Source of the DNA: Cliona cf. orientalis
Lineage: Eukaryota; Porifera; Demospongiae; Clionaida; Clionaidae
Reading direction: 5' to 3'
DNA: 64,000 nt
NCBI GenBank assembly: GCA_963930775.1
Contig: OZ005698.1
Span: forward strand, 6,640,501 to 6,704,500
Below, one piece after another: positions 1 through 64,000 of the stretch (positions within the stretch are counted from its first letter, which is position 1; every line of letters starts with the position of its first letter). A program made the translations under genes and the position numbers. Under the pieces are notes generated by a model that saw only the letters and a program-made list of their open reading frames with translations, had not been told where the DNA came from and did not search any database.

Positions 1-1
1 A

Positions 2-1588
2 ATGATTGACAAAATTGAACAGAAACACTATGTTGAGTTTCTAGTTTATGATAGTAGCACACAGCAGTCAGTGGACGTATCCATTTTTTCAAAGTTTGTA
101 TCAGCTCAGCTGAAGAGCCACACACAGGCACCAGCCAAAATCGCGGCAGTGTCAAAATTTCTCACCACGTCCACCAATTCCGAATCTACTGGTATCTGGG
201 AGTGGCAGAATGATGATGGTAGCTTCAAGGCTTATGATGCCGAGCAGTGCAAAGTGTTTGACCTCAAGTTTCAGAGTGACCCCACCTGTACATTTTCTTG
301 CCTGATATCAACAGAGCAGGGTGTAGCTGGATACTCCATCAACTTCAAGACTATGACACAGACAAACGTATCGACAAGAAAGAGTCGTCAAATTCGGCGT
401 CAGGAAGTGGGCAGTAGTTCAGCTGAATGGCTCTTCACAGATGATGAAAGGAAGCTTGTTCCCTATACAAAGCACCAGTCGAGTGAGATAGAGAAAGCAT
501 GGGCATCTGGAAGTAAAAGCTTATCAATGGTCATCAATTGCCATAGCTATAAGCTAGATCTGATAAAAATGAAGCAGAAGAATGTCTCAACACTTAAGAA
601 ACGTAAAATAATGCGAAAATCAAGTTCAGGTCACCACATCAACTTTCGGGTGCACGGCTGGAAGAAGAATCTCAAACAAGCAGTGATTGACCTACAAAGT
701 GAGCTGGATAAGAATGTGGTGAAAAGTTCGATCGACTTACCTCCAGATAGTGAGGATGCATTTCACTCATCCCTGTGTGAACTTGCAAATTCTCACCTTG
801 TAACAGCATCACTTTCTGGTGATACTATCCACATTGAAGGGGTGCATGGTTACATGGACAAGGTCCTCATCATAATTCAAGAGGAAAAGCTATCATTTGA
901 GAGGAAGCTCCTAGCTCAAAAGTCAGCTATAGCAGGATCTTCTACTTCCCGCAGTGTATCTTTACCAAAATTTTGGGAAATTCAACATGATAAGTTTGCT
1001 CTCAAGTCGGTATCGCATGGAAGTGAAGAATGGGCCGAAATCGAAAAATTGATTCGTGTATCTCTCCCATCTGCTAGAATACAGACACTTCAGCGTATCC
1101 AAAATCAATGGCTCTGGGAGAAGTACAGTTTCTCAAAGGAGAGGATGCATGAACAAAACAAAGGTGTCATCAACGAAAAGCGACTCTTTCACGGCACGAG
1201 CTCAACACCTCCAGAAAAGATTTTTAGATCTTCACAAGGTTTTGATTTCCGATATTGCACAACAGGCATGTGGGGTACTGGGACGTACTTTGCTGTCAAT
1301 GCAAAGTATTCTGATAACTATGCTTACAGTTCCGCTGCTGGTTCAAAGCAACTAATTCTTGCCAAAGTACTGACGGGAGAGACCTATAGTTCTCCTCCTG
1401 ATTTGAGCCTCAAGAAGCCTCCTATCAAGAAACATACTCAAAGTTCGGGCACCTTTGTTGATGAGCTTTATGACAGCGTGAGTGGACGTGCGAATGGGTC
1501 GGATATTTTCATCATCTACGACCACGAGAAGGCATACCCAGATTACCTGATTACATACACCACTTCTATGGGATATAATATATTCTAA
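2..1588 (+). CDS. RRM/WWE-type PARP, copy 1 (3' part; continues upstream of window)
   Basis: This is the C-terminal 528 residues of a mono-ADP-ribosyltransferase closely similar to the complete copy at 9920-12904. The first Met aligns with an internal Leu of that copy, so the frame enters from outside the window. In order it shows two WWE domains (first with WEWQNDDGSF, second with AEWLFTDDERK), a KH-like segment and a PARP catalytic domain. The catalytic domain has LFHGTSS (His), GTYFAV (Tyr) and YPDYLITY (Leu where PARP1 has Glu). WWE domains of this family bind ADP-ribose units. The H-Y-L triad predicts mono-ADP-ribosylation, as in the PARP10/14 group. The stop follows the last catalytic strand directly, which is the usual family end and differs from the altered tail of copy 2. 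No intron is visible. The protein is probably nuclear or cytoplasmic. Family assignment is secure; substrate is unknown. Confidence 0.88.
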   Translation: MIDKIEQKHYVEFLVYDSSTQQSVDVSIFSKFVSAQLKSHTQAPAKIAAVSKFLTTSTNSESTGIWEWQNDDGSFKAYDAEQCKVFDLKFQSDPTCTFSCLISTEQGVAGYSINFKTMTQTNVSTRKSRQIRRQEVGSSSAEWLFTDDERKLVPYTKHQSSEIEKAWASGSKSLSMVINCHSYKLDLIKMKQKNVSTLKKRKIMRKSSSGHHINFRVHGWKKNLKQAVIDLQSELDKNVVKSSIDLPPDSEDAFHSSLCELANSHLVTASLSGDTIHIEGVHGYMDKVLIIIQEEKLSFERKLLAQKSAIAGSSTSRSVSLPKFWEIQHDKFALKSVSHGSEEWAEIEKLIRVSLPSARIQTLQRIQNQWLWEKYSFSKERMHEQNKGVINEKRLFHGTSSTPPEKIFRSSQGFDFRYCTTGMWGTGTYFAVNAKYSDNYAYSSAAGSKQLILAKVLTGETYSSPPDLSLKKPPIKKHTQSSGTFVDELYDSVSGRANGSDIFIIYDHEKAYPDYLITYTTSMGYNIF

Positions 1589-2303
1589 CTGTCATGTGTA
1601 TAGTTATAGCTATAGCAGCAGCAATGACAACAATAACAAAAAAAAACTTTAGTTGCTTGCAGGCGAGTTCTTGATAACTATGAGCTATGATTATCATATT
1701 AATTTATTATTACCTGGCGACTATAATAAGTGTGTTGATTTTAGCAGCCAGAATACTATTCATGTATGCATGCATGGTACCGATGTATTGTTTGTCATAC
1801 ATGATTATCATTACTAGCTATTGTATAGGCTCTCGGGAATTCTTGTCCACTTTCAGAATAAATATCAATATTATTATAATAATTAAGTCTCAATCAATGG
1901 GATGTTCTCAGTCCTCAGGGTCAAGTCTCAATAGACATTATAATTCACATCAGTCCTCGGGGTGACTGTGACAATCTAAGTTCAAGTAGCTAGATCTCAA
2001 GCCTTGACCCTGAGGACTGAGAACATCCATAATTTCAGGGCCATGTACCGTATATCAGAATCCTCATGAGCATGTACAGTGTAAGAAAACAGTTGCCAAC
2101 AATTAAATTCGGCAAAACAAAACTGATGAGCACTCAACTTCCAAGTCAGTATTAATGGAACTATAGTGCTGAAACTAATGTTCTAATAATATACAGCAGT
2201 AATCATATTGTAAAAGTACACTATAAGTCTTTTAAATCTAACGATAGGCCTATTCATATCAAAGCAATCACACAATGTCATTGTTCTGCAGTCCGACTCA
2301 GTG
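1589..2303. repeat. Segmental duplication, copy 1 (non-coding part)
   Basis: From about 1650 this non-coding stretch matches 13545-14160 closely, in the same order between the PARP gene and the DM9 gene. With both genes it forms one duplicated block. Copy 2 carries roughly 650 extra bases just after its PARP stop. Within the block, 1897-1925 and 2004-2030 are inverted copies of one another (ATGTTCTCAGTCCTCAGGGT and its complement). No gene is seen here; short AT-rich open frames look random. Confidence 0.75.
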
Positions 2304-2648
2304 TTAATTCACTTTGCTGATCTCTTTCCCTCCAACACAGACATATAAGCACTGATGGCTTTGGTGAACCTTTCCAGGAAGAGTATCGCCTCGGTGGCTA
2401 TGTCGGCCAATGTAGTAGACTTCTCCACTCGAATCACGACCACCTGGCACAGCTCCGTTGGGAACGTTTCCGTTCTTCCTGTGAATCCACTCAAGCTTTA
2501 CTTGATTCCTCTGGTTAACCAGTGCTTCGTAGTCCTGATGCTTATGCTCGCCGCCCCCAAATGGCACGTAGATGCAGCGGTGACCAGGAGTTAGGGATGT
2601 TGAGGATGTGGTTGTTGCCAAGGAAACGGCCCACCAAACCTCCAAGGC
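2304..2648 (-). pseudogene. DM9 (DUF3421) lectin gene, copy 1, 5'-truncated
   Basis: The last 90 or so residues match the complete DM9 protein at 14166-14618 almost exactly, including VPFGGGEHKHQDYEALV, GGRDSSGEVYYIGRH and CLYVCVGGKEIS. Homology stops abruptly near 2590, so the first DM9 repeat is replaced by unrelated sequence. The frame has no ATG and opens only with TTG. The 3' end also differs: the frame stops right after KEISK instead of continuing into the final residues of copy 2. A splice acceptor (TTATAGCAG) just upstream could join it to an unseen exon, so it may be a remodelled gene, but truncation after duplication is simpler. DM9 proteins are mannose-binding recognition lectins in molluscs; the function here is unproven. 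Confidence 0.65.
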
Positions 2649-2707
2649 CTCTGCTATAACTATAAAGAATATTTCAGAATAACAATTATAGCCGTAACAA
2701 AATTAAA

Positions 2708-2769
2708 GTGAAATATGGGACCTCCAATATTACATTTTATTAATAATTGGAGGTCCCATAATATTTCAC
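2708..2769. repeat. Perfect-looking hairpin, about 24-bp arms
   Basis: GTGAAATATGGGACCTCCAA and its complement face each other around a short AT-rich loop. It resembles the tip-to-tip remnant of a small inverted-repeat element. No gene lies here; 2770-3036 holds nothing recognisable. Confidence 0.8.
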
Positions 2770-3036
2770 ATGTAGACCACCTGGGGGTATTATAAGTAAA
2801 ACAACGTTAGGCAAACAATGATTCCCAAATCCAATAAAGTCTCTACACATTCTAACAGGTCTGAAAGCCTGAGGCGATAGCATCCCAAGCTAAGCACCCA
2901 CTGGCCAGTCTAAAAAGTTTAGAGTGGCTACAGTAACTGTAACCATGTATAACATCACTCTCCATCTAGTAGAAGAAAATAGCCTTATATCCACCAGGCA
3001 GGACTACATAAGCTACAGTGTACACACTGACAGTAC

Positions 3037-3256
3037 TACCGTATAGCCAGAAATATTGGCAGGAATTAAATTTGGCGGTTGAGCCCAAAATCGCTATTGC
3101 AAGAATATTGGTGGATTTAAATTTGGCAATTCGGTACAGGATCACCATATGTATATATGTGAGTAGGAAATTTGGCGGATTTTAATTTGGCGGTTGTAAT
3201 ATAGACTGCCAAACTGCCGAATTTAATTCCCCGACAAACTTTCTGACTATACGGTA
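3037..3256. mobile_element. TA-flanked MITE, family M1, copy 1
   Basis: The element runs from CCGTATAGCC to CTATACGG with TA on each side and is filled with repeats of ATTTGGCGG/CCGCCAAAT. The same about 218-bp unit occurs at 45440-45657 (inverted) and 48819-49034. It has no coding capacity. TA flanks and short termini fit a Tc1/mariner-like non-autonomous element; the superfamily is an inference. Confidence 0.85.
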
Positions 3257-4108
3257 TTAACTTTATTACTATGTTCCTGCCTCAAGTTCCTCACTTTTTT
3301 CAAAGTAGAGACTAGACGTAGAAATGGGACAAGTGTACGTGTCTTTTATTTCTTTCTAGTGTTACTCTTTGAACCAATTTTCTGAATTAATACCAATCCT
3401 CTGTATTCAACAACACAAGAAATTAGTAGATTTGCACATAATACTGCTAACACGTAAAGCTTCAAATTTGTGAAACCAAGGACAACTCTCTTGAAAACAA
3501 AAATAACCAAGACACAAGTGGTTGGATGACCGACAAAAGATCTAGGGCAGAGTCCAAACCAATCATAATTACATACTATGTTCTACAACCTCTTGTATAC
3601 CCCTCGCTCCTTTATTTCAAGTGAAGTGAGATTTCTACTCTAGGCCGTATGGTTTTGTTGGATTTGCTCAAAAATTCATATCGGCTAGCTTTAGGTCTCA
3701 CACAGGTGTTTAATAAATAATTTTGTTGTACATATGAATAGCAAAGTTTGTGCATTGATTGGCCATTCGCACTGTGGCATTGTATGCTCAACGACAATAA
3801 CAAATCAAGTTAAGTTCAGGGGTCACTGAGCAATTCGGACTGCTGCACTATGTGTATTGCTAATTGATACGCTGATTTCAGTTTGCAAACACTCAGCAGC
3901 AAAACTCAGCCATAGAGTCATGCTGCTAGGGTTACTACTCTAGCTAGCACACAGAAGAAACCACACATTGTCATACTGATGATTTAATATTGATCTGATA
4001 TCTTTATAGAAATTATTTATACCTAATCACCCAAATTATTGCGACTTAAAAATCTGTAGACATACATAAGCACATACCACTACTAGATCTGCTAGCTAGC
4101 ATACTCAC
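3257..4108. other. Intergenic or VKOR intron 1 sequence
   Basis: If the VKOR gene is still spliced, this is its first intron on the minus strand. Exons for the rest of VKOR (the second membrane helix and the CxxC active site) were looked for and not recognised. An open minus-strand frame at about 3346-3548 is hydrophobic with a basic tail but lacks the CxxC motif and was not accepted. Confidence 0.4.
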
Positions 4109-4135
4109 TCTGAAGTCAGCACATGGGTGCAGGCG
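4109..4135 (-). pseudogene. VKOR exon 1, 3' fragment (downstream of the insertion)
   Basis: Read on the minus strand, bases 4135-4126 repeat CGCCTGCACC, the end of the 5' fragment at 8490-8633. They continue as CAT GTG CTG ACT TCA GA and then a strong splice donor GTGAGT. Without the inserted element and one copy of the 10-bp repeat, the exon reads ...ETIACTHVLTS and ends in phase 2. Exon 1 of human VKORC1 also ends in phase 2, just after the matching motif. This continuity shows that the exon was intact before the insertion. Confidence 0.75.
4126..4135. repeat. 10-bp target-site duplication, left copy
   Basis: GGTGCAGGCG lies immediately outside the left terminal inverted repeat and is identical to 8490-8499 outside the right one. 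A 10-bp duplication fits the 9-11 bp typical of Mutator-like elements. Confidence 0.85.
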
Positions 4136-4176
4136 TAGTCTCGTGACCCAGCCCCCTAAACGCACGCGAAATAGGG

Positions 4177-4658
4177 TCTGGTAACATTGTGTATAACGAG
4201 TTGTCCAAAGCTCAAGAATGTGGCGCGACCAATCAGATCGCTCCATTTGCAATCAAATCGCTATAATTATATATTCGCGTATTATAAACATATGCGTCTT
4301 TTTTCACTTGAGCTCGTGCCCGACCAGCACCGAAGATCTACTGATCTACTCGAGAAGTGTGTGCGGCAAAGACGACAAAACGATCCGAAGGACTGATGGC
4401 AAGCAAAAATAGAACAGTTCTGTACGCAAAAAGCTGACTAGTTTCAAATTCAAACGAGAGACCGCTCGAACTCTGAAGATTTACTTCGAAAAGGTGAGTG
4501 ATAGAGGCAACGAAACTATCGTAGAAACGATAGCGATCGTAAAACAGGTCGTTTTGGCCAGCAAAAAGTAGACTAGTTTTCGAATTTAAAACGCGAAACC
4601 GCAAGTACGCAATTATTGCATTCCGCTGCGACAACTCGTTGTACACAATGTTACCAGA
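4177..4658. mobile_element. Nested inverted-repeat element inside the 4.35-kb transposon
   Basis: TGGTAACATTGTGTATAACG at the left is matched by the complement of CGTTGTACACAATGTTACCA at the right, giving arms near 30 bp. Inside, two degenerate direct repeats of about 45 bp start with GCAAAAAGCTGACTAG (about 4427) and GCAAAAAGTAGACTAG (about 4561). No gene is seen. Confidence 0.7.
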
Positions 4659-5184
4659 CGGGATCGACTAAGTTCACCCTGTTTGAAACGGTTACGTCAT
4701 TGGTCCCACCCACTTTACGCGGCGCAGCGCATCGTTGGCCGCCGCTAGTACTTGCACTCTGAACCGTCCATAACACCAAAAATTAATATTTTCCCATCAA
4801 CAAAGAAGTCAGATCAGAGCTAGAGAAGGTTGTGTCTGTCTGTTTGTGCCATGATATAGTGCATGATTTGCGACCTGCAATTCCCTTTTATGTATTGCTG
4901 TAAGACTAACTGTATGGCAATTATTTATACAAGTTTGACACTATGCAATAACATACAAAGTTACGATGACACAACTGTGTGACCCATGCTTTCCACTGAG
5001 GCATACACTATACAGTGACTGATTTGATTACTCTGTGGTAGCAATATTAACCACTCCTCACTGCATGATCAGTATGTGCTTATACATTCAACATTACTCT
5101 TGTCTCCATGCAGCTAGCTATATTTATAATATCTCTTCTGGAAACCCTTACAAATTGAAAATTTCCTTACTGTAGCTACCAACC

Positions 5185-5930
5185 AAACAGGCGCAGTGCA
5201 TGCAACATACCTCTCCACGTATCCATCCCCTATCTCTGGAAAATCCTTACAAATGGAAAATTTTCTTACAATATAGTGCATGCAACATACCTCTCCACGA
5301 ATCCATCCCCTGTCTCTCTGGAAAATCCTTACAAATGGAAAATTTCCTTACTAGCAACATAGTGCATGCAACATACCTCTCCACGTATCCATCCCCTGTC
5401 TCTCTGGAAAATCCTTACAAACGGAAAATTTCCTCACAACATAGTGCATGCATCATACATCTCCACATGTCCCTCCCCTGTCTCTCTGGAAAATCCTTAC
5501 AAACGGAAAATTTCCTCACAACATAGTGCATGCAACATACCTCTCCACGTGTCCATCCCCTGTCTCTCTGGAAAATCCTTACAAATGGAAAATTTCCTCA
5601 CAACATAGTGCATGCATCATACCTCTCCACGTGTCCATCCCCTGTCTCTCTGGAAAATCCTTACAAATGGAAAATTTCCTCACAACATAGTGCATGCATC
5701 ATACCTCTCCACGTATTCCTCCCCTGTCTCTCTGGAAAATCCTTACAAATAGAAAATTTCCTTACAATATAGTGCATGCAACATACCTCTCCACGTATCC
5801 ATCCCCTGTCTCTCTGGAAAATCCTTACAAATGGAAAATTTCCTTACAACCAAATTAATAATCCCTCCCCTGTCTCTTTGGAAAATACTTAGCTACAAAT
5901 GGAAAATTTCCTTACAACCAAACACTGGAT
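5185..5930. repeat. Minisatellite, about 82-bp unit, eight units plus degenerate ends
   Basis: Successive units carry GTGCATGCAACATACCTCTC, CATCCCCTGTCTCTCTGGAA and CTTACAAATGGAAAATTTCC, spaced 82 bp apart (for example unit starts near 5362, 5444, 5526, 5608, 5690 and 5772). The last two units are shortened. The period is not a multiple of three, so the overlapping 80-residue open frames over it are artefacts. There are no spacers, so it is not a CRISPR array. Confidence 0.92.
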
Positions 5931-6284
5931 AAAATAAATAGCTAGGATGGCATTGGCACATATTAATTAGAGCGTGAAAATTAGGACTCCGGCACAGGTG
6001 GCGTATTGATTAGAGAAGCGCCTTAATTAGAACACTAAGTTCTGTAATGACACAATTTGAAACTCCAAATACTTGACATGAAAACCTAATCAGATAATGA
6101 ATTATTAAAAGCAGAGTTTGTGCCATCATTTACCTTAATCAAGGACAATTTTATTTACAGGTACTAAATTTAGCGAAATTAGCAAATTACAAAAGGATAT
6201 GGCTAAAATTTAATAAGTTCATCAAAGCTGATGCTGGAAGTAGCTAGCACTCAAAAATTTCTAGGAGAAAAAAAAGGAAGTCGC

Positions 6285-6372
6285 TCCAAGTGTAAAATGA
6301 GATTTGAACCCGTTAGCTACATACTGCTCCACACACAAGGGCTCCAACCACTAGACCACCGCTGTAGCTATA
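6285..6372 (-). repeat. tRNA-derived SINE head
   Basis: On the minus strand an A-box-like TGGTCTAGTGGTTGGA (6358-6343) is followed by a B-box-like GGTTCAAATCTC (6310-6299) at tRNA-like spacing. The acceptor stem does not pair convincingly, so this is a tRNA-derived SINE or decayed tRNA rather than a working tRNA gene. Confidence 0.6.
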
Positions 6373-8440
6373 TTGTCACTGATGGCAATCGTTATTATTT
6401 TACCCCTTTCATAGACAAACCCTAGAGACCAACCCTGCTAACAACAGGCAGCCCACCCATCCATACCATGCATACATGTAGGGTATGCAGGCGCTGATCC
6501 AGAAAATTTGCATGGAAGGTGGCTGATGGGGTGGCTACCCATAGTAAACAATACTGGTGCAAAGGGGGTGGCTGGCTAATAATGGTGGACATCTCCCATA
6601 CTATGTTGCATATAAAGAATTGGTGAAGGGGGGTGGCTAGCCACCCCATCCACCCCCCTGGATCAGCCCCTGGTATGGCTATATAAGAGTCACCCAACCT
6701 GATGCAGTGGATAAGTTACACCCACACGGGCTCGGATTCTCACATGAACAGCATCAGCTTGGGTCAGTTGTTATTGAATGAAAACACCACGCGATTATTC
6801 TGGAATTTTGTGATTTTCAATGTCATGTAGCTTTCTCTGAAACCGCTCGATGGAAAAACATCATTCCAGTCTCGTTTTGTAGAGCAGCACAAGAGCTATT
6901 GAATGGTGTTTGAATAATGGGAATCCATCCAAGGGAACTAAATTGTGCCACTTTTTGCACGAGGCACTTCTTGTGAGTGCTTGCGAGTAGCATGCACAAA
7001 AGTGCTTACCATGGAGCTCATAAATGTCTCCGAGATATTGGACTTCAACAAGCGGAAACATATCAAGAAGTTGGTGATCATTTGCTCAAGCTCACACTTT
7101 TTCACACAAATGACACATTCAGTCAATGTATTATCTCTATGGAAATAGATTTGTTCTTTGCCATTTTCTGCTTCCAGGTGCACCATATAAAAAAAAATAG
7201 GCCAGCATCACTTTCTTTGCATCACTAGCTATGCACCAATACCAAGCATACAAGTAGGAGGAGCTTTGTCTCTCTGCCGATTTTGCGCAAAAATTTAATA
7301 TTAGCATATATGGAAAAATCGGGAGTGTCCCGCTTTTCCGCGTTAATATCTCGAGTACAGAGGCTTGCAAGAAAAAAAATAGGGCACCATCAGGAACCTG
7401 AAAGAACGGATATTCACAGGGAACAGGAGCGGTGATCTCATCTATTATGGCCTTTCTGCCGATTCGTTCAGAACCTGGGACATTCGGAAATCTTCCTTCG
7501 TAGTGGAGGATACGTAGAACGGAGGCGTCAATCACAGCCAGTCACGCCTACTCACACCATCTTTATTGTGTTAGCACACTAGTAAGCATGATCACTGGTA
7601 GTACAAAACTTTTTGATATGGAAGAAGAGTTACTCTGTCTTATTTGGAGTCCAAAGAATGACCTGAAAAAACGGCAAAAAATTGGAATGTGGCACCAGAT
7701 ACGCTTCCTGGATCTGCGTGTTTAGGACAATTGGGGTGAACTTACCCATAGCTACATAATTACAAAAAAATCACAAATAATAGTGTTATGTGAAAATTAT
7801 AGTTGGAGGAAAGACTTTTTGCATAGCTAATTAGAAAAGAAAATTTTTAACTTTGAGCACATGCATGCCAGGCTACCTAGTAGCTAATTTAGTCAGTCTA
7901 TAGATTTATAATTAGAAATCTACTATCTGAGATATCTAATTCTTTATCACTGAAAGCTGTCTGATAGCTAGGTGTCAAAACTTGAGACTATAATCCGCTA
8001 AAATTATTAAAAGTGAAATATTCACAGGCTCCAACTTTTCCTGAACAATTCCAGTGACATAGATCACACCCACTAGACCCGCCTAACATTAAATTAAAAA
8101 TTCCACCCATACCATACCCAATATCATCAAATTTTGATGATTATCAATGCCCGGCTAAAATAAATTTCTAAAGCATAAATTTGCAAGCGGAGTAGACCTC
8201 TTATAGTGTTGTTAGCTACTGCAAAACCAAAGTTTGTAAAACACTACCACAAGCTGCTTGTTTACCACCAATAGTTGATTAGTTGTAGTACTATACCAGT
8301 GTTTATGCTAGTGTCTGGACCTCATCCAGGGCCAACAATACAACTGTAGTATATAGAGCCTTCCGGGAACTAGAACAATTGCTAAATATCCGGGACTGTC
8401 CCGGTATCTATTGGAGCCTATGGAAATTTGCTAAAAATTT
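6373..8440. other. Interior of the 4.35-kb element without a recognised gene
   Basis: This stretch holds a GC-rich inverted repeat (GGCGCTGATCCAG near 6488 and its near-complement near 6672) and AT-rich sequence. Overlapping frames of 60-132 codons between 6860 and 7535 occur on both strands with no recognisable domain. I cannot tell decayed transposase from chance. Confidence 0.5.
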
Positions 8441-8489
8441 AATTTAAGACCCCTTTTCGCGTGCGTTTAGGGGGCGGGTCACGAGACTA

Positions 8490-8499
8490 GGTGCAGGCG
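8490..8499. repeat. 10-bp target-site duplication, right copy
   Basis: GGTGCAGGCG here is identical to 4126-4135 and borders the right terminal repeat. It also encodes the last codons of the 5' VKOR fragment. Confidence 0.85.
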
Positions 8500-8633
8500 A
8501 TGGTCTCGTCCAGATCACAGTGGGCCTTGTAGCTGCTGTCTGCCTCCTTCGATCGCTCGATGTAGACAGCGTAGGACGATAGCAGAGTGCCGCAAACACA
8601 CAGCACGAACAGCATAGGAGTCTCGCACCCCAT
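8490..8633 (-). pseudogene. VKORC1: Vitamin K epoxide reductase (VKOR) exon 1, 5' fragment
   Basis: Minus-strand ATG at 8633 opens 48 codons that match the N-terminus of VKOR: a first membrane helix (MLFVLCVCGTLLSSYAVYI), then a luminal stretch SYKAHCDLDETIACT. It has the paired cysteines with seven residues between them, as in human Cys43 and Cys51. VKOR is an ER membrane enzyme that recycles vitamin K epoxide for gamma-carboxylation. After TGC ACC the sequence enters the transposon and meets TAG at once, so the present reading is truncated. The exon resumes at 4125. Whether the element is spliced out, or the allele is dead, or only the assembled haplotype carries it, cannot be told. Later VKOR exons are not recognised in the window. 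Confidence 0.8.
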
Positions 8634-9919
8634 CTCTCCAGATTGACACAATTATTAATTCACCACGCGTTCAAAATTAGAACCCGCTTCGGTAATGGTC
8701 GACGTATGCATACGTAGCCTAACTTGATTGGATGGATATGGCTCGGAGGCGGGGTGGTGGGATCGCTATGGTTATGGGGTTTCCCATAGCGTCCGCTGCA
8801 ATGACTCAGTAGATCAAAGGGTGATTCATCATTCATGGGTCATTAACTTTTGAGGGTCTGTATAAACCGACGTAGTTTCAACGGTGATATTATCCACTAC
8901 TTTGATATCAATATGTCCAGGTAACTTAGAATTTATGTAGCTAGGTGAGCATGATGATGATACCATCATTGGTTTGCTATATTTATTAAGGAGAGAGCAA
9001 CCAATGGTTGGGAAGTGCGGATAATATTATTGTAGGAGCTTGCATGTACCTGTACTGTCCTCAGAAGAAGGGGTTTGATTATTTTAGAAAGATCATAACA
9101 ATATGAGCTCATTCTGCGGTACATGGTATTGATAATAGTATTTATTTAATAAGACACAGTGATAATAACTGAGATGATATTGTGTAGCTAAAGTAGTACA
9201 TACATGTACATTTTGTATGGAATATTAAATATTATTGTGGTTATGCCACCATCATGGGCCATAGATGATATGTTGTACCATGAACATAATATAAGCCGCC
9301 CGAAGGAGGGAGCGTCCGACTGAGTATCAGATGTGTTAGACAATGTTCACTAGCATAATTTGTTTTACCTTTTATGGAGTGGGCAGCTGCAGGGTATTTC
9401 CATTGGCTAAGCGCCATAGTGATAGCAGCACCCATATCTACCCTAGTCAATAACCACACTACAGATTAAGTCAATTAGTTAGTACAGTGTGGCTTGTACA
9501 ACGCTATGCACTGCACGTTCCAAATAAGGAGGTGTAGTCTTATAATAAGTACTTCACCTAACACATGCTATAGCCAACCCTACGGTAGTCGGACGCTCCT
9601 TTGCCACCCTTCAGGCGGCTCATATACTCCTACTTGGACGTAGACTAGTATAGGGTATAGTTTTAAAAGACCCTGTATAATAGTGTGTGTGCCATAGAGT
9701 GTGACCACTGAAGAGTAGCTATATGCCAGTAGACTTTGTCATTTTGAAGTAGGTGACTCTCGGTGCTACCAGTCCACTACAGATCTAGAATTTCAAATCT
9801 GACTCCAGCTTAAGTATCAGATATTCATGCTACTTGCATATTCAACCTTTGTAATAATCGAATCTCCCATGCTTGTAATCCAGTTTTATCACATTTTTTA
9901 TGTACAACATCACTGATAC
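8634..9919. other. Intergenic region between VKOR and PARP copy 2
   Basis: The first 200 bases upstream of the VKOR ATG are moderately GC-rich and would hold its promoter. The rest is AT-rich and holds one inverted-repeat element (9293-9620). No further gene is seen. Confidence 0.5.
9293..9620. mobile_element. MITE-like inverted-repeat element
   Basis: AGCCGCCCGAAGGAGGGAGC continuing to GCGTCCGAC at the left pairs with GTCGGACGCTCC continuing to CACCCTTCAGGCGGCT at the right, about 30-bp imperfect arms around 270 bases. There is no coding content. Confidence 0.72.
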
Positions 9920-12904
9920 ATGGAATATAATATACATGGGCATTCTATTCCTTATAGGAGTCATAACACAGCCACTAGCCCTTGTTTGTTTTCTTCCCAT
10001 CACAGACGGCATTTGTCAAGGAGCCGACCCTATAGGCCTACCAGACCACAAACAGTTAAACGCAGTTTCCCATACACAGTCAAAGTCAACCACATTCCTC
10101 TGTCTGTGAAGGAGCACCAGCTTGACTCCCTCTTCGGTGAATACGGCTCTTGTGAAGCACACCTTAGACATGAATATGGACAGAATGAACAGTATGCATT
10201 CATCAATTATTGTTCCCAGGAGGCAGCAAGGACAGCTGCCAGGGAGTTGAATGGTACCATGCTAAATGGTGGAAGGCTCACAGTGAAGCTCCAAGGTGAG
10301 AGCTCCACAAGGTCATCTGTAGGTGAATACACCGTCAAAGTGGAGAATTTATTGAAAACGACAACTGAAGACACCCTGGAAGATTTTTTTGGCTTTTTTG
10401 ACAATGTTGAAGTCGCTAGCATCAAAATCAACCGCCCACCTGGCAGTTCCTTTAATTATGCCTACGTTAACTACTACAACGAGGAGGATGCACAGAGAGC
10501 TGTGGATGAGCTCAACAACACCAAGATCGAGGGGCTGATTGTCAAAGTGAAGTTGCATCAGTCACAGGGCGGTGTCCGTTCACCAGTTTCAGCTTCTCCT
10601 ATGGATCATGGATGGCATCCTAGCTTGAGCCGGCAGCCGTATCCTTCTGTTAGTCACTCACCATATGGTCCTCCCTTACAATCCCCCACTGCAGGCGTTC
10701 CTCTTAGTAGCAGTGTGCCACCACTAAGCAACACTATCAAGGTGACTATCCAAGGCCATCTTACAGGAGAGGACTTGGAGATGATTTTCAAGCAGTTTGG
10801 CACAGTTACATCTAGACCAAGCATTATTCCTGGAGCTCCCAACTTTGCCTACGTAAATTTTAGCTGTCCAAACGAAGCTAAGGCAGCTCTTTGTATGAAT
10901 AGGCAGATGATAAAGGGTGTGCCAATTGGTGTCAAGCTGAAGTTAGATAGCCGAGGGAGTGGTAGTTCAATGGTCCCTAGCCCTTCACATGACTACCTGC
11001 AGGTTCGCTGTGAAAAGCTCATTGTTCAGCTGATCACATCGCCTTATGTGCTGCAGTACAAACTGCAGTTGCAGGGAATTGAGAGCTCTTTGTTCGTCAA
11101 GGTGGCACCGATGAAGGGTGAGAGTGGATTCAGCATCTCCGGAAATCAGAAGAGCTTGGAAGAAGCTAGATTGCAATTAGAAGGTGTCATCTCACAGGCA
11201 AAGGAAGAATTTGACGAAGAATCATTCACAGTACCGTGCCACTTTACTCCAATCTTTGGAAATCTTGAAATGGCGAAACTGGTCGACAAAGTTGAACAGA
11301 AACACTATGTTGAATTTCTAGTTTACGACAGTAGCAAACAACAGCCAGTGGACACATCCATTTTTTCACAGTTTGTATCAGCTCAGCTGAAGAGCCACAC
11401 ACAGGCACCAGCCAAGATCGCGACAGTGTCAAAATTTCTCACTACGTCCACCAATTCAGAATCTACTGGTATCTGGGAGTGGCAGAATGATGATGGTAGC
11501 TTCAAGGCTTATGATGCCGAGCAATGCAAAATGTTTGACCTCAAATTTCAGAATGACCCCACCTGTACATTTTCTAGCCTGATATCAACAGAGCAGGGTG
11601 TAGCTGGATACTCCATCAACTTCAAGAGTATGACACAGACAAACATATCGACAGGAAACAGTCGTCAAATTCGGCGTCAGAAAGTGGGCAGTAGTTCAGC
11701 TGAATGGCTCTACACAGACGATGAGAGGAAGCTTGTTCCCTATACAAAGCAACAGTCAAGTGAGATAGAGAAAGCATGGGCATCTGGGAGTAAAAGCTTA
11801 TCAATGGTCATCAAGCGCCATAGCTACAAGCTAGATCTGACAAAAATGAAGCAGAAGAATGTCTCAACACTTACGGAACGTAAAATCATGCGAAAATCAA
11901 GTTCAGGTCGCCACATCAACTTTCGAGTGCACGGCTGGAAGAAGAATCTCAAACAAGCAGTGATTGACCTACAAAGTGAGCTGGACAAGAATGTGGTGAA
12001 AAGTTTGATCGACTTACCTCCAGATAGTGAGGATGCATTTCACTCATCCCTGTGTGAACTTGCAAATTCTCACCTTGTAACAGCATCACTTTCTGGTGAT
12101 ACTATCCACATTGAAGGGGTGCATGGTTACATGGACAAGGTCCTCATCATAATCCGAGAGGAAAAGCTATCATTTGAGAGGAAACTCCTAGCTCAAAAGT
12201 CAGCTATAGCAGGGTCTTCTACTTCCCGCAGTGTATCCTTGCCAAAACATTGGGAAATGCAATGTGAAAAGGTCACTCTCAAGTCAGTGTCGCATGGAAG
12301 TGAAGAATGGACCGAAATTGAAACGTTGATACACATGTCTCTCCCATCTGCTAGAATACAGACACTTCAGCGTATCCAAAATCAATGGCTCTGGGAGAAG
12401 TACAGTTTCTCAAAGGAGAGGATGCACGAACAAAACAAAGGTATCACCAATGAAAAGCGACTCTTTCATGGCACCAGTTCAACATCTCCAGAAAAGATTT
12501 TTAGATCTCCACAAGGTTTTGATTTCCGATATTGCACAAGAGGCATGTGGGGTACTGGGACATACTTTGCTGTCGACGCAAAGTATTCAGATAACTATGC
12601 TTACAGTTCCACTGCTGGTTCAAAGCAACTAATTCTTGCCAAAGTACTGACGGGAGAGACCTATAGGTCTCCTCCTGATTCGAGCCTCAAGAAGCCTCCT
12701 GTCAAGAAACATACTCAAAGTTCGGGCACCTTTGTTGATGAGCTTTACGATAGCGTGAGTGGACATGCGAACGGGTCGGATATTTTCATCATCTACGACC
12801 ACGAGAAGGCGTACCCAGATTACCTGATTATATATCCTGATCAGCCTTGTATCCTAGGCAACAGCCATGGTTTAACTGTGATATTCACCAGGAAATATCA
12901 CTGA
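9920..12904 (+). CDS. RRM-KH-WWE-WWE-PARP mono-ADP-ribosyltransferase, copy 2 (PARP10/14-like)
   Basis: This is a 994-codon uninterrupted frame. About residues 52-128, 136-216 and 271-345 are three RRM domains; a Pro/Ser-rich linker separates the last two. KH-like segments follow (about 355-470), then two WWE domains (about 519-587 and 593-660), another KH-like segment and the PARP catalytic domain (about 781-972). The catalytic domain shows LFHGTSS (His about 850), GTYFAV (Tyr) and YPDYLIIY (Leu at the Glu position), predicting mono-ADP-ribosylation. RRMs with WWE and PARP recall human PARP10/14, but no macrodomain is present. The tail after the catalytic strand differs from copy 1 and runs on about 20 residues. 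The start is uncertain: an acceptor at 10004-10005 (TTCTTCCCATCACAG) may begin the true exon, since residues 1-29 look non-coding. Confidence 0.88.
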   Translation: MEYNIHGHSIPYRSHNTATSPCLFSSHHRRHLSRSRPYRPTRPQTVKRSFPYTVKVNHIPLSVKEHQLDSLFGEYGSCEAHLRHEYGQNEQYAFINYCSQEAARTAARELNGTMLNGGRLTVKLQGESSTRSSVGEYTVKVENLLKTTTEDTLEDFFGFFDNVEVASIKINRPPGSSFNYAYVNYYNEEDAQRAVDELNNTKIEGLIVKVKLHQSQGGVRSPVSASPMDHGWHPSLSRQPYPSVSHSPYGPPLQSPTAGVPLSSSVPPLSNTIKVTIQGHLTGEDLEMIFKQFGTVTSRPSIIPGAPNFAYVNFSCPNEAKAALCMNRQMIKGVPIGVKLKLDSRGSGSSMVPSPSHDYLQVRCEKLIVQLITSPYVLQYKLQLQGIESSLFVKVAPMKGESGFSISGNQKSLEEARLQLEGVISQAKEEFDEESFTVPCHFTPIFGNLEMAKLVDKVEQKHYVEFLVYDSSKQQPVDTSIFSQFVSAQLKSHTQAPAKIATVSKFLTTSTNSESTGIWEWQNDDGSFKAYDAEQCKMFDLKFQNDPTCTFSSLISTEQGVAGYSINFKSMTQTNISTGNSRQIRRQKVGSSSAEWLYTDDERKLVPYTKQQSSEIEKAWASGSKSLSMVIKRHSYKLDLTKMKQKNVSTLTERKIMRKSSSGRHINFRVHGWKKNLKQAVIDLQSELDKNVVKSLIDLPPDSEDAFHSSLCELANSHLVTASLSGDTIHIEGVHGYMDKVLIIIREEKLSFERKLLAQKSAIAGSSTSRSVSLPKHWEMQCEKVTLKSVSHGSEEWTEIETLIHMSLPSARIQTLQRIQNQWLWEKYSFSKERMHEQNKGITNEKRLFHGTSSTSPEKIFRSPQGFDFRYCTRGMWGTGTYFAVDAKYSDNYAYSSTAGSKQLILAKVLTGETYRSPPDSSLKKPPVKKHTQSSGTFVDELYDSVSGHANGSDIFIIYDHEKAYPDYLIIYPDQPCILGNSHGLTVIFTRKYH

Positions 12905-14165
12905 TATTTCCCTTGTCTTGTAAATTTAAATTACAAGCCTCTGGCTATTATTCTGCCATTCCTGTAGTAGTATGTACCTTTGTGTGTGCATCTATGGTTT
13001 GCATACACTACTATAATATAGTGTTATGTATGCACACAGTGACAGCAGACATTGTTTACACAGACACGGAAACACACACGCACTAATTGAGACTAATAAG
13101 GAACCAATTAGTTATCTCTCGATCTGGCAGTTCTGCCAACGTGGCAAAGTTCAACAGTGAAGAAGCGTATATAGCTGATTTTGCAGTCTAATAGTTAGCG
13201 TAGCTCTAGTAGCCGTCGCTCAGGAGTTTGTTGAACATTGAAACTACTTTTGAATATGGTTTCGAAGCTACCTGGCTGTCTTCCACTCGCGGAAAGCTGA
13301 AGCACTGGTCTGGCTCTGCACTGGTTGACTCAACTAGCTACTCATTCATAATTTTAACATTCAGTGCAACTCTCTTCTGCTCTTCTGTTCAGAATTCTAT
13401 TGTTGCTAGGTCAGAACGGTTGTTGCTATGCATGTACACTATGATGCGCCCATGAATTTCGGCCAATCAGGTGGGATATATAATACTTACAGCACGGTTG
13501 CTAGGGATTTATGGCAACGTAAACCGACCCGAGTCCGAGGGCGAAGTGCTTGCAGGCGAGTTCTTGATAACTATGAGCTATATTATCATAAGTACATTAC
13601 CTGGCGACAATAATAAGTGTGTTGATTTAGCAGCCAGAATTTTATGTATATGCATGCATGGTACCGGTGTATTGTTTGTCATACATGATTATCATTACCA
13701 TTCATAGGCTCTCAGGAAGTCTTAATTGTCCACTTTAACAATTCAATTTCAGAATAAGTGGCCCTGAATGTCGGTCATGATCAATTATAAGTCTCAATCA
13801 ATGGGATGTCCTCAGGATCAAGTCTCAATAGAAATTCTCATCAGTCCTCAGGGTAACTGTGACAATCTTCAAGTAGCTAGATAGATCTTGAGCCTTGACT
13901 CTGAGGACTGAGAATGTATATAGCTACAGTACATCCATAATTTTGAGACTTGACTGACCTTCAGGGCCACGTACCGTATCAGAAACCTCAAAACAAAACT
14001 GATGAGCACTCAACTTCCAAGTCAGTATTAATGGAACTACAGTGCTGAAACTAATGTTTTAATATACAGCATGTAAAAGTACACTAGAAGTCTTTAAAAT
14101 CTAGCTATAGGCCTATTCATATCAAAGCCTGGAATGTCACTGTTCTGCAGTCAGCGTTTAATAAT
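12905..14165. repeat. Intergenic, then segmental duplication copy 2
   Basis: Bases 12905-13545 are unique to this copy and show no convincing gene. From about 13545 to the DM9 gene the sequence parallels 1650-2303, including the inverted pair around GATGTCCTCAGGATCAAG and GAGGACTGAGAATG, here partly decayed. Confidence 0.7.
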
Positions 14166-14618
14166 TCACTCTGCAACAAGGACATTGTATTCCTTTTTGC
14201 TGATCTCTTTCCCTCCAACACAGACATACAAGCACTGATGGCTTTGGTGAACCTTTCCAGGAAGAGTATCACCTCGGTGGCTATGTCGGCCAATGTAGTA
14301 GACTTCTCCACTCGAATCACGACCACCTGGCACAGCTCCGTTGGGAACGTTTCCGTTTTTCCTGTGAATCCACTCAAGCTTTACTTGGTTCCTCGGGTTA
14401 ACCAGTGCTTCGTAGTCCTGATGCTTATGCTCGCCGCCCCCAAATGGCACGTAGATGCAGCGGTGACTAGGATGAATCTTGCCAACGATTAGGGCACCTC
14501 CGTGGTGGGCACGCCCAACAAAGAGAGGCTCTCCAGTGCTTGCGTCCCAGCCGCCGTTTACGGCATCTTTTGGAACTTGGCCATCGCGAGAAGCACTCCA
14601 TACCAACTTGTCTGCCAT
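14166..14618 (-). CDS. DM9-domain (DUF3421) lectin-like protein, complete copy
   Basis: A single exon encodes 150 residues from ATG at 14618 to TGA. Two DM9 repeats of about 70 residues are visible: the first has LVWSASRDGQVPKDAVNGGW, GEPLFVGRAHHGG and CIYVPFGGGEHKHQDYE, and the second has LEWIHRKNGNVPNGAVPGG, GEVYYIGRHSHRG and CLYVCVGGKEISKKEY. DM9 proteins bind mannose-type glycans and act as recognition lectins in oysters; they are also found in insects and natterin-like proteins. There is no signal peptide or membrane segment, so the protein is predicted to be cytosolic or non-classically released. It is head-to-head with membrane-PARP gene A, ATG to ATG 187 bp apart. A truncated copy lies at 2304-2648. 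Confidence 0.9.
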   Translation of the reverse strand: MADKLVWSASRDGQVPKDAVNGGWDASTGEPLFVGRAHHGGALIVGKIHPSHRCIYVPFGGGEHKHQDYEALVNPRNQVKLEWIHRKNGNVPNGAVPGGRDSSGEVYYIGRHSHRGDTLPGKVHQSHQCLYVCVGGKEISKKEYNVLVAE

Positions 14619-14805
14619 CTTCCTCGAGTAAGTTTAATTAAATTTAAACTATTGGACTCTCAACTACCAAGGGGTGTGTATCTTGTCATCCCGCGCGGGT
14701 CAAAATATTACTGCGCATGCGCATAAATATGCGCACGTTTACCCGACTCGCGCCGACAAAATAGCCTGTAACTTAACTCCGCCTACTTCTAGCCTAACAA
14801 AGAAA
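14619..14805. promoter_or_regulatory. Shared bidirectional promoter region with NRF1-like palindrome
   Basis: The 187 bases between the divergent start codons of the DM9 gene and membrane-PARP A are the only room for both promoters. They contain TGCGCATGCGCA (14712-14723), which matches the NRF1 consensus YGCGCAYGCGCR. GCGCATGCG-type palindromes also lie upstream of copies B (23551-23562) and C (29163-29171). No TATA box is obvious. The same palindrome is common in repeats of this window, so its regulatory role is an inference. Confidence 0.5.
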
Positions 14806-17800
14806 ATGAGCGTGGTGAGTTGTGCACCGTCGAAACTACTTTCCGAGATCCACTACCGTCTCCCTCACTTGAGCCACGTGAGGTTTGGAGGAAATTTTAC
14901 AGACGGTAGCCTGTCAGAGACTCTACCAGGCGAGATTGTGGTAAATAATAATATTATTATGCATTCATGCAAATGGTAACTAGCTATACGGCTAGCTACT
15001 GCTAAAAGAGCATCATGGGTGGCTCCTGCCATAGCAGCAATCGATATTATAAGCTTAATATATTGCATACTGGCTATAGGCCCTAGCTACTATGTTATCA
15101 CAATAATAATTATTATAGCTGTAAATTGTTGCAGCATGTTGGAGGATGGGCTGGAATTCTGTTGACCATTTCTCTCCTGCTGATGGCATGCTTCTATGTC
15201 CTCTGTTGCTGCCTGTGTGTCCATGGCCAGTGCAAGAAAGGAAAGTGTGCAACATGCCAAACTAAGACTGCTTATCAGCAGCTGCTTCGATACACATCTG
15301 GGGCTCTTGCGATTCTCTCTGTGTATGTTGAAAACACGTTGGTGTGCTGTTAACTAGACTAATCATAGTGCTTAAGTAGTAATAATTCAGTGTACTGAGT
15401 CAGATATTACTAGCGGTACACTTCGTGCATAAACATCCTCGCTAAGCTCAAATAAGTCTAAGTAAGTGAAAATGGCTTATGAACCACGTGCATGTAGGTA
15501 GGGGTGTGTTTTGCACCAACTGTTAGCTAGATACTCCATAGTTAAGTATTGGGATTACAAAAGTTTCAACTGAAAGATGCTATAGTGACAGCATTGAAGC
15601 TAAGAGTTAGCGAACAGGTAGCCACAAGGTCTAATATCGCTGATGCAAGTAATCAACCCAGAGGTCTCCAACCAAAAGAAGACTATCGTTTTGAACGTCA
15701 CAAAAAAGTCTTGTGGGGGTGATTCAGTGTAGCCATATACATTCACTGAGAATTTCACAAGATAGAAATCCATGTTTGACAGTTACTGCTACTGAAAAGA
15801 AATCAGTATCGAATTGTACGAAGAAAGGCTTTTAAAGTTGACGCACAATTTTATGGTCTGTTGAATGAAATCAACAAACCCAGGAACTGTGACTATCATG
15901 GTTCTTTGTGAATGTGGCTGCATGACCATGCATGTTTGATATCCTTAGAACTGGCGATGGAGCTTGATTCACTGTAGTGAGCAATAACGAAATTTAGAGG
16001 GCACGCAAAGAATAGCCATTGAAGCCATACGATCTTGGCCGAGCCCAAGTAGGGGACCTTGCTTTGCTCAGAATTAGGACTTGTGTGCATGATTGATGAA
16101 GATGGCCCCAGTTAATTTTTCAAGTTTAAGATTTACTGCTACAGTTTATGTCTTGCATCTATAATTCTATTATAGGCTGTTGACGCTGTTGGCATTTTGG
16201 CCTGAAGTTAGAATGCACAGTGGAATTAGCACCTCCTCTCATGACGTCCAAAAACTTGTACCTGAGATTGCAGAACAAGTCATGGATCATGCATTGCTCA
16301 GCATTGAACAGCAAAGGTATAGCATAATTCCAGTATTCTACCTAGCCTACCTAAGGTATATTGGTCCTATAGCTATAGGATAGTATATGGGAAAATTGCT
16401 ACTCTTATTTAAGTTCCCAGCATTAACACAAGCATTTGGGCTAAAAGATCAGTGTTTTTCCCAAGCAAAATTTAGGTGGGCACTGTGCACCTACATCAAA
16501 GCATCCCCATTCTCCATAATGAAAGAGAATTCCACATTGAAGGCTTGTTGTGGGAAACATTCGAAGGAGAAAACTTTCACAGATCAGTAGAAAGTGAGCG
16601 TTTCGAGGAGAAATCTTTTGCTGAATAAAAAAAGACGAATAGCTAGGTGGGTATGGACATGCCCGAATTTTATGGAGAAATCTTACGCGGGTGGCTCCCA
16701 AACTGCGGAATTCATGATGGTTTTCTCCCTCGAAAGTTTCCTGCAATACAGTATAATACTGTAATAGACTGAGTATGCCTCAGTCTCAAAGATTCAACCT
16801 CTCTTCAATTTCAGGCATGGTTTGGTGGTTGGCTATCTGGTATGTCTTCTGCTGTTCATGATAGTGGCAATCTTTGTCATATTTTTTGCCCAGTGCTGTG
16901 ACTGTGGCACAGGTGTCTTTATGTGAGTACAATCACACTATAACACATGCCATTATAGTAATACTGTATGGCCGAATGTTTCACTTAATATTCCACCAAG
17001 CCAATAATAAGCTATCTTTGCATTACTGCAATAATAGGGTACCATGTATTCTTAATTATTTTAATTATAGAAAATAGAACAGGATTAAAAATTTAATTTT
17101 GCCATTAAGAGGAGGTGGCGAAATCAGCAAAAGCTTTCTCCTGGCGAAAATTATTTATGATTATACCATAATATTATACAGTAGACCATGTCCCAACTCA
17201 GATGCCTATATATATGAACCCTTGACCATCTCCCCAGTAGCTGCATAGTGTAATGGTGCATATGGTAAAAGGTCGTCAATAGAATGCGTACACATCGATC
17301 GATGCTGGCCCCAGAAATCATGGAGATGGCGTCTAAGATCGACTCTCAACCTTGATAGCGACAAGTTTCGATGCTTCAATCACAGAGACGAACTCGACAA
17401 CACAGTATTCCTTCCGAAGTTCAGGTTGGTCACGCTGCTGCAGTCGCGCGCGGGCCAGCCCCTTGTGGCAGTGATGCGTGCTATATATAGCGCAAGGCTA
17501 GCTTTATTTATCCATGGCATTACGTAAGCCAAGAAAACACGTGAAGTTCAACCAACAGTACTTCTCAGAGAAAGTAGCGTTCAGCTTGTAATCTATTCGC
17601 TGGATACACGCGTAAGATACTCTACATATTTACTGATTTTCAAGTCTCAGAAAGGCTCCAGCGAGGCCCTGAATTTTCTCATAATTACCTCATAGATTAC
17701 ACTATAGGTTTCATCATAATTACACTATAATTACCTCATAACCACAGAAAAGTAAATTGCTACTGGTGAGATAATATCTCCATCTGTGCATGATGTAATC

Positions 17801-20435
17801 TATCATGCTATTGTGTATTGTTTCTCTTCTTTTGATGCATGGATAGTGTATGCATGGGCTATTTTCTTTTACAGAGTGATGATAGTGCTAGCAGGTGTAA
17901 CCACTGCAGTTCACCTCCCCCTGGTGGTTTTCCTGTTTGCTATACTTGAGGTATGTTCTTAAATTTAATTAGGTATAAACCACAGTGTTCAAAGCATGTA
18001 CATAAATACACCAGCATGCACCACAGGTAATAATTTCATGGTGCATGCCACCTGGATTAGCCCAGCATGGGTGCTGTACGGGATATGTAATAGTCATACC
18101 ATGGACATATGAGGGATATAAAGGCACTGAAGCACGAATATGGAAACTGTTATTATACCGTGACTAGAAATTTACTCCATCCATGGGCACTTACCTGGGA
18201 GTGGGCTGCTTTTCCCAGGCAAGCGCTCCGTTGAATTGGTATGCTATGCAGGCTTGCCACTCGCCCTCAAAATTAATTTCGCCATTGGAAATGATACCAT
18301 GCATGGCTGTCACATTGTGTGCATGTATGTAGATGTATGCAGATGTGTGTATCAGTATCTATTCCCTGGAAGATATCAGACTCTGTACAGATGTACGGCT
18401 AAATGTAAGCTCCTATTCATTATGTATCTGAAGAATAATATTGTTGTAATAAAAATTAATTATAACTACTTTCAGCAGATATCAATTTTGACTCACTGAA
18501 TGTATTCTGTAACGAAACTGTGTAAGTTTGCATGCAGGTAGGATGACGTATATACGTAGTACAATCATCTCATTCCAGATTTGATATCACAGAATATCAA
18601 TAATATGCACGCGCAACCACTAAAATCATGAAGCCATAACTAACTGCAGCTGCAGCTAAACAGAATGTAACTCAGTGGTTGCAACTTAAGTACCTTCTAA
18701 TGATATTCAGGCCCATGTACAAGCAGGGTGATTGTGATATCACATCTGGAAAGAGATGTTTGTACTACTATTGTGTGCATTGCACACTCCTTGTAATGTA
18801 CTCCTGCTATAATGTAGCTTTTGCTTACATACACAGGGATAATGGGTTCATTCTGACAATGGTGATACTCTCTCTAGCTGCACTACTCATCCTCATTCAA
18901 GGCTTTGGATTTTGCTATGGATCTCAGCTTTGCTGGTAAAATTAATGTTCATCTCCAACATATGATGTGTTTTTTTTTCTCACTGAGTCTGAAATATTTC
19001 TACATAATAGCAAGACGGTAGATAATAAGAGAGAAGAGAGTGTCCAACACCCTATATGCTCTGTGTAAGATGTCTGCAGAAAGTAACGCGCCAGGAATTC
19101 AAAAATTGACCAATGAGAGCGCTCAGTTCATATGGTACGTCGTGGGTGTGGCCTCGAGTGCAAGTTAACGCAAGCGTGATTTCGACCAAAAACGCTAGCA
19201 GATAACAATATAAAACGAGCGTTCATGAAGATTCTAGCACAAAACTTACAAAAAAGGGCTCTATTTTTCATAATCTTACGAAAAACCAAGTATTTAGCCC
19301 CTAGGGCTAGTCACGCGTGCGCAAGGTGGGAAGTCACGTTACTCGACGCAAACATGTTGTATGGAGCATATAGCGCGTTGGACACTCTCTTCTCTTTATT
19401 ATGTACTCTTGATAATAGATTATTATACTATGGCTAGTGTAGCTACATTTTAATTCGACAAACACTTATGTCAGTACAAACTGTGAGGAGCAAATACTGC
19501 TTTTTTTAATTTATGCCACATACTATCGTAGCAGTTAATATGGTGAAAGGGCTATAGGGATAGGGATAGGTGATATTTTTATAAAGCCATCATACCTTAC
19601 TACTGCCTTTTAGTAGCTTATAAGCCTCTGATTAATTCTATGCAGCTCAAATAGTTGCAAACTCGACGAATGTCATGAAAACCAAGAAACTGGCACCAAT
19701 CTCCAAGAGATGCATGGGACTACCAATCTCCGGGAGACGCAAGGAACTGGCACTGTAACATGTACAATTATGGCTACTGTTTCTCAGAGTACAGTCATAC
19801 CATGGTCACCACAGAAGGATTTGCGTGGGCTAAAGCCAGTTGATCATTCTTCAAGTGAGTGGCTACATATAAAAGACAAGGTGACCCGCACACTTAAGGA
19901 AGCCAATGTTATCAAGATGCAGCAGATCCACAACACATGGCTATGGGACGCCTATACACAATCGAAACATCGTCTGAGCAAAAAGAATAACGGGTGTACT
20001 AATGAAAGGCTTCTCTTTCACGGTAGCAGTCAGACTCGACCAGAACAGATCTACAATTCTGAGAAGGGTTTTGACTTTCGATTTTCCAACCAAGGCCTGT
20101 GGGGAGAAGGGGCCTATTTTGCTGTCGATGCTCAGTACTCCGATCGTTATGCTTATGAGCCATACAGTGGAAGGCGGCAGTTTTTCCTTGCCATGGTGCT
20201 GACGGGTGAAAGTTGTACTTGTGGTGAAGATAGATCACTTAAGAAGCCACCACTGAAGGAGAGGAACAAGATGTTTACGGATGAACGTTATGACAGCGTT
20301 CACGGCAAAACTGGTGGCTCGGATATCTATGTTGTCTATGAACATGATAAAGCCTATCCAGCATATATACTTGATAACATACACTCTTCACTCATAGCGA
20401 TGTTTACAATATTAGATGAAGTGATATCTAGGTAG
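14806..20435 (+). CDS. Five-pass membrane protein with C-terminal PARP domain, copy A
   Basis: Nine exons: 14806-14940, 15135-15322, 16176-16316, 16815-16922, 17875-17950, 18333-18384 (or -18404), 18479-18521, 18837-18935, 19646-20435; about 543 residues. The N-terminus carries an N-glycosylation site (NFT). Helices lie near 51-72, 101-117, 158-180, 192-215 and 251-276. The first intracellular loop is Cys-rich (CCCLCV, CKKGKCATC), and the loop before helix 5 has Cys and CNET. This fits N-out and a cytosolic C-terminus. The last exon carries the PARP domain with LFHGSSQT (His about 406) and GAYFAV (Tyr about 438). A 4-bp TATA insertion relative to B and C near 20373 shifts the frame at the final strand: the triad Leu becomes Ile and about 20 novel residues follow. 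AATAAA lies at 20519. With the downstream exon 6 donor, exon 7 meets TGA, so the upstream donor is needed. I know no family with this architecture. Confidence 0.78.
19022..19402. mobile_element. MITE in intron 8 of membrane-PARP A
   Basis: The termini ATAATAAGAGAGAAGAGAGT and, on the opposite strand, ATAATAAAGAGAAGAGAGTG continue as about 39-bp inverted repeats through GTCCAAC and TATATGCTC. The interior is non-coding. Confidence 0.82.
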
Positions 20436-21640
20436 AGGGACTAAATGCATAATATAGTATGGAATAGTATCGTTTGAAATGTTAGACCTTCATAGTATTA
20501 TAGGGCCACACTAAGAGTAATAAAAATTAATTAATGTGCACTATCTCCACCGTACAAACATAATTATAATACTACTAGTGGTGATGAAAATCATCTGTGC
20601 GGGGCGAGCCTTCGCGAAAGTCACAAGATTTCTTTGAAAGCACACAGGCATGCATGCGTACATGGGGTTGGTGCCCCAATAGCTAGGCCTGAGAAGCTAC
20701 TATGACAGTGAAAGTATCACAGATTGCTACGTAGTACAATAGCTATAGTCCAATAATGTTGATCACCTATACTACAATATATTTAGTAGTCCACATGCCA
20801 TGACCATGATTCCAAGTACCTGTCTATAGCCAGGCCCTGAGAGGATAAGCCTCCATGGAGTCATCTTCATGCTCAGGAAAGTGGAGTCTATCAGTGATGT
20901 TAATCGTGGACCTGAGCCTTGCCAGAGTGGTACAGCACTCACCTTTCCAGTTTTGTGCCTGTACATGTCCGAGTTTTCTCTCAGATCGATCATGTGCAGT
21001 GAAGGCGTATGCGCATGCGCATGACGACCATTATGATCACCCCACAAACATACAATTATTATAAAATATAATATATACATATACTAGTGGTGATGAAAGT
21101 CATCTGTGCGGGGCGAGCCTTCGCAAAAGTCACAAGATTTCTTTGAAAGCACACAGGCACGCAAGCACACGTTGGGTTCGTACCCCAATAGCTAGGCCTG
21201 AGAAGCTACCACGACAGTGCGGAAAGTATCAGATTGCTAGTATGGTAGCTAGCTAGCTATAGTCCAATAACGTTGATCACCTATACTAATTTAGTACAAA
21301 TCTACATGCCATGACCATGAGTCCAAGTACCTGTAGCCAGGCTCTGAGAGGATAAGCCTCCATGCAGTCATCTTTATGTTCAGGAAAGTGGAGTCTACCA
21401 GTGATGTTAATCGTGGACCTGAGCCTTACCAGAGTGGTACAGTACTCACCTTTCCAGTTTTATGCCTTGCCTACACTGGAGCTGTCTCTCAGATCGATGG
21501 TGGAGTGCGGGCGTATGCGCATGCGCATGACGACCATTACCTTACGCGTTCAAAATTTAACTCTCTCCTCACTGAAATGATCACCCCACAAACATATATA
21601 TAGCTATATATATATACAGTGCAACCAAGCAAGAGAGCAA
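20436..21640. repeat. Tandem duplication of an about 510-bp unit
   Basis: 20572-21080 and 21082-21600 are near-identical head-to-tail units starting ACTAGTGGTGATGAAA and containing GTGCGGGGCGAGCCTTCGC. Plus-strand frames of about 70 codons at 20855 and 21362 are similar over their first 35 codons and then diverge. I do not recognise a protein, and similarity is expected from the recent duplication. Confidence 0.8.
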
Positions 21641-22517
21641 AACTTTTTAAAACCATATTTTTGGGCTAAAAACTATACAGACAGACCTACTTGATATCAA
21701 AATGGCCACAACAATCATTTTTATTGTGTTTTACAAAATTGCAAATTTCCCATATATAGCTAATACAGAAGCCACATATGTGCAGGCCAGTTTTCATAGA
21801 TTTTTCACTGATTTTTGATAAAAATAGCTATATCTTGGAAGTGGTAAGGAGTCAAGACTTCAAATTTGGGATTTAGTAACTTTATTACAAGTGCTATCAG
21901 CCCACCAAGTGGAATTTCTTAACTAGAACTAAATAGGAAAAAATGTGCCTAACATATTTGGCCCTCCGAAAGGGATTTTAGGACAATATCTGGTTAGCAA
22001 TGCACTGCACAGCCTCTACACTCATGTCCAATTAACTTCATATGGATGTGCATGACTGGGTAGAGCGCACACCCTTAACCGAAAACAATACTCATTTAAT
22101 GTGCCTAACATATTTTGGAGAGCCATGTTATCTTATGAAGCCATAAAAATGGAAGCAATCATGGTTACATCCCATATTTTAAATTCTATGTAGAGTTTAT
22201 GTTGAAGAAGATTGGTACCAAATTTCAAACTCTTATCTATAATAGACAGTCACACAGTCAATTTTGGTACCAAGATCAGCTTCTCTGTACTAACCGCTTC
22301 AACGAAGCTAGTTTGTATTGTCAGAAACGACGACTTGGTTGGTATATTGCAAAAGGTGGCACTATCGTGGACAAGTGATTGCTAGCATCGAGACACCTGT
22401 GATTTTTATAGTAGCTACCGGCACTCATACACTGATCATACAGTCCGCTCAGTCATGCTGTGTCATTGATATTATGACTGCATTGTGTGCCAAAATAACT
22501 ACAATGTCTACATACAT
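21641..22517. other. Intergenic, no feature seen
   Basis: This AT-rich stretch has no long frame, no clear RNA gene and no strong inverted repeat. Confidence 0.5.
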
Positions 22518-23480
22518 CACTACAGGGATACTGCAAAACCTGGACTCTGGACTCTGGACTGGACTGGACTGGTGACGACCAATACCAGTTTTCTGAGGTA
22601 GAGAATAGTGTTTTGAAGGTTGGATGATTCGCAGATCACTCGTTGTACACTGCCAAGTATGACAAGAGTTCAAATTTGTACTTGTGCTACCGTCCAATGG
22701 CCACACAGTTGACCATGTGAAAATTCAATAGGTCAAATATACCACTACTGATCCCGTACTAGCTATTTGTCTGCTCAGTGAGCCTGGGTTCAAGGCTCAG
22801 CAAATGGTGGAGCCACTTTTTATGTGCTTAGCCAGGGCAGTAGGTCAATATGCTGTTTTATTCCATGGAAACTCACCTATCATAAGTTGCTCATGGACAT
22901 GAGCAGTCATGACAAGACTCGAATATGCACTGTTTGGGGACCATGATCACCAGCTGGCCCAGACCGTGACAGTAAATAGTCCCAGGCCACTGTTCACTAA
23001 TTGCTTATCGGTATCTCTGACATACACTAAACAATATTAAATGTTCTGGCAATAACTGATGCCGCTGGCTATATTTTGAATGAGGGACTGTGATCTGTAA
23101 CCAATCAATAGTGATCGAATATCTTTGTCACAGTTGCCAAATCAGGCTCTCAGAGCCTTGTGACAGTAGATATTTAGATTACAGGCTGAATAGGTTACAT
23201 TCTCATCACATATATTGATCTTTTTGCATTTCTACAAGCAGTGGGGTTTCTATCCAATGTGCTGATAGCAAATTTGAACTCTGATCATATACTTTTGAGT
23301 CTACAATGAATATATAGAGTGACTTCACTCCTCTGTGAGTCATCAGGTTTTCAAAACACACTACTTGTCATCAGTCTCGGAAAGCTGGTAATGGTCATCA
23401 CCAGTCCAGTCCATAGTCCAGTCCACGGTCCAGTCCAGAGTCCAGAGTCCAGGTTTTGCAGTTACTGATCACTACAACAT
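22518..23480. mobile_element. Foldback element with (GGACT)n arms
   Basis: The left arm has CTGCAAAACCTGGACTCTGG followed by ACTGGACTGGACTGG. The right arm (about 23376-23465) is the complement, ending CCAGGTTTTGCAG, with a longer run of AGTCCAGTCC units. Pairing continues imperfectly inward to about 130 bp per arm. The arms share the TGGACTGG unit with the foldback at 38573-39619. No coding content is seen. Confidence 0.75.
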
Positions 23481-23550
23481 CTACGCAGATGCTAGGTCTA
23501 TACAGCGGGGAATTCCCAGGAGATTTGCAGCCGGACGTGATACTTCTTGT

Positions 23551-23562
23551 ACGCATGCGCGC
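23551..23562. promoter_or_regulatory. NRF1-like palindrome upstream of membrane-PARP B
   Basis: ACGCATGCGCGC lies 88 bases before the start codon. The following stretch ATAGCCTGCCAAAGAAGAGT is shared with the copy C leader and, in part, with copy A, so it is a conserved promoter or 5' UTR block. Confidence 0.45.
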
Positions 23563-23649
23563 GTGTGCATTTCACGCAGTCTTCGATCTCGCAAATTAAC
23601 CCCGCCTATTAATTATAGCCTGCCAAAGAAGAGTTGACTGAATACCATA

Positions 23650-26600
23650 ATGGTGGACTGTGCACCCTCAAAATTACTTTCCGAGATCCACTACCGTCTC
23701 CCTCACTTGAGCCACGTCAGATTTGGAGGAAACTTTACAGATGATAGCCTGTCAGAAACCCTACCTGGAGAAATTGTAGTACGTTTAATACAGTGACAAA
23801 TTTACTAAACAAAGAGTGCATGGAAAGATTAATTTGATAGTTCTGCAATATGCCTCCTCTGCGTCAGGCATGAATAATAAAATTGGTGTTAAATCAATGA
23901 CTGTACAGCTATCAAATTTATTATTATTATCATCGGAATAGATGACTTATCTACAGCTAGTAGATCCACCAACTGGTAGGTGTGTGACATTGTGTGTGTG
24001 CATGATTGGAAATAACTACTTACAAAACAACTGGCCTACTGATAGGTCACAGTGCATCACATGCAAGTGTATGCACACAGGTGTGCATACACATACTTGC
24101 ATGTGGTGCACTATTTACTATAGACTCTCATGATTGTCATAAACTATCGTAGCATGTTGGAGGATGGGCTGGAATTCTGTTGACCGTTTCTCTCCTGCTG
24201 ATGGCGTGCTTCTATGTCCTCTGTTGCTGCCTGTGTGTCCGCTGCAAGAAAGGAAAGTGTACAACATATCAAACTCAGAATACTCAGCAGCTGCTTCGAT
24301 GCATGTCTGGTGCTCTTACCATTCTATCTGTGTAAGTCAATTATACTGTGTGATAATAATTTTTGACGTTAATTTTTAAATACTGCATGAGTACTAAGCA
24401 TGCAGTAGCCTACACATGTGGCTTGTCCCCAGGCTCCTCCCAGTTTATACACTACGATGTTGCACACAGAAGAAACGGGAGGCTAGCTGAATGGGGACGA
24501 GGCTGTAGGATGCTACTACTACTAATAATAATTTTGTTTATTGCTACTGTAACAGTACTTATAATAGCCTCGTCCCCAGGCTTCTATGAAAGATTAAAAA
24601 CATGGGAGTGGCCTGGGGACGAAGCTAGTACTTAGTATTTTATATCGTAATAGGGTTTTGGTGCTGTTAGCGTTTTGGCCTGAGGCTAGAATGCACAATG
24701 GAATCAGCAGCTCCTCCGGTGATGCACAAGAATTGCTACTTGAGATTGCGGAAGATGTTGTGGACAGTGCACTGCTTAGCATTGAACAGCGAAGGTAAAT
24801 CATTATTAGCTATGATGAAGTGACATTATTCTCAGTAACTGATGTCAGACTAGATGGTCTAGTCATCCTCAGGGCAAAATTCACGTCATAATGAATACAC
24901 AGAGGACAACTAGAGCATGTATTTCAGTGAAACGCTGGCAAGTTTAAGTTGTCTGCTTAAAAATTTAATCTTGAAGTTAGTATTATTAGCGATGATGTTA
25001 TTGAAAGTCACAGTATAGTAATTATTTTGCCATGATTGTACTTCTTTTGCTAAGACATACATTTATTTTGCCAAGGGCGGAGAACAGGTAGCAAAAGTGG
25101 GGGGGCTCAGACCTTTGACTGTACTGTGACAACTGTTAGGCTGTGGGCATATGCCCACAGCCCACCTAGGGGGGTCTGGGGGCATGCTCCCCCAGAAAAT
25201 TTTGGAAATTTCGACTCCCTGAGAGCGTTTCTGATGCAACCTGGCACCAATTTTTGGACTGATTTTAGTAGCAATTTTTACTTTAGCACTCTTTGCAAAC
25301 ACCTAGAATTATGACAGAACTATGTTGCTGTAATTTTGTAGTATGGGCATATGATAAAATAGGGGGGCTCAGCCCCCCTTGTTTTCAAAGTGGGGGGGGC
25401 TGAAGCCCCCCCTGCCCCCCCCCTATTTCTCCGCCCCTGTAAATTGCAAAGGCACACAATCATCTACATAAACGTATCTCTTTGCCCGCAAAATCTTTGG
25501 CCATCGTATAATGAGCATTGCATGGACTTCATATTATAAGTACATAATGCTAATTTATCTTGATTTCAGGCATAGCTTGGTGATTTGCTATCTGGTATCT
25601 CTACTGCTGCTCATGATAGTGGCAGTGTTCATAATATTGTTTGCCCAGCGGTGCACCTGTGGCACAGGTGTATTCATGTAAGTATCATGTACTATATTAT
25701 AGTACTATGCATCCTGTTTGCATGACCTGTTGTGTGTCCTTATCTATAGTGTTTATGGTTATGCATCAGGTGTGTAACTGTATACTATTAATAGGGGCTT
25801 TTTCTTGTGTTACAGAACAATGATAGTGCTAGCAGGTGTAACCACTGCAGTTCATATCCCCCTGGTGGTTTTCCTTTTTGCTGTACTTGTGGTATGTTAA
25901 TGACATTTAAATAATTGCATTTTTTTTATTGTATCATCACATACCACTTTTATACATGTGTGCACGTCCATGGCACGACATGATACAATGTCATGAATGC
26001 CACATACACACTCATATGAATAATTATAGATGTATGCAGACGTGTGTATCAGTATCTACTCAACGGGAGATGACAGTTTATGTATGAATATGCAGCAAAA
26101 TGTAAGCTTTATGACTACAATGTGATGATCATGACATGATAACTGTTACATGTACGCAGATATCTGTTATCCAAATTCACTGAATGTGTTTTGCAACCAA
26201 ACTGTGTAAGTTTTGATAGTGCCCGCAAAACATTATAAGATTGAATGTGTTTTTAGGATGCATGAAACTGATTTTACACACAGATATCATGGGTTCATTT
26301 TAATAATGGTAACACTCTCTCTGGCTGCACTACTCATATTAATTCAATTTTTTGGATTTTGCTATGGATCGTTGCTTTGCTGGTGAGTATAATACTACTA
26401 ATCTACGGCAATTTTATTTTGAAGGCCAAACTTCAACACTCAGATTGTGTGCGCTACAGTGCGCATTGTAGTCCAATTTCACAGCTTTCTCTTATTGGCG
26501 AAATTTTATCCATAGTGAGTTATTTATCCTGTGCTAAAGATATTGGTGACCTTTACAGCATTAATTGGCATAAATTTAATCCACCGAGTAGCTAACTAGT

Positions 26601-27560
26601 TTTGTAGCTCAGAGATAGCTGTGGCAATACTTTTGTCCAGGAATACCCTTAATTTAGCTAACATGTATTGTAGGGATCGATCCACAGTGATTAGGCCTTT
26701 GTATAATAGCATACCATGATATTTATTCCAGAATGCAAGCTAAAAAAATTGTGCAATTTTCTGGTAAAAAGCTTTACACACTCCATTGAGCTACATGATG
26801 AAAAGTCCTAGAACTGAATTATGGCTAGCAGGATAATCACTCAATCGGTAAATTTTTATGCAGCATAAAAGAAGACAATAATGAAGAAAGTGGTATCAAG
26901 ATGCGTGATCTTGTGACTGGTACTACTGCTAATGATAATAATATAGTTTCTAGTAATTGGACTCCACAGAAGAATTTCCTTGGGTTAACGCCAATTGACC
27001 GATCTTCCAAAGAGTGGGTACAAATCAAAGATAGAGTTCACCATACCCTTAAGGAAGCTAACATTATCGACATACAACAAATCCACAATAAATGGCTATG
27101 GGATGCGTATGCACAATCGAGACTTCGTCTGAGTGCAAAGAATGGAGGGATTACTAACATTAATGAAATGCTTCTCTTTCATGGTACCAGACAGACTCGA
27201 CCAGAGCAGATTTATAACTCTGAGAAAGGCTTCGACTTTCGATTTTCCAACCAAGGCCTATGGGGAGAAGGGGCCTATTTTGCTGTCAATGCTCAGTACT
27301 CCGATCGTTATGCTTATGAGCCATCCAGTGGAAGGCGGCAGTTTTTCCTTGCCATGGTGCTGACGGGTGAAAGTTATAGTTGTGGTGAAGATAGATCACT
27401 TAAGAAGCCACCACTGAAGGAGAGGAATAAGATGTTTACAGATGAGCGTTATGACAGTGTTCACGGCAAAACTGGTGGCTCGGATATCTACGTTGTCTAT
27501 GAACATGATAAAGCCTATCCGGCATACTTGATAACATACAGTCTTTATTCACAACAATAG
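23650..27560 (+). CDS. Five-pass membrane protein with C-terminal PARP domain, copy B
   Basis: Nine exons: 23650-23778, 24153-24331, 24654-24794, 25570-25677, 25816-25891, 26030-26081 (or -26101), 26160-26205, 26284-26382, 26864-27560; about 508 residues. Exon phases match copies A and C. Helices come from exon 2 (GILLTVSLLLMACFYVLCCC), the exon 2-3 join, exon 4 (SLLLLMIVAVFIILFA), exon 5 (VTTAVHIPLVVFLFAVLV) and exon 8 (LSLAALLILIQFFGFCYG). The N-terminus keeps NFT and the last outer loop keeps CNQT. The PARP domain shows LFHGTRQT, GAYFAVNAQYSDRYAY and an intact YPAYLITY end (H-Y-L). As in copy A, exon 7 is in frame only if exon 6 uses the earlier donor (TTTAT|GTATGA). AATAAA lies at 27706. 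Membrane anchoring would place mono-ADP-ribosylation at the cytosolic face. Confidence 0.8.
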
Positions 27561-28525
27561 GTGTGAAGTGTCTCTTCTAGCTAGGATGACCATGCATGCA
27601 TGCAAATTGCATTAATGAATGTTAGATATTCACGTTTTGGTGCATAATATTATTATTATTATTATTATTATTATATGCTTATTAATAGGAGTGGTCAGAA
27701 ATTTCAATAAAGATAATGTCATAAGGTATGAGGGATGCATATGCACTAATCCCTGGATTTACATCAGTATCCATCGCGAATTTTTGAAGCCACGCCCACT
27801 TTGGGACAAAACCACGCCCATTTCGATCGTTTTTGAGAGAAACTATCAATCCTACTAGTCCATTCGATCTGTCATGATCTGTTGAACGTGTTTTCTGCTA
27901 AAGCATGCCAAGGTGAGCCATAGCAGTAGTTTTCTTAGTTCTGTAGACAGAGAGGGGGAGGTTCCATTTAGCCTACCAATCAGTACTTCATAGCCTATCA
28001 TCAGTACTTCATAGTGCTAGGTGCAGCCCAAAGGGGGGTTCCATGGAACCCTAGGAACCACCCTGAATCCGCCACTGAACATAGCTATCCAAGATAGAAA
28101 CATCGACATCGATGATCGATCCATGAACATCAGTGATCGAGACGTCGATATCATGTGTGGAAACATCGATGCGATTATACAATCATGAATTTTGTTCACT
28201 ATGGCGCTCCATAGATCTAGGCATCTGAGCGACTCGTAAATACAACGTATCCGTAAATATTGCCGAAAAACTGACTTCAGTATGCGTTTGGTAAGGCCCA
28301 CGAGCGTTGCAAATACTGTGTTTTGTTGGCCACGCCTATGGACACTACCCACTATGTACTCTCTGCTCATGCGCACAACCTGGCACAATAATATAGGTAA
28401 AGGTCGTCAACAGGCTGCTCGCATCATCGAGCATAGATATGATCGACGCTGCAGCGTGCGCGGGTATGTGCTCTATAGAGCTCTAGTTTTGGAGATATGA
28501 TGGCTATGAATAACCATAGATTAGG
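27561..28525. repeat. Intergenic with a dispersed repeat shared with 62.6-63.1 kb
   Basis: From about 28195 to 28495 the sequence follows 62690-63085 in order, with shared blocks such as CTGAGCGACTCGTAA/CTAAGCGACTCGTAA, TTTTGTTGGCC, CCACGCCTAT and CTACAGAGCTCTAG-like ends. It is a dispersed element of unknown class. The first 600 bases hold only a TTA microsatellite. Confidence 0.6.
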
Positions 28526-28960
28526 AATAACGCTGTCATGCAAGAAGATCTAGTCTTCAGACAAATCGCCTAAGCACTCGTCATTCTGAGCACCACTGCT
28601 GTAAACGCTACTGAATCGCTTGATCGATCGAGCCAGCTAGTTGTTAGCGCTAGCGGCCCTCGCATCCATCACGTATATACCCAAACGTTTGTGGGCGTGG
28701 TTATGTAAACGCATACCGTAGACTCTGGTTAATAAGCGCATGCGCTTAACGCTTATAGCGGTAAACGGAATAACAGGATATGCGCTTATAATTATATGGC
28801 ACATAACCACGCCCACAAACGAGATGCGAGGCCCGCTAGCGCTAGCGCTAGCACTAGCGCTCGATCGATCGAGGTTTTTAGCGTTTACAGTTGCCGCTCA
28901 AGATGACGACTCCTGGCGATTTGTCGATCTTCTTGCATGATCATAACGTTATTCGTGGCC
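28526..28960. repeat. Large imperfect hairpin upstream of membrane-PARP C
   Basis: Bases 28526-28711 and 28797-28960 are inverted copies of one another. Shared blocks include TGCAAGAAGATC, TCGATCGAG, TAGCGCTAGCG, TGTGGGCGTGGTTATGT and their complements. The loop contains the left end of another inverted-repeat element (28731-29183). Confidence 0.75.
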
Positions 28961-29183
28961 ATCATTTCTCCAAAGATAGCTACCTGACTCCAAATACTTT
29001 CCAGCCGGTCAAGGTCAGGTTCATAGAACGCCACGCCTTTTAAGCGCATGCGCTTAATAAACAATAGCTTATGATAAGAAGAGGGCATGCGCTTAATAAA
29101 TAATGTGCGTTACTGTATCCTTATTTAATAAGCGCATACTGTCGTTCCGTTCACCACTATAAGCGCATGCGTTTATTAACGAT
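28731..29183. mobile_element. Inverted-repeat element with AAGCGCATGCGCTT ends, nested with the hairpin
   Basis: TTAATAAGCGCATGCGCTTA followed by TAGCGGTAAACGGAA at the left is mirrored at 29117-29183. Four or more AAGCGCATGCGCTTAATAA-type palindromes are scattered between. It ends about 35 bases before the start codon of copy C, so it must overlap that gene's promoter. Confidence 0.65.
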
Positions 29184-29217
29184 AGCCTACCAAAAGAAGA
29201 GTTGACTGAATATTACA

Positions 29218-32200
29218 ATGGTGGATTGTGCACCCTCAAAATTACTTTCCGAGATCCACTACCGTCTCCCTCTCTTGAGCCACGTCAGGTTTGGAGGAGA
29301 CTTTACAGACGATAGCCTGTCAGAAACCCTACCTGGAGAAATTGATGTACGTTAATACAGTGACGAATTTTATTGAACGAAGAGTGCATGGAATGATAGC
29401 TCTGCAATATGCCTCCCTGCATCAGGCCTAAATGGTGTTAAATCAATGACTACACAGCCTAACAAATTTACTATGCAAATAGATGAGCTAGTAGATCCAC
29501 CAACTGGCAGGTGTGTGTGTGTGCATGATTGCTTGCAAAAAATGCCAATAACTGGCCCACTGATAGGTGTGCATGCACTTGCATAATATTACATATGGTG
29601 CTACAGACTATTCCAATAATATTAGTACTATTGTCATAAACTATATCGCAGCATGTTGGAGGATGGGCTGGAATTCTGTTGACCGTTTCTCTCCTGCTGA
29701 TCGCATTCTTCTATGTCCTCTGTTGCTACCTGTGTGTCTGCTGCAAGCGGATAGGAAAGTGTACAGCATGTCAAACTCAAAATGCTCAGCAGCTGCTTCG
29801 ATGCATGTCTGGTACTCTTGCCATTTTATCCGTGTAAGTCAATTATTGTGATATAATTGCTGTTAGAACACATTCTCTTTTATTATTTTCTTTGCAAGAT
29901 TTGGGCTAAAATTAGCCATTTCCACAGCATTTTTTTTAAATATAAAAATCATTCATTTCTTTAGCATGGATGCTGGATTTAATGACACAAAGTGATAATA
30001 ATTCAACGAATTGTCATAATAGGAATGATTCTCCTCAATTCTTCAGGAACACTACAATCTAAGAGAATACAAATAATGCCTTAAAGTTTTAGTATAGCTA
30101 GCACCTAAAAAATCAACAAAATTCAATAGGAAACACAGTTAAAAACATCCGGTCGATTAGTTTTTACACTCCATGTCCTCCCTTGAGCATCTCTGCTTGA
30201 AATATCGGACAGTAGTAGAATTTAAGTGCCATGGAAGGCAGCTCAGAATTACAGCCTCAACACTAGATAGTCGGCGACATTAAGTATACGTGTTCTACAG
30301 AAGAGAGAATATTGATATTAAATTATTAGAGGTCCTAAATATTATGAAGCAGCTAGCTAGATGCCAAAAATTTGGGTACCATGGTAAAATCCATCATTCT
30401 GTGATTGCTAACTACTACCTAAATTTAGGTACTGCTACAATACTGTGGCCCAATATTCACATTTTGGAGCACGCTGAGGTAGATACCTAACTTTAGGTAC
30501 CACAGTAAAATCTGGTACCCGTGGTGGCTAGCCACTACCTAAATTTCGGTGCTGCTGCAATACTGTGGCCTGATACTTACATTTTTGGAGCATGCCAATC
30601 CATGCATGGCATAAGTGTAGACTTATGTCAGATATGTCATGCATTTATGTAATAAAATTATTCAGCCCCACACACAGATAAGACGGCCTAATGGCCTTTG
30701 GCCATGTGGCTTTATGGCCAAATGGCCTTAAGGTGAGCAAGCAATAATTTGTCCCTGTTTTAAGGTACCATGCATGATGGACTACTCTAGCCTGTCCCCA
30801 GGTGTCTTCCTGTAGCTATAGGAATAGCTATTCACGACTCTATGTCAGTTTTGATCTGACACTGAAATTTAAATATTGAACTTTCCGATCAGTGAAAAGA
30901 TATGTACTTGCTTGATCATGCTGGTTCATTACATGGGTATGGCATACACTATTGAGACCTGCTCTGAGAAAAGGGACCACTCAGGATATATATTTCATAA
31001 AAATTGAATTTTTAGCATGGATTGATAGCTTTATGTGTGCTGAATCCAATGGTGCAAGTTTCATGAAAAAATGTCGATAATAAGTGGAGTTATGACCATT
31101 TCTATACACACAGGTAGATATATTCGTTTTTGGAAAATGCACATATTTAATTAAATAAGTTGTATGTGTCCGAGCAATTATTTACATCCATTACAATAGT
31201 TTACATAATAGCAACAGTTACTACATAAACATAATAGCATATCAATATCAATACGAAGCTAAAATTCTACATTTTCTTGTAGACTAAAATACAGAAAAAT
31301 GATAAATATTTATTTCGCCACATTAAATTTTAGCTATTACTGCAAGATGAAATTTTATATCCCAAGTGATCCCTTTTCTCAGAGCAGGTCACTTATGCAT
31401 GGTAGCAATATATCACGCCGTGATGGTCCCCCACAAATTGTGGTCCCTCCAGCCCGTGATTGTCCACTGTGCCGATTATAATATTATATGGTCCCCCAAG
31501 ACAAACTCAGAAGACTAACCCTGCCGTACATGCAGACCCTCGAGACTAACCTTTTTGCTTACTGAAACCCAGCCCCTGATCCCTCTCATAAATTGCGGGG
31601 GGCAGTGGTGTCGCCAGGGGGGTGCATGTGGGTTCATTTGCACCCAATCCATGCACCTGTGCACCCATCCTATGTATGATATTGTGTAGTTTTGTTGAGC
31701 CTGTCACAGTATGCATGCTATACTATCACAGCCAGTGATGTAACATGTCATGTATACATCACTACAATGTCATATATTGTGTAGACTGCATGTCTACATA
31801 TAATAGTACTTAATAGTATTACAATGTCATGTATACTATAGTACACTTCTGCTAGCTTTATGCATCCACCTGTGCGGTTACTTTCAATAACTTGCACCCA
31901 GTTAAACAATTTCCTAGAAACGCCACTGGCGGGGGGGGGGGGGGGGGGGGGGGGGGGGCCATGATGCACAGTAGCCAGATGGTCCTTAACAGTATGACAG
32001 TACTCAAAGTGACATAAAATTGACAATAAGATGTCACTTACTCATAATTATTGTACAATCTAAGCACAGGTGTGTAGCTAACTTACCCTGTCGTGTCGAT
32101 ACAAACATGTTACTGACATTAAGTTGGAGTCAACTGTCGTGTACCTGGACAGGATACCGTTGTTATGGGGACTATTTATCTCGGAAGAATCTAATTGCAC

Positions 32201-35200
32201 CAGCATGATCAAATGAGTGCATGTGTAGCTACCTACACTTTTCACTGATCTGATAGTTTAGCATTCATTCAGGGTCAGATCAAAACTGACACAGAGTCAG
32301 CAAGAGACCTGCATGGGGACAGGCTAGAGTCACAGTCCATGGTACCTCAAACAGCTTGCTTAGCTTAAGACCATTTGGCCATAAAGCCACAAGGCCAAAG
32401 GCCATTAGGCCATCTTATTCCATAAGAGTTCAATATGGCTCCTGATACTAAACTGCTATAGTGGTAGGTAAGTGTAGCTATACGCTTATTGTGTTCTGTA
32501 GCTATATGATTGTTTAAGTATAGTGAAACCTGCATGAACTAAATTCACTCAGCTTCAACTATAAGTTAGCACAGCCATGAGTCTGGCTGTTCATAGGGGT
32601 GGGGATTAAAATGCTTACCAGGCCTCGAGCTTGAATAACTACTAGATGTGATGTGGCTCACCAAAAGGGGGGTGGGGGGGGGGGACATTGCCCTATGCCC
32701 CTATGCTGTATCCTAGCTATCATTTTCTTTGCTAACCATAAAAGAAGCACAGAATCTAAGGCTATCAATTGTATAATTATAGAATTATCTGTTTTTCTCT
32801 TTGATATCCAGCAGCTCAACCAAGATGCTTTCAAATCAAAGCCTGACTTTATGCTGTTATCGCTGGAAGACACTGTGACTAGCTAACAGCAATAATTATT
32901 ATGATGTTAAATCGACCAAAACACGTTCTCTTTTATTTCATCCAATTCTCTTTTGCAGGATTACATATAATTTGATCCATTTCTTAGAGGGCATGCTAAG
33001 AGATCCCGCAATTTTGATAATAAAAATTATCACATGAAATTAGCTGAATTGCTAGCAGCAAACGGGAGATGTTGTAAACTCCAGTCAGTTTCACCTTAAA
33101 TCTGGTGGGCCAGCCTCTCCTCCCCTCTCATCAAGGGCTGGCCCACCAGACTAAAATTTAATCGCTGTATGATAATAATAATTATTAGATACTGCATGAG
33201 TACTACGCATGCAGTAGCCTATAGCTGTGTAACATTAGAAACATGGGAGTGGCCCGGAGATGAAGCTAGTACTTAGTATAATTTTTATATCATAACAGAG
33301 TTTTGGTGCTATTAACATTTTGGCCTGAGGTTAGAATGCATAATGGAATCAGCAGCTTCGAATTCTCTGATATCGAAACTGATGATGCACAAGAAATGCT
33401 TCTTGAGATTGCAGAAGATGTTGTGGACAGTGCACTGCTTAGCATTGAACAGCTAAGGTAAATCATTATTTAATAGCTATGATGAAGTGATATCATTCTC
33501 AATTACTATCTACAAAAGAAGATTCTATGTGGACAAAAATAACTGATGTCAGACTAGATAGTCTAATCATCCTCAGGGCAAAATTCATGTCATAATGAAT
33601 ACACTGAGGATGACTATAGAGCATGTATTTGAAACGCTGACAAGTTTATTGAACAGTTAAGTTGTCTGCTTAAAGTCTTGAAGTTAGTGCATGTAGCTAA
33701 TTTTATCATGATTGTACTTAGTACTTGCTAAGATATTATACAGTAACGTTAAATTAAATTTTTATTTTGCAAAGGCACACGATCATCTACATAAACACAT
33801 CTCTTTGCCCGTAAAAATCTTTGGCCATCTTGGGACATTTTGACAATTTTTCTTAATTTCAGGCACCGCTTGGTGATTTGCTATCTGGTATTTCTACTGC
33901 TGCCCATGATAGTGGCGGTGTTCATACTGTTTTTTGCCCAGCGGTGCACTCATCGTACAGGTGGTGCGGGTGTATTCATGTGAGTATCTTAATTACAATG
34001 TCATACCAATGTACTATAGTACTATGCATCCTATTTGCATGACATTATGTGTCCTTATCTATAGTGTTTATGGTTATGCGTCGGGTGTGTAACTGTATAC
34101 TATTAGTAGGGGCTTTTTCTTGTGTTACAGAGTGATGATAGTGCTAGCAGGTGTAACTACTGCAGTTCACATCCCCCTGGTGGTTTTCCTTTTTGCTGTG
34201 GTTGTGGTATGTTCATGAGACTTAAATAAAACAGTTCGCATTTTTTTTTTGTTTTTATCAACACATACCACTTGTGTGCATCACATCCAGTCCATGGCAT
34301 GGCATTGTCATGCCACGTATACACTCGTATAAAAACAATAATATTATTATTATTATAGATGTATGCAGATGTGTGTATCAGTATCTACTCAACAGAAGGT
34401 GGCATTTTATGTACGAATATGCAGCAAAATGTAAGCTTTATGACTAAATGTGATGATTATGACATGATAACTGTTACATGTACGCAGATGTCTGTTAATA
34501 CAAATTCACACATGATCAATGTGTTTTGCAACCAAACTGTGTAAGTTTAGCTAGTGCTCACAAAACAAAAGATTGAACAACTTGAAGGGTTTATGGGGTC
34601 TATAGCTAAGCCCTTGGATTGAATGTGCTTTTACACACAGATATCATGGATTCATTTTAATAATGATAACACTCTCTCTGGCTGCACTACTCATATTAAT
34701 TCAACTTTTTGGATTTTGCTATGGATTGTTGCTTTGCTGGTGAGTATTTAGCTACTGCAATATTTGGAGGCCAAAGGTCTCGACACTCAAATTGCATGCA
34801 CATTGTAATGGTCCAATTTTACAGCTTTCTCTCATTGGAAAAATTTTATAATATTATTATTAATATGCTATTTATTTGTCCCGTGTTAAAGATAATGGCG
34901 ACCTTTACGGCATTGGTTAATCCACTGAGTAGCTAGCTATATTATACAGTACTTGGTAGCTAGCTGTGGCAATACTTTTGTCCAGCAATAACCTTTGGCT
35001 TATATACAGGTATTGTATATGGATCGATCCATAGTGATTAGACCTTTATATAACATATCAAAAGCGAGCTAAAAAAAGAATTACCATATCCAATCTAATT
35101 AACGCGCCTCTCTAATAGATGCGCCACCTCGGCCTGAAGTGCAATTTTCACATTCTATTTAAATGTGCCCACCCATGCGTCCCTATACTTTTGTGTACAA

Positions 35201-36079
35201 ATTTTGCGCGCCACCTGGTCGCGAAGGATAATTTTCACGCTCTAATGGCGCGCCACCCAGCACTCGTAATTATTTTTTCATGGCGCGTTAATTAGATCGG
35301 ATACGGTACAATTAATTTTTAACTCTCGTGCAATTTTCTGGTAAAGGTCGTCACAAGCTCCACTATAGAACTGAATTGTGGCTAGCCAATCAATAATAAT
35401 AATTGATCAATTTTTGTGCAGCATAAAAGAAGATGATAATGAAGAAATTGGCACTATTGCTAATGATAATATAATTTCTAGTAATTGGACTCCACAGAGG
35501 CATTTCATTGGGTTAACGCCGGTTAACCGATCTTCCAGAGAGTGGGTACAAATCAAAGATAGAGTTCACCACACCCTTAAGGAAGCCAATATTATCAACA
35601 TACAACAAATTCATAATAAATGGCTATGGGATGTGTATGCACAATCGAGACTTCGTCTGAGTGCAAAGAATGGAGGGATTACTAACGTTAATGAAATGCT
35701 TCTCTTTCACGGTAGCAGACTTACTCGACCAGAACAGGTTTACAATTCTGAGAAAGGCTTCGACTTTCACCAAGGCCACTTGGGAGAAGGGACCTATTTT
35801 GCTGTCGATGCTCAGTACTCTGATCGTTATGCTTATGAGCCATACAGTGGAAGGCGGCAGTTTTTTCTTGCCATGGTGCTGACGGGTGAAAGTTATAGTT
35901 GTGGTGAAGATAGATCACTTAAGAAGCCACCATTGAAGGAGAGGAACACGATGTTTACAGATGAGCGTTATGACAGTGTTCACGGCAAAATTGGTGGATC
36001 GGATATCTATGTTGTCTATGAACACGATAAAGCCTATCCAGTATACTTGATAACATACAGTCTTCATTCACAACGATAG
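29218..36079 (+). CDS. Five-pass membrane protein with C-terminal PARP domain, copy C
   Basis: Nine exons: 29218-29346, 29652-29833, 33299-33457, 33863-33979, 34131-34206, 34359-34430, 34488-34540, 34641-34739, 35422-36079; 514 residues, open throughout with standard GT/AG sites. This is the best-supported model of the three. The five helices match A and B; the N-terminal glycosylation Asn is replaced by Asp, while CNQT in the outer loop is kept. Exon 3 has a short extra segment (SSFEFSDIETDD). The PARP domain has LFHGSRLT, GTYFAVDAQYSDRYAY and YPVYLITY (H-Y-L); about three residues are missing before the Gly-rich turn compared with A and B, close to the NAD-binding region. Intron 2 is 3.5 kb because it contains a foldback element. 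The predicted role is cytosolic-face mono-ADP-ribosylation; the membrane and partners are unknown. Confidence 0.83.
30677..32420. mobile_element. 1.7-kb foldback element in intron 2 of membrane-PARP C
   Basis: The termini are GATAAGACGGCCTAATGGCC and, on the other strand, AATAAGATGGCCTAATGGCC, continuing through GGCTTTATGGCCAAATGG. Inner segments also pair: GATCTGACACTGAA near 30850 and its complement near 32270. Blocks with AACTTAACGTCAGTAACATG-like sequence recur at 38.9-39.3 kb and 63.4-63.5 kb. A run of 28 G lies at 31931-31958. No transposase is seen. Confidence 0.75.
31931..31958. repeat. Poly-G tract of 28 bases
   Basis: The run is uninterrupted on the plus strand. It could form a G-quadruplex; its exact length is prone to assembly error. 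Confidence 0.9.
33105..33153. repeat. Short hairpin in intron 2 of copy C
   Basis: TCTGGTGGGCCAGCC and GGCTGGCCCACCAGA are perfect complements around a 19-base pyrimidine-rich loop. Confidence 0.85.
35082..35308. mobile_element. MITE in intron 8 of membrane-PARP C
   Basis: TACCATATCCAATCTAATTA at the left is mirrored by TAATTAGATCGGATACGGTA at the right, continuing with ACGCGCC/GGCGCGT. The interior repeats GCGCCACC-type motifs. A decayed relative may lie near 5960-6030. Confidence 0.8.
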
Positions 36080-36810
36080 GTGTGAAGTGTTGATCTCTAG
36101 CTAATTAAGATGACCAAATGCAAATTGCATTAATGAATTGTAGTGAACATTAATATAACAATCATTTGTAGCAAATCTACAACAGAATGTTGTTGCTATG
36201 TAGATATTCAAGTTTGGTGCATTAAAGTTATAATTCATGTAACTTGGAGTGGTGATATTATTGTTTTTGTAGTTTGTGCTATTATAGTACATTGATTAAG
36301 GTTAATTGCAGCCAGACTATGGCGATCTTTACCGCATGCACATTCAACTCTATAGCTATAGGCGAAAATTAATACAAGTTTCTGCAGTATACTTAATTTT
36401 ACACAGGTTGGCTTTATGAAACTTTTATCCAGCAAAAAAATTAATTTCTATGAAGACATAAGGTATAAGGGGTGCACTTGCATGCCGGTCAAGTTTTTAA
36501 TCACTATAATGATATTATATCTTACATGCCAAGCTAATTATGCGTACTATAAGGTCATCTGGATAATCAATCAGAACTCAACCGCATAGATCATTACAAG
36601 AAATAACTCAATCTGAATATTATAATCATTGCAATAGAGTAACTATAAAAATCATCCCAGCACAAGGCTCAGTAGCACAGCAAGTACGTACATGTATAGT
36701 GAATATTATTATACTTATGGTATACTATGCCATCAATAATAATAATTAACACACCAACAACCTAAAGTGTTGAATTTGAGAGAGTCTAATAATATTATTT
36801 ATGGCTGTGA
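36080..36810. other. Intergenic between membrane-PARP C and Elongin B
   Basis: The two genes converge here, so this holds both 3' ends. The sequence is AT-rich and contains no recognisable gene. Confidence 0.5.
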
Positions 36811-37677
36811 CTACTCAGCAGTATGGCCACTGGTAGCTCCAGAGCCATCCTGACCCTTCATCACATCAGGAAGTTCTGGAGGATTGGAGTATGGAGTGAT
36901 TATGCCCTCCTCAAATTCACCTTCACCTGTGAACGGGTGAGCAAAAGAAATAGAAAGGGGGGGGGGGGGGAAGGGGGGGAAGGGGGAGAGGGGGAAAGAG
37001 AGAGAGAGATAATGATTACATACAAGGTATGATGATCTTTACCATAAAATGATAATAATATTATTATTATTATTGGCAAAAATTATATAGCTAATATTGT
37101 TGACATACAGTTAGTTCGATTGCGCATTGACTCTAGCCCATCCACAATAAACAGCTGAGTCATCACAGTAGAGTCACAAATTTAGTGTAAGAAGCTCAAT
37201 CTTAGCTTCAGCTAGTATAAGCACCAAGTCGCGGGAGGAGGGCAAAAAAAGCGTACAGTTGTTTGCGGCACCCCTGGTTTTCTTGGGGTACATGTAGTTG
37301 ACACATGCACATACCAGGCCCTTCTCCTCCCCCTCAAAGGGCCTGGGTACGAGGCTAGCTCCCAGTGGGACCAGGACACTGGAGTAAACCACATGCAAGC
37401 TTCGGGATTGCCTTACTCACAACCACCTACCTAATTTATACGCCAGTCCAATTGTTGCAGGGTCCTGAGCTTTGGCGTTCTGAGATCTGTACCCACAGTC
37501 CCCGAGGGTTTTATTGTCTTCCAGGATGTCTTTGTTGCTTGGGTTGTAGAGTTTCAAGTCTTCCTTTGGCTTCTTGACAATGCCCTCCAACATAGTCTTG
37601 AGCTGTGAGACAGTAGTCTCCTCAGTGGCATCCAAGAATACCGTGGTCTTCTCGCGTCTGATCATCAGAAACACGTC
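36811..37677 (-). CDS. ELOB: Elongin B (VHL/SOCS-box ubiquitin ligase adaptor)
   Basis: The coding exons are 37677-37431 and 36926-36811 on the minus strand. The first begins right at a splice acceptor with GAC GTG TTT CTG (DVFLMIRREKTT), exactly where the family begins after Met, so the start codon sits in an upstream exon. ATG at 38050-38048, followed by GTATTA, is a weak candidate. The ubiquitin-like fold is evident: TVSQLKTMLEGIVKKP, LYNPSNKDILEDNKTLGDCG and AQDPATIGLAYKLG. The second exon gives SNPPELPDVMKGQDG near the C-terminus, matching the family tail. The total is about 121 residues, near the usual 118. Elongin B pairs with Elongin C in Cullin-2/5 ligases and in the elongin elongation factor. 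The intron joins in phase 1. Confidence 0.93.
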
Positions 37678-38572
37678 CTACATGTACATCAGTCAATAAT
37701 AATTATAGTACTATAATAAAAAGCCTAACTGTAATGGCATCTTATTTTCAACATACCGTAGTTAATCGAATACAATGCATGATCCAATTTAACGCAATAA
37801 ATTAGCATTTTATGAATTCTCATAATGTATATAATATATGGAACAATTGACGACCTTTACCAGAAAAACGCGCGTTTTTCAAAATTGAAATTATTTTTTT
37901 CCATGTGTAGTATTAGATTAAGTACGGTAATATTATAAATCAGGTATGTAGCAGCTAGCTACCGTAGGATTGGTATGTTATGCGGCGTTAAATTTATGTG
38001 ATTTCGTAGTTAAAAGTATTATGCAATTTTTATTTATGCGATAATACCATGAGCCAGACTCCACCCTCGAGGGTGGGATCTGAGAACGAGACTATCCACT
38101 CTAGTACAGGAAAGAGCTATCAGCCCTTAGTAGAGGTGATTAACGCTGAAAATACTCACCAGTAGTCCATAAATATGCCGGGAAGTGTACTTCTCTCTGG
38201 CTCTTTCCAGACTCAAACTGTTGTACCGTTCGGCCAAACAGACTGTACTGAGCACTTACTAGCAGATCGATTGCGTGTGCAATACGACCACGTGTACGCG
38301 GCGCGCGCCTCGACCGGCCGCCCTATTGCGCAATGTATGTAATGTGCATGTTTATTTTGCGTTTTTTAATTGTGCGATTTCGCTAAAATTCGCATGATCG
38401 CATAACTAAAAATACCGCATAACGTACCAATCCTACGGTAGCTTGGTAACAGACACACACACTCGCACGCACACACACAGTGACACACAACAGATACCGT
38501 ATGCCTCGCGCATGTGCCGATGGTTAATGAAAGTACTGGCATATGGAACCATAGCACAACAGCTTTAAATAT
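37678..38572. other. Elongin B 5' region
   Basis: This should contain the first, nearly non-coding Elongin B exon and its promoter. A GC-rich stretch with GTACGCGGCGCGCGCC lies near 38293-38308. A minus-strand donor-like GTGAGT lies near 38153-38158, but the ATG before it gives the wrong phase. No other gene is seen. Confidence 0.4.
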
Positions 38573-39619
38573 AGGCAGTCTCTATTCAGTGGACTGGACC
38601 ACTGGACTGGACTACTGGACTGGAATACTGGACTCACCTTTGACCCCAAAAATAGCATACAAAAGGCTTCATTTAGCCCCCTATAGCTTGGTGGGGCAAA
38701 TGGGGCTATAGAATAAGATGGCCTAATGGCCTTGTGGCTTTATGGCCAAATGGCTAAGCAAGTAATTTATCTCCGTTTAAGGTGGGATAGCATGTCCACA
38801 GGTCTCTTGCTGGGAATGATCTGACACTGAATGAATATTAAACTATCTGATCAATAAAAAGAAATTATAGCATAGACACACATGCACTCGTTTGATCATG
38901 TTGGTGCAATTACGATTCTTCCGAGATAAGTAGTCCCCATAACAACAGTACACGACAGTCAAGTCCAACTTAACGTCAGTAACATGTTTGTGTCCACATG
39001 ACAGGGTAACTCCATTAATTTAGCTACACAGCTACGATTATCGTACAATAATAATTAATATTAGCTACCATGTGTTATGAGTAAATGACATCTTCTTATC
39101 AATTTTGTGTCACTCTGAGTGTAGTGTCATACTATAGTACTATTAGTGTCATGTATTCAAAACGATACAAGTATGTTTCTGACGTTAAGTTGGACTCGAC
39201 TGTCATGCACCTGAACTAGTCTGGGGTATATACCAGCCTGCGAAGGGGCTGGTACCCCAGAGTACACCTGGACAGGATACCGTTGTTATGGGGACTATTT
39301 ATCTCGGAAGAATCTAGCTAATTGCACCAGCTCAGCATGATTAAATGAGTGCATGTGTACCTATTCTTTTCATTGATCAGTTAATATTCATTCAGTGTCA
39401 GATCATTCCCAGCAAGAGACCTGGGGACATGCTATCCCACCTCAAATGGATGCTTGCTTAGCCATTTCAAAGGCCATTAGGCCATCTTATTCTATAACCC
39501 CACTCGCCCCACCAAGCTATAGGAAGTTTTTTGTACGCTATTTTTGGGGTCAAAGGCGAGTCCAGTATTCCAGTCCAGTAGTCCAGTCCAGTGGTCCAGT
39601 CCACTGAATAGAGACTGCC
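38573..39619. mobile_element. Foldback element with (GGACT)n arms, second copy
   Basis: GGCAGTCTCTATTCAGTGGA begins the left arm and its complement ends the right arm. Each arm has several ACTGGACTGG units, then CCCCAAAAATAGC and a GATGGCCTAATGGCC segment also found in the copy C intron element. The whole 1.05 kb is close to a palindrome with diverged centre. Confidence 0.8.
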
Positions 39620-39726
39620 TTAAATATATCAGTGTTGGAAAAGTATGAATGTTGGCTGCTCAAACATACAAACTTGAAGGGGGGATTCCCCTCTTGGCCC
39701 TGATATGGCCACAGCAGCAGTTAATA

Positions 39727-39912
39727 CTGTAAATCGCGAGTATTTCGTGTCAAATATATTTCATGCGATAATTTTTCGCGCTAAATAATTTTCGTATAAA
39801 CGACTCAGTACTGCATTGTCGTTAATATTGCACATGTATTTCGTGCGTTTAATTTTCGCATAAGCCAGGCTGTCCGAAAATATTTTAATAACGAAATATT
39901 CGCGATTTACGG
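39727..39912. mobile_element. TA-flanked MITE
   Basis: CTGTAAATCGCGAGTATTTC and the complement of AACGAAATATTCGCGATTTA face each other with TA on both outer sides. The interior has further TTTCGTGCG and TTTTCGCG repeats. It is non-coding. Confidence 0.82.
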
Positions 39913-41493
39913 TATGAGAAATAATAATTATAGCAAACAAGTATGTTTAATGTCACAATCATGGGATAATGTGGCTAGCATGCATGATCATGTATTTACA
40001 TGCTCACACATTAGTACCGTGCACATGCGCAAATAGAAGCGGTTGCAGAGGCCACACCCCTCCAACTAAGTGTGCAATGGCGACGTTCTCGCTCGTTACC
40101 GGACTACTGACAGGTATGACAAAGAACAGACTTTGCCTCTCGCTTCGCTCGAGGCTCCAGCACCAGCGCCTGCTTAGCAAGCCGGCCTCTCGAAACGCGC
40201 GGCGCTTTTGCGCCGATCGTTCGATCGACAAAATGCGTCTCTAGCTGTAGCTATGGCCCGAGGCATTAAGGCCACTCTTCTTTGTGCACATGGCCCTACA
40301 GTTCTGACCAATCCTGAGCCTTGTAGTGCGGACTCTCGCGTATCCATGCCCTCATGTAATGACACGGACTATATAAGAAAATTGTCGCTCTGAAAAATAT
40401 TTTTTGTTGTATATATATAATGAGATGTGAGTCTGGAGTAACTCAGCTGATGATGTGGTTCATCACACAAGGTGCTAAACCAATTGCAGGCTGCTAGTCC
40501 ACCCACAGCAGGTGCACCAGGTTTGCTCCTGACCAATCAGATTGCCCCACATCAGGCTTGCTGCACTGCACTGACTAGTGGCCATTTGCTAAATCTACCC
40601 TAACTATATACAAATTATGTAGGGTTAGACTGGTAACTGATAGCTAGGCAAAGATATAAATTAACTTAATAGCCTTGTGAGTACCATACCTAAATATAAG
40701 GAAAAAGGGGTGTGGTGATTTTTCATATAGCAAAGTTGGTTATCAAACGTAATCTCAAAACGTGTCAGGGTCCAGTTACATTTATAAGTGTACGCCACCA
40801 GTAAAGCATTACTAAGCAAATATCAAACTATGCTGTTGGACGTGACAAGAATTGATCGCTCTGTATGCAAAGATTTACAGATCCCACTCTCCTTTGATTG
40901 AGGGGTGTGGCTTGCAACTACATCATACGCTGTTTCACAAACTTGAAACCCATAATTTCCAGAGATCCCCCCCCCCCCCCCCACCAAGAATACACAATTT
41001 ATTTCGTTTTTACTCCAAAATCTGTACTTGGATCATAAGCATAAACAATAATAGCGAAAGCGTGACTAGCCCCTAACTCGTAGCTTCGTTTTAGGCCAGC
41101 AAAACATGGCTCAAGTATTTTATGAATATGCAAACACATGAAGTGATTCTAATTAACGAGCACTCGCCATTTCCCTCCCTTACACTTGAGAATCTAAAAA
41201 CGCTCATGCCACTGAAAGTACAACACAGCTTACCATTGTCGCGAAGTTTCTTAACACCAGATGGACACGAATCACCAAAAAGGACAGAAGTGAGAAGCCA
41301 AATCGAGAATCACCTAATATCAAAATTTCCTTTGGGGTGTGACGGTTTCGTATAATTGGAAGAGCACGTTTTGGCGGCAAACAGCGTCATGCATGGCAGT
41401 TGCGCATGTGTACGTGTACGTACGTACATGTACGTGTACGTGTACGTGTACGTTTAAATTTGTAATAGGTGTGGACTGCTTTGAACTTCAAAC
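39913..41493. other. Intergenic upstream of the citron-type kinase
   Basis: A CpG-rich patch near 40020-40250 contains ATG GCG ACG TTC TCG at 40078 with about 55 codons and a splice-donor-like GTATGAC. I cannot identify a product; it may be an unrecognised first exon or chance. A TACGTG-type repeat (41407-41452) lies just before the kinase start. Confidence 0.4.
41407..41452. repeat. GTACGT-type simple repeat before the kinase start
   Basis: Alternating GTGTACGTGTACGT units end about 40 bases upstream of the ATG. Their position allows a promoter role, but the same ACGT/CATG simple repeats occur widely in the gene's introns. Confidence 0.7.
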
Positions 41494-54213
<12,720 letters not shown>

Positions 54214-54633
54214 CTAGATCTACATGTACATGTACCCAGCTATAGCCATGAGCTATAGACTGAGGTGACTTAAATCTTTTATGCCATGCAGTGTTATTCC
54301 AGGATCTCCGCTGTTAATAAAAAAAATTAATCACTTCTTTAGGAGCACATTATTGCTGTATGAATATTAACTTTATGTAACGCAACCTCTATAGCTAACC
54401 TGTAACCTTTCATGCAGTGGCACGGACATGACATTAATTTAATGTATCGTCAATGTACAACGTGTTTGCTGGGATTAGCTATAGGTTTGCCTGCAGGCAA
54501 TGGGATGGTTGCCTCTTAGGTTTGGGATTGGTATGCATAATATTATAATAATATTATTATAGTAGACTGAATTTCGTCATGGTGAGGTGTGTACCCCTGG
54601 CGGCCCATAAGAGTGAATTGAAAGTTTACCCCC
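54214..54633. other. Kinase 3' region
   Basis: This holds the 3' UTR with the AATAAA signal at 54316 and then AT-rich spacer. No CNH-coding exon was seen here. Confidence 0.5.
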
Positions 54634-54635
54634 TA

Positions 54636-55208
54636 CAGTCGAGCCTCCGAACAAAGGACACTTTGGGAACGGGCCTCTTGTCCTTTGCTCGGAGGTTGTC
54701 CCTATCTCGGAGGTTCATGATTTTTCAACCCATTTTGATTGTATTATCCTTATTAACAAGTTAATAAATGCACTGAAATGCATGATAAGAGCAGTAGAGA
54801 TGATAATCAAGTGGTTGATATGTTCTGTTTTCAGTATCAACATAGCACGGGCTGAATTTTTTTTGTTTCTGTAGTACTGGCTACTCCAAAATCGTTATCT
54901 GGATTCAAGGCTAATAATTATCGCGCATGCGGCATAATATCGCGACCGTCTAGATTGCGGCAAAGTTGGGCGTGGCATCATTAATTTAAGGGCGTGGTTT
55001 CCGGGTGTCCGCTATTTAGAGGCAGTTTTGCATTGAAAAGTCACGTTGGGAGCTTGGATCTTGTCCGCTGTCCGGAATCGAGAAGCGTCCGCTTCTCGGA
55101 GGTTGCTAATGTACTATAACTATACTAAATTCAATCGGTAACACGGCACTTGTCCGCTGTAGAGAGGTTGTCCGCTTCTCGGAGGGTCCGTTATCAGAGG
55201 CTCGACTG
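54636..55208. mobile_element. Pogo/Tigger-like MITE with TA duplication
   Basis: CAGTCGAGCCTC at the left and GAGGCTCGACTG at the right are exact inverted ends bordered by TA on both sides. The inside repeats phrases such as CGGAGGTTGTCC and GCTTCTCGGAGG in both orientations. The CAG start, CCTC terminus and TA target resemble pogo/Tigger elements. There is no transposase. Confidence 0.85.
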
Positions 55209-55210
55209 TA

Positions 55211-56638
55211 TATACCTAAACTAGACTACCATGAAGCTCCACACTAGCTAGGAATCAGACTGAAGTACAATTAAGGTTGCATGTGTCCCAAAATGAAACT
55301 ACCAATAATTATAGTGATGTTATGCATGAGCATTGTGGTTGTAAACTACTCCACAGTATATACAATAGTAGCGGAATTAATTTATAGTATACTCAGCTCT
55401 TTGATTATTTCAACTGTAAACATCCAGAATGATCATGAAGTCCACATACAGCTATTGGGCATCAGATCTAGATTACATAATATCTTTAGACAGGTTTCCC
55501 TTTATACACTTAGCTACAATATTATTATGTAGCTGACACCATAATAGGTATACGTACGTCCTAGATCCTTGAGTACAATCATGCATTAGATTATTATTGA
55601 GTACTACAATGTTGATATCACTGTTATCTCATGATTATTCAAGTTTAAAGTTCAAATTGTGATGAATGTACAAACAACTAAGTCTTCAATCTGTGTTGTT
55701 ATAGTATTGGCCTTGTTATACTTATTCAAGCATATAATAATATTATTATTTATTATAAGCATCAGATATACTGATGCAAGAGTAGTTACTGTATCGATAA
55801 GAATATCCTATCACAGATCAACAGGATATCGATAATATTATTATAATCATTAATTTTGGGATTACAGCTAGTATTAGGTCATTGCATAATAATAAAATTA
55901 ATACTTCTCGATCAAATTAATATAAAATCTGCCATTATTAATGCATGCTGGCTTCAAGGGCCTTTCTATGCAGATGATTCAAGCAGTGCAAATTCAACTG
56001 ATGTGACAGTCTTGCATGGGTAAAAGAGCAATGCATGGCCACATGGTATGTGGGGACAAAAAAATTTAATATTAGCCTTGTGCCAATCCCTATTCCCACC
56101 TGTAACATTAAAAAGGTGGGAATAGGGATGGGCATGAGGCTTAAAAAACTAGCATCAATAATCACGGCCAGTGCAATATCATGCATGAGTAGATTACAAT
56201 TGTACTTGTATCACTACTAGCTATAATCCATGGCCATGATGCATGTTACTGGAATTTTGGTTGCTTTGTGAAATTAAGTCCTCTCGCTATAACCTATGTT
56301 TAAATTCGACTTTGATTCATTACTAATCTTATAATTAATTTTTTATTAATTGCCGTCTAATAACTGCTATGATTTCGCAGCTTTGTTCGTTGACATTAAG
56401 AGAGCCGATTTGTTTTATTTGGGACTGCTACACACAAAGAAGGTTCAACTCAGGGAAGGTATGTATCGGTTATAATATACTTTAACAGATGCATGTTGTG
56501 CATCATGCACTCAAAAGTTGTTTTCATAAAGGAACTATAGCAGCAATCATATCATGAACTTTCATGTACTCAATCCAAAAAAACAATTTTTAGCATGGGT
56601 ACAAAGTTCATGCTTATCGAATTACGTAATAGCTAGTC
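55211..56638. other. Intergenic upstream of the class C receptor
   Basis: The region is strongly AT-rich. A near-perfect hairpin at 56075-56140 pairs CCAATCCCTATTCCCACC with GGTGGGAATAGGGATGGG. Short hydrophobic frames are composition artefacts. Confidence 0.5.
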
Positions 56639-56646
56639 TATAAAAG
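56639..56646 (+). promoter_or_regulatory. TATA box of the class C receptor gene
   Basis: TATAAAAG lies 89 bases before the start codon, which allows a transcription start near 56670 and a short leader. It is the clearest TATA box next to a gene in the window. Confidence 0.6.
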
Positions 56647-56727
56647 CAGAATAGTTTCTACTAGCTTGCAGTAACCGGTGTGAGGGATTGATTTAGCAGT
56701 TAGCTTAATCCACTATAGACTTTCAGA

Positions 56728-59700
56728 ATGAGGTTCTTGGTGATTCTGTTGGTCAGTTTGTGCTACAGTGAAATTACGATTGCTGCAAAGAAGGATCTGC
56801 ACTTTTCTTTCATCACTGCTCTCAGTGGAGGTTCCACATCATCTGGAGGTATCCCCATCATCGACTATGCTCTAGAACAAATCAACAATGACTCAAGAGT
56901 GCTTCCAGAGTATAATTTACAATATACAACTGTCCTTGATTCCGAGGTAAATAATTAAAACATAATGTTCCGCATGCTATAGGATACTAAGTTTTGCTTT
57001 TTGTGCAGTGCAAAAGCATCTCTGCTCTTGAGAGCTTCCTGCAGCATTTTGATAATGCTACTGAGCCGACTTATGTCTCCGTGATGTGCTGTGGATGTTC
57101 TTCTGCAACGATTCCCGTCGCTGAAATCAGCCACCACTGGAACGTACCACATGTATGATACGTCTATTAATTAGAGTAGCTATAGCAACCTTTGATTTGC
57201 TTGCCATTAATATCATCTTATTGCAATTTTTAGATCTCTTTTGCATCAAGTTCACCGGCTTTGAACAACCGAAAGAGGTTCAAGACGTTCTTTCGCACCC
57301 TCCCCTGCTACGTGTATGTTCCTCCGACAGTTGCTACCATCATGCAAGAGTTTGGCTGGACACAGATGGCCATTATCACACAGGATGAGAGCCCATTCAA
57401 TACTGTATGCCAAGGCATTGCAATAATACAAACTTATGCATATTTGCGAGACTAAATTAAATTGTGCATGCAGTACCAATTTTAGTAGTGCAATGGTAAA
57501 ATGCAAGATTGACATAATCGAATGTGAAAGAGCATAGCTACCGGCGAATGCACAAAACAGTTAGCTACTACATGAATGTACGGAGTTCCCTGATTCTCTT
57601 CAATTTTTTTTTGTCTGGAGTGTAATATAAATCATATCACTTTCAATTTGTGCTTATTTCTGTCTCTAGAGAGTGCATGTAAACTAAATGGGATTGTTCC
57701 TAAAATAATATTATTAATGTGACGCTTTTGGCAATAATAAATATTATTCTTCTTGTAGGCCACTGAAGGAATACAACGGATATTTGACGATCAGGGATGG
57801 AAGCTTGACCAAACCTCTGTTATTGACCCAACTTCACAAAACATTGACTATAAGCAACTGTTGAATTGGGTAAGAATTATCCTAACTTTTACCATGCCAA
57901 ATTAACCTGCGTTATTACTGCACTACAGGAGGGAGATTATCGTATCATCATGATCAACACATTTGAAATTCATGCCTACCATATCATTTGTGAGGTTGGT
58001 AGATCTAGCTACCTAATGCACAAGCTGTTCACAATTGCATGCAAATTATTCATAATATTATTATATTTTTAATGATCTTCCATCTGTTAATTAATAGGCT
58101 TATCAAAAGTATGGACAGCGGCTCATTGATCAAAGGATTGTGCTGATTCTCCACGGACGCTACATGAAGGATTGGTGGGAAACGGCCTACACCAAAGTCG
58201 CCAGTAATTGTACGAGGGAGCAGGTCATGAGAGCTTTGAACAAAACACTGGCCATAACTCCAGAGACCTACGCCCTCATGGAAAATTCTTCTGCTGTATC
58301 TTACTCTGGACTGGTAAGGCATTCATCTCCACTCTAGGCTCCAAAACCTAGGAGAGATATAGCTAACACTAGTAATTTGTTATAGAGGTCCAGCCTATCC
58401 ATATACCCAGGCTCAGCTTTCCATAACATATCAACCATAAAGTGATCATGAGTTTTGAGGGAGTACCTGGGTATGAGGCTATACAGTACTGTGCATGACA
58501 ATCTTCCACACCATGCAGACTCCGGCAGAATTTGGACGAAAATACAGGGAATTGATCAAAGACCCTCGCTATCAGAACTACACTCCACTCAATTTCTATG
58601 GGAATGCCTATGACGCCATGTGGGTCATTGCTTACGGCCTACACAAAGTAGACATGTGGGCACAAAATGGTACAACTGACAGTGATTGTGAGAGCAACTA
58701 TCCTGGACAGCTTGTTAGACTGAGCAACTTTAACTACACCAATCGCAGGATGTCTTGCTACATGCGCAAGGCCTTTCATGCTGTAGACATTGTTGGAATC
58801 ACGGTCAGTTGCTATACCTGCACAGTAACTTACTACTATTCTGATCCAAGGGCTAGCTTAACCTAACTACGTATACAGGACATTAATTTTTGCACAGCTG
58901 CATTTTAAGTGATATCAAATCTGCAGGGACCAATTAGATTCAAACCAGATGGTGCTAGACCAGAAAATGTCATGAGGCTGTTGCAGCACAGAATCAAGAA
59001 GCAAGGGTGTAAGCTAACGTTGATGTTACAATAATTGTTGTGATTGTGGTTTGTGAATGTAGCTAACTATCAAGTGAACAGGCCTGCTGTAGCAAGGGTA
59101 ATCAACGAGGACAATTATAACACGGGAGTTGTTCGTTACGTCAACAACGGCTCTATTGTTTTCGGAGAAGGAGAAAGCTATAGCACAATCTGGCCAGGTA
59201 CTAAAATACAACAGTGACTGGTACTGCATGTATGATAGCGCATGCATGTACATTACTCCTGTGGTCAACAATGAAACCAGTCAGACTCGTTTTCAAGCTC
59301 ATGTAGCATCCTATCGAACTGGTTTGCCCACAATGCATAATACATCTACTATCTACATGATACCTCGTTCTTATGTGGCATATCTTACGGTTGATTTGAT
59401 TTGTATCTTAGGACTTCAGTGTAATTATAAATACCTCGCTTAGAAGATAAACACAGTATGATAATATTCCCAACTCAGCCACCTTTAAGTTAACAAAAAT
59501 ACACCCACGGTAATCAGCCTGTGATAACTATCTATGTTTCTGTAAACTTTGCTACTTTGACCTCCTGTAATCATTAATAATTCGTTGTTGCTTACATGAT
59601 GTGAGAAAAACAACTGTTGTGTTTATTACAGCCAGATAGCTCCCAATATTTGTAATCATCGCGCTGTGGATTAGATCACAAAAAAATTTTATTACATAGT

Positions 59701-61932
59701 GTTATCTGTAGCATCAAACATTAAAGCACTTTAGAAAAAGGGTTTGCTTTTGCACACTGCAGAAGCTGATATTGTGGAAACTTATGCAGATCTTGGTAGT
59801 GTAAACACATTCCTGTTCCAAGGAAGAGAGTCTAAAGGTGGTGTACATTGGAATGTTTTTGAACTGAAGACTATCAATGTCAACAATACTATTGAATTCT
59901 TCATGCAGTTGTATGTTAAAGTGCAGCTGCATGCAGATGGGTGGAAGTTTTTATACCTTTAGAATCGCTAAATAATATTTCTTGGATCACCATCAGGTTT
60001 AGAAACTAATGAAACCACTATGATCATTATGACAATCATACCTGATACTCTGTGTTTCATACTCTGGCTTCATACTGGCATAAAAATTAAAAGGATAATT
60101 TTGACATTAATCATTTTAACAGGTGGAACTGTACCCTATGATGGTAGCCCAGTTGATGCCGTGGATCACACACACGCTGCTCTCACAGTGATCTACTGTC
60201 TGCTTGGAATACTCGGCCTTATATTTGCTGTGGCATGCCTTATTTTCAACTCACTCTTCAAAAATAAACGGTAACTTAAAGGGTATAGCTACCATCAAAT
60301 GAGCCACGCAATAATAATATTGACAGGCAGACTAGCGCAGAGGCTATAATCCACAATAACATTATTGATTTACCTTTCTAAGAATGTGTTTCATATGCTG
60401 CAGAAAATTTATATTAGCTATTGGGAGTACAATTTAGTCCATTTTGGAGCGTTTTGAACTATTAATATGACAGTGGTTCTACTTGTAATCATATTATTTC
60501 AATTTGCATGCACTACAGTGTTGTGAAGCTTGGAAGTCCTAACCTAAATCTTCTGATAATCACTGGGGCAGCTCTCCTCTATTTGGCCATGTTTTTCTAC
60601 TCCATGTCAGTGCATAAGCTATCACAGCAACTGGAGGAAACAGTGCTCTGCAACGTAAGTCCCACAGCAACAGCCGTGCACCTATTGATAGCTCACTGAT
60701 CCAGCTACAAACACGATACAATCATGAATGCACTATTGATAAACTGTGTATTTCACATTCAGTTTCGGTTCTGGCTATTTGCTGTTGGAAATACTCTGTG
60801 CTTTGCAGTAATCTTGGCAAAACAATGGAGGGTCTATTACATTTTCAGCAATCCAACCCCAAACAAGATGGTACACACATACACACAACACAATAGCTAA
60901 TGCATTTTGCGGTAGCCTAATATAGTAAGATATTGATCATAACTTCATCAGATTCTAATATGATACAGATCATCAAAGATTGGATGCTGATGATTATTGT
61001 GGCTGTCATTGTAGGGCTCGAGCTAGTCATTATGATGGTGGGAACAGCCATACCAGAGTCAAGAATAACAGCCACACGTGTCCTTATCAATGAACTCCGC
61101 CAGAATGTAAGTTTAACATTGTAGCTAGCTAGCTACATGTATAATAGTACATGCATAGTTTCAGGAGCACATAATAATGGTTACTATATATGTCATATTG
61201 AAAGCATCATCAGTAACATAGTAACAGCCCATTGCACCCACGTTTACATTATACCCATAGAATGATGTCAATGAAAGGGTGTACATATTCATGTGCACCA
61301 ACATGAGGGCAGTGATCTGGATAGCCATCTCATTTGGTTACAAAGCCCTACTGCAACTGGGTGCCATCTTCATGGCCTTCACAACACGGAAAGTCAACAT
61401 CAAAGGGTTAAACGACACAAAGGAAATTTACGCAATCATCTACACCAACACACTGATTATAACTGTGCTGATTGTCACTGAGTTTGCCCTCAAGAGTCAC
61501 CGTGAAGCCTACGTTACCTTATATGGTCTGGCCATTTTCGCTGAAGCTACACTCTTCCTAGCGCTAACATTTATACCAAAGGTATATATTATACTGACCA
61601 TCATAATTATTATAAAAAAATTGCAACAAGAAGCCTTGTGATCGTGCATGCATTATTGAGCCACTATTAAAATTTTTACCAGACATTCTGAAGGGAGGGT
61701 AGCTGAAAATTTAATAGTACACTTACATGTGTGTTAACAAACTTAGGCTATTTTGCTGTACACTGATCCTGAAGGAAAGAAAGTGTTCACCGATTCTCAA
61801 CCAACGACTAGTCACTTTACTATCTCTCACCACACTCAAGACATACCCTCTTCACTGACCATACCAGATATCAAGGCAAAGATAGCTGAGCTACAGAAAC
61901 AGCTAGCTATCCTTGAGGTAACTTGTCGATAA
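56728..61932 (+). CDS. GABA-B-type class C G-protein-coupled receptor
   Basis: Fifteen exons: 56728-56946, 57009-57152, 57234-57404, 57759-57869, 57929-57994, 58098-58313, 58519-58803, 58927-59006, 59082-59197, 60123-60270, 60519-60654, 60763-60870, 60969-61106, 61261-61581, 61747-61932; 814 residues. A signal peptide (MRFLVILLVSLCYSEITIA) precedes a Venus-flytrap ligand domain. No Cys-rich domain lies between it and the membrane, and the linker reads STIWPGGTVPYDG, typical of the GABA-B branch. Seven helices run from about 490 to 750 (for example AALTVIYCLLGILGLIF and TLYGLAIFAEATLFLAL). The tail has a short heptad stretch (IKAKIAELQKQLAILE), like the coiled coil used for GABA-B heterodimers. 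The last codons read through a donor-like GTAACT to TAA, so a further exon is possible. AATAAA is at 62187. The ligand is unknown; sponges carry many such receptors. Confidence 0.9.
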
Positions 61933-63767
61933 TAATAATTATTAATATTGTTGCATCATTGACAGCATCATGCATGCAATCATTATTACACAGAAAACTG
62001 ATCGGTTCGAAGAGAACGGTAATCAGTTCAACAAGATTCCTTTGTGAATCCTTCAGGATAACAAAAATTAATAATCATAACAGCACTATACGAATATTAT
62101 TATACTGAATTTGCCACATGCAGGCATTAATTTTGATTATTAGCAGCTGCTACTTATTATAGTCTTGACTGTTGTGATTACGTAGTAATAAATTATTGTC
62201 GTGTATGCGTAATATGTAGGTAATAATTATTATCGTTAGTTTAAACATGTTAATGAAACGATCCCTAGTATCTTCATTGTATGTGGTAAAGGGTCACTAT
62301 GTATGTAAGTTCTGTAGGTTAGCCTACTGCTTTACAATTGCATGCAGGAAAAAAGATATTTCCTAGCTTGATGTATCATCCAACATCAAGATTCAAGGAA
62401 GCATGCAAGAACAAATGAGCCTTCATGCCGCGATGTAGTGAGAAACAACATTAAACTTTTTGAGAAGACCATGGCCAGAATAGTGGAAAGTATTATAGCC
62501 AGTTAAATCCAAATTGCAACTTATATAATATAGAGTTCCTTCCGAGTAGGCCTTGATGGATTATTCTTTGCCTATTATAAAATTATATCAATTCTCAAAC
62601 CTTTGCCTATTATTATCCCGCGCGCATGCGCAAGGGTAAAGTAGCGCAAGGGGTAAAGTAATCGGTCGTGTCATCGCTGTTGCTAGCACAAAAATCGCCT
62701 TATCTCGAGACGTAGGCGTCTAAGCGACTCGTAAGCACAACGAATCAATCGAATTCGACGAAAAAATGGCTTCAGTGTGCATCAAATCGGTTCACGAGCG
62801 TCATAAATAGTGCCTTTTTGTTGGCCGCCGTAGCCACGCCTATCGACAGTGCCCATCAATGCACGATGCATGCCCATAGCGCACAACTAACAAGCGTATG
62901 ACTGATAAAGATCGTCAATGTTCTAAATAATGCTCGTGACGTCTATATAGTGACTGAAACCTGAAGCCCATGGAACCATGTAAGATAGCAAAGTAATATA
63001 GGTACAAGTTCATATCTTCCTAGTCTGGGTGCAGATTGTGCAATGTGCGCGCGGGATATGTGTTCTACAGAGCTCTAGCTATAATATTTCTTAGTGAAAG
63101 CTTTTATTCACCATTGGTAATGATCTGTTATTCTTTTTTAGTCTGAAATTCTTGCCTATTATTCATTTCAGCATAATAATTCTAAATTATGCTACTATAA
63201 TAATATTTATTATAGCAGCTAGCATATCAAAGGCCGGGGATTTACTCTTTTCACCCCGCTTCATGTCGGAAGTACGACCACACCCACCAATTAACGGTTT
63301 GCTGCCCCACCCCGTTCAGCACTTCCAATTCTATCAATCTCTACTACTCCAGATCTCTTGCTAATCAGTGAAAAGAGAAGGTACACATGCATTCATTCGA
63401 TCATGCTGTTGCAATCATAGAACCGGATGATTCCTTCTGAGATAATTAGTCCCCATAATAATGGTATCCTGTCCAGGTACACGACAGTCGAGTCCAACTT
63501 AACGTCAGTAACATGTTTGTGTCATTCTGAATACATGACAGTATCATTCATGGGCATCCGTGATTAAACACTGGTACTTGCCTGAACTCCTGAATCTTAC
63601 GATACTATTAATTTAATATTATGGTAGCAACATCCAATCCCCCCCCCCCCTTGGACACATCGACAAACTGCGCATGCTCCGTACACGCAGTATATTGGGG
63701 CGCGTGGGTTGAGCCGGTTGACCCGAACGTGACCTCCACTGCTCCATGCTCCGTATACCACGTATGC
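61933..63767. repeat. Repeat-rich 3' flank
   Basis: About 62613-63085 is the second copy of the dispersed repeat at 28195-28495, starting with CCCGCGCGCATGCGCAAGGG. About 63380-63545 is a fragment of the foldback family (TCGAGTCCAACTTAACGTCA and ACATGTTTGTGTC) also at 38.9 and 32.1 kb. A C-run lies near 63640. No gene is seen. Confidence 0.6.
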
Positions 63768-63958
63768 TCAAAGGCTTACCGTTCACTAAACTTAATTCGC
63801 AGGACTATTTCCACCAATTCTCCTGTCAACCTGAAAAAGCAATTATACATATCACTAGTAAGATCCCACCTCTGCTACTGTTCTCAGATTTGGAGACCAA
63901 ACCTCATTAAGGACATCACTAACATAGAGCGTATTCAAAGAAAGGCCACCAAGTTTAT
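63768..63958 (+). pseudogene. LINE reverse-transcriptase C-terminal remnant
   Basis: An open frame without a start encodes a stretch typical of the end of non-LTR retrotransposon reverse transcriptases. Visible motifs are KAYRSLNLIRRTIS, LYISLVRSHLCYCSQIW and NIERIQRKATKFI. It lies outside any ATG-initiated frame. At about 63957 it is cut by a palindromic GC-rich repeat that runs off the window. The upstream catalytic YxDD region is absent, so this is a fragment. Confidence 0.78.
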
Positions 63959-64000
63959 TACCCCGCGCGCATGCGCAAGGGGTAATGTGATCGGTTTTGT
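63955..64000. repeat. Start of a GC-rich palindromic repeat, cut by window end
   Basis: TTACCCCGCGCGCATGCGCA followed by AGGGGTAA is an inverted structure shared with 62613. It interrupts the LINE fragment directly. Confidence 0.65.

Follow-up and report, generated by a model that had tools for sequence, protein, structure and literature searches.

Three tandem sponge genes appear to join a multi-pass membrane module to a PARP14/15-like domain, probably through capture of a PARP exon

Can a multi-pass membrane module and a PARP catalytic domain be parts of one gene product, and if so, how could such a combination have arisen and what would it do? This question is raised by three neighbouring genes of the sponge Cliona cf. 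orientalis, which we analyzed in a window of 64,000 nucleotides, the whole stretch of DNA considered here (C10:6640501-6704500 of a 216.8-Mb assembly with 149 contigs; positions below are those of the window, and all features given with positions lie on the forward strand). The three nine-exon genes that an earlier note had delimited in this window hold up: with GT-AG introns, they splice into open frames of 543, 508, and 514 codons in copies A, B, and C, respectively. In the first TM-PARP gene, copy A (14806..20435, 543 amino acids), the spliced frame together with the hydropathy and sequon scans assigns a predicted outer N-terminus with an NFT sequon to exon 1 (14806..14940), TM1, an inner loop rich in Cys and Lys, and the first half of TM2 to exon 2 (15135..15322), the end of TM2 and outer loop 1 to exon 3 (16176..16316), TM3 and inner loop 2 to exon 4 (16815..16922), and TM4 to exon 5 (17875..17950). 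Outer loop 2 is divided between exon 6 (18333..18384; YADVC), which ends in a phase-1 donor by splice-site check, and exon 7 (18479..18521; FCNET sequon). TM5 follows in exon 8 (18837..18935), and exon 9 (19646..20435) encodes a linker and the PARP catalytic domain, with a candidate polyA signal, AATAAA, at 20519..20524. The second TM-PARP gene, copy B (23650..27560, 508 amino acids), has exons 1 to 5 at 23650..23778, 24153..24331, 24654..24794, 25570..25677, and 25816..25891, exon 6 with a phase-1 donor at 26030..26081, exons 7 and 8 at 26160..26205 and 26284..26382, the linker and PARP catalytic domain in exon 9 (26864..27560), and a candidate AATAAA at 27706..27711. The third, copy C (29218..36079, 514 amino acids), has exons 1 and 2 at 29218..29346 and 29652..29833, exon 3 at 33299..33457 behind an intron of 3465 bases, exons 4 and 5 at 33863..33979 and 34131..34206, exon 6 at 34359..34430 with a phase-0 donor like that in the gene models of its relatives on C9 (see below), exons 7 and 8 at 34488..34540 and 34641..34739, exon 9, again linker plus PARP catalytic domain, at 35422..36079, and a candidate ATTAAA at 36221..36226. 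When the DNA of the window was compared with itself, the sequence that A has in common with B or C formed blocks coinciding with the exons; between B and C much of the introns is alike as well.

The ninth exon of each copy contains a PARP domain, as PF00644 matches A, B, and C with 54.3, 64.2, and 57.3 bits, all above the Pfam cut-off of 26.7. The best relatives of the copy C domain in the PDB are PARP15 (E 3e-20), PARP12 (2.9e-18), and PARP14 (3.1e-17), and the catalytic triad, aligned by eye, reads H-Y-I in all three copies. According to passages of a 2022 review, H-Y plus Ile, Leu, or Tyr is the typical mono-ART triad (PMC9189837), and the H-Y-hydrophobic triad seen by eye in all three copies is the one they have in common with PARP15, PARP12, and PARP14, which are Clade 3 mono-ARTs. 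Unlike these enzymes, copies A to C contain no macrodomain, WWE, RRM, or zinc finger in a Pfam scan. In a tree of 13 domains, comprising human PARP15 and 12 domains from this genome (which has at least 57 PARP matches), the three fused domains form a single clade (100/99); 4 of the 16 aligned pieces had been left out of the tree because they contained a stop or spanned 150 residues or fewer. By path, the nearest rows of the tree are RRM-WWE-PARP neighbours from the same cluster, which are about 46-50% identical to the fused domains across the full domain, while some rows are long-branched and the deeper joins are open. The predicted structure of exon 9 was poor (mean pLDDT 52.1) and adds no support. 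Judged by its sequence features, the domain is quite likely to be an active mono-ART of the PARP14/15 type.

We then have to ask whether the membrane exons and the PARP exon belong together, and whether all three copies are intact. A GT donor closes exon 8 in all three copies (consensus bases 4/6, 6/6, and 6/6), intron 8 is 710, 481, and 682 bases long in A, B, and C, and the signal scan found no AATAAA or ATTAAA within it in any copy, while one of these two signals follows the stop within 150 bases in every copy. In addition, the earliest in-frame Met in the ninth exon of copy C, residue 92, directly precedes the catalytic LLFHG, so this exon needs upstream coding exons and is unlikely to be a separate gene. 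This last argument applies to C alone, since exon 9 of A and B does contain in-frame Met codons ahead of the core, as one would expect if two adjoining genes had mistakenly been read together. Against such a misreading, which we regard as highly improbable, stand the donor that closes exon 8 and the pairing of both halves in all three copies, the signal-free intron 8, and the Met-less exon of copy C; exons 1-8 and exon 9 thus very probably form one jointly spliced gene, as had been assumed. Across the three copy pairs, dN/dS stays below 1 in both halves of the gene: it is 0.30, 0.38, and 0.52 for the TM part, 0.25, 0.29, and 0.31 for the PARP part, and 0.89, 0.42, and 0.42 for the linker. The claim that the copies have equal intron phases was borne out at seven of the eight introns but fails at intron 6, which is in phase 1 in A and B and in phase 0 in C. 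The phase-1 donor of A and B lies 20 bases upstream of the site that matches the phase-0 donor of C. That phase-0 donor (GTAAGC) is present in A and B too, and the route through it runs into a stop within exon 7, behind residue 246 in A and residue 242 in B. Because this route ends in a stop and because their exon 7 is shorter than that of C by 10 (A) and 7 (B) bases, A and B need the phase-1 donor, which has just 3/6 (A) and 4/6 (B) consensus bases, compared with 5/6 for the donor of C. One could read this as decay: with the better-consensus site leading to a stop, the exon 6/7 frame of A and B would be broken, and only copy C would yield the full protein. We consider this improbable, given that all nine exons of A and B are open with the phase-1 donor and that A and B, compared with each other, give dN/dS values of 0.30 (TM part) and 0.25 (PARP part).

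To place the membrane module, we compared it with the rest of the genome. A search with copy C returned the three copies and a few weak matches (two on C15 and one on C3 at E 7); reading out the two C15 loci revealed them to be unrelated to the module. With copy A as the query, weak collinear matches on C9 led to three genes that have the same eight exons. The intron phases of these genes (0,2,2,2,0,0,2,2 in all three) equal those of C at all eight introns and those of A and B at seven, their exon 4 measures 108 bases and their exon 8 99 bases in every case, and the three C9 proteins share 35, 31, and 34% identity with copy C. Counted by hand from the alignment, 54 columns are invariant across all six members, and A to C have the eight exons, the phases, and the conserved residues that characterize the C9 pentaspan family. 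After exon 8, C9_1 and C9_2 continue across a phase-2 junction into short tail exons; the tail of C9_2 ends in VVEYQ and a stop, and the end of the C9_1 tail is uncertain. None of the PARP matches listed genome-wide (at least 57) lies on C9. The simplest history is probably that the PARP exon was added after exon 8 of a C9-type gene, although it may instead have been lost on C9 rather than gained on C10. In the history that we prefer, an older pentaspan gene would have acquired a PARP14/15-like exon at the phase-2 intron that follows its exon 8, and the fusion gene would then have been duplicated in tandem to give A, B, and C.

How the module sits in the membrane decides on which side the enzyme would act. 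Hydropathy reveals five hydrophobic regions, in agreement with the five helices that had been proposed, but is insufficient by itself to fix that number, as the fourth region, of about 38 residues, gives two windows in five of the six family members, including all three copies. A 2+2+1 pentaspan layout fits, though by hydropathy the fourth region could accommodate two helices. Of the sequons described earlier, the N-terminal NFT occurs in A and B but reads DFT in C, whereas the one directly before the last helix is present in all three copies and is kept in all six family members. The TM1-TM2 loop carries 3-5 Lys/Arg within 11-29 residues in all six members, and the TM3-TM4 loop only 0-2. The C9 proteins in the hydropathy and sequon scan were preliminary versions that are 1-3 junction residues off the final gene models. 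The last-helix sequon and the charge of the first loop favour five helices with the N-terminus outside and the PARP domain inside, and we therefore consider it likely, as the earlier note had argued, that the PARP domain faces the cytosol. Taken literally, six hydropathy windows in five of six members would mean that the long fourth stretch spans the membrane twice, so that six helices place the PARP domain outside or in a lumen; this is rather improbable, as the invariably kept sequon suits an outer loop and hence five helices, and as the human PARP-type mono-ARTs covered by passages of Table 1 in PMC9189837 are assigned to the cytosol and/or the nucleus. A related issue is whether the module does more than hold the enzyme in place. 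In the earlier note, the protein was taken for a possible sensor resembling a receptor, its cytosolic PARP domain being switched by a signal from outside or from a lumen; a multi-pass module with two invariant Cys in outer loop 2 (six of six members) and a kept sequon, joined to an enzyme, is what such a sensor could look like. The outer loops of A to C, however, are short (39-50 and 21-36 residues), no ligand-binding domain is found by Pfam, and relatives without a PARP domain exist on C9, which means that signalling to an enzyme is not a necessary task of the module. These observations make gating unlikely and point to an anchor as the likely role of the module. Each gene would accordingly encode a single protein consisting of a pentaspan (approximately five-helix) module with its N-terminus outside, followed by a cytosolic linker and a mono-ART domain. 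Held by the anchor at the cytosolic side of a membrane (probably the plasma membrane), the enzyme would mono-ADP-ribosylate proteins in its vicinity, and its choice of substrates would be set mainly by location. On balance, we favour such a membrane-anchored, cytosol-facing mono-ART with location-set specificity as the probable role of these proteins.

Tweety homologues are pentaspan proteins with the N-terminus outside and the C-terminus inside, and their short N-terminus and a motif after TM2 align in register with the module. The pentaspan 2+2+1 layout of prominin could fit the module as well, and four intron positions agree, including phase, with a prominin of this genome on C18 (before TM1, in TM2, before TM3, and before TM4; partly by eye). 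This agreement includes an Arg codon before TM3 that is split in phase 2, and the same Arg is split in the C12 prominin (by eye); at the intron before TM5 the phase differs between module and prominin. The large outer loops are not shared: in passages of PMC11405016 they measure about 280 residues in prominin and the outer domains of Ttyh about 120, versus 39-50 and 21-36 in A to C. Likewise, a near-invariant Trp in TM5 of prominins, W795 in the human protein (same passages, PMC11405016), lies within NGFW in the C18 and C12 prominins, whereas A, B, and C have GFI at this place (placed by eye) and lack it. With Pfam models, Prominin (PF05478) stays below its cut-off of 34.3 bits, with a best E of 0.0016, two of six members matching, and best scores of 16.9 bits (whole C module) and 17.7 bits (B N-terminal fragment), and Tweety (PF04906) stays below its cut-off of 31.8 bits, with 14.8 bits at best (B N-terminal fragment). 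Models of non-related families do equally well or better, also below cut-off, such as TMEM128 (E 0.0022) and AA_permease_2 (E 1.9e-4, C9_1 N-terminal fragment). Against the three modules, the score of the prominin HMM was reached by 684, 373, and 378 of 1000 shuffles, and that of the Tweety HMM by 346, 343, and 33 of 1000; the module HMM, run against human PROM1, a sponge prominin, and four Tweety rows, gave scores that 27, 59, 100, 53, 9, and 331 of 500 shuffles also attained. Exon-anchored alignment gave a combined p of 0.02 for the C18 prominin (single exons 0.66, 0.016, 0.13, and 0.038), p-values of 0.008 and 0.52 for the C12 prominin, a combined p of 0.20 for TTYH2, and 0.056 or worse per exon for human PROM1. 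For a profile of all six members, 51 and 35 of 150 shuffles reached the score against prominin and 3 and 4 of 150 that against Tweety, the best profile result although a marginal one; as a yardstick, Tweety versus prominin, which the same passages treat as homologous (PMC11405016), gave 2 of 150. The C9 sequences in this profile, in the Tweety register alignment, and in the AA_permease_2 match were preliminary (1-3 junction residues off). Three sub-threshold Tweety matches were rejected, the one on C1 being a single hydrophobic stretch behind stops and those on C4 and C8 being coiled-coil-like. Human TTYH2 found no match in this genome, an empty answer that carries no weight, a scan of IMG/VR with two profiles found no relative, and of the PDB searches with the TM profiles, one returned a single chance match (E 0.16) and another returned none. 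Because the sequence tests are weak and other Pfam models score as well or better, the link to prominin and Tweety is unproven; the intron positions suggest it, and we see the chances that the module truly belongs to this superfamily as about even. More speculative, and in our view doubtful, is the fuller picture of a loop-reduced, divergent branch of the prominin/Tweety superfamily with a mono-ART as its cytosolic tail, which might link ADP-ribosylation at a site to the curvature of the membrane there or to protrusions rich in sterols; capture of the exon might have taken place in an early animal lineage whose PARP repertoire was large and recombining.

A sponge protein with membrane and PARP parts has been mentioned before. 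In one sentence, the 'PARP12-like' protein of Amphimedon queenslandica is given this composition, and its authors regard it as the ancestral type of Clade 3 (PMC4245714); the comparison is by description only, as that sentence is silent on helix number, family, topology, and gene structure (PMC4245714). The idea that a membrane module on a mono-ART is new thus has to be narrowed, since a membrane PARP of a sponge appears there (PMC4245714), to the anatomy and origin described here, which do not appear in that sentence. Among the open-access PMC matches listed, no title or abstract contained a prominin-PARP or other multi-pass PARP fusion. PARP16 (ARTD15) is likewise a mono-ART held at a membrane by a transmembrane segment, and the 2022 review singles it out as the one family member for which attachment to the nuclear envelope and ER through a C-terminal TM has so far been shown (PMC9189837). 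PARP16 differs from our copies in that its TM is C-terminal and its triad H-Y-Y (Table 1 of that review, PMC9189837) and in that it is placed in Clade 6 in the classification of PMC4245714, whereas A to C have an N-terminal multi-pass module and H-Y-I, with neither a C-terminal TM nor an H-Y-Y triad. What is new here is probably the existence of PARP-less C9 relatives with the same eight exons and phases, which point to exon capture and, because they share a genome with the fusion genes, open the fusion step to a direct test. The locus would then be a natural case in which a phase-matched exon gives an enzyme a membrane address. If true, anchoring of a mono-ART by a multi-pass module would provide a second, different route by which such enzymes are placed at membranes.

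In the window, copy A of the nine-exon TM-PARP genes lies head to head with a DM9-repeat gene on the reverse strand (14166-14633; PF11901, E 3.7e-49), the candidate ATGs of the two being 187 bases apart. We observed a second DM9 frame, also on the reverse strand, inside the PARP cluster, at L027:329-910. Intron 2 of copy C spans 3465 bases (window 29834-33298), compared with 853 in copy A and 322 in copy B, and this extra length is an insertion. The window also contains a tandem array of eight 82-base units (5195-5850).

Outside the window, a weak match (E 0.16) at C9:4437442-4437528 may represent a fourth C9 relative of the membrane module.

A single open frame of 995 codons on the forward strand (window 9917-12904) combines PARP with RRM in three stretches and WWE in two, and is one of several frames of this RRM-WWE-PARP kind in the C10 PARP cluster. 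At each of four C18 loci (L028, L029, L030 and L031), a very large open frame is followed by a separate PARP frame (3-4757 and 5011-5646 in L028). HEPN was present in both of the large frames tested among these loci (L028 and L029), and the N-terminus of these large frames may be sacsin-like. Judging from these C18 open frames, differing partners may have been joined to PARP exons within this genome.
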